Shown in pieces: positions 1-64,000 of a DNA stretch of 64,000 nucleotides (position 1 is its first letter; each line of letters begins with the position of its first letter). Origin of the DNA: Pseudoscleropodium purum (taxonomy: Eukaryota > Streptophyta > Bryopsida > Hypnales > Brachytheciaceae); the NCBI GenBank assembly GCA_963969395.1, contig OZ017799.1:13146501-13210500 (forward strand), read 5' to 3'. Made by a program: the position numbers and the translations under genes. Below the pieces are notes generated by a model. That model ran no database searches, was not told where the DNA came from, and was given only the letters and a program-made list of their open reading frames with translations.

Positions 1-129
1 AATAAACTTGTCTTAATCCAAATTTTCTTAGACTTCATGGGAGGAGTAGTATGCAAGTGTAGAGGACCAAAAACTCTATGAAAGATGATAGCAATATATT
101 TAGAGAAATGTTGATTCCCAAAATATGAA

Positions 130-590
130 TCATTGTGTAGTGTGATTTTGGCAATATGTGTATTCCCTTCTCTGAATCCAAATTTAAGCCATAAAAATGA
201 TCTTTCTTGAATTTGGCCTGAACTATTGAACTAAAGCTTCTGAAATTTAGTTTTTACACCAATCTAAAATTTTGAAATTTTTTGGAGATTCAAAGTTTTA
301 TTGAGCCTATAAACATGGAGTGCCAAATTTTCTAATTTTAAAATGACACCATAATCATTTTTTCACCACGATGTTCTAAACTACAATTTACACCTAGGGA
401 GAAATTTTCAGTTTTTTCAAGCATGCACTCTGTTTTACATTTGATATTATTATTTTTCACTTTTTTTTTTTTTAAATCCTTATAATTTCAAATTTTCAAA
501 AAACAAATCTAAAAATTTCAAGAGTAATAGAAAACATGTGACATAATCTCTATTAAAAAAAATAAAAAATAAAAAGTTCCATTCATTTTT
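130..590. repeat. AT-rich dispersed repeat, copy 1
   Basis: AT-rich noncoding sequence that aligns by eye, with much divergence, to 26270-26690. Shared stretches include the leucine-rich-like string around 'aaaatgat..ttcttgaatttg', a later 'gaaattttcag' and a terminal run of A-rich simple sequence. I see no open frame with protein-like composition. The partner copy also lies just upstream of a GC-rich island, so it may belong to an old large duplication. No termini could be defined. Confidence 0.4.
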
Positions 591-599
591 CAACGAAAA

Positions 600-1310
600 A
601 ATGAAGCTCCCAGGATGAGGACTCTTTTTGCTGTTTGACCACACGGCCACAGACTCCGACGTTTTGGTGTTACCGTGACACATTGTCGAGACTCCAGCGC
701 TCGACCCTGACAGCGCGGAGAAGACTCACGACCACTGCGAATGTCTGCCGCCCCTTCCGGAACCCGATTCCTCCGTCACGCCCCCGATCTCTTGCCATAG
801 CCAAATGCGGTCAGGTGCAGGCCGCCCTTCCTCACAACAGACGATAATCATGCAGAAGCACAGCCTGAGTGCGTGACCAACAAGGAGGGTGGCCCCAATT
901 CTTGCTCTCGCTGGGAAATGGACAAGAAAAGGACCTCAAGCTGTGCTTTTCGGAGCGTGGAGATCGATTCCAGTCGGTCGATCCTCAGAATTCGGATGGC
1001 GTGAACGCGTTTCTGGGTACGCGTTGAGCTTGGAAGAGCAAACCCTCGTCCGATTCGTTAATTCTTTGTGTCCCGAGTTGTGTCCCGATCGAGTTGTGTG
1101 TGAGGTAGTCTCTGTGTGTTGGAACGAGCGACCGTAGCGCGGTGCCTGTGTGCGTTGTTGTTTTTGTTGCTATGTGCAAATCCGATCCTTGACCTTATCC
1201 TTGCCGCAGTCAATAAAAGGGAACCCTCTTGTTTTCGGACAGATCGAGTTTGCATTGATCGGGGTTCCTGCACATATGCAATTTCGCACTGCCTGGGTTC
1301 GGCGTGACTC
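600..1310. other. GC-rich island without a recognised gene
   Basis: Base composition changes abruptly from AT-rich to GC/CpG-rich at about 600 and decays again after 1310. Short open frames exist on both strands (635-847 and 889-1137 on plus, 985-1179 on minus), but none matches a protein family I recognise and no clear splice pattern joins them. A polyadenylation-like AATAAA lies at about 1213. It could be the promoter and first exon of a gene or a relic of one. From 1311 to 2084 I see only unstructured noncoding DNA. Confidence 0.3.
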
Positions 1311-3019
1311 CTTTTATTGATTGTGGTATGGATGCGATTGAGTAATCCCAGGAGATGTTTGGAAATGTTGTGCGATGGAGCGGGTCTTAGATTTCTGACG
1401 GCCTTGTTGATTTGTTGACCTACTTTGCGATTCTTGCTTAGCAGGTGAACGTGTACAGCTGAAGTTGAAGTAGACGTTGTAAGGTAGAGGTTCCATTAAC
1501 CATTAACCATCAGAGGATTCATTGCCCATACAAGTGGACCTTGATTTGTGCTGAGTGGGAGAACACTGACAGGTAGTTTTTGGCTGTTGATGTTTCGCTC
1601 ATCACAAAATAAATGTGCGAAGTTTTAGATGTTGCAAGTTTCTTCTGGATTGTTGTAGAGAAAGGCTCAATGTTCGCCTATGTGTCAGTGGAACCTCTCC
1701 CGTATTGTATGGTGAATGGGGACTTTACATTAAGTAGCGCACCATTTTAATGTACACTCACTTTCATTATTAATTTGATGTTGTCTCGATGTGATTTTTA
1801 TCTAGCTCTGTTATGGGAGGTCGGTTGGGCAGGTTTTGGGATGGCTGAGTTCAATGATTGACACATGTTATTGAAAGGTGAGGGGATGATTAGGGGTTTT
1901 CAGAGGAGCTTAGGAGGCAAAATGGAATGAGGGACCAATAAAAACAGTTCCATAGTACTGGAGACTTTGAAATCCCACTTTCTCTTTATTTTCTAATTAT
2001 AGGGAGATGATCTGAACCTTCAGTGTTGGCAGCTAATATGTGTTGGCATGAAGATGACTCTGCCTTCTAATATTACACAAGTACAGAAATTGCTGCGTGC
2101 AATTAAGTAATTTCGAGGAGCTTGTCGGTGCGAAACTACTGCGTAGCATTGAACATTGGTAGAACTTTGTCTGCAGTGTCAGGAAGCTTGTTCATCCGTA
2201 GTGAGGGAATGCAGGTTCCGAATTTCGTTTGCAGGGCATTGGGTGTTGGATAAACAGACTCTTGATTCATACATCACCTTTTGAATACCAACAAGATACA
2301 CCCTAAGACCAATGAAACTCCTCTTGCGTATCGTCATTGATTCTTGTAGTGCATTCATTATTTTTTCCACTGGGTTAGTACATGAATTTTCTAGAAACTG
2401 CTCGAGGAAGATCATGGGCAGGACGTGAATATGCGTTAGTCATGTTCTCACTTGGTGTCAAGAATAGCGTCAGTGAGTGTTTTAGAAGTGAAATTCAGGT
2501 GTGACTCTGAATTAGATTCACTTTTTTCACATCAGCCCTAACATAAGGTGGGCACCAAGTTTAAGCCCTGACCCACCGACATCCACAGGGCTCCTGGGCG
2601 AGGAAGTACGTGTTCACTACTTTATTGCAGAGTGCAGCCCATTGATATGATAGAGAATGCAAGTTTAAGAAAGTCACGGAACAGAAGAGAGCTCAGCATA
2701 CTAAAGCTCCATGCCCAATTCAATTTCAAAATGTGGAGTGGATCGCCACTCCATTATTGCAACACGATGACAGCGACTATGAGTCCGAAAATATTGACAT
2801 CTATTTTAAGGCAAGAGAATACTATTTTCAAAAAGTCACTCACAAGAATCAAACTTTAGCCCTTGGTTATAACGTATCAGGACAGAATGAAGCAGCCGCT
2901 CGATCTCTGACTACAACCCAGCCAATTCCATTGCCCCATATATAATTGCCTCATATATTGCCAGAAACATGGCAACTCGATATGTTCGTTAATTTCTATC
3001 CCTTACCTTAATCCGCTTC

Positions 3020-3430
3020 TTATGAGAACACACCCTTGATTTTATTCCACGCTTTGCCGACGAAGCCGAGGCCAGGGTCTGATGTTGAAGACGAATCCTT
3101 GGCCGGAGGTTGTTTGGAGGCCTGTGGGGCATTAGGCACGAGCTCATGGGAGCCCCTCTTCACGCCATCCCAAGTGTACGACTCGTCCTCCTTGAGCTTG
3201 ATGCGCACTTCTTCGTACTCCAAGCAGTCATCGGAACTCAGCACCACGTGCTTCTCGTCTTCCGACGTCACAGCACACCAGTACTCGCGATAAGTGGCAT
3301 TTGTGTCCACTTTGATGGTAAACGCATTATTGGGCTTCAGCTCAGAACACAACGTGCGGTACACCCCACCTGTGCCTTCCTTCAAAGTGATGCTACTCCG
3401 AGTCTCATTCACCACCTTCGTCTTCTTCAT
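3020..3430 (-). CDS. Gene A1: small conserved plant protein (DUF7748-like), intact
   Basis: An intact single-exon 136-residue frame. It starts at an ATG 43 nt downstream of a TATA box, after a CT-rich leader. The N-terminal 90 residues form a compact domain (KTKVVNETRSSITLKEG near the start, then a Tyr-Arg-Glu-Tyr-Trp-Cys stretch near residues 47-52 and an SSDDC motif near 65-69), followed by a short Lys/Pro/Ser-rich tail. No signal peptide or membrane segment is visible. From memory it resembles small plant proteins filed under DUF7748; biochemical role unknown. It lies about 100 bp downstream of gene B in the same orientation. Two paralogues in the window (30.4 and 61.0 kb) are broken, which supports this as the one functional copy here. 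Confidence 0.75.
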   Translation of the reverse strand: MKKTKVVNETRSSITLKEGTGGVYRTLCSELKPNNAFTIKVDTNATYREYWCAVTSEDEKHVVLSSDDCLEYEEVRIKLKEDESYTWDGVKRGSHELVPNAPQASKQPPAKDSSSTSDPGLGFVGKAWNKIKGVFS

Positions 3431-3472
3431 GAGGGAGGGAGGGAGTGCTGCCTTCTAAGAAATGACCCGAAG

Positions 3473-3480
3473 TATATATG
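3473..3480 (-). promoter_or_regulatory. TATA box of gene A1
   Basis: On the minus strand this reads CATATATACTTCGGGTCATT and lies 43 nt before the ATG. The same arrangement (TATA, then TTCGGGTCATT, then a CTCCCTCC-rich leader) precedes gene A at 30766-30773 and 61471-61480. It is therefore conserved among all three copies although two of the downstream frames are dead. It shows that gene A is transcribed separately from gene B. Confidence 0.65.
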
Positions 3481-3530
3481 CACACTACTCTCAAAATGAC
3501 AGATTATCTGTGGAGACCTCCGTTCCAATT

Positions 3531-4962
3531 TCAGACCACCCAAGTGTCACAGAGGATGGCGAAGTAGGACATGATGAAAATGAATGTGAAAATCATGAGG
3601 GACAGAATCACCAAATATTGGTTCCACCGAAACAGATTCACCTTCGTGGCTTTACTAGAGTTGTTGGTGTCGAAGTCGAACTTAAATTGCTGAGGACCTT
3701 TCCTGCGGAGCGAGCTTGCTCGTTTTTCAACCTCCTGGAAGAAGAACATTCAAGCCGTAGACAAATACTGACGTCAGAAACAATTCATCATCTTCCAATA
3801 CTGAGCACCAAAAGTGCAAAGATCGGAGAAGTCAATCAAATCTTGAAAGAAAAAGACGCACATCTACTCCAAGTGCTACCAAATGTGCTTAGAATGTAGT
3901 ATTGCGAACCCCACTCCAAGTGCCTCCTGTTCAAGATATTTCTATGAACATCTTGCACGAGAAGTTCCCGATACTACATCTGTCCCCCAAATGTTACAGT
4001 GTCATGAACACTAAAATCAGCCAAGGATACTATTTCCCCAAAAACAAAAGCATATGGGGAGGAAGCTCAACATGCGATTTGGGTTTGCTTCTCAGTATGG
4101 ATGGTGAACTCTAACGATCAGAGAGACGAACTTTGAAAGAAAAGAAAGTACACCCACTCCAAATGAGGTTAGAATGTAGATTAAGGACAACCTACCAACC
4201 CCCAGTAAACACAAGCACTTCTAAAAAGGCTCTTCCCGATTCTACATCTGTCTCCCAAATGTTTCAAGGACATAACCATTGAAGCCACACACGATTACTA
4301 TTTCCACACAAAATAAAGGCCGTGGAGAGAAAGCGTAAACATACAATTTTGGCTTGCTTCTCCGTATGAATCGTTAATTCCAACGATTGCAGACTCTTAT
4401 ACTTATGCAGAATTCCCAAAATGGTCGCAAGGGTTGCAAACCCCGTGAGCACAATCGGGAACCAAATCTTCCCACACAAACGCTCACTATCTGTTGTCTG
4501 TGTCAGCTGTGACACGGCAGTCAACACCACTCCCTGGAAGACTGCGAACCAGCCAAAGATGTTGTAAATCTGGTTAGTGAGTTCGGCGCTGCGACCCTCC
4601 CTGCGAGAGACCCTGTTGCTCAGATCTTGCTCCTTGCGTTGCCAGTCTTTCAAGGCGAGTTTGTGAATCGGGTAGTGCAGTTTGATGGCCTGCAAGTTGG
4701 CGATCTCCCTGTACGCGTGAACTTTCTTCTCTGCATCCGTGTCGGTGTTGAACGCCAAGAGAGCTTGAGCTTGGGTGGCGAGAGTTTGGGCTTCGGCTGC
4801 AAGAGCTTGAGCTTGGGTTGCAAGAGCTTGAGCTTGGTCTGCGGTTGCTTGAGCTTGGGTTGCAAGAGCTTTAGCTTGGTCTGCTTCAGCTTGAACTTGG
4901 GCTGGCGGAGGCGGAGGCGGAGGAGGAGCTGCAACCTCTCCGGAATCGTTCTGATCGCCCAT
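3531..4962 (-). CDS. Gene B1: three-TM protein with Ala/Gln heptad repeat, two exons, intact
   Basis: Exon 1 is 4345-4962 (206 codons) and exon 2 is 3531-3734 (67 codons plus stop), giving 273 residues. The donor reads ATT|GTATGT and the acceptor TTCTTCCAG|GAGG; both are phase 0 and conserved in the two paralogues. The protein has an acidic start, an eight-Pro run, an Ala/Gln heptad repeat (about 24-70, predicted coiled coil), a charged segment with YREIANLQ and HKLALKDW (about 84-107), TM helices near 133-153 and 165-186, a basic linker spanning the splice junction, and a third TM near 246-268. I do not recognise the family; a membrane-anchored coiled-coil protein is all that can be said. 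An upstream TTG in frame at 4974 is not used; the ATG at 4962 aligns with those of the other copies. Gene A follows in the same orientation. Confidence 0.75.
3840..4400 (-). repeat. Tandem duplication of the exon 1 tail inside the intron of B1
   Basis: The segment 4126-4400, containing the last codons of exon 1 and the start of the intron, is repeated degenerately at 3840-4125. Landmarks in both: 'tacatctgtc.cccaaatgtt', 'actatttcc', 'tttgcttctc.gtatg'. The functional donor GTATGT is present in the outer unit, while the inner unit has GCATGT at the corresponding site, so the decoy is not spliceable. Copy 2 has the same arrangement (inner unit near 31290-31440); copy 3 seems to have only one unit. 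Confidence 0.6.
4762..4903 (-). repeat. 21-bp coding minisatellite (heptad repeat) in B1
   Basis: Repeats of a 21-bp unit related to GCTTGGGTTGCAAGAGCTTGA (read on the plus strand) encode the heptad Ala-Thr-Gln-Ala-Gln-Ala-Leu about six to seven times. The period matches a coiled-coil heptad exactly. The repeat number differs between paralogues (more at 32088-32320, almost none in copy 3). Confidence 0.8.
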
Positions 4963-5296
4963 ACCGAACGGCAAATAACTTATCTGCGAACCTCAGGGGT
5001 GTAAGGAGAGCACCCCCACTTGCTACCTTCGTAGGATATTACCAGTGAATATGGTAGAACAAGTAGCCTATAGTACCGTTCAAATATTCGTAACAGCTGG
5101 CGATCTTGGTACAGACAACGTCGTGCGTGTTAGTTTAATCGATCCGACACTTCTAATCTCCCTGGGAATGCGGGAATTATGGTAATAAGGTACGAGTTAC
5201 CATTTTCACGATGGTATCTGGCGACAGATTCCTTGTCAGAATCGAACGACTTCAGTAGCCCTCTGGACAAAAAGATCCAACCAGCGGGGCTCAGTC

Positions 5297-5833
5297 GGAG
5301 GACACTAAATCCTCCATTCGAAGTGGGCGCTGCCGGTCAAGTTCATTACGAAAAATTTCAGCCCTCGAAAGGGCCGCGAGTTTTGACCCCCAGGTGCAAT
5401 TAGAGAGGAATTTCACTTCTTTTATTTTTTAATGAACGCTGCTGATGTGGTACTACTTTGCCACATCAGCGCCACATCAGATTTTTATTTTTTTTAATTA
5501 ATTTAAAATTTAAAATTTAAAATTAATTTTTTTTTTAATTTTCTGTAATTGCACTGCGGGGCACTAAAAAAAATCCTTAACAGCCCTCCACAAGGTTCAG
5601 AATTTTTGTAATGTACCTTCGGGGAAAATGCAAGGATTTTTTATTTGCTACAAATTTATTCTTTTCAAATTCTAAATTCATATTTGTAATCAGAAACCCC
5701 GAATTAGCTAAGGGAGGTCTACATTTTATCCTAAACACAACACAATATAGGAGGCTTTTTTTTACTTTTATCCCTAGTGAATCACATAATTACCTTGCAT
5801 GGCCCACTTCGAATGGAGGATTTAACATCCTGT
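5297..5833. mobile_element. Mutator-like MITE, 537 bp
   Basis: A perfect 23-bp inverted pair (5306-5328 and 5802-5824, core CCTCCATTCGAAGTGGGC) lies just inside imperfect outer ends. The element is flanked by a perfect 9-bp direct repeat GGCTCAGTC at 5288-5296 and 5834-5842. A 9-bp target duplication with moderately long TIRs is the signature of Mutator-like elements. The interior is AT-rich and has no open frame; it contains the hairpin at 5441-5470. Confidence 0.75.
5441..5470. repeat. Perfect 10-bp stem hairpin
   Basis: GCTGATGTGG and CCACATCAGC are separated by 10 bases, and a further direct GCCACATCAG follows at 5471-5480. It lies inside the MITE at 5297-5833. No transcription unit is evident, so it is probably structural to the element rather than a terminator. 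Confidence 0.5.
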
Positions 5834-5842
5834 GGCTCAGTC

Positions 5843-6669
5843 TGTGTTCGCTCGCTGGCCACCTTGTCCTCATAAAACTTAAGCTTACTTGCACCATTGC
5901 AATGAAATTCTGTTTCATTTGTATCAAAAAGAAAAAAAAAAGAAAAAAAAAAGAAAGAAAAAAAACACACTTACACCACTGGACTACTGTAGCACAATAT
6001 GTAAACTCTATGTATCCACTATTCCTCTAGCTAGTGCTCACCCCCCTCTGCATTGACAGTGCCTTTGTTTTGGGAACGGACTGACACTCTGCATTAACTC
6101 GAATGACGTCTTCCCCTGGCGCAAGTGAATTGAAATCCCTGTTTTGTTTTTTGTTTTTGTTTTTATAACAAATGGAAACCATTGTATTAAGAAGAACAAA
6201 GGAACCACTCAACCAAAGGCCAAACAAATGAAGAGAAGATGAGCGAAAACGAAAACCAGAAACTAAGAAAACAAACAAAGAAGGGGAGTGGGAGACCCTC
6301 CTTGTTCCACCTAATAGAGTAATCATCCCTAGTAGTGAGAACCGGGGATAGTAACCAAATATTAGAAAACTTAGTCCACATCCTATCAAAATGTTGAAGT
6401 CTATGCCTAGAAGCTAGGTTCGCTTTGAGAACTGCAGTTATTCCCAAGTGAAGGAGGGCACTCCATAGAGGTGTATGAAAAAGAGTGGTAGGCCCTTGAT
6501 CTCGTGCAAAAACCAAATGGTTGCGCATAATTCAATAGAGCTATAGGGTAGCTCCACAAACAATAGACCATATCATGTTATCCTCATGTGTATCTTGTGG
6601 AGCGATGATTTATCATATTAACCCCAGGAGTGTCTCCATAATTCATGCAATATTTACTTATTCGATATA
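5843..6669. other. Noncoding, nothing assigned
   Basis: A- and T-rich sequence with an A-rich microsatellite at 5928-5965. Overlapping minus-strand frames at 6027-6528 have no recognisable domain. The left terminus of the CACTA remnant that follows was not found here. Confidence 0.3.
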
Positions 6670-8640
6670 TTTGATGTAATGCACTATGAAATGAACTTGG
6701 TGAAGAACATCTTGAAGACAATAATTGGCAAGAAAGACATAGTCAAAGTGACAAGGGACTTGCAAAGAAGGAATATAAGGTTGCAGTTGTGGCTAACTCT
6801 TCACTTGTGGAATCATACAAAAATGGTAAAACCACTAGCACTTTACATCATGACAGATGTAGAGTTCCAAGTATTTGCAACATGCATAGAGTCTTTGAAA
6901 ACTCCTATAAGCTATTCCTTTGACTTAGAGAAGCACTTACGGAAGAAGAACTTCAATGGATTAAAGTCACATGATTATCATATCCTCATGTAGCAAATCC
7001 TACCACTAGCATTGAGAGACCTAATGCAAGTACACTCAAGGATGGCTATAATGAGAATCAACAAGATTTTTTGCCAAATTTGCACTAAAGTGTACAATCC
7101 CATTGATTTTCCATCACTTGAAGCTGATGTGGTAGAAAATATGGCCTTGTTGAAAATAGAGTTTCCTCCTTCATTTTTTAAAATTATGACACATCTCCCA
7201 TATCATTTGGTACAAGAGCTGGATTTGTGTAGTCTTGTTAGTGCCAAGTGGATGTATCCAATAGAATGTTATATGAAAACATTGAAGAACCATGTGAGGA
7301 ATATGGCTTGGCCTAAAGCATGTATGGCAGAGGGATACCTAAAGGATGAATGCATAGGATTCATAATGAAGTACATGTAGAGCTTTGAGGTCATAGATAG
7401 GTGCATATGGAATGCCAATGAAGAATATGGCAATGCAGAAGAGGTGCTACAGGGTGTAGGTAAAATATACGTGATGACTCCTGTACTACGAGACTTGATA
7501 CATTAGTATATTTTGTCCAACGCTTCCTATCTACAACAACATTATTCGTAAGTCATATGTTATACTTCTTTGACTCTTGTGCTTAAACTATAGAGAACTA
7601 TCTTTGTATTTGGCTATTGGATGTTGTGTTACAATGGAAGAAAAAGTTCAAAACCCAGACATGCAAATGTAGAAGAGTGAAGGTCATTGTGCCAATACTA
7701 GTCAAGTAGCTGTCATAGCGTAGTCATTTTACAATCAATGCAATTCAATGGAACTAACAGTCAACTACAAAATGACTGCTTTAAGTGGCAACTCAATCAT
7801 TCTAAGATGCGAGTGATGAAGGACACAGGCTACAGACAATCTATAGTGTTCTGTGTGAATTCGTTTATGTTTATAATTCTTTTAGGCAGGAGTTTTCATT
7901 CAAAAAGTCTTGGCAAGAATTGGAAGGTCAAAATCTCATGGAATATCAATATTCTAGCATTTGAAGACTAGTTACCAAACATAATGCAAAATTCACCTTT
8001 GAATGCAACGAAGCTTGAGGAAATGGATCGTTTGTTGCTAACCACTAAACCTTCTTAGAAGGCAATGCACTACACAAGGATGAAGTCCTTTGGGAGCCAT
8101 TTTAGAGTAGATGATGGAAAAAATAATCGTTTCCAAATATACAACAGTAGGGTAGCTTTAGTTTTTGAAGTACCAACCACTACTAGAAAAAAGGTGTGTT
8201 TTTTGGGACATATATAGTAACATGGCTTGATGTTTAGTATAATATTAGACATGTAGATTGTGGATGCGCAAAAAAATCCATCAAGATTGATGTAGAAAAA
8301 ACATAAGAAAATCTGAAAAAACATGCCATGTTTTTAAAGAAACATTATAACAAACATGGTTAAAAAAAGTGCCCAAAATGTGCCATGTGGCAACCACATA
8401 AGTGTCATGTAAGTAGGCAATGCCACATAGGATTTTTTTTCATCTAATCTGAATTTGAAGTGGTAGTTGATGTTGCAGTTGATTTTATGTTTTTTGAGAA
8501 TTTTCATATTGTTTTTAGTGACATCAATTTGGATGTCCTTAAGAATTTGAATATTGTTTTTAGCAACAACAATTTTGACTTCCAGACGTTTTTTGAAATG
8601 TTTCTTGAGACATTAATTTAGATGTTAGCTTAGATGTATG

Positions 8641-8760
8641 CCATATACAATATATTGTACACAATATACCGTACACTATATAGAATATGCCATATATTAT
8701 ACACCATACACAATATGCCATGCATTATACAAAATACACCATACATTGTACAATATATTG
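8641..8760. repeat. ACAATATGCCATATA-type microrepeat
   Basis: A run of degenerate units about 12-16 bp long built on 'ccatatacaatat' and 'gtacacaatat', repeated about nine times. Low-complexity noncoding DNA. Confidence 0.6.
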
Positions 8761-10189
8761 GCAATAATATTGAATGACTTGAAAAGCCTTATTATAAGTA
8801 TTTTGACATGAGAAGGCAAGTTATTTATGCAAGAGGGGTGGTAGGAGGGAAGACAAACTATATGGGACATCTAAAACGTAATTTTTTATTATTAAAAATA
8901 GAATTTCAGATCTAAGTATTATGATGAAGATGATGTTGTCTTGCAAAAAACATACGGACGTTACAAAGGATGTCTTAGTTGACATCACAAAAACCATTTG
9001 CATGCGACACATGATATCTTAGCTGACGTCTACTATGACATTGTTAAAATTCTAAGATGGCATTAAACCATGTTGACGTGGCATGCCATTTCATCCTTTT
9101 TGGGCGCCATATTACTCAAATGCCAATGCAAGTGCCCTTTTTTGGAAAAAAAATGCTATATGATTTGCTTTCACCTATTTTTTTACATGTGGTCACCGTT
9201 TTACCTTAGCCCCCAAGAATTTTTAGAAATTCACTTGCAATCAAATACGCCACATTTAACTACTTTTGAACTTTTGAAAGTCTAGAATTAATAATAGTGA
9301 CCACAAGGAAAAAAAATGTTCATCAGGAGATAATCCAAAACATTGTGAGATCAGTCCAAAACATTCGAAGATCTATACAAACATCAGGAGATTTATACAA
9401 TCATCGTGAGATCTCCCAATTTTAATATCAAGAGATTTGTTGATGTATAGTCCATAATTCATTGAATAGTCCAAAAGTAGTTAAATGTGGCATAAATGTT
9501 AAGCCCTTGCTAATGTGTACAAATCATTTGTAGTCTTTCTATCATTCTACTTGTTCCAAGTCAAATCCAAAATGTTGGTCCCAACTAAAATTGTAAGCTC
9601 TTAGAATTTTCTCAATTTCTTTAAATGTATTATACACCTTGTGAAATCAAATATCTATTGTGATTTTCCCTATAAGATGTATTTTACATCATACTAATTT
9701 AAAAGAGCCTTCAACAATAAAAATGAAGATTTGCAATGGATACCTTTGCACAAAATGTTGAATTGAAAAATCATAATCATTCATCATCAAAATTAAATGT
9801 TCAATGTTGAAGCAACACTTCAAGAAGACATCACTCTTAAAAATAACTAATTAAAATAGTGAGTACTTTAGGATTTCTTTTACTTTAAAATGTACCAAAA
9901 AAAGATTTGTTTTTTTCCACATGCAACTGTTGGACCTCACACCTAATTAATATGTGAATGCATGGATAAAATTTCAGAATTCATGAGTGTTAAAAGAAAA
10001 CAAATCTAAGTTTTGTACAATACTAAGTTTTGAGTTATTAATCTTTATGGTATAGAATTCAGTTGAGAGTGTTAAAAGAAAAAATTAATTCAAAAACATA
10101 AAGTTTTATGCATTTGAATATTATTCAATAGAAGTAGTTATGAGGTAGAAATTTAATTCAAATTAATAATATGTCTAAAATGGAATAAA

Positions 10190-11072
10190 CCCCTGAAGGA
10201 CCACTATCCCTTAAAGAGACAAATGGGATTTTGGGCAGGTACCTACGAGCTCAAATTTTTTTTTTCTTTTTTGAAACTTTTTTTGAAGATATAAAAATGG
10301 ATTAGCTTTGTGGGGGAAAAATTTATGCCCAAATAAGCTCATAGTAGGGGATGGGAGGCAGCAAAAAAAATTCAGATTTTTTTAAAATTAAAAAAAATTT
10401 CCCTCATACATAATATTTTTGTATATATGTATAGCTTTGGTTCATTCCATTTGGATTTATTATGTGAAAGTTATGGACAATCTTGATTTTTGAGCAATTA
10501 GAACATTTTCTTCAAAAAATAATTTGTAGAATTCATTTCTAAAAGCGATTTTATAATTTATTTTTTAAAAAGGTCCACATGGTTTATCTTGCTTGTTGAA
10601 ACACTCTCATCTTTGGGATTAGTGCATTTTAATTCCATTTTTGAGCTATTAATAATTGAGATTTTCCTTCTATTTCTTACTTACTTCTACTTAACAATTT
10701 TTTAAAGAATAAAAATTAATTTTTTTTTGAATATTTTGGATTTTTTCTAAACTCTCAACTCTATTTAATACCATAAAGATTTAAAGTGCAAAACTCCTTA
10801 GTGAAAAAAATTAAACTTAAAAATGTTTGAAGCCAAAAAATCTTGTCCCACAATATGCTTAAGAATTTGTTTTTCTACTTGAAATGCTCATATTATGCAA
10901 TCTCGGCGGTCACAAATTCTAAAAAAATTTCCACACATTTTTATACTTTTTAGGTGTAAGATCCTATTGTTACATGTGGGCAAAAAAAAATTTTCAAAAT
11001 CTTTTAACTTTTGCTATAGAAATGGATGTTTAGAGTATTTTTCAACAAAAAAAGGCTTTTGTCTTTTAGAAA
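10190..11072 (+). mobile_element. TTAA-target element, copy E1a
   Basis: Begins AAACCCCTGAAGGACC and ends near a TTAA at 11073. It shares a collinear interior with the elements at 43623-44201, 50834-51757 and (inverted) 53127-54049. Landmarks are 'gacaaatgggattttgggcaggt', 'aaactttttttgaagat', 'atgcccaaataagctca' and 'ggttcattccatttgga'. Noncoding. It lies tail to tail with the inverted fragment that follows. Confidence 0.6.
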
Positions 11073-11139
11073 TTAAATTGCAGCCAACCCAATGGGAAAA
11101 TTTTTGTAGTTCATAAGATAAACCAAACCATATTATATT

Positions 11140-11552
11140 ATTGGGAAAATTGTAGAAATTGCATTCACATATGCATCCTACAATCTATCTTTTGAAAATC
11201 ATGCTCTAATTGTCCAAAGAGCTAGATGGACCAAAACTTCCTCATAGAAATCCAAATGAAATGAATTCAAGCTTTGAATATACACAAAAATTTAATCTAT
11301 GCGCTAAAGAATTTTAGAAAACAATAAATTTATATTTTAGAATATAAAGTAGCTACCACCCATCCCTTGTTCTCAGCTTATTTGGGTATAACTTTTGTTC
11401 CTAAACACCAATCCAAAAGAAAAAAAAATTTCCCCCATATATAATGAAATTATCAATGTTAAATAGGTCTGCAAATTATGGAAAAAAAAGAACCCATGGG
11501 TATTTAACCAAGATTCCATTTGTCTTCCTGAGGGACAATGGCCCTTCAACGC
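11140..11552 (-). mobile_element. TTAA-target element, truncated inverted copy E1b
   Basis: Reads on the minus strand as the first half of the same family: TTAAGCGTTGAAGGGCC at the right edge (TTAA at 11553-11556), then 'gacaaatggaatcttgg' and later 'tacccaaataagctgag'. The other half is missing. Together with E1a it makes a large imperfect inverted repeat. Confidence 0.5.
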
Positions 11553-12839
11553 TTAAACTACCAATTACAATAGTCATCTCAAATTCAATGATATAAAACT
11601 TTAAAAAATGTCCACTAAAAACATTTTCCTCAACCAAATTTGTTTAATTTGAATAGAAAATTAGTTTCCTTCTATGTGTTTTGTGTGGCCACCAACTCAC
11701 GCCCCAAAGTAAAATTACATTCAAGTACTCTATATTATAGGACTCCTTCATTCTTTTTTAAGCTATTTGTTATATATATGCACTAATTATGGAAATGCTA
11801 TAAAAGTGCAACTTCAGCATTCCTTCATACATGTATTCATGAAATGTATAGGAAGGACCTGCCTTTTGCTTCTGTTTTCCATTTTAGGGCAACGTCTAAC
11901 TTAACCCCATTTGCTTTTTTCCAAAGTTATCCACACTAGAAAAGCCCCTCACTGCCAATGTGGCAATGCTATGTTTTTGTGGACATTTCAAAATATACAA
12001 CCATGTTCTCCGTCATGTTCCTTTCAACATTCCTACAACAAACAACATCACCTCGTTCTAATTGTAATGTCAACATGTTTTCTAATATGTACGCCTCAAT
12101 TTAGCCTTCCCTAGCCAAAACAACATCATCACCTTTATGTTCTTCAGAACATGCTTGTTACATTGAAACATAAGAAAAAACACGAGCTCCTACTAGAGCA
12201 CGGATGCACGTGACGTCTCAATGAACTATGTAGGAGTCCTAAAAGACATATTGAAATTGGACCATGGGCCACTTCATACATTGATTATTCTTTTCAGATG
12301 CTAGTGGGTGAAGACGACAGATAAGAGAGGCAATGCAATATATGTCCAAGATAATACTGACTTTCTTCTAGTTAATTTTTGCCACAAATTGCCATGCATG
12401 TCTAGACTTTTTATTTTCTCAAGTCAAGCACTACAAGTTTCTTTTTTGGATGTGCCTAGAAAACTAGGTTGGAAAGCAATTTTGCAAAAAGAAATACAAG
12501 CTAAAAAAGAGGTGCTTGACTCAGCAGATGTTTCTATAAGCACCATAGTAGAAACAAATGGTCTCAGAGCTTTGGAAGTTGTACCAACACCCCCGCAAAT
12601 ACCTTCACTCATTGGAGCAATTGAATTGTCTCCCAAGGACAATTTATTAGTACATGCAAAATATTAGTTAGGTATTCTCCTTTTCCAGGGAATTGTACTG
12701 ACACTTCTTCATCTCTCGTACACAAATAAGATGAAGAGTTCTAATGTAATCCCTGGATGCATGTTTGTATTATTATATGTACTTGCATTGTGTTCACAAT
12801 GGATCTTCCAGTCATTTACCAGTAATATTGTTGTCATTC

Positions 12840-13150
12840 ATGTATGTAGACACAATCAATACACAATCGTCTTGCAACTAGTATATGACTAAGATAGTCA
12901 GGTGTTGAACCTCAATTGTTCAAACCACACCTTCTAACAATTTCCTCAAAGAAAAGAAGCAGATGAAAGGACTGTTTGGTCATAGTTCTAACATTGTTCA
13001 TTCTACCGTCTACATAATGACTATAAAATGACTAACCTTCTATACATGTCACACTATGTGTACAATTAGGGAGCTCCAGTCGTTTTGTAGTCATTTAGGA
13101 CATTAAGTCATTGTTCACTTGGTTGTAAAAGACCTCTTTTTCTTGTAGTG
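12840..13150. repeat. CACTA right subterminal region
   Basis: Repeated motifs TGACTA, AATGACTA and TAGTCATTTAG lie within 300 bp of the CACTACAAGAAAAAGAGG terminus. Subterminal motif clusters bind the second transposition protein in En/Spm elements. The 3-bp TSD could not be checked because the left end is lost. Confidence 0.5.
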
Positions 13151-13549
13151 CAATTAATAAAAAGTTAAGAGGAGTTTTAATTTGCAAGTAGTTATGGATT
13201 ACCTACTCTAAAATGAATTTTCAAGTCATTTTTAACTCAATTTTCAATATTTTTGGAAAAAATAATATCACAGAATGTAGATCATTTATTACAACATCAC
13301 AACCATTGGTATTTACATTTTTCAATTCCATAATGAAATTCTTAATAATTTAGTACTTTCAATCATTTTCTACTTTTTTTCTATATAGTCAAAGAACTTA
13401 AAGGGTTAATGATGACTAAATGACTGTCTTTTCCAAAGGCAGTGGACATCATGTAAATTTGAGGCATTTTGGTTTTTAAAAATTAATAGTGAGGGATTGA
13501 GACTTCAATTCGTCCCCTACAATAGTTGTACAATCATTCTACTAATGAT

Positions 13550-14160
13550 TGTACATTGGTTCCTTGAATTCATTCTATAGTTGAAATGACAAAGATGTGT
13601 CACTACAATGTCACCCTAGTTTAGTTATTGAAAAGTCATTCCTTGCAAATTTGTGCATTACAAATAACTAAGATAGTGCATGCTAGCAAATAGTAGTATC
13701 TAGTTCTATGGCATCAACCACATGAACGACTTAGATGGATGGATTAAATGAACAATTGAAATGGAATGATCAGATGGATGCATTGGATTGTTTTTTTCTT
13801 TAAGTGGCTTAGATGGATGGGTAAAATTGCATCTCAACAACAAATGGACGGCTGAGATTTTAGGTCAGTTGTCTTTTTACCTCTATAGTTGATGACATGT
13901 GGTATATTATAATTGCATCTCATTTATTAGTCATTATATAGTTGGAATGACGGAGACATGTGGTTACAATGTCACCTTGGTTCAATTATTGGGAAGCCAT
14001 TCCTTGAAAATGAATGCATTATAAATAATTGAAACATCAACATGAACAGCTTAAATGGATGGACCAAATGAATAATTGAGCTACACTCATCAAATTGTTT
14101 CTTTCTTATGTGACTTAGATGGATGGGCAAATTTGCATCTCAACAACAAATGGTTAGTTG
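13550..14160. repeat. Two direct copies of a ~300-bp repeat
   Basis: 13562-13840 and 13925-14140 share 'tatagttg.aatgac', 'tggttacaatgtcacc', 'agtcattccttg', 'ttagatggatgg' and 'gcatctcaacaacaaatgg' in the same order. They are diverged, noncoding, and of unknown family. Confidence 0.6.
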
Positions 14161-14279
14161 CTATATTTTAAGTTAGCCTCCACATTTTAGGTTAACCACC
14201 ATCTTCTTCTTCTTTCTTGCTTATAAACATCTTTTCATTTTTTCCTCTTGTTTATACTCTAATTTTCCTAAGTGATGGT

Positions 14280-14465
14280 TTAGTTTATATTCTTTTTTTT
14301 GTTGTGTTGTTTATTGTGTTGTTGTTTTGTTATTGATTTGTTCTAGTTGTTGTTTTGTTGTATTGTGTTGTTGCTTTTGGTTTGGTTTGGTCCTATTTTG
14401 TTTTGTTGTTATTTTAGAGTTTTGTAGAGAAGTTGTTTTATTGTTTTGTTGTTGCTTATTTTAGT
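14280..14465. repeat. TTG-rich low-complexity tract
   Basis: Imperfect repeats of TTGTTGTTT, TTGTGTTG and similar. No coding potential. Confidence 0.6.
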
Positions 14466-14813
14466 TGATGGTTGATAGTGGTTTTCAATGGACTAAGAAG
14501 CAAAAATAGATTATGGCAAGGAAAAAAGAAGGTTTAGGTAAAGTAGAAACTTAATATAGTCATACTACAACCATATTAGACAATACTCAACTATAGTAGT
14601 GTATTTTGATAGTACTATGTATGTATAAATTTTTATGCTCATATTTCAATCTTACATTTGGTGTTTGCATATTAGCTGTGAATTGACTATTGTTATAGTT
14701 GTCATGAAGTCATGTTAGTATTCCATTGCAGTGATCGAGAGCATTAATGATTGTGAACCAATTTGTGCAATCATTTTTTATTACTATTAAATTGCTATCT
14801 TGATTGAAAAACC

Positions 14814-15486
14814 ACTACAAAATGACTAGGTTCCAACTCTATTTACAATACATCCAAATAAAATAGCACTACCTAAATCGTCTTTGCATAATAAATAATT
14901 ACAACATAACTTCCTAATAACTAAATGAAATAGTCATACTTTTTCAGAAACCTAAATCCAAACCCTAAATATAACCACTACCAATTGCAAATTGACATGC
15001 AATGCTTAGTGGTCTCCACCTATGTAGAGTAGAACTACAGTATTGCTCACATGGAACCCAATTGTCAGTGCAATATTACTACATAAAAAGAAATGACTAC
15101 GACTAAACCCAAACTCTACTATGTTCTTATTAGACAACAACTGAAATATTGTCATTTGAATGTTTAAAAGCTCAACCAATCAGAAATTGCCAACATGCCA
15201 AAGTAGGCCTTACCATCAATGCGGTGCACAACCACAATTATGATTATTATATGACTGAAGTGCCCCATGGGCTACATTATATAGCTATTGCCATATCAGC
15301 AGCCATGTAGAAAAACTTCATACTTAGATGAATATGCATGTAGGAATATAGATGGTGATATAAAAAGCTTAGTCATTTCCATAAAAGACTTATCCACAAT
15401 GACTGCAGCACTCATAAAATTGAAAGAGTTGTAGATGTGTGCAATGACTAAAAATGTAGTCATAGAATGCTGAAATTCTTGTAGTG
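14814..15486. mobile_element. Possible short non-autonomous CACTA-like element
   Basis: Starts CACTACAAAATGACTAGG and ends TTCTTGTAGTG, which reads CACTACAAGAA on the other strand. It contains further TGACTA/TAGTCAT motifs near both ends. The 3-bp flanks do not match, so the boundaries may be coincidental. Confidence 0.35.
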
Positions 15487-15489
15487 CTT

Positions 15490-15690
15490 TCATATCTCTT
15501 AAAAGCTACAAAATTGCAAGTATTTAATGTGCCATGGTGCCAAATTAGAGCATGAGTAAATTTCAATGTTAAATGACATCCAAATGAAAGATGACAATTG
15601 TTGAATTATCAATCCAACGGTGTAATCTTGCTATAATTTAGTATATAATTAGCATTCTAGAAATGAAATACGATACCTATATGATTCTCT
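15490..15690. repeat. Dispersed repeat shared with 28755-28945
   Basis: Both copies contain 'cttaaaagctacaaa', 'aaatgaaagat', 'ttgttgaattatcaatcc' and 'cattctagaaat' or the equivalent, in order. Noncoding. Family unknown. Confidence 0.55.
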
Positions 15691-15764
15691 ACACCTTTAA
15701 GGGTCAAAGTTTTAAACAACAAAATACATCATGCATGATACACAATGTTCCTTTTTAGGTCAAG

Positions 15765-16077
15765 TGTTACGATCGAGGTTTAACAAGCCAAAGCTTTGTT
15801 GACACCCTCTAGAGATCAATGACCGACTGCCTAGGAAGAACTATGAGACTGGAAGATAGACGAGATTTTCACATACTCAAGAGATTGACACAAGAGATGA
15901 TCAACAACTCGGATCACTCAGAATCATTGAAGTTCCTGAAATTACAAGAGGTTTGCGTGAGAGCTAATCCCCTTGCTAGGGTATTTATGTGCCTTTAGAG
16001 AGAAAGAACCTAACGTCCTGTAACCATTCCAACCGTAGCATGTTCCAAGTCCAACTGTGAAAGACCTAGTCTTAACA
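15765..16077 (-). repeat. 3' LTR of the chromovirus
   Basis: 313 bp, collinear with the split 5' LTR ('caatgaccgactg', 'agaatcattgaagttc', 'ggagagctaatcccc' and 'gcctttagagagaaagaa' or close variants in both). By eye the two LTRs differ at many positions, so the insertion is not recent. Confidence 0.9.
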
Positions 16078-16139
16078 TTATCCCCCTTTTAGTCCCACAA
16101 CAATAGGGTGACATTGATGAAACTCTTTGACTGCTTTTG

Positions 16140-19100
16140 GTACGTTTTTCAAGTTCACTATTAGTTCCCAAGAATTTTGTTCGGGCCCATAACCTTCTCT
16201 AGATACTAAATACTAAAATTTCTTCTAGTGACCAAATAATCTCGAGTCTATGACCTTGTGCACCTCCCATTCTACATCGCCCTGTGGAGTTACAATGGGT
16301 GGGGGCGGTATAGTCCTGCGTCCAACAATAGTGTTCGGTCGATATTTCTTAAGCAAAGAAACATAGAAAATGTTGTGGATGTACAGTACAATGACCTTGG
16401 TAATTGGAGACAGTAAACCACATCGAATATTTTTGATATAATTGGAAACGGCCCAAGAAATTTGGAAGTCAGTTTTTGTGAAGGGACCATTGTTGCAATG
16501 TTATCATGTCATAAGAACACCCGATCACCGACTTTGAAGGTTTGATGAAGATGCGCAGCTGCCGCAGCATGGTCCTACGTCCTCTTGGCTTGATCTCCAA
16601 CGAACTGTATCATGACTTTCACTTCCTCGTGAATTTGAAGAAGATGTTGGATTTTGTCCTCAGCAATGAGAACCACAGACGTAAATGTAGCTACGAATGA
16701 CATCGAAGGATGATAACCATAAGTGGCATAAAATGGCGATACCCTTGTTGTTGAATGAGTTGCATTATTATAAGCGAATTTTGCAACTAATAACAAGTCC
16801 ACCCAATCATCTTGTTGCCTTGTGGTGAACATGCGAAAGAATTGCTTGAAGATTTGATTAACTCGCTCCGTCTAGCCATCTGATTACGGATGAAATGCCG
16901 TAGTTGGTGTAGGTCGAATATGCAACAATTGATATAGCCTTCTCATGAATTTAGAAACGAAAACAAAGCCATGCTCAGAAATAACTTCGGAAGGTAGTCC
17001 ATGGTGTTTCCATCTATGATGAAGGTACAGATTGGTAGTACCAATCGAATCCACATTTTCATTAGTCGATATAAAATGTGCCAACTTAGTATTCTTGTCG
17101 ACCACCACAAGAATTGAATCAAACATGTTGATAGGAGGAAGTTTCACTATAAAATCGGTGGTAATTCTTTTCCAAGGTGCTTGTGCCATTGGAATGGGTT
17201 GCAATAGGCCATACAGTGCATGCCGCAAGGGCTTGGAGCATTGGCAAGTGTTGCAACCATCAACATATTGATGTATATATTTCTGCATTGTTGGCCAATA
17301 AAAACTCCTAGCCACCAAATTGAGAGTTTTTGCTTGACCCTGATGATTGGCAGATGGTGCATCATGTCTTGAGCGCAAGATCTGTCAATGGAGTTCCTCA
17401 TCATTCGGAATGAATATAGTGTTGTGAAACTAGAGAATGCCATCCTTGAAAGTGTAGCCTTGGAACTTGCATTTTATGTTTGCTAGAACCTTGTCCGCCC
17501 CATTCTCAAAATAGGCCAATACTGGCTAGAGTGTGGGGTCAGTCCTCGCAGCCACTTGTACTCAAGCTCAAATTAGGGTATCTACCTACATTGGTTTGTA
17601 TGCTTCTAGGGTAGTGAGCTTCAGTAATGGTTGGGATTCTTGTGGCGCATTATCTATCACATCAAGTTGCCTAGAAAGAGCATCTGCCTAGAAATTCATG
17701 AATCTTGGCCAATGGTGAATGGTGAAATGGAATGCAAACAATAGCTCCGACCATTGAGCTTGCTGCCGATTCAGCTACTTAGTACTCAAAAAATACTCAA
17801 GGTTTTTATGGTCGAAAATTACCATAACCTCGTGTGGCAACCCTTCCAAGTATATACGCCAATCTCAGAAGGCTAGGACAATACTTAAAAGTTCTTTGTT
17901 GTAAATGTCATAGTTTTGCTCAAGTAGAGACATTTTTGAATTGCAATATGCACAAGGGTGCAAGTGACTGTTGTCACCATGCTGAGAGAGAATTCCCCCA
18001 ATGGCACTGTTAGATGCATCTGTTTTGATAATAAATGTTTGTTAAAAATGAGGGTGTAGTAATATTGGTGATTGATAGAAAAATACCCGTAATTTATTAA
18101 ATGCATTATTAGCTTCAACAATCCATTGAAATTTTTGGTCCTTGTGTGTCAATGATGTGAGGGAAACTGCAATATGGGAATAATTCAATATAAATCAACA
18201 ATTAAAATTTGCAAAGCCCAAGAATGCTTGAACATCCTTAATATTTTGTGGTAACGGCCATTCTTTAATAGTTTGAACCTTATTTGCGTACATTTCCAAT
18301 CCTTTGGATGCAACAACCATCCCTAAGAATTCTACGGAAGTACAATGGAATTCACATTTTGAGGCTTTGACATAGAAAATTAGAAATCATGGTCTGAGGC
18401 ATTGGAGAACTTCTCTAACTATGGGCCAATGTTCTTCTTTAATTCTTGAAAAAATTAGAATATCATCCAAATAAATGACAATTGAAATATCCAATAAGTC
18501 ACCAAAAATATTTTGTATGTGTGCTTGAAATTGAGTAGAAGCATTTGTGAGGCCAAATGGCATTACCAGGTATTCAAACAAGCCATAACGTGTCTTGAAA
18601 GCGGTCTTGAATTCGTAGCCCACTTCCATTCATATGTAATGGTATGCTTACTTCACATCCAATTTGGTGAATATACGGGCCCCCACTAATTGATCCATGA
18701 GCTTAGGAATAAGTGACAAAGTATAATGATTTTGAATTGTAACTTTATTATGGTTTGGGTAATCAATGCAAACTCAAATGGAACCATCTTTTTTCCGAGT
18801 GAACATTATGGGAGCGGAAACTGGGGATTTGGATCTACGAATCCATCTTTTTCCCAAATTCTCCTCTAAGTTTTCCTGAAGCTCCTCTAATTCCATTGGA
18901 GACATGGGTCACAATCCTGAGTTCCGTGGTTCTTGGATGTCCTTAAACTCAATTTTCATAACCAATACTTTGTGTTTAGGCAACTCATTGGATGATTTCT
19001 CACTAAAAACATCATGTAAGTCTCGATATTTCGGTGGAATTGATTCCAAATCAAGATCCATGGTCCCAGTGGTGGAGTTATTGTCCACTTCCAATATTAC

Positions 19101-19322
19101 CAGGGTATATACCTTGGCCACCTTGGCAAACAGCGTAAAAGTCATGGCCGATATGATGGCGTGCTTTGGGGGGTGTAACTTTAGGTGATTGGCCCACCTG
19201 ACTTTCTTAGCTCCGTCCTCCGAGCTTACAAGCAAGCAAGTACTTCGTTGTTCTATTGTCTCGTTCTTTTGGCAAAACCTAGGTCGAGTGAGCGGGGCCT
19301 GCATACCCCGATCAACGGCCAA
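16140..19322 (-). pseudogene. Chromovirus pol remnant (RT, RNase H, integrase, chromodomain)
   Basis: In order on the minus strand: the RT entry (PPKYRDLHDVFSEK near 19020) and RT palm ([15 protein letters not shown] and the catalytic YLDD near 18460-18580). A frame-broken RNase H region follows at 17885-18121. Then come integrase with its zinc finger (CNTCQCSKPL, near 17255) and core (TTDFIVKLPP, near 17150), the integrase C-terminal part at 16575-16832, and a chromodomain relic at 16180-16270 (EGYGPEQNSWE). Stops and frameshifts separate the pieces. The encoded enzymes would copy the RNA to DNA and insert it; none can be produced intact here. Confidence 0.85.
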
Positions 19323-19969
19323 GACCTCTGGATTCTCTGTCTTCCCTCATAGACAAGTTGCCTTGCAATATGGCGACTTGAAGGTAACTTCTTTTTGTGC
19401 CCAATGAATTATTGTGTTGTGTTGCACTAGCTAGAGAGTTCCCATGATACAAGGGTATTGATTGATGTTTGTTAGATCCGCTAGACCGCTACTAATATTT
19501 CTTGATGCTTGGCCATGTTGAACTCAACGGTAGCTTCATGTGTGATTAACCCTAAAGTAATAACCCTTCCGTCAATTATCCTCACCTCTTGAGGAAACTC
19601 CTTTCACTGTACAACAACTCAGTATTTATCAACAAAATTTGGATGCATGAAAATCCTTGTGGCTTCCAAATCCACCAGAGGCTAAACCTTCAACGAATTG
19701 ATTTGACTGTCTACGGTTAAGTAGGCTCTAGGGTCTACTGTGGCTCATAGTTACAACGGTCTCGTCATTCTTCTTGTTTGGATACAATATAGGTTTCCTC
19801 CTATGGAAGCACTCAGCTACTTGGTTGTAATCAGATTGGCCGTAGTCCTTGCCTTACCTAGATACTGGGAGCATCCCTTCAGTCCTAGGATTGATCTTTT
19901 CCCAACCCCTCCTTGTGCATTTTGATTGACTCCAGCGCTGCCACGAATAAAGGTGTGGAGGGGTTGGTT

Positions 19970-20890
19970 GGGCATCTTGCTTGAACATGACCAATCTAAC
20001 CACATCTAACCTCATCTAACCTCCCTTGACATTGATACTCTAACCTTTCTACAGCCACTTTGGCCAACGCCATACTTACTCGAGTGGTGTCTAATTCCAT
20101 CGACACTGGGCTTGACAAATGTAGGTTTGATTGGAATCAACCATCAGAATCTTTTACGGCCAAGGGTGACAGTTTGGCATTTGATGGCGAGGACTCGGAT
20201 GAAAGCGTGTAAGAATTTTGAGGCCTCTGAGTTTGGCATCGAGCCCACAACCTTTCATCAATCCGAGAGGCCATTGCCATTCATTCTTGGAGTCCGTGTG
20301 GTTGGGTCTCCACCATAGCTATTGAATCGAGAACTTCATCCTTGAACCCTGCATGAAAACATGCCACCAAACTAGATTCATTCCAATTGACTTGAGCAGC
20401 CTGTTCATTAAAATTGGAGATGTACCCAACCACCGAGCTTATTTGCTTAAAATTCCCAAGATGATCCTTTGCATTGCCCCTTCGATCGATGTCACCAAAA
20501 CCAGTGATAATCACCTCCTTAAAAGCATCATAACTTGTCAATAATTCATGTTGATGCCCCTCATCAAGAGCTTGCAAGAGCAACATTGCCCAACTCTCGC
20601 CCCCCCCCCCCCCCTTATGTAGGAAAGAGCATAAACTATTTTATCCTCATCATGTCGGTAAGTATGTGGTTTCCTTATGAATACCAAATGGAGTTGGGCT
20701 AACCATCAATATACATCTCCACCCTGCTTACCAGCAAACTTCTCAAGATCAACAACTTTTGCCTCCCTCTCCATGGTCCCAACATCATCGTATCTTCCCG
20801 ATCTCTATGGATCTTGATCTGTGGCCCTGAAGGTGCAAGGAGGGGAGGTTGGAGGCGATACAACCATAGCCCGGTCCGCAATTTGTTGCA
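19970..20890 (-). pseudogene. Chromovirus gag remnant
   Basis: The frame at 20281-20586 has gag-like composition (YDAFKEVIITGFGDID, then FKQISSVVGYISNFNEQAAQ and a helical stretch). The upstream part, read with frameshifts, gives a capsid-like WLAQLHLVFIRK string, and a zinc-knuckle relic (GHVQARCP) lies near 19975-20010. A run of 15 C at 20600-20614 sits within it. Not translatable as one protein. Confidence 0.7.
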
Positions 20891-21295
20891 CCATATGGGG
20901 CAGAGCTAATTGAAATACTTGTTGTATCTATTATTGGATAAACTCGGCCCACTCGGATTCGACTTCATGTGGCAGTTGGTGTCCTTGCTTGACCTCTGGT
21001 TCCTCTCAATCCATAGGATGAAAATTCTAGCTCCCAAAATAACTAAAGCTAACCCGTGGGGTAAACCACGCAAACCCACAACACTGTTCACTAATACATT
21101 CCGAGTCCCTTCCAGAGTATAGACAAAATGAAGATGCAAACCTAATGTTATAGTCAAGGCTTAACGGGCCAGAGTTTTGTTGATACCCTCTGGAGATCAA
21201 CGACTGACTGACTAGGAAGAATTGTGAGATTGAAAGATAAACGAGATTAGTACATATTCAAGAGATCAACGCAAAAGATGATCAAGAAACTAGGT

Positions 21296-21613
21296 TGTAG
21301 TCTAGATTTTGTCTATTTCCCAAAACCCAGGACTAAGTATAGGGGTCCTAAAATCAAAGGGAATGGTCAAATAGTCTAATGTTTTGCAGCTAAATTGTTA
21401 TGGAATTTACTCAACAACTTTACTATAGAAACCAATTGTAAAACCCTCTTATATCCCAAGTGTGAATTTGGAGGCCTGTCCATTAAATAATGCTATGGAC
21501 GCATGAGTGTTGTCCCGGTCTTGCCTAGTATTCTAGGGGTATTTTCAAGACAATTTGGCAGGTTTCTAAGAGCAATTTGTCATGCATGATCTAGACTTCT
21601 AAATGCAACAATT

Positions 21614-21651
<38 letters not shown>

Positions 21652-23771
21652 CAATTCATTAATTACCGTGAAGCTTCTTACCAAAACTATTTGTCCAGTC
21701 ACTACTTATCTAGCCAAATTACTAAGTTAGATGAGTATCACAAAGTCCCAGTCCTCTACAACAAATTGTCTCTATCTAATGCAATGGGAATGAGTGTGTA
21801 ATGCAATACAATTTATAACATCAACATCAACCAGATCATTTATCCAATACACTATTCATGTAACCACAATATTTTAATAATCACTGCTACTCCTACAATT
21901 TGACCTAACTATCAATAAAGACCATTTGTCATACAGCATACTCCATCCATTACTCAGTCAATTCGTCTCACCAAATATCTATTGCTTTTATTAATTTCAG
22001 GAAAAACCCTTTTCAGTAATTAAATTGATAAGGACAATTTGTCTATACACTGTCTGCAGTGAAATTTGAACACTACAGCAATTCGTCTATAACACCGACC
22101 TACTATGACTGAACTACGTCAACAACATCAACTGGCCCAAGACAAATTGTCAATTAGAAACCCGGTTGATATCTAGTCTAACAACCAAGAATTTAGACAA
22201 TTCGCTTTTATTCTATTGACTGTATTATCATTTCAGAAGTTCAACTGTGAAATAAATAAATTTAATTCTATTTTGGACAATTTGTCTATCCACACATAAC
22301 ACAGGATTCAATCACACATACATGCATTCAGGACAATTTGACTTCATACATCAACAGCATAAAAATAAGTCAAATTGTCATACCTGGATCCGTTCTTTCA
22401 GCATCCAGTTCTTTAATTTCCCAATTTTTACACAAAACAATTTAAAATATATATAGCATACACCACTGGACAAATTCACTGTTGGAATTCTTTAGACAAC
22501 TTGTCTCTAATTTCTTCTAATCCTTAGAAACCAGTTCTAATTCTTTATTATAGTTTACAGTTATTCCTTTGACAATTTGTCTACTTACAGCCATATGCTA
22601 AATCTCTGATACTCCTCTTTAACTACATAATTCATAGAATTGAAGTAGTCTGAACAACACAAAGATTATAAATGAACTTAACAAGACAATTGGTTGAAAG
22701 TACAAATTAAAATGATACAAGAATTTATCTATAAGTTAGTCGATTTGCATCACCGGTTCTGGCAAATTGTCTCAGTCTACGGCCTGACTCCACAGCATCC
22801 GCATCATCGAACTAGTTGGCAAATCTTCTACTTTGTTTGATTTACGAAAGACATACAGACAAATTGACTTCCAATCTCGACAAATTGCTATTCAATTCCT
22901 CACAGTAACACTCCAACAATTTGACTCATATGTTCATGATACCAAACTAAACCAGTCAATTTGTCTAAACATTAATCCACCACTACTCAATTCCGACAGA
23001 TTCACACAAAACACAATTTAACAGGGTACAATAATTCACAGACAACTTGTCACACAACTCATTCAAACAACCACGAATTCATCATAATCAAACTGTACGC
23101 ATCTTTTACAAAGAGGCCACACACATACTCAATGCTCACACCCCAGTTCCGTCCAGTCACAGGATCGGAATAGTATTTGACAAATTGCTAAGTATTGCTA
23201 TCTACTCACTGGAGCAAAACATATAAATTGTTAATTTTACAATTTACACAATTAAGACAACACCACCAAGAATACAATTAGTCACAAATAAACGAAGTGA
23301 TTTAATCACTGGATACTCAAGACAATTTGTTAAGTTGATTTACAGTTCAGAGGATTCAATCACTGGATCTTAACTGTAATTTATAAAATGCTCGACTTAG
23401 TCCAATCACTAGATCTAAATTCAAAGCTTATAAGACAAATTGTTTATAAGATCTATTTTATTATTGAAGAAGTTCAAAGTACATGAAAATGAGACAATTT
23501 TACAAAAGCTATTTGATAACCGAGAAAGTGAGAGAGACAAAATGACAAATTGCATGGCTATATGCAAAACTAAAGACAACTATTCAAACCCGAAGTGTAG
23601 AGTCAACTTGTCTTTTACCATCTCAAAACTTTTATGTTTTTCTTTCTAAATCCTTTCTAATCTGGCAATTTGTCTATATTTCTACTCTATTGTGTGAACT
23701 CTTCGTCAATTTGTCTCTATTCACACTATTCACAACAAATTGTCAAAAATTGCAAACTTCAAAAGACTACA
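21296..23771. mobile_element. Probable 2,476-bp solo LTR rich in GACAAWTTGTC motifs
   Basis: It starts TGTAGTCT and ends AGACTACA (8-bp perfect inverted ends in TG...CA form) and is flanked by the 5-bp duplication TAGGT at 21291-21295 and 23772-23776. These are the hallmarks of an LTR-retroelement insertion. Because no internal coding region is present, a solo LTR is the simplest reading. No open frame looks protein-like. The sequence is filled with about 30 exact or near copies of the 11-bp near-palindrome GACAAWTTGTC, and a (TA)n run lies at 21617-21648. Confidence 0.7.
21617..21648. repeat. (TA)n microsatellite
   Basis: About 16 TA units, inside the nested solo LTR. Confidence 0.9.
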
Positions 23772-24059
23772 TAGGTCACTTAGAATCATTGAAGTTCTTG
23801 AAATTACAAGAAGTTTGTGGGAGAGCTAATCCCCTAGCCAAGATATTTAAGTGCCTTTAGAGAGAAAGAATCAAACGTCCTATAACCGTCACAATTGTAG
23901 CATGTTCCAACTCCAAGTGTGAAGATTTGGTCTTAACATCAAGCTTTTGAAATACAAGCTCCATCTACAACCATTGGGCCTAACACTTTAGTCATACTTG
24001 CAAGAATACACACTTTAGTTATGATCATTGTACCTAAGTCTTTTGATATACTTTCATGA

Positions 24060-24350
24060 ACTTGACCTATATCCATGGTCACCAATCCCATGCCCTTGAT
24101 GATGCTTTTAGAAACCTAAATTTTATTCACAGTTACCAGACCCATACCCTTGGTCGCACTTTTTGAAACCTAAACTATGTTCATAGTCATCAGATGCATA
24201 CTCTCAATCACACTTTTAAAAACCTAAGCTACATTCACGATTACCATGCCCATACCCTCTAGGAATCATGCCTTTAAAAAACCAATTGCATTGATGGTTC
24301 TCAACTTATGTCTTCAATTACGCTTTTAGAAATCTAAGGGTTGCTTTATA
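24060..24350. repeat. Tandem repeat, ~60-bp unit, about five copies
   Basis: Units built on 'attcacagttaccagaccca', 'tacccttggtcgcac' and 'ttttagaaacctaa' recur at about 60-bp intervals with point changes. One further isolated unit lies at 25760-25800. Apart from M1 and M2, 24350-26270 shows nothing else assignable. Confidence 0.6.
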
Positions 24351-25489
24351 TACTATGATGGAAAAGTGCATTGGTCAAGAATTGTAGGGAAATGGAACAA
24401 TGTTATTGAAGGAAATTTTGTTCTTCACTAGATTGGATTTATACTATAGCTAAGACTTGTTTGGTGGAGAACTTCTAGCATGGATGAAAAAATGACATGA
24501 TTGTCTATGTTGCAACACTTTTTGTTAGGGGAGTTCTTTGGAGGTCAAGTTTTTTGAGTGGCTTCAATCTCCTAGACAAGAAAGTTGACTTTTAAAGAAC
24601 TCCAACTTCATTTATTGCCTTTTCATCATAGCATATCTCAACCATGTGATTGAAGGCTTCCTTTATTTCAAATAGCATTAGTTGTCTTTTTGTCTCTTCT
24701 TCTTTCACATTGCAAAACTCTCTTCTTGGTGAAATTGTTGGGGGGGCTTCAATTTATAGAATTGTTTGGAAAACTTCTTAACTTCGTGTTTACACTATAA
24801 TTGGTCAAGACTTCTTGTGGCATTATTATATTATATTTTCATCTCCTCTAACATCCCATCAATTGCCTCAAATAATCATGTCGTGGCCAAAACTTCTTAA
24901 CCACTGCACTTCTCCATCATATTGTGGTAGAGGGTTGTTATTGCAACCCTCTTCTTCAAAGCCTCCTTATAATAAACTATGCAATGGATAGTAAATGGTT
25001 CTGAACTGGACTGTTCATGATATGAAAGCATAATAAGATTTGTTAGGTGTTGGTTCTTACTTTACAAATGGATGGAATAAAAGCCAGGGTGTGTCTATTT
25101 CAAAGCTAGAATGTATCCACACAATTCTTCTAAATGAAAATTGATTGTCCAATTGTCTTTTTACAAATGTTAAAGAATTAAAAAGTTTGTTTAAATTTAG
25201 TAATGATCACATTTAGGAACCTTGTGTATTACTTTGTGCATACTGCAATGCTTTTTTTGGACAATCCATTTCATTTTTCAAACTACACATGTATAAGTTT
25301 TGAAAGGCCTATGATCAAAAATAGGTACCTATAGTAGAATTTTTAGAAAATTCATAAATATTTCATAAATGCTCCAAAAAATATGAAACCACTTATGTTA
25401 AATTTTGCATTAGTTTCTCTTCAAGTGAAAAATAAATGAAAATAATTCCAGGCATCCAAAAACCATCAAAAAGGCTAACCAGACCTTAA

Positions 25490-25701
25490 CCTTGTAATGC
25501 TACAGTGTTCAATGGATGATAGAGAATTCTCCTGTATAGTATAGAAATACAACTATTCATTGTCAAAGTTTTGTTGTGAAAAAGGAACATCTTCTACAGT
25601 AGTTTGACTTCTAATGAATACTTTTCTATTTTTTTTAGTGATTGATTTCTATAGTATTAGAAAATGATGATTTCTTCAGAGACCAACTTGTCCTTACACG
25701 G
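25490..25701. mobile_element. TTAA-flanked MITE M1
   Basis: 212 bp between TTAA tetranucleotides at 25486-25489 and 25702-25705. Termini are CCTTGTAATG and, inverted, CCGTGTAAGG. The interior is shared with M2 and M3: 'caactattcat', 'gttttgttgtgaa', 'ggaacatcttctac', 'tttgacttc.aatg'. Noncoding. Confidence 0.7.
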
Positions 25702-25804
25702 TTAAAGGGACACTTTATGAACCTACTACCTTATAATAAAGTTGTCCTTTGTTGCATTCAAGGTTACTAGGCCATACTCTTGGTCAAACTTTTAGAAGCC
25801 TTAA

Positions 25805-26027
25805 CCCTAGAATGCTACCACGGACACTAAGTATCCGATGGATGACAAAAAATTCTCCTATATAAGATAGAAGTGCAACTATTCATCCTTAGAGTTTTAT
25901 TGTGAATAGGGAACATCTTCTATAATAGTTTGACTTCCAATGAACATTTTTTCATTTTTTTAAATTATTGATTCCCATGGTATTAAAAAATGATGATTTC
26001 TTCTGAGATTAGCTCGACTTGACAGGG
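25805..26027. mobile_element. TTAA-flanked MITE M2
   Basis: 223 bp between TTAA at 25801-25804 and 26028-26031. Starts CCCTAGAATGCTACC and ends, inverted, CCTGTCAAGTCG. Same interior as M1 in the same orientation, 100 bp away from it. Confidence 0.7.
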
Positions 26028-26269
26028 TTAACCTTGGAACAGCTGGAACGCCATTCTATGGTTTTGGGATGACAATCCAATGAGCTGTAAAGCTATTGGA
26101 AGCACTTTTCATCCCCATTTTCCTTGTTCACTTTTCATGTATAGTTGTGAAGAAGATCCAATTGAGTTTGTAGTCTTGGCAATGTTTGTTTTTTACATAA
26201 AAGAGAAGTTTAAGAAAAAAATGGATCACAAAATATGCTAATTTAGTGTACTCAGGGAAGTTGTTGGTC

Positions 26270-26690
26270 CTTGCTCTAAATCTGAAATTTCTCCACAAAA
26301 ATGATGTTTCTTGAGTTTGAGCCCAACTACCAAAATGAAGGTCATCTACTCTAGTTTGTACTCCAATTTGAATTTTGGAAAAATTTCTAATATTAAATAT
26401 TTGATTGCAATTTGAATTTTGGATGTATTTTCAATGTCTATTGAATTCTAATTATAGAATGACATAGAAATTGAATTTACACTTTGATATTTTTCATTGT
26501 AATGTACACACATGGTGAAATTTTCAGATTTATTGAAATAATTTTCTAATTGATGTAATTTTTCTTCACTTAATCTTCAAAAATTCTCAAAAAAATAAAT
26601 TTTTATGAAAAAATCTATAGTCTTTGTGAAGTACTGAAGACATGTAATTTCTTCTCTAAAAAATAAATATAAAAAATTTCATACATATCT
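26270..26690. repeat. AT-rich dispersed repeat, copy 2
   Basis: Diverged partner of 130-590; see that entry for shared strings. It lies 450 bp upstream of the second GC-rich island, as copy 1 lies upstream of the first. Confidence 0.4.
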
Positions 26691-26751
26691 AGTTGCAAAA
26701 TGGCAACAAACTAAGTGACGGGCAGTGAGGCTTGAAATCAGTGGTAATGGG

Positions 26752-27101
26752 CATGGTTGTCATAACGGGCGAGTTAGGGTCATTGGACGGGATGGATGAA
26801 CGGGCAAATTGGACCGGACAGACGGACGGTCCGGACGGCTTTAATTTTGTAACTTGTGCAATTTTGTAACTTGTGCAAATTCACTGTCAATGTCAGGGCG
26901 CGGACTTGTGCAGGTTGGGCGCGGACTTCACCGTGCCCTGACGATCTCGTCCACGCCCAGCATGTTCCTTAATCCACATGACATCCACATGGCCTATTTT
27001 TCTGTTATCAGAAAGTGTGTTGACTATGTGTTGACTGTATCGAACGGGCAGGACCTCTAACGGACGGGCGAACCGGACATCCGTCCACTATGACAACCAT
27101 G
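26752..27101. mobile_element. GC-rich hAT-type MITE N1
   Basis: 350 bp with inverted ends CATGGTTGTCATA, flanked by GTAATGGG and GTGATGGG (8-bp TSD, one mismatch). The interior is GC- and CpG-rich ('cggacgggcgaaccgg', 'gatctcgtcc.cgcccagcat'). It matches N2 at 32935-33217 and carries an extra internal duplication of about 70 bp around 26855-26935. Confidence 0.75.
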
Positions 27102-27129
27102 GTGATGGGTCTGTCATTTAGGGGTTAAG

Positions 27130-27440
27130 CTCCGTTTACGGTCAGCAGTCCCACGCACTCGATCAGTCGTGGACCTCGGAGGGTTCACCACCGCGGACGT
27201 CCTCCGTCACGACTCTCACTGCCCGTCGTCCAAACAGTCAACCACATCGAGGCCAGGATCCTCGCCACCTCCACTTCTTCAAGACCAATTCCTGCCCTTT
27301 CCTCGTGTTTCTCACTCTTACCTCTGCTTTCGATCGATGGTGCACTCCACGCAGACTTCTTCACCATCGCTGAAGTTCTCTCTCAGAAGAATAAATGTCA
27401 TGGCCACGCCCTACAGCTGACATTGTCAACTTCCGCAACC
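27130..27440 (+). other. GC-rich island upstream of a short ORF
   Basis: Abrupt rise in GC just right of a 'catttaggggttaa' element end at 27117-27128. A frame open from about 27230 runs in phase into the ATG at 27441, but I recognise no family in it. It could be 5' UTR or coding sequence of a gene lost further on. Confidence 0.3.
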
Positions 27441-27620
27441 ATGGGCGGCGAAGGGGGTGCCACCAGTTCATTGCTAGTGCTGGGAGCCGGAGCTTTGGTG
27501 GGCTCTGCTCTCACGCTCGCTCTCATCTCGTGGAAAACCTCCAAGAGTAGTGCCAGGTGCAGCAGCAGCTCCACTGAGTTTGTCCGAGTAATTTTCAACT
27601 CAGTGCCAGCATCAATGTGA
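27441..27620 (+). CDS. Short hydrophobic ORF, possible first exon, unrecognised
   Basis: 59 codons from ATG (context AACCATGGGC). The product has a short Gly-rich start and then one clear membrane segment (SSLLVLGAGALVGSALTLAL). A Ser/Lys-rich stretch follows. A possible donor (CGA|GTAATT) lies after about 47 codons; the sequence 3' of it is not protein-like. If real it is a first exon whose downstream exons are absent or not visible. No family recognised and no supporting paralogue in the window. From 27621 to 28755 I see nothing assignable. Confidence 0.3.
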   Translation: MGGEGGATSSLLVLGAGALVGSALTLALISWKTSKSSARCSSSSTEFVRVIFNSVPASM

Positions 27621-28754
27621 TTTTCGGATATACAGAAAAGCGTACGTTATGCACATGTGAACTTCCACTACTCAACCAAGTTCAGTTGTATGATACGAAC
27701 CACGAAGACCATGAATTTATCGACAGGTTGATCACAGGAAGGGACTGGAGAAATCAAATCGTAGGCATTCCAGTCCAGGATTTGTGTGCAGCAGAGTATA
27801 ACCAGAGGTCCTTCAGAACAACACGAAAACACGAAGTCTAGCATCGATCAACAATTAACCATTCAGAGCGTTGGACATCTGAAAATCATGAAACATGAAC
27901 CGCCATGAATCAAGAATATCAATACCTCAAGAACCCTGTGTTCAAAGAAGTTGAAAAGTACACATGAGACACCGTAACGAAGTGTAAAACGGAAATCCAT
28001 GCACAGAAATTTAACTCTTCGTGTGGTTCCAGCACGCAATCGATCAAATTTCCCACACAAAAAAGTTTCCACCTGTTCAGTTCCAAGGGAAAAAAACACA
28101 AATTAGAAAACAGTCCAGATTGAAGAGAAGGTGTTCTGTAGTCAAAATGCGTGCTCACTCTCTTCAGATGTAACAACATCCAAATCACGAGCAACACAAG
28201 TGTGCATTTGTAGCAGCATCAGCATCTACATGTTGGCACCATATTTTGAATTTTAATCCAGAAAAGAACCTGGTAGGAGGGAGAATGTAAATTGGAGACT
28301 TTTAGCAAAACAAATGATGACTTGGAAAGAATCTAGACATCACATCTTCATTTTTGCAAGCATCCATTTTCTTTCCATTTTTACATGAAAAAATTGAGAA
28401 CCCTACAAAAAATCATGGATGCTAAATAACTAGGCAACTCAATCACATCATTGAAAAATAGACAAAATTGTTTTTTTAAACATGATTGGACTAACTTCAT
28501 TTGTCTTGTGTGGTTCCTACTTATAGTAAATCTCTTGAAAGCATTCACAATCCATCCTTTGGATATTGACTCTTTTCTTACCCAAAATTTTTTTGGGAAG
28601 CCTAATTCTTGAAACAAATTTTTTGGTGTGTGTATTTGACATAGAAGGTGCTTGAATTGAGGTATGTACAATAGTGACAGAAGTTTGTATTGACGTTGAG
28701 CAGGATTCGCTAATACATGTCACTCCCAATTTGAATCATTATTGCACAATTCCC

Positions 28755-28945
28755 ATGACTGTCTTAAAAGCTACAAACTTACAAATAGTTTGTGTCATGT
28801 TGCTGGATTAGAAGATGATAAGGCTGTTTATTTGTCAAATTACATCTAAATGAAAGATACTGATTGTTGAATTATCAATCCGACAGTGCATGTCTTGCTA
28901 TATTTTGGTACATAATTTGTATTCCAGAAATCAAATAATATGTCT
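28755..28945. repeat. Dispersed repeat shared with 15490-15690
   Basis: Same order of strings as the copy at 15.5 kb, in the same orientation, diverged. Noncoding. Confidence 0.55.
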
Positions 28946-29940
28946 TGTGATTGTTTTGAATGGAAATGTTTGGCAAAGAAACTAGAATGCAACTGATTTG
29001 TGACTAAATTTTGTGGGTTCAGGGTTCTGGGTTTTGGTTCCAGGCAGCTTATTGTGCGAGGAAGGTTCCCGGGGAAACGCAATGCTGTTACAGATATTCA
29101 GGGGAGTCGCAGTACGTTTGTGCGATCTCGTCTTTTCCAATCCTGATCAATGGGCAAGTAGATCTCCTCATTGCCTTCCAGCAAGTGCTTTCAATAAATT
29201 GATTGAAACCTAATTCCTTGAGCATCGGAGACAAGGAAGTTTTGCCTGAACACTGTATTTGAGCTCGTCTGTAATCTTTCACTTTCGTATCAAAAATGGA
29301 GATGAAATGCCGGGGATTGGGATGCGAGTAGATATCAATGACTGCATTGAAATCCATTTTAACTCTCCCAGTTCAAACTAATGCAGAAGTACAGAATTGT
29401 TGCATGCAATTAAATATTTTCGACGAGCGAGCTTGTCTGTGCAAAACTACCTCGTATCGATCATTGAGCATTGGCAGAGCTCCAAGACTTCGTCTGCAAC
29501 GTGCACCCGCGGTGATCGAGGAATGCGGGTCCCGAATTTTGTTCGCTTAGCCGGCACGGAGTCTTGGATAAACAGACTCCTGGTTCATACATCATCTTTC
29601 GATTACCAACAATGTCCACCCTAAGACCACTGAAACTCCTCTTGCGTATCGTATCATTGATTCATGGAGAGCATTCATTATTCTTTCCACTGGGTTAGTA
29701 AAAGAATTCCCTTGAAGCTGCTTGAAGGTCACGTACATGCAGGGCGTGAGTCGGCGTTAGACATGTTCTCACTTGGTGTCAAGAATAGCGTCAATGAGTG
29801 TTTTTAGAAGTGAATTCAGGTTTGACTACGGACTAGATTCACACCACCCCTAACAAGAAGTGTGCATCAAAGTTAAGCCCTAACCCAACCACATCAAAAG
29901 GTCTACCGAGCGAGGAAGTCATGCATGTACACTACCTTAT

Positions 29941-30135
29941 CGCATAATGCAGCCCATTGGTATGACAGAGAATGCAAGTCTAAGAAAGTCGCGGAACAGA
30001 AGAGAGCTTAGCATACTGAAGCTCCATGCCCAATTCAATTTCAAAGTAAGGAGTGGATCGCCACTCCATTGTTGCAACACGAACACAGTGACTGTGAGTC
30101 CGAAGACATTGACATCCATTTCAACAGCTAGCTAG
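29941..30135. repeat. Cassette 3'-flank block (three copies)
   Basis: Nearly identical to 54424-54595 and similar to 2632-2825. Shared strings include 'gaatgcaagt.taagaaagtc', 'gaacagaagagagct' and 'gtggatcgccactccatt'. The 54.4-kb copy is closer to this one than to the first, which indicates the duplication order. Confidence 0.8.
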
Positions 30136-30379
30136 AGAATACGATTTTCAAACAGTCACTCACCTCACTCACAGGAAACGTCAGCCCTTAGTTATAACGT
30201 ATCAGGACAGAATAAAGCTGCTCGACCTTTGACTACAACCCTGCCACTTCTATTGCCCCATATATTTTATACAAACATGGCAGCTCGATCTGTGCGTTAA
30301 TTTCTATCCCATAGCTAGTTCGCTTCACATGAACACCATCCCTTGAATTTATTCCACAATTTGACGACGACGGCCCCCC

Positions 30380-30725
30380 TCCGAGTCACCATGCCTCCCC
30401 TTACCTCCGGGACCTGGCTTGATGTCGCTTGGAGGCCTCTTTGTCTCCGGCGTCGATCACGAGCTCATGCGAGCACATCTTCACGGCATTCCAAGTGTAC
30501 GTCTCGTCTTCCTTAGCTTGATGCGCGCATACTCCATGCAGTCGTCGGAGCTCCGCACCACGTGCTTGTCGTCGTCCGGCGTCACAGCACACCAGTACTC
30601 GCGGTACGTGGGATTTTTATGGTATACTCCTTCCCAGTCTGCAAGTTGGGGCACAACATGCGGTACACACCTGCCGTGCCTTCCTTCACAATGATGTCGC
30701 TCTCCGTCGGGTTCACCACCTTCGT
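30380..30725 (-). pseudogene. Gene A2, inactivated copy
   Basis: Homologous to gene A1 along its length (KTKVVN start, VKEGTAGVYRMLC, then YWCAV and SSDDCMEY in other frames). The initiator is lost: the position of the ATG now reads TACCC. A deletion near 30622 shifts the frame before the YWC motif and another near 30515 shifts it again; the C-terminal tail ends early. The TATA box and CT-rich leader upstream are still present at 30766 and 30727-30750. Confidence 0.8.
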
Positions 30726-30796
30726 CTTGGGTAGGAGGGAGGGAGGGAATGAAAATGACCCGAAGAATATATGCTCACTACTCTGAAATTGATTGA

Positions 30797-32376
30797 TTAT
30801 CTGTGGAGACCTTTGTCCCACTTTCGGTAAACCCAAGTGTCACAGAGGATGACAAAGTAGGACAAGATGCAAATGCCTGTGAAAATCACGAAGAACGCAA
30901 TCACCAAAAACCATTTCTTCGCCAACTTGGGATTTGTGGCAAGCCTACAGTTGTCGGCGTGAATGTTGAACTTGAATTCTTGGGGACCTTTCAGGCGTAG
31001 ACTTTGCGCTCGTTGGGCAACCTCCTGAAGGAAGAACATTCAAACGATAGTTAGATACCCATGTTAGGGACAATTCAACATTTTAAAATACTCATGACCA
31101 AAATATATCGTCTTGTAAAGATGGGAGAAGGGAATCAACTCTCGAAAGAACAGGAAGCGCTATCAAATGTGCTTAGAATGTAGAATCGGGAACCCCACTC
31201 CAATATACTAATTAGGTCCCCACATAGTGCCTCCTGTTCAAGATATCTCTATAGAAGACATCTTGTAGCGGAAGTTCCTGATTCTACATTTGTCCTCCAA
31301 ATGTTACAAGGACATGAAAACTAAAATCAGACAAGGATACTATTTCCCCAAAACAAAAGCATATAGAGACAAAGCTCATCATATGATTTTGGTTTGCTTT
31401 TTAGTATAAATGGTAAACACTGACAATTTGGGAGGCAAATCTTGAAAGAAAAAAAAAATGTACTTACACCAAATGTGGTTAGAATGTAGATTCGACACCT
31501 CTAAATTGGATCATGTACAAGATATCTCTAGTAGTGATATCTTTCCAATTCTACATCTATCCCCCAAGTGTTAGAAAGACATAACCACTAAAACCACACA
31601 TGATTACGATTTCTACACAAAAAGAAGCCTATGGTGAGAAAGCGTAAACATACGATTCCGGATTGCTTCTCCTTATGAATCGTTGTCTCCAATGAGTGCA
31701 GACTCATGAACTTATCCACAATCCCCACAAGCGTCGCTATTGTCGCAAACCCCGTGAGCACGATCGGAAACCAAATCTTCCCACACACCGGCATTGCTCC
31801 AAACTCTGGGTGTGCCGTCTGCTTCAACTGCGACACAGCAGACAACACCACTCCTTGGAAGACCGCAAAGACTCCGAAGATGCTATAAATCTGGTTGGTG
31901 AGGTCATTGCTTTGACCCTCCCTGCGAGAGACGCTACTACGCAGAAACTCCTCCCTGCGTTCCCAATCTTCTAAGGCGAGTTTGTGAAACGGATAGCGCA
32001 AGTTGATGTCCTGCAAGATGGCAATCTCCTTGTATGCGTGAACGCTCCTCTCCAAATCATCCTCAACATATTTGGAAGCCACTAGAGCTTGGTCTGCGAG
32101 GACTTGAGCTTGGGCAGCGAGATCATGAGCTTGGGTTGCAGGAGGCTGAACTTGGGCTGCGAGGACTTGAGCTTGGGCTGCTAAAGCATTAGCTTGGGTT
32201 GCGAGAGCCTGACCTTGGGTTGCGGGAGACTGAACTTGGGCTGTGAGGACGTGAGCTTGGACTGCCAAAGCATGAGCTTGGGTTGCGAGAGATTGGGCTG
32301 CGAGAGCATGATATTGGGTTGCGGGAGGGGAAGCTACGATTTCAGTAACGGCAGGCTCATCATGTCGGTCGTCCAT
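30797..32376 (-). CDS. Gene B2: three-TM heptad-repeat protein, two exons, intact
   Basis: Exon 1 is 31654-32376 (241 codons) and exon 2 is 30797-31024 (75 codons plus stop), giving 316 residues. Donor ATC|GTATGT and acceptor CTTCAG|GAGG, both phase 0 as in B1. Compared with B1 it lacks the eight-Pro run, has a longer Ala/Gln repeat and a longer C-terminus. The three TM segments, the HKLALEDWERRE segment and the SRREGQSNDLTNQIYSIFG motif are kept. The start ATG aligns with those of B1 (4962) and B3 (63607). No stop or frameshift is seen, so it may be active even though its neighbour A2 is dead. Confidence 0.75.
32088..32320 (-). repeat. 21-bp coding minisatellite in B2
   Basis: About ten 21-bp units related to AGCTTGGGCTGCGAGGACTTG encode Ala/Gln-rich heptads (for example ALATQAHALAVQAH). 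Longer than in B1 (about 6-7 units) and B3 (one or two). Confidence 0.8.
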
Positions 32377-32934
32377 ACCGGAGAACGGCTAGTGTCTATG
32401 AAGGTTGTGAAGGCTCAGGTGTTTAGTTCGAGCTAGAACACCCCACTTGCTACCTTTGTAGAATATTACTAGTGAATATGGTAGAACAAACAGCTATAGT
32501 ATTTAAGTTATCCCAATATTCGTAACAACTGGCAAACTTTGTACACAGTGTCTTGCAAGTTTTATATATTCAAGTCTTCATGGGATTGTGAAGAATATGG
32601 TGTGAGTTACCATTTTCATGATGCCCCCCTTCCCATCATATCTAGCAATAGATTCATTATCAAAACGACTTCATCAAAATAGTGAAATTAGGTTGTGTCT
32701 CACTAATTTCTTGATATTTGACACTAAATAAATATTTACTGTTGTTATTATTCAAGAATGCACTTGATTACTTTTTGAATTAGTTGTTGTAATGGGGACT
32801 TATGAACCTCCATGTGTACAAATGGAAGTATTTGTAAAAGTATTTGTTGACTCTGATTGCTTGTAAATAGAGTAACTTTCTTGGGTAAGGCAACCTAATT
32901 GTCAACACTTCCACCCTTTGCATAAAGGTAAACT

Positions 32935-33217
32935 CATGGTTGTCATAACGAGCGAGTTAGGGTCATTGGACGAGACGGACGGACGGGCAAACCGGACCGA
33001 ACGGATGGACGGTTCGGACGGCTTTAATTTTGTAACTTGTGCAATCTCGTCCGCGCCCTAACGATCTCGTCCGCGCCTAGCATGTTCCTTAATCCACATG
33101 GCATCCACGTGGCCTATTTTTCCGTTATCAAAAAGTCAACTATGTGTTGACTATACCGGACAGGCGGGACCTCTAATGGACGGGTGAACCGGACGTCCGT
33201 CTACTATGACAACCATG
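32935..33217. mobile_element. GC-rich hAT-type MITE N2
   Basis: 283 bp with ends CATGGTTGTCATA in inverted orientation and a perfect 8-bp duplication GGTAAACT at 32927-32934 and 33218-33225. Collinear with N1. CpG-rich and noncoding, in an AT-rich setting. Confidence 0.85.
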
Positions 33218-34062
33218 GGTAAACTAACACATTTTTGACATACCCATCCAACTCAAATCTTGCTTCATACAAGCCTATAGTGTTTTTTTGGCAATTTGGA
33301 GCAAAATAGCACCAAAAAAATTTGTTAGCACCAAGGTTGTAGAAAAAAAGAGCCCAAAACAAGCTTAAGCTGCCTGTAACTGTTTGCAATCTCAAGACGT
33401 GGTGCAATTTCTACTATTTTCTATTGATGGAGTCCCGTCTAAATCACCATCACCGATTATCTCCTCACTTTCCGTTGTAAAGTCACACAGCCCATTGTGC
33501 CTCAAATTTTCTAATCAGTTGTGACCTCAACGCCACCTTCTCTCTCTAGTAATTGCGCTTGATTACTGCCTTCTCTTCCAAGTAATTGCATTTAATTGCC
33601 AAATTCACTTTGTTGGGTTCTAGAGTGCAACCTATTCCATGATAGACTAGAGGTAGCTTATAGCCAACTTAGAATTTTTGATGCAACATTCATAGCCACT
33701 TCGTTTCATAAGAGAAAAGGGGGATCACCACATTAATGAGGAGTTGTAGTGGAGTATGACTACATTGCTATGAGTTATGGTTCTCATTAAATCATCCTAA
33801 GGTTGTGGAGGGCAGTTGCACAAAGTGGAATTCAACAATTGCATTGGCATTCGATTTGGTATCCTTTCTCCCAATTTCCAATCAGTTTGGTTTAGGGTGC
33901 TTTAAAGTTTGGAGGAGTTGGAGTACACTTTGGTTTGGTTGATTTGGAATCTAGGAGTACTTTGCTTTGGACGACTTAGGTTTGGGAATTTCGTTTTTGT
34001 ATCATTGTAATTCTCATTTGCTTGGAAGATTGGTGGTTGGTGAGTGTTGTATGTAGAGGAGA

Positions 34063-36990
34063 CATGGCAAATGCCCCTTCCACTCTAGTGGATATTGGTT
34101 TTGCAAACATAGCAAAAGCAACACATGCTATGAAAGCGGTGAAGAGGCATGAATAATGACTAGCACAATTAAAGCAGGAAGCAAAGGTTGCTAAGTGCAA
34201 GGCACAAGCGTCCAAGCAAGCATTGGAGGTAGAGTCAAGGAAGAGAGCCAAATCTGCTACAACAATGAACAATTATTTCTTGTCAAGTCAAAATTCCTTG
34301 AATCACATGCCAATGCAAAGTGCTAATATCCGTAGTATTAGTGTGGGGTCCTCAAGTGTGCAATTGCTACATGGGGTTGGGGACCTCCCTATCTATGGAC
34401 ACCGAGATCTTTCTCTTGTGCCCCGCTATTGTCTATGTCTTGGATGAAAAAGAAGTGACATGGAATTCAGAGGAGGACTTAGACCTCAGTGGGGACGAGA
34501 TGGTTGATTTAGACAATGATGTCTTTGTGAATCCTCGAATGTATGGTGGAAGCAAGAGGAAGAGCGTAGACCTTAGGGTCAAAGCATCACAGGTTGGTAG
34601 ACCATCAAACACAAGTACAATGACAAAACTAAAAAAATTATGACTTGTACAAAAAGTTCCATATTGAGTAGGTGGCAAAGGAGCCTTGGAGCAAGGGAGT
34701 CCTAGTGGAAGACAATATGATGCATTTGGTGCATTGCAAGCCTTGCTTTGTGGTGCAAGGAAAGTCTATACAAATGGCTCCTAAATATGATATTATTTTA
34801 AAACACGAACAACATGAGATTCATAAGAAATGTATGCTACTTTATACAACTCATGGACCCATGACTCTAGCAGAACAAATTTAGGGATGTAGCACGATAG
34901 AATCATAGAAGAAACACATCCAATTTGCAACCTTGTTTCAATTGCTACCAAGAGGTAGGCCGATGACAATATTTGAGGCTCAATTTTAACTCTATGATTT
35001 CCTCAACATCCCTTAGCTTCCTCGCAAGTACTAAGCTTATGGATTAGGATGGGTGATGGCAGAGCATCTTTACAACTTTGTCGAGTAGAAAAACAAGTCT
35101 CTAAACTCAAATGCAATGTACTAGGCCCTATCTACTAATGAAACTAGTGCGTGTGACAATAGCAGTTGGATTGCGATTCACGGTTACATAACGGTCAATT
35201 GGTGTCACATTCCTTTGCTGATTGATTAGGATGTCACAGACTCTAACATTGCTCAAAAGCTCCCGTGCTTTGGCATTGATGGCATCAGCACCTTCTAAGG
35301 CTTGAAGATTGATATCACTTCACAAATAAAAGAAAAATGTGTTCCTTTCGCAACTGGAGTTCATTACTATGTTCATTGCTTGAATTTGGCAACCCAGTCA
35401 TTCTTCCAATTTAGAGTCATGCATACCATTGAAGGAGTTCTTCGATCAATACATGCGTACTTTGTGCATTCATTGAAGCATGTAGCCGAGTTTTGAGTCC
35501 TCTCTCAACAGCTTGAGTCAAAAGTTTTGAAGCTCCTAAAGAATGTGAAAACACATTGGATGATTTGCCTTGGGCCAATTGGGAGGCTACTTGCAAAGTA
35601 CAAGGTGGTGATTGCCATGATGCTAGCCAACAAGAATGACAAAAAATGGGGCCAAAGGGTGCGGGTGAGTTTTTCTTGTCCATTTCTTTTTCTTTTGCTG
35701 TAACCTGTTGTTTGTTTGAATAATTAACTTATTTGTAGCTTGGTTCTCAAGTTGTTTGCTATCAAGTTGTTTGCTTCTTTTTTGTTTTGTTTTCAACATT
35801 GTAGACTTTCTCTATAAGCAAGCAAATATTTCTCTACTTCTAGACCCATATGTCTTGATGAGGATGTTGGCACTCTTTCTCATGTTGGAATCAATGTATA
35901 CTCTCATTCAATGGTCCCAAAAAAGGGTCACTTTTGTTTGTGACTTTGTAGAGGCATTGGATACGTGCTAGAGCAATTTGTTTACCATGTATTTGAATGT
36001 AGACACAAACTTCCGTAAGGATGAGTTCCACATATACAATCAAGTGTTTTAGTGTTTTCACGAGTAGATATCCATGAAATGGGGGGCAAATTTGAACTTG
36101 CCTTATGAGTCTCTATACTTTCACTCCTTTGTAGTGGGCAGGAAGACTCTGTACACCTTGCATGATGGATCCATGGTCAATCAGGAGGAATATACAGCAA
36201 TTTCTACAACAGTCCAAAATGATTGCTGAGGAAAATTTCCAACCATACTTTTGCAATTCAATTTGTTGTTACAAATATTTGCATGCTAACTAAGACTTGC
36301 CTTATAATTTCAATGTTGCATCTTTATGTGGCGTGCCTCCTATAACAAAGTTGTTTGGTTCTTTGACAGAGGTTGTATGCAAGCTGATGGACAAGATGGC
36401 ATCAAGGTTCCCTAATTACAATCTCATGGACATATTGAGTATTATATACCTCCAATATTGGTTGCAAGGGGGTTGCAGTACCATCTTCCGCAAGCATCTT
36501 GACATTATCAAAGATTTTTAAGATGAGCCAAAGTAGATTGGGGAGGGTGACAACAAACAATTTGTACCTATTGTACTAGACAATTTTGCACTAGAATCCA
36601 AACAACCACTCTTCAAGATTGCAATGATTTCTAGTGTATATGCAGCCATGGAGCTACCCCCACAGAATGCTCCTCCGCATCAACTGATGAACCCTCTTAC
36701 AAAAATCTAGAGGATTTTAGATGCCAATACTTTACTAGGCAATAAATTTGCAGAGTACATCAAATTGGCCCAAATTGCCATGGTTTACATCCTAGAGAGT
36801 GTGGAAGATGAACACACCTTCTCCACATTGTCTTTCTTCAAGTTGCATAATAGACTAGACTAGCACCTTGGTGTGGTTGTAGATATACATTGCCAAAATG
36901 TTTATAGTCTCAAAAATTTCTCGTATGATGATTGCTTCAAGCAGTGGGTCCCCGCCAATGAGCATCAGCTCTATGCAATGATAGCCTAAC
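34063..36990 (+). pseudogene. hAT-family transposase pseudogene
   Basis: Read with stops and frameshifts, the segments give a Lys/Ala-rich N-terminus, a BED-like region (34672-34884, FVVQGKSIQMAPKYD), and the block KEKCVPFATGVHYYVHCLNLA with a following VMHTIEGVLRSIHAYF (35302-35500). The hAT C-terminal dimerisation block (VEDEHTFSTLSFFK then LHNRLD) lies near 36800-36860. This order is that of plant hAT-like transposases with a DUF4371-type core. At least ten in-frame stops make it inactive. TIRs and TSD were not located. 36,991-38,760 shows no further coding sequence. Confidence 0.75.
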
Positions 36991-38769
36991 CTTATTTTCA
37001 TGGCAAAATTAGTACAAGGTATCCATATGTTGGCATGTCTATAGTTTGGTCCACTAAGCAGGCAAGAGATTGACTTCTCAAAGCATCTCAAAGTTTGTTG
37101 CAATTCAATTTGTTTGCAACTTGATGGCTTGTCCACAGTACTTTGTATCCTTTCCACTGAACACGGCTTTGAGTTGTTTTTTGTTGTGAATTTCTAATGT
37201 ATGCATTTGTTCTTGTGGCTAGTTATAGATGGAGAATGCAGGATGGAAGGGAGCAAATTTGAAATGGATCCAAGTGATGCGTAAGTGAAGGTTGTCTTTT
37301 GGAAAACCATTTTTTTAAGGTAATGCTTGTTTTTTTAACATTTGGAGTTGGACTTCTTTATCATTCAATAGTCTTCATTGGTTTATCTTTTCTTGTTTTT
37401 TTATTCCAAATTGCTAGGAAAAAAAACCCTAATTTTTGGCAAATGAATTTAGCAAATGTGTAAGTATCCAGTGCATTCCCTTTCTAATTTAGGCATTGGA
37501 AGTTTCAATTTTGATGTTTGTAGGTGATATCATAGCACTTCAAGGAAGAAGGACCTGGAAAACATATCTACCACTTTGTATGTGATTGTATAGGCACTTG
37601 ACACATAATGCACTTGTGTAATTACATTGATCTAACGTGTCTTGCATTAGTATGTTGGATTTTATAGTTGTTGACATTGTGCAAATGTTTAGAAACGAAC
37701 AACTTTCCAAACATGCACTAAATCAAGCATTGGAGTACTTGTGTTTGTTTTGCAAGTCCTGTTTTCATACTTGCAGGAGTAGGAGCAATACGAGCAAATT
37801 CTTGAACTTGTAATTGATACTATAAAGCTCTTTTTTCACAAAATGCATTTCCTCTTCCATTAAATAAAATCACCATTTTCATGTTGGATGGTTTTATACT
37901 ATCGTTAAAATGTCTTTAGAATTTTTCAATAACTTGAAAGGTGCAACTAGAAGAAATCCAATTCAATACTTGTAATAGTCCAACCTCCACGAAGATGGAA
38001 TTTGCAATCACCACCTCATGCAACCCATAAATTTCAAAAAAAGCTAGTGCTATGAAATCTAAACAAAAATATTTACTTGGAAGCCAATGACTTTACAAAA
38101 ATAAATGCCGAAATAAGTTCAAAAAAAGTTACATAACTTGCTTATACTAGCTCTTTGGAGAGAAAGTAGCACCCACACCTAAATGAAAAAAAAACATTAG
38201 AAAAAATTTGAGGGCTATAAAGGTCCATTTCAAGCCTATTCCCGTCACTATTCCCCCGCAACAAAGGGTTATGACTAACTATCAGAATAAATTTAAAAAA
38301 ATTAAATAAACTCTTAAAATACAAAAAAAAAAAATTGAAATTTTTTTTTGGAAATGATGTGGCATTCTTTCAACCACATTGGACTGCATTATTGGCTATG
38401 TTCATTGCGTTCTTGGGGCTTGATAACTTGCAGTCTCCTTTTGGCCTTAAATCTCCCCTAGTAACACTCCATACCAAAGCCCTAGCCTATGCACCCACAT
38501 TTAATACTCTAAGATATCTAAGATATTTTGTTGCATCTAGTTTGACCTTCCTTCATCATTTGGATATTGGGAGATTAGATACAATCTTCAAAACAACAAT
38601 TGCTTCAATTGTAGTTTTAGAGTTGTGCATGTGCATATTGCTTTAGATATAAGTACCAATAGCCGATCAAATAAGCCATTTTGGAGCTAATGGTGAGCAG
38701 TATGAGGAAATTTTCCCATGTAGGAAGATAGGAAATATGTGGACTATGAAATTTCAGAATTTTATTCCC

Positions 38770-39480
38770 AAAATTGAAATTACTATGAATTTTGGGGGCC
38801 ATAAAGACATGTACACTACCAGTGCCCAATGTCTAGAGTTCCAATTTTGATCAAAGCTGAATTGTTTTCCTACTCACTACTTCGTACTTTTTTGCTTATT
38901 ATTTTGGGACATGTTTCATAACATTATTACTTTCAACATTGAAAAGGACCAAAAAAATGCATTCCAAGCTTTAATTGGAAATTTGTTCTAATCGTAGTTG
39001 GAAATAATTGCACCCTATAGGTTGGTTTTTTGGGTGAGGTCAACAATTAATTAGTGCTTCTATCTTATACCACTTAAGTTTGTTTAGCTTCAATCTCTTG
39101 CTCTAGTGTTAATTTCTTCATTATTGCCCTTCGTTAGCTTGACTCATCACCAAGAGTTTGTTACAAGTTCAAAATGAGCTATTCTATTGACTGCCATCCC
39201 CAATTTCAAAAATTTGCATGAGACTATGTAAGAACCACCCATTTCTAACTAGGGAGCCATATCCAACCTATAGGGTGCAACTATTTTCAACCAAAACTTA
39301 AAATGTGTCTTTTCTCCTTTTTAAAGTTGGAACTAATAAAGTCATGATACACATCTCAAAATAGTGAAGAGAAAAATAGTTCATGAATGATCAAAATTGG
39401 AAGACTCTATATATTGGGTATAGTTTTAGACTAGTTGTTGGCTTCCAAAATTCAATGCAATTTCAATTCGATCAAAGATT
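38770..39480. repeat. Large imperfect inverted repeat (fold-back)
   Basis: The arm 38770-39025 reads on the minus strand like 39250-39480: 'ccaacctatagggtgcaa', 'ttctcctttt.aaagttg', 'gttggaagactc' and 'ggcttccaaaattca' or the close equivalents. A third copy in plus orientation is at 52255-52530. Noncoding; likely a dispersed repeat that inserted twice in opposite directions or a fold-back element. Confidence 0.5.
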
Positions 39481-41500
39481 TAAAGAACACAAAAATTTCA
39501 AAAAATCACCGTATCAAAAGAACCTCATTACAAATCCATTCCAACAAATTTTACCCAAAAAATGATAATATTTTGCTTGTAATTGAATTTCGAAGGAATT
39601 TAGAAATTTTCCTTTCAAAATTTATAAAAATATTGGTTATAGGACTAATGAATCTATCCATATGGATGGAATTTAAAATTCAAAATCTACAACTTTTATT
39701 TGCATATCAATCTCAATATTTTTCCAAATAGCACTTTTCAACTATTTTTCCTTAATTGTCAATTTAGGAAAAGGATCTAGACATTTAGGGGTTAAATAAA
39801 GGTTAATTAACTTTAAAGTATTTTCAACACTAGAATTTGGTACCTAGTGGTACATTCACACCTATTAGAATTGAGCATTATTTATGGAATTTAAACCAAT
39901 GAAAGAGCATGAACTAGAGCACTAAGAATCACCAAAGCAAGGTGGACCCACATCTACATCAACACAAGGTGGTAACTTCTATGAACTACTTTGTAGTATT
40001 CACATGTACATTGCTAGGTAGAAGTTTAGAAGCGGTTGTAACATAGTAGCTACTGACAAAATGTCGCACACCACACCATCAAGAGTGGTAACTATGTAAA
40101 GTCCCCACCCACGTCTATGTATAGTTAGTTGAAATTGTGAGGAATTGTGAATTATTTGCTATCTTGCTTATTGATGTTGTGGAGTCAAACTAACTTTTCT
40201 ATTGTTTGGTATGGCCAATTCATTTCATATTCAAGCGGCTCTCCATTCTTTGTATGAAGCAATGAAAAAGTTGAAGTCATACTCATCAATTTGAAATGAA
40301 GCACTTACCTAATTGTATGTGCATTGAATTGTACATTGATCAGCACACACAACAAGTCTCTAGCAACTACCTCAACTACCTTGAATGCTTGTATACATCT
40401 TGTAGCAACAATGGAATTAAGGGTTGCGCCTGGTCTACTTAAATTGAAGCCAGTGGAAGAAAAACAAAAGACTCATCAATTGCTCATCGTCACTTGGCTA
40501 CCATCGCCATTGAATTTGGTCAAACCCAAACACAATGAGAGTTTTATGCATGGTATTGATGGAGGTGGTTGTCTTTGATTTCAAGATTATTTTAAATTTA
40601 ATCATGTTGTATTAGCGTGATTGGCCTCTTCTATTGCCAATTAATTATCAACAATGCTTCCTCTCTGAAATCTATGTATTTGTCATTTTCTGCTGCCATT
40701 TATAGCTAGCAAATAAGCATCATACACAGGATATTTCGCCTACCAATGCCCTAATCCCTAGCACTCTTTCCATCTACCAACTCTACCTCCATGTAGGCTT
40801 CGTATTTGCAAAACAATAGAGGTTTGAACACCACACCCCAATGACCCAAAACACCACTTCTTGTAGTTCTTCAAAACCGCAAGTACGAACGTACCCTAGG
40901 GTATTTAAAAGTTAAAGGAGATCACCTATTTCCAATTAGCATCCCATTTCCTTAGTATAGGGTGGTCTGTTTTTGAAGCATATTGTGGTCTATTTCCAAT
41001 CAACTAGATAGGAGAAATTGATGACTTTTGAAGCATGTTGATTGGCCATACGACTTGTGCTTGGAAAGATGACACATAGTACCAAGGAAAATGAAGAATT
41101 GCTTGTATTTGGCATGGCTACAACCGATATTTACGAAAGTCAATAATTTTACCTAGAAATCACATTCAATTGGTTTATGTCATTGAATTGTCTTTACTTT
41201 AAGGGTTTTAGCAACATTTTCAAATAGCACAATTTGGGGTGTGCTATCAAATTTTGTTTAAAGCTTGCTATTATCTATTTCAATAATAAGACACTATCAG
41301 ATTTGAAGCATGCATTGGTCGGAAATGCAATACCCTATATCAAAGTTTGAGGGCAAATAGAATCTTTCCATTTAAAATTTATAGTGATTTTGTTTATTAG
41401 AATGAAGGTCTCCAAATATATGGAATCCTTATCAAATGTATTTCTTGAAACATAAAAACTTATCCCTTGATTTTTCTGATGATGCACAAGGGGTGATTTG
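39481..41500. other. Noncoding, one orphan element end
   Basis: AT-rich with no credible frame. 'catttaggggttaa' at 39782-39795 matches the right terminus of the TTAA element family, but I could not find its left end. 40915-41010 carries two diverged 'cctatttccaatta' strings related to the 39.2/52.3-kb repeat. Confidence 0.3.
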
Positions 41501-41504
41501 CTTA

Positions 41505-41870
41505 AGTGATCCAAAATGGGTGATCATCCCGATAAGGTATAGATGGGAAGAACATGGTATGAGTTACCATTTCCATGATGGGCCCATCGTTGATATTTGA
41601 AGACAAATTCCTTCTTAACCCTGTAGCGCTGCTCAAGAGGACAAAAGTGCAACTATTCATCTTTAGAGTTTTGTTGTGAAAAGGGAACATCTTGTACAAT
41701 AATTTGACTTCCAATGGATACTTTTCCATTTTTTTAAGTGATTGATTCCCACAGGTATAGAAAATGATTGATTTCTAATACTGAGGAGACCAGTCCGTCC
41801 TTACATGTTTAAAACAACGACTTCAGTAGCCTCCTTGGCAGAAACCTCCAACCAGCAAGGTGCCTGGTGA
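41505..41870. repeat. Remnant of the cassette 5' flank, split by MITE M3
   Basis: 41505-41614 and 41813-41870 correspond to 5150-5290 of cassette 1 ('atgagttaccatttccatgatg', 'acgacttcagtagcc', 'ccaaccagc'). No gene A or B sequence is left. Confidence 0.6.
41619..41808. mobile_element. TTAA-flanked MITE M3
   Basis: 190 bp between TTAA at 41615-41618 and 41809-41812. Starts CCCTGTAGCGCTG and ends, inverted, CATGTAAGGACGGAC. Same interior as M1 and M2. It interrupts a known duplicated sequence, so its insertion point can be read from the paralogue. Confidence 0.75.
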
Positions 41871-42294
41871 GTTAGGTAACCTTACACATCAACAGGACAG
41901 GGCTAACAAAAGCTTATCATAAATGGAAATGCGCTCTTGGTTTCTTAAGAGGATTAAGACAAGTGATTTACCATATTTGTACTGCAAAAGATACTACTGT
42001 AGTCAGTGTGCCCCCATTCAGTTGCATGCTACAGTGTAAATAGAAAGCAAAAGTTATTTTTTTTTAATCTTTTTTACTTTCAATTACTTTGAAATTCAAT
42101 ATCTTTTCTTCCATGAGTCGGAATGCCATGAAACAAAGCCCCTGCACCCCTTTCCACCAAGAGTTTTTCAACAATACAAAGAACGCAATCAGGAGATTAT
42201 TTTCAGCAAATGGAATATTATTATATTGAAAAACTTTCTACGAGGTCTTGTTGGAAGTCAAAAGGAGATTCTTAGAGTCCATTAAAATGCATTT

Positions 42295-43520
42295 TTTGGA
42301 CAACGACGCTAGAGTATGAGTGGGGAGTGACGAGCATTGGGCATTGAGCAATAAGCATTTAGATTTGAATGTTCACTGCAAGGATTTTTACTACGAATAG
42401 ATATGTCAAGGTAATAAGTAGTATTGTTAGATCTAAAAATAGCAATACTAGAAACCAAATTTTTTTTAAATTTTTAAAAAATTTGCAAATTTTGTATTCA
42501 AAATAATCAATGTTGCAATCAAATTTTGCATAAAGGAACATCCATTCATCCATGTACAAATGAACTTCATCCATATCATCCATTCATCATCCATTCACCA
42601 TCCATGCAAAAAAGGTTCGATTTTCATATTATAATATATCTCTTAGAAAATTTAATTTAATTTTAAAATATTTTTTTCAAAACAAATTTTTCCAAAAATC
42701 ATTAAGATTTGCATTGTTGACAACAAAACTCTATTAACTTTTTTGAAGCTAGCTTAGGCCTCCTCAAAACCGAATAGCACCTTCAAGGTTCATTTGGAGA
42801 AATATAACAATTAATCCTACATTGTAGTTTGAGTATGGTTTAGGGCTCTTTGGAACCAAAGAATATCATTAAGGTTTATTTGGAGAAATGTAACAATTTA
42901 TTCTATTGTGGTTCATTAATTTCTTTTGTGATTTCAAAACCTTTCATCTAAAAATATTGACTTTATAGACAATTTTTTTCTACCACCTCCTCATGATCCT
43001 CTTCAATACTGAAGAGGCTTTCCCCCATATATTAAGATTCAACTTCTTTTTTCTTACAATGAGTCTCTTTGGGACTTGAATTTTGTTTTATTGAAGATGC
43101 AAGGTTTTTTTAATTATTCTAAGAATATGAACATGCTTGGACAACAACACTAGAGGAAGAATAAAGAGCAAGGAGTGACAAGTGTTTAAATTTGAACACT
43201 CATTAAGACTTTTTACTAATAATAGGCACATTAGAGTCATAAATAGTGATGTCAGACTCAAAATATTAATGTCAAAATTATTAAAATATAAATGATTAAA
43301 AATATAATTAAAAAAAATCAAGTGTTAAAAAAGTTTTATTTAAGGTAGTTGATTTAGCATTCAAATGTTGCAAGTAGGGCCAAAAATAATACCCTAGCCT
43401 ATCCCACATCAAAAAAGGTACTACCATAGAGATGATGTGCAAATGAATTTCATCCATGTCATCCATTCATCATCCATCTAGGAAAGACCTAATTTGCACA
43501 TTGCAATATAGGGTTCTCTC
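42295..43520. repeat. Two direct copies of an AT-rich dispersed repeat
   Basis: 42300-42640 and 43130-43510 share 'actagag.atgag', 'gagtgacgagc', 'ttgaa.actca', 'tttttact..aata', and a run of CATCCATTCATC motifs. Related but inverted strings are at 48690-48760 and 49655-49715. Noncoding. Confidence 0.45.
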
Positions 43521-43622
43521 CACCCATTTTTGTATGACTCTTGAATGTGAAATGCATAAACCTTACTATCAAATATATACTTATTGAAAATTAGATACTT
43601 TATTGATTGTATTGTTCTTTAA

Positions 43623-44201
43623 CTCTTGAAGTCCCATTATCCCTACAACAAACAAAATATATTTGGGTAGGTTTTCCATGAGCTCCATTTTTCATGCAAC
43701 TTTTTGAAATTTTTTTATAAGGTAGAAAAATCTATAAGCTTTTGTTAGAAATATAATTTTTTTTTCAATTGGAACCCAAAAGCAAAAGTTATACCACAAT
43801 AACCTCAAAACACAAGAGACCTAGCAGTAAAAAATATCCATCAAGAATCGAAATAAAAAATTTTGTACTTTTTTCTCATAGATTATATTTCTATATTAAC
43901 AAAAAGCTTCGATTCATTCCACTTGAATTAGTGGTGTGAAAGGTAAAGAACTTCTTGTTTTGCATTCAAAGAAAGCATCTTCTTGAAAAAAATGTTTTCA
44001 TTTACTTTGAATGCAAATATATTTTAATCTATATAGTCAAACATTATGAAATTAGTGATCGCATGAGCTGAATTAAGTGTAACACAAGATCCTATAATTA
44101 TATTTTAAAAAACTTGTTTTCTTTTATTTCTTGGATGAATGCAATACAAATGGTAGTTTTGAGTGGCTTAGAGTAGAAAAATGGTCTTGAGACTTTAGGG
44201 G
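43623..44201 (+). mobile_element. TTAA-target element, copy E2 (579 bp)
   Basis: Left TTAA at 43619-43622 followed by CTCTTGAAGTCCCATTATCCC (read through 43643). Right end CTTTAGGGG followed by TTCA at 44202. Internal strings match E3: 'caattgg..cc..aagcaaaagt', 'atgagctgaattaagtgta', 'tggtagttttgagtgg'. It has an internal deletion compared with E3. Confidence 0.65.
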
Positions 44202-45639
44202 TTCAAAATAATTATGTATTCTTTATAATATTCTGATTTTATGTGCAATCCAATTGGTAAAGAATAAAAGACAATCATTTGGAATATGTGGGAAAATTTT
44301 TAAGAACTTTGTAGTTAAAAAACATGTTTTTTTTCTTGAAACTGACCCAACATAGATTTGACTCCTTTTAGATTGTGATTTAAGGACTGAAATTTTTTTT
44401 GACAACAGTATATTATATTTTATTAGTTACGTGCATGCCAAATTTCAAAAGTTGATGAGGGTTTTAGGAAAAGATACCCAAATTGCCCAAACTACAAAAG
44501 AAGTTTAGGGCAACATAACTTTTAACCTAGACACTCAATCAAAAAAAAATATTATATTGCCACTAAGGAGGTACATGCCCATACCTTTTGTCAAAATTTT
44601 GTGAACATCCAACCAAAATTGACTTCATCTAAACCTATTCAAATTTACAATTGTCCATTCAATGGACAATTGTCCTTTAGGAAATAAATACCAAAAAAAA
44701 TAAAAAAATAAAATAGTAGAAATGTCATGATCATCTCATAAATAACTGAAAGAAAATTTTTGCATTTTTACTCATAGGGCTTTGTTCACTCCTCCAAGGC
44801 TAGTTTAAAGACCCTTAAGGTAACTTTATGGAAATTAGACAATCAATCTTACAATGTTGTTTAGATGAATTTGATCTATTTGTATATATTTTTTTGATGT
44901 TTATAATTTTTCAAATGACTTGAGTCATCTTTTAGATGCCAAATTTGTACTACTTCCATCTTGAACCAATTCCTCTGGTAAGGCAATTGTCACCTATTCT
45001 AATTTAATATAATCAATCCACCTCTAAATACATGTGACTATTCATTGCTTTAGGGGAGGAATGTGGTCTAAATAGGACTGCTAAATCTAGACTACATGCA
45101 ATTATCACTAACGTAACCAATAGATAACTCTTTAGACATAAAGAACCATTTCTTAGTGCTAAAAGATCTTCCATTTGTTAATTGAGGGTTTTATAAAACT
45201 ACAATTACATTTTTTTGCCAAATGAAATAATTATTTTTTTATTCAATAAATCCAACAAGTTGTTTTTTAGTATCAAAGGACCTTCTTTCTAGTATCTTTA
45301 GGGATTAATTGAACTCCAATTTCATTTCATTTTTTAAATTAAAATAAATAAATTTCATCATCAAATGGCTCTACCTATCCAAGGAGTCAATTCTTCATGC
45401 CTTAGGACCTTCTTTCTATTAATTTGGGAAGTTATTTGAATCATGATTTTTTTAAATTTCTAGATTAAATAAATAAATTTATGCAATAGAGGACTTGTTA
45501 GATACGGAGAGTATTTTTTTGGCGCCAAAATGCCTTCCTTCTATTAATTATGGATATTATTAGAATTGTGATTTCAATTTATTTTTCAAATATTTTTGTC
45601 TCAAAAGTATTTTTCTTTTAAAATTCAACATATCACTCT
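44202..45639. other. AT-rich noncoding
   Basis: No protein-like frame, no terminal repeats recognised. T/A homopolymer runs dominate. Confidence 0.3.
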
Positions 45640-46870
45640 TTGAATTCAAAGAGCCAATTCTTGTGTCAAAAATCCCTCCCTCTATATATTGAGGGGGGGA
45701 TTATTTGAAGAGCTTTGATTCATTGTGAGGATCTTCAAAGCTAAGGAAAGGCTCTTTGGAGCCTTAGGAGGGCTAGTCCAAATCAAAAACTCCTTCTTTG
45801 GTGCCAAAGGGTTTTTTCTTAGTTTTTTGGTATGACACTAGATAGACTTTTCTTGCCATGAAAGGCTCTTTGTATTCCAAGATCCACTTCTAAATATAAA
45901 GAGATTTTTCCTTAATTCTTTTGGTGTGTCATGATTATTTAGACTCTTCGTGCCATAAAAGGCTTTTCCTACCCAATAATCCCATTCTTAGTACCAAAAG
46001 ACTCTCCCTAGCAAGCTTCCTCAAATCTTAAGAACCCTTTGTTGGTGCCAAAGGGCTCTTCTAAAAAGGGCTTCTTTCAATCTGAGGAGCCCTTTCTTGG
46101 TGCTAAACAACTCTACTAAAGAAGGTTCTTTTGAACCCAAGGAGGTCTCCTTGGATTCTAAAGAGCCTTACTTCAGTACTACAAGGCTCTTCAACAAAGG
46201 CTCTTTAGAATCCAAAGATGGCTTCTTGAATCCGAGGAGCCCTTCCTTAGTGCTAAAAGACTCTCCAAAGAAGACTCATTTATACTCAAAGAAGGCTTCT
46301 TGGATTCCGAAAAGCCCTTCTTTGGTGCCAAAGACCTCTCCCAAACAAGTTGTCTTAGAACACAAAGAAGGCTCCTTGAATACAAGGAGACTTTTCTTGT
46401 GCAAAGGGCCCTTCAAGGAGGTCTTTGAAGCCCAATGAAAGCTCTTTGAGTTTGGAAGAGCCCTCCTTTCTTGTCAAGGGGCTCTCCAAAACAAGTTGTC
46501 TTAAAAACTAAAGAAGGTTCTATAAAATCAAGGAGCCCTTCAATTCCTTGATGCCAAAAGGCTCTTTAGGGAAGACTCTTTGGTACTCAAAGAAGGCTCC
46601 TCAAATGAGAGGAGCCTTTCTTTAGTACCAAAGGGCTTTCTAAAACAAGCTTTTTTAGAACTCAAAGAAGGCTCCTCGAAATCAAGAAGCCCTTCTTTGG
46701 TGCCAAAGGGCTCCTCATAGAAAATTCCTTAGAATGTAAAGAAGGGTCTTTGGATTCCAAGGAACCTTTTTTTAGTGACAAAAGGCTCTCTCAAACAAGT
46801 CTTCTTATAACTCAAAGAAGGCTCCTCAAAATCAAGAACCCCTTTTTGGTGCCAAACAGCTCTTCCTGGG
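45640..46870. repeat. Degenerate tandem array with a hairpin in each unit
   Basis: About twelve units, 75-90 bp each, built on 'ctcaaagaaggctcctcg', 'aatcaagaagcccttctttgg' (broken here by its variants) and 'gccaaagggctctc'. The centre of each unit, GCCCTTCTTTGGTGCCAAAGGGC in variants such as CTTTGGTGCCAAAG, is an imperfect palindrome. A 113-codon open frame at 46097-46438 is only the repeat read through. Single diverged units recur at 48890-49320. Confidence 0.7.
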
Positions 46871-48480
46871 TACTAAGGACCCAAACTACTAGCAAAGCTC
46901 AATATTGACTTATGCGGTATTTGAATTTGTTTAAATACTAGAATGCAATAGAATCAAAATATTTTTTTAAAGACCAAACTATAATAATTTAAAATGTATC
47001 AAAATAAGATTTTATTGAACTTTGGACTTCTAATATATTAAACTAAATATTTTCTTTACAAAATGTAATCTCTAAATTTGACTTCTTCTAAAGATAACGT
47101 ACATCTAAATATACATTTTTTAATTTTATATGTACAATTTTATTTTTACATTCTTTCAAAATAGATATCACTAGGTCCTTCAATGATGTAAGATGCACAC
47201 TCTATATTCATTTTGTAGCAAAAAAATATTCTTTTCTACAAAAAAATATATTATAAATTCAAAAGTGTAGTTCCCATGTCCCTTTAACATGTCAAATCAT
47301 TTCTTTAAAATATCCAAAGTAGAAAATATCCAAAGAAATTGATTCATAAATATTTAAATCTAAAGGAAAAAAATATTTAAATTGATAAATGGTTTGAAAG
47401 TGCAATAATGTCAAAGTTGGCCTTCAAAAAATTTTAGTAATTTTTTCATTTATATTGGTTCTTTTAATTGTAAACATACCCTTTGAGATCAAGTGTATTT
47501 TTTTTTGCAACAACAATTCTAACTACTTTTAGACAATGTCATTTCTTTGGCAAAACCCCATAAAAAAAGGTGATGCATTGTTGCATATATTGGTATATAT
47601 AGCATCCTTCAAATGTCCTCTCAAAGAAAATCTCATTTAATTTAATATTTAAGCTCACCTTAGTATTTCAACTACTCTCATTCTTATCTAAAAATGTTTC
47701 GATCTCGTGAATATTTATCCATCTCTAACTAATGACAAGTTAGTACAAGTTTGGTTTAAAGCTTAGCCTAAGCAAACTATGTTTTCACCTTAAACTTTAA
47801 CCAAGGTCACCCATAGGGACTTTGGGATTTGGGTCTTTAGCAGTCAATGCATATAATTGATGTTCCATATATAGTATAAAAAATTCAAGATTTTAGCTCA
47901 TAGCTAATAATTGGAATATTTGTGGGTTGAATCTATTTCTTTCAATTAGCAACATCATGGTTACATTACATGAGATTTGAGGGCTTTACAAGACTGTGGG
48001 TTTTCCAACCTTGAAAACATTGGGAAATCTACCAACGATGCAGTTTGACGTGGTTGAGAGAGTGCCATGTCAAATCTCATAAAAAAAAATTTCAATTTTT
48101 TTTTTCATTTTAAGAATTCAATTCATTTTTAAAACGAATTTCAATTTTTTTTCTAATAGCCAACCATTCCTTCACCATGGGGGAACAACAAAGAAATTAA
48201 GCCTGAAACAAGCTTTTAATGCCCTCAAACCCCCTCTAATGACTTTTTTCAAATGGCAATGTGTAATCAAAACTCATAAATGTATGTGTTAGCATAGGAT
48301 TAAATTTAGTCAACTTCATACCTTATTAATGTTTGAAAAAAAATATAAATTTTAATTGAAAACTATGTCTTTTTTTAAATGGTTTTATAATACCATGTGA
48401 ATACAAGTCCCTAGTTTCTAAAAGTCTATCTGCTTTTGATTGAAGATACTTAGACATCAACCTTTATCTTAAATAATTAA
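46871..48480. other. AT-rich noncoding
   Basis: No feature could be supported. Confidence 0.3.
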
Positions 48481-48689
48481 GTTTTTAATCCCATTCAATA
48501 ATTATCTATCATCTAATGCAATGAACAACAAATGTATTTCATCCAACAAAGTTAATTACAAAAAATTCATCCAAATCCATTCATTCCCATTCATTCTCTT
48601 TAAATTCATTTATAGACATATTTTTGAATCCTAGACCATGGATATAGGCATCATATGTTGAAAAGTTTTAAATTTTTTATAAGTTTTTC

Positions 48690-49720
48690 CAAAAATGCTC
48701 ACCACTTATTGCTCAATGTTCACTATTTGTTACTTTCTCCTCATACTTTAGCAACGCTGTATTTTTGGATCCAATGACTGAATGACAAATGAAAGACCAC
48801 ATTTTCTTTCCTCTCATCCTTTGAGTCTCCCATAAATTGAGCATAGTCTTTAATTTCCAAATTGTTAAGATTTTGGTAGCGCTAAATGCCTTCTTGGAAT
48901 TGAGGAGGCTTATGAGTCTACATGTGCTTATGTCTTGCAAGTATATAAGCCTCTTCAAAATCAAAGAAGTATTTAGGCCATCCTTGCTTATAATTATTGT
49001 CTCTAGGGCTATTAACCTTCTTGGAATTTGAGAAGGCATTTAGGCCATCCTTGCTCTATATTATCATTTCTCTATGAGTCTCCTCGGAACCAAGGAGGCT
49101 CTGAGGGACTCCTTGCAAATGTGGTATATAAGATGATTTCACTACTTGATCAATTTATGTAGGAATGTTTGGGAGGAGTGTTTGGGAGAAGTGTTTGGGA
49201 GGGCTTTGCTAATCTGAAGAAAAATATATGTGAGTTTGGGACTTCACCAATCTAATTCAAGCCATCCATACTTATGATTATTGTCTCCCTAAAATCCTCT
49301 TTGGAACCGAAGAGGTTCTTAGGACCCCACATGAGGCCAATGTGTGTACATTACAATATGAACAATTTACATCAATTGCATCTACATCAAATGAATGAGC
49401 CTTATCCATCATTAAATTACATGCTTTATAATGCCATTGACTTCATTCAATATGAAAAATTTAGAGTCAATTTTTTTTTCATCCACCAACTTTCATCTAC
49501 ATTCATTTGTCATCATCTTCATCCATCCAAAGCAATGGATGAAATAAGTGATCTACATCCAATTTTTAAAAAAAATTTAAAACTTCACTTTTAATTGTAG
49601 AATTAATGGTAATTATAAAATCTAAAAATCTAATAAATAAAAATCTACCGCTCAAATCTTATTGCTCATTGCTCAACACTAGTTATTTCTTGTTCATACT
49701 TTAGGAACCCTGTGTGCAAG
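48690..49720. repeat. Scattered units of the 42-46 kb repeats
   Basis: 'cttggaattgaggaggct', 'ggaaccaaggaggctc' and 'ggaaccgaagaggttc' recall the 46-kb array. 48700-48760 and 49660-49715 ('attgctcattgctcaac', 'catactttaggaac') recall 42.3 kb in inverse orientation. Noncoding. Confidence 0.4.
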
Positions 49721-50252
49721 GGTACCCATGACAATCTTTCCTTCCCCTAGTGTTGAGAACTTTTGGAAATGAGCTTCAAATACACTAGATCTTGGAGAAA
49801 AAATCACATTCAAAATTCATTTAAAAAAAAGTATAGAGTAGATTTTAAGAAGCCATAAATTGATTGGGGTTATGCATGTTAGGCCCTTTAACTTGATATT
49901 TTTTTAGTCCCCAACTTTTTAGATTTCACTTGTGAAAAGAGGGTTGAAAGACTTCACATGACTTTAACAGTTTTAACACCCTCATAATCAAACATTATAA
50001 TCTTTCACTTCATAAGTGATATTGTTGTGCTTTTTTTTCCTATGAGATCTCTAATATGTTTAGTTTGAATTTGTACAATTACAATTCAAAATTATTGATA
50101 CAACTTATCAAAATGTTGGCTTTTTGTTTAATTTAGAACAAATTCCAAGAAGCTCAAAGTAGGCCTTGGGCATTTAGGGGTTAATCACACTCCATTCTCA
50201 GCCAATTTGTGCACTCTTCCAATTCAAAATTTGAAGGAATATGGACGGACAT

Positions 50253-50493
50253 GGCCAGCGAAGATTGACCCCTCTATTTGCAAGCCCCATGTTTTATCCT
50301 TGTAGAAAACCCTGAAATTTTTTAATTTGCCACATATGATAAAATTTGCAAATTCTGAATTCATATTTGCAATGAAAGACCCCTAATCAGCAGGACACAT
50401 GATGAAATACAAAATTTAAATGGCAAAGAATAGGGAGCAATTTTTTATATTTACCCTTTGACGGGGCAATGGAGGGGTCAATCCTCCCTGGCC
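50253..50493. mobile_element. Mutator-like MITE, 241 bp
   Basis: Inverted ends of about 34 bp (left GGCCAGCGAAGATTGACCCC, right read inversely GGCCAGGGAGGATTGACCCC), flanked by GACGGACAT and GATGGACAT (9-bp TSD with one change). The interior has 'gcaaattctgaattcatatttgcaat'. A second copy begins at 63831. Confidence 0.8.
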
Positions 50494-50504
50494 GATGGAC
50501 ATAA

Positions 50505-52220
50505 GTCTTCCCTGGGTAAGCCTACTTGCTACTTTTGTAGACTACTACTGTAGTGAATATGGTAATGCAAGTAGCTATAGTATTATCCAAATATTCATAA
50601 CAACTGGCAAACTCTTTACAGACAACATGGGTTATAACTTATGGAGTAAGGAAACTACACCTAAAATGGACCACTCTTCATAATGGACCCCTATTTTTGA
50701 AGGGAAAGTAAACGAGGATTCTCAAAATCATGTGTGCATGACAAGGACAATTGTTAAATGAATCTTGAGTAGTGTGCAGCTCTATCAATAGAATTGTGGA
50801 GGTCCATTTTGGGTGCACTTTTTGTTGTTTTAACCCCTAAATTCCCATTGTCCCCTCAGGGGATAAATTAGATTTTTGGCAGGTTTTTGTGACTTCAATT
50901 TTTGGTGAATTGTTTTGAAACTTTCCTGTAAGATAGAAAAACTGATTACTTACGTGGGAATATAGTTTTAATTTCAATTGGTGCCTGGTAGCAAAAGTGA
51001 TACCACAAAAAGTTTGAAATTGAACTCAGCAAGCAACCCAAAAAAAATTGCAAAAAATCAAAATAAATTTTAATTTTTTTCCTTTGAAATGCTTAATTTT
51101 TTGTCTACATGTGAAGCTTTGATTCATTGTATTTGGACTAATAATGAGAAAGTTAAAGACAATCGTGTTTTTTGGGCAATTTCAGCATCTTCTTGAAAAA
51201 ATAACTTTTAGGAATCATTTCTGAATGCAATTTTCACAACTTTCCACAAATTTTTTTTTGAGAATGTTGTGTTTGCTTGCTAAAACAATCTCACCATTGG
51301 GATTATTGTCTTTCAATCCCATCTTGGAGTTATTAATGATTTAGTTTTTTTTCCAATCGTGGACCTACTTCTACTTAGCATTTTATAGAGAATGAAAATC
51401 AAGTGTTCTTTTCTTGAAATTTTTTTCCTAGACTTTTAACTCAATTTTTCAACATAAATTTTTTTTAATTCAAAGTTTGTAGTGCAAAAAAATTCCACAA
51501 TTTGCAGTCAAAGTCATCTGAAATTGCAGTCTAGTATTCAAAAAGACTTTCTTTTTCAACTTTGAATGCTAATATCTTCCAATATATATATGGTCAAACT
51601 TCATGAAATTTTTACCACATGAGCTAAGGCAAGTGAAGTACAATATCTTATAATTAGATTCTAAAAAAAAGATTTTTTTTGTTTTCTTGGATGAACACAA
51701 CAAAAATGGTAGTTTTGAGTGGTTTTTGCCAAAAAAACGGCCTTGGGAATTTAGGGGTTAACTTCTCTTTATTGTCATTTTTTGAAGTGCATCCAATTCA
51801 TTTTGGCATCACCTACATGAAACTTTTAGCACTCTACACCTTGAATCTTTGAAAATTTATAACTAATTCACAATTCATCTAATAATTTTTGGAACCACTT
51901 GCAATTTGATTCATAGTCTTTTACTATTGTGCAAAAAATGTTATTCATTTTCTAGAGCACATTGATTATGCTACAAAACTTATTTTGGTCCATTTTAGGC
52001 ATAGTTATTATATATCCCTATAAGGATGCGGCCCCTTATAACCAAGGTAGTCAGTGAAATTCTCTAATTGCTAGGTGCATTCTCTTTGTTTATAGTTAAT
52101 GATGAGTCATCCATCAAACCATTTTGGTTTGCAATGTCTTCTAGGGATATTTAAGTCTTCATGTTAGAATGCAAAGAATAGGATATGCATTACCATTTTC
52201 AAGATGGCCCCCGGATGACA
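50505..52220. repeat. Cassette 5'-flank remnant split by element E3
   Basis: 50517-50640 matches the leader of gene B copies ('cttgctac.tttgtag', 'gtgaatatggta', 'caagtagctatagtatt', 'tattc.taacaactggcaaac'). 52145-52215 matches its continuation ('agtcttcatg', 'gaataggatatg.attacc', 'ttttcaagatgg'). The middle is occupied by the 924-bp TTAA element and other sequence. No coding part remains. Confidence 0.6.
50834..51757 (+). mobile_element. TTAA-target element, copy E3 (924 bp, best preserved)
   Basis: TTAA at 50830-50833 and 51758-51761. Inverted ends CCCCTAAATTCCCA are identical for 14 bp. The interior is AT-rich with no open frame above background. It is the clearest member of a family that includes 10190, 11140, 43623 and 53127. 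The TTAA target and ends starting with CCC recall piggyBac-type elements, but no transposase is present. Confidence 0.8.
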
Positions 52221-52254
52221 TATTTGTTTTGAAAACAACTCTAACTTAATGCTC

Positions 52255-52530
52255 ATATAATAGAAGCACCCATCTCCAACCAAGGATCCATTCTCAACTT
52301 GTAGGGTGCACTATTTCCAACCAACACTAGAACAAATTTTCAACCAAAGCTTCGAATGTGTTTTTTCTCCTTTTCAAAGTTGGGACTAGTCAAGTCATAA
52401 TACATGTCCCAAAGTAGTGAGTGGGAAATAGTTCTGGAATGATCGGAATTAGAAGACTCTACATATTAGTTATGAGTTTGGACTAGTTGTTGGCTTCCAA
52501 AATTCATAGTAATTTCGATTCAAAGCATAA
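52255..52530. repeat. Third copy of the 39-kb dispersed repeat
   Basis: Shares 'tgtagggtgca.ctatttccaacca', 'ttttctccttttcaaagttgg' and 'gactagttgttggcttccaaaattca' (each broken by differences) with 39250-39460. From 52531 to 53126 nothing else is assignable. Confidence 0.55.
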
Positions 52531-53126
52531 AATTTTCCAAAAACTTGCAAGCTTCATATTTTCTGTCTTTTGACGCAGTAGAAAATTTACAATGCCTTAT
52601 CGTGCTCCAAAACCTATGTAAAATCGCTAAAGTGGTTGACTATGGGTGCTTCTACTATAATAAGAGGCAATCCATTCCTAATTGATGCCCCATTTTGGCA
52701 ATGTACATAGGTTGTTTTCTTCCGCTGCAAAAGAGATGAATGGTGATTAATTATGGTGTGTTTCTGAGCAGTTGTGGTGCATTGTAATTGGTTACAAGAC
52801 TCTCAATATTGCAACCTCCCGTTGGTGGATTTTGCAACTAATCCTTGGTTGGAATGAAGAAGGTCTATATCAGCAAAATGGGAGAAAGTCCATCTTCCAC
52901 TTACAAATTTATAGTAATTTTGTGTTGCGGAAAAAAATTTGGAAAATTAGACAACCTTTTGTTGCGTATTTTTACACATTCAAAAATTTACCTTGTGAAG
53001 AAATTCGCCTTGCAGATATTAGAAATTGCTTAAGATGTTAGGAATGGATCGGCTCTCTTATTAGCCTTTTGAGCAAAAATATCCAATAAGTTAGATGCTT
53101 GCTATGTGGGGTAAGCTTACATGTAA

Positions 53127-54049
53127 ACCCTAGAGGACCAAGGCCTTTTCTTTTTGCCAAAAAGCACTCAAAATTGCCATTTCTATAGCAAAGGTAAAAA
53201 ATTTAAAAATTGTTTTTTTAAACATCTAAGCGTAGGATCTTACACCTAATTAGTATGAAAACATGTGGAAAAAATTACAAAATTTTTGACTATACAAATT
53301 GCATGATACCTACATTTAAAGTGAAAAAAACAAGTTTTTTAGCACATTGTGGGACTAGATTTTTTGACTTTGAACATTTTCGACTTAAATTTTTTGCACT
53401 ACAAAGTTTGAGCTTTGAATCTATATCATATAAAATTGAGTTGAGAGTCTATGAAAAATTCAAAATATTCAAAAAACTTAATTTTTATATTGTAAAAAGT
53501 TGTTAAGTACAAGTAGGTACGAGATAGAAGGAAAATCTAAATTATTAATATCTCTAAAATGGGATTAAAATGCAATAATTCCAATGATGAGAGATTTCTA
53601 ACAAGCAAGATAGACACTGTGGAACTTTTTTTTTAGAAAAATTGGAAAAATTGCATTTAGAAATGAATCTTAGAAGTTATATTTTAAAAAAAGATGCTCT
53701 AATTGCCCAAAAAACAAGATTGTCCATAACTTTCTCACAAAAAATACAAGTGGAATGAATCAAAGCTTTATATGTACACAAAATATAGTCTATGAGGAAA
53801 AAAAAAATTTAAAATTTAAAATTTTAATTTTTGAAATTTTTTTGTTGCCCCCTATTCCTTGTTTTGAGCTTATTTGGGCATAACTTTTGTTCCTAGGCAT
53901 TAATTGAAAAAAAAAAATTATATTCCCATGAAGCTAATCAATTTTTCTATCTTCAAGAAAAGTTTCAAAAAATAAAGAAAAAATTTCAACCCATAGATAC
54001 CTGCCCAAATTCTTATTTGTCTCTCAAAGGAACAATGGTCCCTTAGGGA
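53127..54049 (-). mobile_element. TTAA-target element, copy E4 (~923 bp, inverted)
   Basis: Right TTAA at 54050-54053; read on the minus strand it begins TCCCTAAGGGACCATTGTTCC and continues 'gacaaataagaatttgggca', matching E1a, and ends AGGACCAAGGCC... near 53130 with GTAA in place of TTAA. Noncoding. Confidence 0.65.
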
Positions 54050-54416
54050 TTAATAAAATAAGGTTAAGCTTATCATAAATGGAAATACATGGTTGGTTTC
54101 CCTTGCAGATTATTTTACCATAAGGTTGAGGCACCAATTATCAACTATACCCAGTGCCCAACTTGTATGGTACACTATTTCCAACCTTAAGTTAGAATTT
54201 AACCTAAGAAAAATCAACCAAAAAAAATGATTTTGGATGGGCGCATAATGAATCTGACCCCAATGTATGGTATTTCATTTATATCGTGTAGTTTTTGTAG
54301 TAATTTCTTGAAAGAAACACAAAGACAACGATTGTGAGTCTGAAGATATTGACAACCATTTCAACAACTTCGGAGTACTCCGGAGGCACTCACACCTCAC
54401 AATTGATCACTATGTA

Positions 54417-54685
54417 ATCGCAGAATACAGCCCATTGGTATGGCAGAGAATGCAAGTCTAAGAAAGTCGCGGAACAGAAGAGAGCTTAGCATACTGAAGC
54501 TCCATGCCCAATTCAATTTCAAAGTAAGGAGTGGATCGCCACTCCATTGTTGCAACACGAACACAGCGACTCTGAGTCCGAAGACATTGACACCTTAATT
54601 CGCTTCTTATGCTTCTTATGGAAAACAACTGTGGAATTTTTTCAACGCTTTGCCACCGACGCCTGGTGCTGATGCTGGTGCTGAT
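54417..54685 (-). repeat. 3' flank and 3' end of cassette 3
   Basis: 54424-54595 is almost identical to 29947-30120, and 54600-54685 corresponds to the 3' end of gene A (copy 1 positions 3020-3080). The continuation is at 60989, beyond the 6.3-kb inserted block. Confidence 0.75.
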
Positions 54686-54746
54686 GACAGGAAGATTTCG
54701 TGGTGTTTGCTGGGGCTAATCCTTTGAGGGTTAGCCCCCACTTTAG
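54686..54746 (+). repeat. Left TIR of the Pack-type element
   Basis: GACAGGAAGATTTCG at the edge, a small internal hairpin GGGGCTAAtcctttgagggTTAGCCCC, then CACTTTAG. Pairs with 60933-60988. Confidence 0.7.
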
Positions 54747-54751
54747 CTCCT

Positions 54752-54772
54752 TCTTACAAGGCGTGTGAAGAA
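54752..54772 (+). repeat. Junction motif copy 1
   Basis: CTTACAAGGCGTGTGAAGAA; the same core TACAAGGCGTGTGAA occurs at 56357 and 57955. It lies between the left TIR and the VPS35-bearing segment. Confidence 0.6.
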
Positions 54773-55466
54773 AAACAGATTTTCTTTGTTAATAGGACTT
54801 TAAGAACAAAATTTATGTGTCACTACTTCTCATTCACTCCTACCTACTGCCTAGTTGACGATAGCTACAACTACTTGTACTCCACCTTCTCACCTCCTTA
54901 AGGTGATGGACTTGGCAATTCCAACATTTTCAGTCATTACATTACATGAAAAAATTTATAATCATAGAGAAAAAAATGACAAAAAGAAATATGGCGCCTC
55001 AAAGTCATAGAAGCAAACAATGAAGGTGCCTCCATGAACATCAGAATGGTCGTTAAGAATTACGGGTCGTCCTTGTGCTTGAATGGATCATGTGCCTCTT
55101 TCAATAGTGTGGTTCGTGACATTTCATCCACCTTTAGAAGCCAGATTTTGTTCATAACAAGATATAGTTAATTTCTTCAAGTCTCGAGCTTTATTATTCT
55201 TGATCCTATCTATGGTCCTAATTCAAAACAGATCACTCTCAACTTTCAAAAGCATAAGTAAGGCTACAAGCATTCAGAAAATTTCATTCAAAGAGCGTTA
55301 CTACTCACCGTTTGCTTTCGTCTATCCCTGAAATTCACACAACAATATTTGTTCCACCCCAGACATCCTTAAAGGAGTGGATTCTGCACTCCTTACCTTG
55401 CAACGCATTTACTCCAGCAATTGGATGTCTCCTCAACGTAAATATATGCATGATTTAGATACTAAC

Positions 55467-56210
55467 CTGATGCTGCATTTGCACCCACAACTTGTTCATC
55501 TCTGTAAAGTTCTGTAGCACGGACTCACCCTCCCTGTAAAACAACGGCGGTTGCATTAAAGGATTGCGCTCATACACAAGCAATAAGCTGAGACATTGAT
55601 ACGAATATGCTTAACTCTTAAACGTTACATCCATAACCTCGAGCTATCTGGACGTAGTAATCTTTAAGTGTATTTTTCAAGAAGTCTAACGTTGAAGGGT
55701 TAAAAACTAGAATTGGAAATTGATGAAAGAGTGGTGCAGACTAGGGGTAAAGGTATTAGTGACAGTGCTCTGGTACCCTTCAAATGGAGAACCCGCGCCC
55801 GGCAGTTTGTCACAACTGATTTCAGTAAGTTACATAGAAACAGCCCCCGAATTGGATGTTGAACACCTCGAACCATTTCCACTAAGTCTCCCAACACATA
55901 CTTTGCTGGCGCCTCATTGACATTATGTAGACGGAGCCCACTGTACAGAGAAGATACTTACAATAGACCATTCATTAACCCAAGTGAACATCTCGTGCTA
56001 AAAATTTGCACTTTCAACTATACCTTTCTTCACCGACGCATAAGCTTCAATACTAAAAGCTGCAAAAGAGATCAAGATGGACTTACAAATGAGGCAGTAT
56101 GTTGCCAGTATGCTGAACGAGCTATTATAAATCGACAGGTGTGCGTCCTCGTTTCATCTCATCTTGGAAGAAAATCTCCAATCGCTGGAGCTCCCCAAAC
56201 AATCTCATAT
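55467..56210 (-). pseudogene. VPS35 (retromer) pseudogene fragment with introns
   Basis: Three exon-like pieces on the minus strand. 56087-56210 reads MRLFGELQRLEIFFQDEMKR, then LVQHTGNILPH, and has TAA TAG in place of Tyr-Glu. 55755-55956 reads YLLCTVGSVYI, then APAKYVLGDLVEMVRGVQHP and IRGLFL, with one frameshift between and another before KLPGAG. 55467-55533 reads ESVLQNFTEMNKLWVQMQHQ. Splice sites GTAAGT, CAG|G and GTTAGT are recognisable. VPS35 is the scaffold of the retromer that retrieves sorting receptors from endosomes; this covers only part of its N-terminal third. A further weak piece may lie near 55210. Retained introns show that genomic DNA, not cDNA, was captured. Confidence 0.8.
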
Positions 56211-56356
56211 CTAGAAATTTGTAGTCAAGGATTTCACCTAGTGCATCTAAATAAGCCACAACTATAGATTGAACCTCCCAACAATTAGTGCGAATTCAGT
56301 AGAAGTGGATACAAAGCTCGTAATACTTCTGTGGTGACAACACGGACGTCCGTAGC

Positions 56357-56379
56357 TACAAGGCATGTGAAAAATCACC
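56357..56379 (+). repeat. Junction motif copy 2
   Basis: CTACAAGGCATGTGAAAAATCAC: 21 of the bases agree with copy 3 at 57955. It lies exactly between syntaxin exon 3 and the VPS35 fragment. Confidence 0.65.
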
Positions 56380-57613
56380 TGCAAGTTTTGAAACTTCTTC
56401 CTAATCTCTGCCATCCAAATTTTCATGTCATTGACCTGCCGAAACATATCACTCCCGACGATTAATCATGAGGGTATACTTCAAATTCGAAGTCAGTGAC
56501 AGACTGAGGAATGAAATGCTTAATGACTTATTCGAGAGAAGAGCAAGGCAATGGTTAAACCCTAAAGTACAGAGATTTCATGGTTCGAAAATGAAAAATC
56601 TGCATGACCGCATTGTGAAAAAAATAATGCAGACAGGCTAAATTATCAATCACCAGAATCAATGAAGAATGATGCATGAGTACTTAGCATTCTTGAGGAC
56701 CTGCCTCAAAAGTCTTGCAATAATAATTCAAATTCTGCATACGCACAATCTAGAGCTCATCTCAAGTGGGAGTTACCAAGGAGAAAGGAGGTGAGCACTA
56801 TGCATGATTTCTACAGAAAATGTCTAATTTCTTCTTAAGTCTTTTTCTGGCTGCGATCAGTTCTCACAACTGCATAAAAATTGTCTGCCACTAAACTAAA
56901 TAGAATTGAACATAAGAAAGTCTCCATTTGAGTTACTCAGAAGTGGCAAAAACAAAAACATGACGCCAGATTTGGGCATTTGTGGCGCTCAGGGGTTAAC
57001 CTCCTGGAAGAACAGGGTCATGTGTAGGCCTGCATCCGGGCTATCAGATGGCCCCGTCTCGAGGTCCACCTGTTTGCCATTAACACCGGGCCTATCTGCT
57101 TCAGAAGAAGAATCGTTGGAATCCTACGCATTCGAAATCAAATAATTCAGCATCTAAAACCAACCACGTGATATTCCGCTTAATTTCCCTTCTACACAAT
57201 ACAAAACTCACGGTGCCTTCAGTAGGAAGTGACATCGTCACCACATTAGAGATTCATTTGCACTGCATTTAATACAGCTTGAAAACCTCAGTCTTAACCC
57301 CTAAGAAATAGAGATTCCACTGCATGAAAGTCACTATTCCGATTGACCATATTATGAAAAATACGATTCCAACAGGGCTAAATTTCGTGTCACCAAAATC
57401 AATGAACAACATTGCAATTGTTGATCGAAAGAAAAAAGAAAATCAAAAGAAAGAAAGTCTCCATATAAACAACCCAAAAGTTCCAAAATAAAAAAATGTA
57501 GGTTCATTTCCTTCATCACACAATGCTTTATAACTCAATGCAGCACTCGTGATTAAGCCTAATCACCACATTTTTCACATTCTGCAACAAGATACCTCGA
57601 AGAGATCATTCAT
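56379..57613 (-). pseudogene. SYP1-type syntaxin fragment II (exons 1-3)
   Basis: 57596-57613 encodes MNDLFE, the standard start of plant SYP1 syntaxins, with donor GAG|GTATCT. 57001-57123 encodes 41 residues ending VDLETGPSDSPDAG...LFFQE (the conserved Asp-rich, then FF region), with donor GAG|GTTAAC. 56379-56435 encodes VNDMKIWMAEIRKKFQNLQ, the start of the Habc helix. All three are in phase 0 and uninterrupted. After exon 3 the sequence leaves the syntaxin at the junction motif and VPS35 begins. A syntaxin needs Habc, SNARE and membrane anchor, all missing here, so this is a dead N-terminal fragment even though its exons are open. Confidence 0.8.
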
Positions 57614-57952
57614 GGTGAAAAATCGATGACTAACTCCTCAATCGATCAAATGGGTTCCCAATTATCACAAACTCATGATCCAAAAACCTCCATAACTTCT
57701 ACTGCCATGGCCATGATATGCTCCACTCTCATTCTCATTTTCGGCGCTTGTTGACGATGTGCTTCAACCGTTCTCGATCGGGACCATTGATGTTTTCCGG
57801 CTTCAATTCTGATTCTGTGCTGAAGAATTTGTAGCGAACAACGCCATCTTAGAGGTTTGGAATCGAATTCTGCAATGCTGCACTACAGAAACGTACAAAC
57901 AGCAGAAGAACTAAAAGAATTAAACGCTTGTCCTGCAGCATTAGCCTTGTGA

Positions 57953-57978
57953 GATTACAAGGCGTGTGAAAAATCACA
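57953..57978 (+). repeat. Junction motif copy 3
   Basis: GATTACAAGGCGTGTGAAAA followed by ATCAC. It lies between the 3' end of syntaxin fragment I and the leader of fragment II. Confidence 0.65.
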
Positions 57979-57991
57979 GCAAGTCACTAAC

Positions 57992-59050
57992 CTCTGATTC
58001 GATTTTGTGAACAAGCTCGCCTTCAGCTTCCACAATGATTCCCATGTCAAGAAAAATCTCAGTCATGAGAATTTCATGTTAGCCCAATGTTTGGGTCACA
58101 CCTTCGCACGAAATAAAAGTCATCCAACCAATGTGTGCATTGTAAGGAATTGGACATTTTCTTGAACGTGAGTACTTGCGTGACATTTGAAACAGAAAAT
58201 AAAATACCTGATGATATTCCAGAAGCTTCTTTTCGAAATCCTTGACTGCAGCATGCCGCTTTTGAATTTCAGCTACTGTGTCCTCTGCCTGCACCACAAT
58301 GTCAAAGAAGTAAGGTAAAACCTCCGAGCTTGAGCTGGTTTTGCAACCTACTAGAAGCTAAAAAACCAAGCACAAACAACATAAAGAATTGAGGCAATAG
58401 AACGTCTACCTAAACCGTTCAAGTTGAAAAAAACGGTTTGAAATTTGCTCAAAGGATCTTTAACAAACATAGTATACCACTCTTTGCGCCAGAACGACAT
58501 TTTTGAAAATCTTCTCATTCTCCTGTTTCAATCAGGCGTTCAATCACCTGTGAACCACAGAAATAAATTAAACAGAGGCAAAACTACAACCCAAGCAGTC
58601 AAAACTAGGAAATTCTCAAAGTCCTCATTATAAGCCTACCAAAATTTGGCATACGATCTCGTTGAGAAGGTGTACATTTTAGGTAAAAGTCTCTCAGGGT
58701 TGTTTTGGAAACAGGGTCCCAAATACGAGAGGTCACCTTTCATTGAAAGATCATACAGAGAGGTGAAAAAGAATGCAGTACTCAGCCCTGAACAGAAACT
58801 GACACTTGATGGAATTGGAAAATTGCACACGCAAGTGGGCTCGGATTCATCAACTTCCTGCCTGGTAAATGCACACGTATCAATCGGAACATGGAAGTCA
58901 GCTTCACAAAATTTCCACAATCTTTCCTCACAGCAGAATAGCGGGACTCATATGCACATCAAATTAGGTTTAGAAAAAACGTGTTTCACTTACCTCCCGA
59001 AATCCGTCTTAATATCTTTGGACAAGTTCCTGCAGTTCAACTTTTTCTAA
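57992..59050 (-). pseudogene. SYP1-type syntaxin fragment I (later exons)
   Basis: Minus-strand exon pieces in gene order. 58994-59050: ELQELVQRY, stop, DGFRE with donor GTAAGT (end of Habc). 58478-58547: VIERLIETGE, TGA stop, EDFQK. 58208-58288: AEDTVAEIQKRHAAVKDFEK and KLLEYHQ (start of the SNARE motif). 57992-58057: IFLDMGIIVEAEGELVHKIE. Intron borders fit GT-AG. These exons normally follow those of fragment II, yet here they lie upstream of them. The second SNARE half and the membrane anchor are missing. The in-frame stops show loss of function. Confidence 0.8.
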
Positions 59051-60299
59051 TGAAGAGCATGGCGGAACACACAGCTACATATCCAAAGACTTCCACGGCA
59101 CCAAGAAGACGATTTACTTCACGTAATCATTGCAGCGGAAACTCGGAGATGGAGTCCCAATATTAATGAAATATTGCGCCAATTCTGTAATTACCGAAAT
59201 CTTAACAGCGGACCTCAAAATCAAGCACGAACTCCCTCAGCCTCATCTTCAAGTTTCTGAGACGCGTCGTACATAGTCGCAATGAAAATAATTAATACCT
59301 CCCTTTCTCATCTGAAGCATCAAATCTCGGTCATGATCATTCCTCGGAATCCGGTGGATCAATATCAAGTGTGAATTGTTGTGAATCACAAGAAGCCACA
59401 GCAGTGCAAAATCCCCAGGTTTGAAAAAAACGACCAGATTTATTCATGGACAGGAGTACCTAATTCCATTACATGAAGCACGTCATTTTGGCTTGCAACT
59501 AAGTGAGTAATCTGGTCTCTGCTTACCGTCACCTCAAAAGAACGTAAACCTAAACGAATAATCTTACAAGTTGAAATCGAAGGTACGAGGACCGCCAGGG
59601 CCTACAGAAGTCATACCATACAGAAGTCATACCATTCATGGCTGTAGCTTCTGTCACCAAGAAGATAATGATTCACTGGTCTCTAATTCGTCATTAATAT
59701 AAAAAAATCATGAACACTTAACATCCCCTTCCTTGGCACATTTCTTTCTAACAATCGCCAAGCTACTTATCCACTCCAACATTGTCACTTGCTAACACTC
59801 TACTGCCAAAGCAAATGGACATAGGATGTGCTTGCTAAGGCACCACCCTTGAGCAAGACATCACAAAGATTAAAAGCTACAGGAGACAAAGAACTTTGGT
59901 GACCCAGTGCTACTAAAGCCCTAATTACCACAACATGAAGCTGCAAACCCAAGAACAGGTAAGTGCTGTCATCAAGGAAACGAACACAACATTACACAGA
60001 ATTCCGAATAGGAATGCAGTATATTTAAGTCTACAACTTCGACTGCTAAAACTTCGACTACTAAGACTTCGACTACTAAGACTAGTCATTTAGCATACTT
60101 ATAATCAACGGCTAAAGATTTGACCTACTCCTACATCGCCATAAACCTAGTCCACAACCGCCCCTCAACACATACGGTGTAAATTAGGGTTTAAATTAAT
60201 TTTATAATTGAATCATTTGAATTTCTTTTGGCACGCATCGAACCTTATTTCAAAGGCTAACAAAAAGTGAGACAAAACAGCAGCACCGGTGAAACAAAG

Positions 60300-60880
60300 A
60301 CGCACACATTGATTGTCACTGAACGCCCTCCACAGAAGCTCGATTAGTACGAGAAAGCACACTCCAGTTCTGCATCCGATACTCTATTGCCACTGCTCTG
60401 GTGACCAACACGATTTAAGATGTCCATCAATCTCCGGATCAGTATGAATCACAGGAGTACCAACGACCTCGCTTCCTGCTCAATTTCGAAATCCAAAGAG
60501 ACATAAATTTTAGGGTTTCTCTCTAAAAAAACCACCCAAATTTAGCGAGACGTGCAAATAGACAAACCGATATGACAGTGTGAAGAGTTTTCAAAGCTCC
60601 AACCAACGAATTTATCACACCACGCAATCAACACAAGCTGAAATTGTAAGAAACGAAACTCACCAATTGTGCGGAAAGAAAGAGAGAGATTTTAAGCTCT
60701 GATCGACAAATGTGAATCCCGCAAGAGAGTGGCATTCCTCCACACTCAGAAAAAATGATGATCATACCATGGATTTTTGTGCTCAGGGAAGCAGGAACCG
60801 CAGACTGCAGGTTTGGTGATGAGCTAGCAATGAAAGACCAAAACCCTAACTTTAAACCACTGTTTCATAGAAGGTGGAAA
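60300..60880 (-). promoter_or_regulatory. Promoter/leader-like region with a 5' UTR intron
   Basis: On the minus strand a CT-rich leader (AAAATCTCTCTCTTTCTTTC, near 60670-60700) is followed by ATTG|GTGAGTTTCG and, 170 nt on, TTGAGCAG|GAAGCG, a typical plant leader intron. An ATG at about 60433 opens a 27-codon frame with no recognised family. It is probably the captured 5' region of the syntaxin, VPS35 or a third gene. From 59051 to 60300 no exon could be identified. Confidence 0.4.
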
Positions 60881-60932
60881 CATGCGATTCATTGGATCAC
60901 ACAAAGCTCTAGTCCCGGCTAAACCCTGAAGT

Positions 60933-60988
60933 CTAAAGTGGGGCACTTCGGTCCCCCACGCAAATTAATGTCGCCAAATCTTCCTGTC
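60933..60988 (-). repeat. Right TIR of the Pack-type element
   Basis: Read inward on the minus strand: GACAGGAAGATTTGGCGAC, then TTTGCGTGGGGG and GTGCCCCACTTTAG. Pairs with 54686-54746. Confidence 0.7.
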
Positions 60989-61364
60989 GACGACCCTTGG
61001 GCCTGAAGTTGCTTGGAGGCCTATCCGTTTTCGGCACCGTTCGCGACGTCACGCAGGCGCCGCGTCACGACATCCCAAAGCGAGCGCCGACTTACGCCAG
61101 ACCAAGTGTACGTCCCGTCTCCCCTACGCCTGATGTGGAATTTCCGGTACTGCATACAATCGTTGTAGCTCAGCACAACGACTGCGTTGTCGGTATACAG
61201 ATTAGTGGTACAGAAGTACTCGGTGGACGTGGCATTTGAGTCCACTTTGAAGGTTTCGCTTTCTCGGGCCGGAGGTCGGTACACACCACAGTTAACACAC
61301 CCAATGTGCTTTCCTTCAAAATGATGCTCCTCCCCGTCTCGTTAATCACCGTCGTCTTCGGCAT
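60989..61364 (-). pseudogene. Gene A3, broken copy
   Basis: The ATG at 61364 is kept and the first 28 residues (PKTTVINETGRSIILKES) match A1. A frameshift near 61270-61285 moves the rest (FKVDSNATSTEYFCTTN, YNDCMQYRKF, TYTWSGVSRRS) to another frame, and the 3' end is separated by the 6.3-kb insertion at 60988. TATA (61471-61480) and the CT-rich leader remain. Confidence 0.8.
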
Positions 61365-61493
61365 GAGGGAGGGAGACGAGGAGGGAGAGAAGGAGCGAGT
61401 GCATATATTGTATATGCATGAGGAAGGAAGAAAGGGGAGGGAGTGCTGCCTTCGGAGAATGACCCGAACTGTATATATATGTACTCGCTACTC

Positions 61494-63607
61494 TCAATGG
61501 AGACCTCCGTCCCACTTCTGGACCACCCAAGTGTCACAGAGGATGTTGAAGTAGGAAAGGATGAACATGCAAGTGAAAATCACAAGGGTCAGAATCACCA
61601 GAGACTGATTCATCCTAAACGGCTTGGGCTTCGTCGCTCGGCGAGAGTTGTTGGTGTGAATGTGGAACTTGAATTTCTTGGGACCTTCGCTGCGTAGACA
61701 GCGTGCTCGTTGGGCAACCTCCTGAAGGAAGAACATTCAAGTCATAATTGGATATCCAAGTCAAGGACAACTTTAACATCTTCAAATCCTCAAAACCAAA
61801 TGTATTCTGAGGATGACTGAAATTTATCGTCTTGTAGAGATGGAAGAAGCGAATCCAATCTTGAAAGAATAGGAAGTGCACCTGCTTCAAGTGTTACCAA
61901 TTGTAGCTAGAATGCAAAATCAAGAACCTGCTCTAATGTACTACTCAGGCACCCAAAAATGTCTCCTGTTCAAGATATCTCACAAAAAGACATCTTGGAG
62001 CGGAAGTTCTCAATTCTACATTTTGTCCCCCTAATGTTACAAATACATGAACATTAACCCCTCACTACCCAAGGGGACCAAAAGTGTCCTCATAGAGTTT
62101 CAAATCAAATTCAAAGTGTTGTAACTTTTGCATTTGATGTTTGAATTCAATGAAACTTGTTGGAAAATTTGTGCTCTCTCTTCTAGTTTGTGTGTTAAGA
62201 TTTATAGATCGATCTAAGATGAACTAATTAATTTGAAGCCAATCAAACTTCACAGGTTCAATTTGAGTTCACCAAATTGCATTTGATGGCTAAAACTTTG
62301 GAGGGTTGTATCTCTTTCATCCAATGTTTGTTTTCAATAAATTTGTTGGGTTTTGTTCCCTTTGAAGTTTAGTTATTGTAGTAAGATTTTCATATAAATC
62401 CAAGTTGCTTGGAATGTTTGGGAGCAATTCGAAATTCAAAATCTAGACATTTTGGGATTACTGTGAACTTCGGCGACTTGTTTCTTTGTCATGAAGTGTT
62501 TTTTTACAATAATTTTTTTTGGAAAAGTTGCACATACTAGTCTAGTTTGTGTGGCTAAAATTTCATATCAATACAAGAAGTTATAAGGGACTAAGAAGCA
62601 TTTTAGTAAAAGGAGGTTCAACCTTAGATGTGTTTTCTGCAATTTTTCTTGCTAATTATTTGCAAGCCATTTCGCAAACACATTGAGTCAATTTATTGAT
62701 ATTTTTTTTCTTCAATGTGTTTGCATGTTGGTTTTGAATTACTTTGTCGTTTCAAGTTTTTTCATTTGAGTAAATTTAGAAATCGAATTTCACTTCTAAG
62801 TGTGTTGTTAGGAAAATTTCAACATCTTTTTTTAACACTAAAACATTATAATCTTTCAATCTATACAGTCAAATGACTTCAAATTTGATTCACATCATCT
62901 ACAACATGTTCACTACGAGATTGTAAGGTTAAGATCTTTATAACTTAGTGACATTTACATCTATATCACTTCAAAAGCACTAATGTTTTAGAACCCAAAC
63001 CAGTCTTGCGTGGTGAGGGGTTAAAACTAGGCAAGGATGCTATTTCCACACAAAAAGAAGCCCATAGAGAGGAAGCGTAAACATACGATTTTGGCTTGCC
63101 TCTCCTTACGAATCGTAAGCTCCAACGACTCCAGACTCTTAAGCTTGAGCAGAATTCCCACAATCGTCACCACCGCCGAAAACACTGTGAGTACGATCGG
63201 GAACCAGATCCTCCCACACAACGTAACTCTGTGTTTGCCGTGTGTGTCAACTGCGACACAGCCATCAACACTACTCCCTGATAGACCGCGAACCAACCAA
63301 AGATGTTGTAAATCTGGTTGGTGAGTTTGATGCTGCGACCTTCCCTATGAGAGACGCTGTTGCTCAGATACTCGTCCCTGCGCTCCCAATCTTCTAAGGC
63401 AAGTTTGTGAAACGGGTAGTGCAGGTTCATGTCTTGCAAGTTGGTGATCTCCTTGCATGCGAAAACACTCCTCTCCACTTGGTCCACGTCGTTTCTGTAG
63501 GCCACGAGAGCTTGAGCTCGTGGTGCGAGAGGCTGAAGAGGAGCTGCAAAACGACCATGAACGATTTCAGGAACGACACGCTTACGCTTACCCTTCTGCT
63601 CACCCAT
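61494..63607 (-). pseudogene. Gene B3, frameshifted copy
   Basis: Exon 1 is 63087-63607 and exon 2 is 61494-61721. Donor GTATGT and acceptor CAG|GAGG are preserved. A one-base loss near 63220 shifts the frame between TM1 and TM2, so exon 1 has a length not divisible by three. The Ala/Gln repeat is reduced to about two heptads and the start is Lys/Arg-rich (MGEQKGKRKRV). Exon 2 is open (75 residues, TM3 intact). The intron carries a 963-bp TTAA insertion. Confidence 0.8.
62058..63020. mobile_element. TTAA-flanked element E5 (963 bp) in the B3 intron
   Basis: TTAA at 62054-62057 and 63021-63024. Ends CCCCTCACTACCCAAG and, inverted, CCCCTCACCACGCAAG. Comparison with cassettes 1 and 2 ('gaacactaaaatcag') gives the empty site, where one TTA-type site stands. 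The interior ('gttcaatttgagttcacc', 'gggttttgttccctttgaag') differs from E1-E4, so it is a second family with similar ends. No transposase. Confidence 0.8.
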
Positions 63608-63830
63608 ACCGGAGAACGGCTAATGTCTATGAAGCCTGTGAAAGTTGTGAAACAGAACGCCCGCACTCACCTCGGCACTATGTCCCGATGGCTTTCCGCT
63701 TTCCTCCATTCAGTCGGGCGGAAAAAACGTCATGCCACCTGCCCGTGTTTGGCCCGTTGAAACCTGCGCTGAGTAGCCAGACTTTTACGTCAGTTACTGG
63801 GGTCACGCACATGAGGCTGCTGGGGGGGAG

Positions 63831-64000
63831 GGCCAGGGAGGATTGACCTCTCTATTTGCCCCGACAGAGGAATAATGTCTAGAATTGCCCCCTATTTTGT
63901 GCTGTTTTAAATTTTGTATTCCGTATGACCTCAAGCTAATTCGGGGTCTCTGATTGCAAATATGAATTCAGAATTTGCAAATTTTATCATATCATGTGGC
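63831..64000. mobile_element. Second Mutator-like MITE of the 50,253 family, cut by the window end
   Basis: Starts GGCCAGGGAGGATTGACC, then 'tctatttgccccg', and its interior 'gcaaatatgaattcagaatttgcaa' is the inverse of that at 50,340. The right end is outside the window. Confidence 0.7.

Follow-up and report, generated by a model that had tools for sequence, protein, structure and literature searches.

The 6.3-kb element described here, which lies within a window of moss DNA (the whole 64-kb stretch analysed), is very probably a non-autonomous CACTA/EnSpm-type transposon that took up genomic pieces of the host genes SYP1 and VPS35, in no fewer than two events, before spreading as a composite. 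This reading is based on its inverted ends and empty insertion site, on the two contigs that carry the parent genes, on another copy in which the internal junction recurs and on tnp2-like frames in related copies. The element and its terminal features are as follows.

54686..60988, no strand: whole element, 6303 bp, delimited by its ends, the empty site and relatives with the same ends
54686..54698, plus strand: left terminal inverted repeat GACAGGAAGATTT, which begins CACAGG or TACAGG in other copies
60976..60988, minus strand: right terminal inverted repeat
54736..54746, minus strand: left copy of the shared inner block CTAAAGTGGGG
60933..60943, plus strand: right copy of the shared inner block CTAAAGTGGGG
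54712..54738, no strand: left subterminal hairpin GGGGCTAA...TTAGCCCC, a predicted fold of the end
60938..60959, no strand: right subterminal hairpin, predicted

The terminal inverted repeats are perfect over 13 bp, and the second shared block that a preliminary description of this DNA had reported inside them is exact in both copies. Exact GACAGGAAGATTT occurs twice in the 64-kb window (54686-54698 on the plus strand and 60976-60988 on the minus strand). Three of the five window matches listed carry two mismatches, and with two mismatches allowed the count does not exceed chance, at least five matches being found in 13 of 100 shuffles. Among 20,000 random pairs of 24-nt pieces taken from the window, 11 shared a 10-mer in inverted sense. 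The inner block CTAAAGTGGGG has just two window matches at one mismatch or fewer; at least two such near-matches arose in 11 of 100 shuffles. The left-end fold has a z of -2.5 on the plus strand (equalled by 5/200 shuffles) and -2.1 on the minus strand (8/200), and the right hairpin is no better than shuffles, being equalled by 48/200 on the minus and 74/200 on the plus strand.

The interior contains, as the preliminary description had seen, exons of VPS35 and SYP1 with introns; the pieces are decayed and all lie on the minus strand.

55076..56357, minus strand: captured VPS35 genomic piece retaining its introns, codons about 64-200, left edge approximate
56377..57069, minus strand: captured SYP1 piece N retaining its intron, codons 1-42, with GTG in place of the start codon
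56555..56958, no strand: SYP1-N intron region, with a diverged second copy at 57294-57495
57294..57495, no strand: the diverged second copy of the SYP1-N intron region
57981..59061, minus strand: captured SYP1 piece C retaining its intron, codons about 124-233, with a stop and a frame change

Chained interior peptides match VPS35 chains in the PDB (E 2e-21) and syntaxins (E 1e-8), while a single ORF in the element matches the Pfam Vps35 family (E 6e-12). Five VPS35 stretches score 27.2 to 66.6 bits against a best of 28.0 bits in 100 shuffles of the element, so that the 27.2-bit piece alone does not rise above shuffles. For SYP1, four stretches have an E of 0.002 or better, with scores of 30.6 to 42.9 bits, and the best of 100 element shuffles reached 22.1 and 22.4 bits for the two queries used. 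Canonical intron boundaries occur at several, not all, of the 18 exon edges of the interior gene pieces. The parent VPS35 gene is found on contig C41 (locus L019) and is 86% identical over 1.3 kb, introns included (window 55087-56357 against L019 1661-2944, 86.4% over 1298 columns); the captured piece carries two stops and frame changes. The parent SYP1 is a multi-exon gene on contig C40, with 95% identity to piece N and 62-77% to piece C. SYP1 is split into two pieces whose order is permuted, with codons about 124-233 ahead of codons 1-42. In piece N the 95% identity to the parent (L046) is seen at 56377-56558 and 56995-57069 is assigned by protein match, while the intron region and its second copy are 68% identical over 123 columns and 70% over 61. 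Piece C aligns with L045 in three collinear blocks (77%, 62% and 66%), its SYP1 homology stops at 57981, and its protein matches for codons 124-146 (E 1.0) and 157-173 (E 3.6) carry little weight by themselves. In chosen blocks the K2P distance between window and parent gene is 0.10 and 0.17 for VPS35, 0.53 for SYP1-C and 0.05 for SYP1-N. The stops, frame changes and lost start codon suggest that the VPS35 and SYP1 pieces are without function. The preliminary description had called it unusual that the two genes are functionally related; that this relation is meaningful is not supported, since selection cannot be shown from two parents alone and stops and frame changes occur in the pieces. That both captured genes act in membrane traffic is best read as chance, and the names VPS35 and SYP1 as such have no special meaning.

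The junctions of the captured pieces are associated with a short motif which also occurs near the left end.

54754..54778, plus strand: motif A, TTACAAGGCGTGTGAA..., a subterminal motif of the left side, 68 bp in from the end
56358..56376, plus strand: motif B, 19 bp separating the VPS35 and SYP1 pieces and absent from both parent genes
57955..57984, plus strand: motif C, a third motif copy at the edge of the SYP1-C piece

Motif B plus one base shares 19/20 letters with motif C, 16/20 with motif A and 16/20 with the left end of the relative L009. Sequence like motif A lies at an equal distance from the left end in the relatives L009-L012, and motifs like A-C are found at the left ends of L009-L012 and L014. 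Next to motif B there is a palindrome, which was set aside, as it lies inside the VPS35 piece and the gene is identical there except for one end letter. The motif spacing of 1602 and 1599 bp was likewise rejected as a tandem unit; only the motifs stand out at those offsets, and the spacing is probably due to chance. The captures may have happened beside the left-end motif, of which 19-30 bp would remain at the inner junctions. By one route, a real possibility that stops somewhat short of probable, the same element arose when neighbouring elements fused and their inner ends were lost, a capture model described in section 9 of PMC8903248. Motif copies B and C could then be leftovers of inner left ends, and close neighbours do exist, another right end lying about 130 bp before the left end in C48; the inner junctions, however, keep only 19-30 bp of motif, and no inner copy of the terminal repeat with fewer than two mismatches occurs inside the element. 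Gap-repair template switching is proposed more tentatively: the family may capture genes at the ~20-bp left-end motif, where host pieces would be pasted and one motif copy left per capture. Simple left-end pasting agrees with SYP1-C being the oldest capture, but disagrees with VPS35 (K2P 0.10-0.17) looking older than SYP1-N (0.05) and with the about 300 bp between motif A and the VPS35 piece. Were the template-switching model true, past captures could be read off from the motif copies, and host DNA, motif, host DNA would be the order expected at junctions in other copies.

The insertion site and the relatives of the element bear on the CACTA/EnSpm-type assignment. The element interrupts the last codons of a DUF7748 gene copy, close to the 3' end of that copy.

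54616..54685, minus strand: last codons of the host DUF7748 gene, left of the insertion, limit approximate
60989..61375, minus strand: host DUF7748 gene copy on the right side of the insertion, with a frame change inside the domain

As the preliminary description had noticed, the flanks rejoin a gene copy: they match the DUF7748 copy at 3015-3123 across the junction (72.7% over 110 columns) and stay in frame, with 33 codons to the stop, equal to that copy. The TSD of the window copy is inexact (GAT against GAC, 2/3 letters), and because joining the flanks without TSD removal gives 33 against 33 codons, the absence of a TSD fits slightly better.

The search for relatives, which covered the window's own genome, shows that the terminal repeat is not unique to this site. 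Four further complete copies with the same ends (CACAGGAAGATTTCGTGGCGTT) are found on C48 (11.8 kb), C47 (12.2 kb and 2.3 kb) and C1 (17.3 kb). The left 515 bp has at least 21 matching stretches besides the window, at least six of which reach the left terminal block (query 2-117 or 5-117), and the right 489 bp at least 11, all lower bounds in which several stretches may fall in one copy. Exact 3-bp TSDs flank two of the four relatives (TAG in C48, TTC in C1), and two of the five complete copies have none (C47 12.2 kb, AGG/TAG; C47 2.3 kb, TTG/CTC). CACTA/EnSpm termini begin with CACTA, with CAC as the core; the ends of this family start with CACAG, TACAG or GACAG, not CACTA, the left end reading CACAG in three of the five complete copies, TACAG in one and GACAG in the window copy. 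Two frames of the relatives match Pfam Transposase_21, the CACTA (tnp2-type) transposase family: one of 865 aa in the C47 12.2-kb copy (L022:871-3465; E 7.6e-6, 25.7 bits) and one of 445 aa in the C48 copy (E 2.6e-5, 24.0 bits), both falling just below the family's curated cut-off, 28.6 bits. Up to E 1, nothing in the PDB matches the 865-aa frame, and no Pfam family matches a 324-aa frame in the C1 relative. A protein-kinase ORF at L022:4939-5376 was rejected as a capture, being outside the element, whose right end is at L022:4567. A tnp2-like transposase of the relatives would have moved the window element, in which none of 17 chosen ORF peptides scanned with Pfam yielded a transposase above cut-off; HTH_Tnp_Tc3_1 on the SYP1 SNARE ORF is at chance level (E 0.09, 13.1 bits against a cut-off of 21.1). 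Ten of the 17, eight of which come from parts to which no gene is assigned, had no Pfam hit under E 0.1, so that most of the right-hand 2 kb (59061-60900) is without an assignment.

A second composite copy on C1 (18508246-18533496) tracks window 54801-60966 in eight stretches with 77-92% identity, and further parts of the composite occur at C46. The C1 copy has the same VPS35-motif-SYP1 junction and different flanks, so that the composite formed before the copies separated (K2P between them 0.075-0.104 in four chosen blocks); the window copy landed in the last codons of the DUF7748 gene copy. With captured host coding DNA between terminal inverted repeats, no transposase found and a composite present in more than one copy, the element resembles the Pack-TYPE (Pack-CACTA) elements. 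The preliminary description had proposed a Pack-MULE or related element, of which the capture of pieces of two host genes between inverted repeats stands and the Mutator-like affiliation does not. Intron-containing host gene fragments between inverted repeats would suit a Pack-MULE, and MULE TSDs are 8-10 bp long. The window flanks contain nothing of that kind (3/9 letters agree), a range of 4 to 10 bp being given for the IS256/MuDR group in the relevant part of PMC10045372, and the exact 3-bp TSDs in two of four relatives together with the tnp2-like frames, albeit below cut-off, favour the Pack-CACTA-like reading and render a Pack-MULE very unlikely. A Helitron2/Helentron-type rolling-circle element is scarcely plausible: hairpins are predicted at both ends, the inverted repeats are short and the window copy has no exact TSD, but the ends of Helitron2, as described in part of PMC3627910, are asymmetric, the 3' repeat lying about 20-30 bp inside and upstream of the hairpin, whereas both repeats here are terminal and outside the hairpins, two of four relatives have exact 3-bp TSDs, and no Rep or helicase family was found among the ten relative-copy frames scanned with Pfam. 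Segmental duplication or processed pseudogenes, in place of a transposon, are virtually untenable, for although the gene pieces are homologous to genes elsewhere and window flanks 52293-52534, 54121-54197 and 62052-63024 match L013 (the C46 stretch with a composite part), the parents are on different contigs and not adjacent, introns are kept, the ends are inverted, an empty site exists, the element-adjoining 54198-54685 and 60989-62051 have no match in the loci compared, the C1 flank matches do not adjoin the element, and the L013 match of 62052-63024 is reversed in sense and located on the opposite side of the composite part, so that it reads as a dispersed repeat.

The Pack-CACTA-like element of the moss has counterparts among CACTA elements, for which a 3-bp target site is mentioned in part of PMC8978399. 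Tgm-Express1 of soybean, as presented in part of PMC1947982, is a 5.7-kb CACTA element with five host gene fragments, and resembles the moss element in its superfamily, which for the latter is probable, in size, in carrying fragments of several unrelated host genes, exons and introns included, and in being inserted in a gene. Tgm-Express1 occupies an intron, and transcripts contain its fragments after splicing, whereas the moss element sits in the tail of a frame-changed gene copy. The Chenopodium CACTA elements likewise hold captured gene fragments, which according to part of PMC8978399 occupy the 5' region of elements that have coding sequence themselves, unlike the window element, in which no transposase was found. 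The Pack-CACTA/Pack-TYPE elements of Arabidopsis, rice and maize, in the sections of PMC8903248 concerned, are similarly non-autonomous, bounded by terminal inverted repeats and assembled stepwise from captured coding DNA; the terms 'Physcomitr' and 'bryophyt' are absent from its main text. Unlike the fusion of neighbouring insertions in its section 9, the moss junction joins host pieces via a 19-bp subterminal-like motif. The mechanism by which DNA transposons capture host gene pieces is unsettled, and the review PMC13317346 allows for an alternative, yet undiscovered one; with the inner motif copies of the moss element, one specific model of capture becomes open to test. Gene shuffling by such elements is already known from flowering plants; the present case comes from a moss, in whose genome both parent genes, a sister copy sharing the junction and relatives that carry a transposase frame occur together.

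The 6,303-bp element at 54686-60988, read as a non-autonomous Pack-CACTA-like transposon, is bounded by perfect inverted repeats (2 x 13 bp) located where similarity to the flanking gene breaks off, and carries the following features:

54754-54778, left-end-like motif A
up to 56357, minus strand, VPS35 piece
56358-56376, left-end-like motif B
56377-57069, SYP1 piece SYP1-N (codons 1-42)
57955-57984, left-end-like motif C
57981-59061, SYP1 piece SYP1-C (codons ~124-233)
59061-60900, right-hand 2 kb without a known gene, partly common to copies on contigs C45, C42, C46 and C1

The element splits the third of three diverged copies (2057-4910, 29362-32228 and 54404-63531) of a two-part locus, coding for a DUF7748 protein and a protein with alanine/glutamine repeats. 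Among the matches listed, the sole relative of the flanking gene with an organism given is from Ceratodon (52%). With the Ceratodon purpureus relatives of VPS35 and SYP1 described below, this makes a moss the most likely source of the DNA. The joined flanks of the empty site read ASKQLQ...CFP-stop, 33 codons long, the count also found in the DUF7748 copy at 3020-3454 (Pfam, E 8e-28), indicating that insertion would have occurred without net change, or with a duplication of at most 3 bp (GAT/GAC) and a compensating codon difference in the variable tail. A frame change within the DUF7748 domain suggests that the host copy may already have been a pseudogene before insertion. Elsewhere in the window, ORFs at 16884-17384 and 18909-19346 (-) resemble, by eye, retrotransposon integrase and polyprotein pieces.

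In the genome searched (313 Mb, 52 contigs; window at C43:13146501-13210500), at least 22 stretches match the left 515 bp of the element and at least 12 the right 489 bp, itself included in both counts. Four complete relatives were delimited, with the left end CACAGGAAGATTTCGTGGCGTT (the first C replaced by T in one) and target site duplications TAG/TAG, TTC/TTC, AGG/TAG and TTG/CTC, beside GAT/GAC in the window copy. Two frames, of 865 aa in the C47 copy of 12.2 kb and of 445 aa in the copy on C48, match Transposase_21 below the cut-off; a 324-aa frame of the C1 relative had no match to it. A GHMP-kinase-like piece in the 17.3-kb C1 relative (L012:2180-2566; Pfam E 2e-6) is possibly another captured gene. 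On C48 (L009:821-995) one family member's right end is followed after ~130 bp by the left end of another. On C45 (L038:9322-9342 and L039:1099-1119) two right ends of close relatives stand face to face with ~1.7 kb between them, an arrangement resembling an inverted duplication.

Five minus-strand tblastn stretches cover VPS35 codons 64-200, in which two in-frame stops and two or more frame changes occur. The piece corresponds to positions 1661-2944 of parental locus L019 (86.4% identity), which together with L041 contains a C41 gene whose exon-like stretches match codons 1 to 805 of the VPS35 query (P0004); the stops listed for this gene fall, as judged by eye, where alignments continue across introns. 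The best relative with an organism given, among the matches listed, is from Ceratodon purpureus (76% over 90% of the query).

For SYP1, codons 1-25 (E 6e-5 or better) and 182-211 (E 1e-6 or better) are clear, as are stretches near codons 18-42 and 209-233 (E 0.001-0.002); codons 124-146 and 157-173 match weakly on their own (E 1.0 and 3.6, respectively), yet are collinear and situated within DNA blocks alignable to the parent. GTG replaces the start codon. Among the matches listed, the top relative with an organism given is from Ceratodon purpureus (57% over 41%), with two other proteins scoring slightly higher. The search with the SYP1 query (P0003) gave 23 matches: seven stretches of the parent at C40:40791402-40794692 (60-93% identity; one stop codon listed in each of two), joined by L046 upstream, 15 others elsewhere (25-59%) and the window itself. 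SYP1-N is 95% identical to the parent across the 182 bp available and SYP1-C 62-77%. Several of the 18 listed exon edges are canonical (e.g. cag/GTC...CAG/gtgatt, TTGTAAG/TATCTT and CATCAG/gttagt); the non-canonical ones, including the codon-146 and codon-173 ends and the VPS35 piece start, are as would be expected for decayed or broken edges.

VPS35 homology stops at 56357 and SYP1 starts at 56377, and the intervening 19 bp are absent from both genes. Against a 30-letter reference taken from motif C, motifs A and B score 23 and 22, and the left ends of the family loci L009-L012 and L014 reach 22 with the motif equally far from the end; the top score was 20 both among 200 shuffles of the element (mononucleotide, plus strand) and at any other window site, and no site scoring 20 or more occurs in parental loci L019, L045 or L046. 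Over 20 bp, motif B shares 19 letters with C, 16 with A and 16 with the L009 left end. This likeness, together with the 19 bp found in neither gene, points to element-derived DNA at a capture junction, for which template switching and fusion of neighbouring elements are both candidate routes.

The same VPS35-motif-SYP1 junction occurs in a second composite at C1:18508246-18533496, where eight of ten blocks follow window order from 54801 to 60966 (77-92% identity), except that 59691-60172 is placed after 59969-60062; the two remaining blocks, at 67% and 71%, match the inner repeat a second time. At a length of 25 kb, this stretch must contain large insertions. The window sequence adjoining the element (54198-54685 and 60989-62051) has no match among the loci compared, and the outer flank matches are repeats, partly present in L013, a partial composite on C46, too. 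The common inner junction and the unmatched adjoining flanks indicate that the composite is older than the separation of the two copies. Repeats at 52293-52534, 54121-54197 and 62052-63024 also lie beside the C46 composite (L013:357-2972) in opposite sense, and are read as dispersed repeats. K2P values, which, since constrained genes change less, give relative ages only, are 0.53 (SYP1-C), 0.10 and 0.17 (two parts of VPS35) and 0.05 (SYP1-N) from window to parent, 0.62, 0.14 and 0.20, and 0.075 from the C1 copy to parent, and 0.075 to 0.104 between the copies. If the C40 gene is the source of both SYP1 pieces, two capture times would be required; the source of SYP1-C may be a lost or older copy of that gene.

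No paper on gene-capturing CACTA elements in mosses stood among the titles listed for mosses, bryophytes or Physcomitrella, though one may still exist in print. The literature drawn on is PMC8903248 (including section 9), PMC13317346, PMC1947982, PMC8978399, PMC3627910, PMC5148889, PMC4067079 and PMC10045372.
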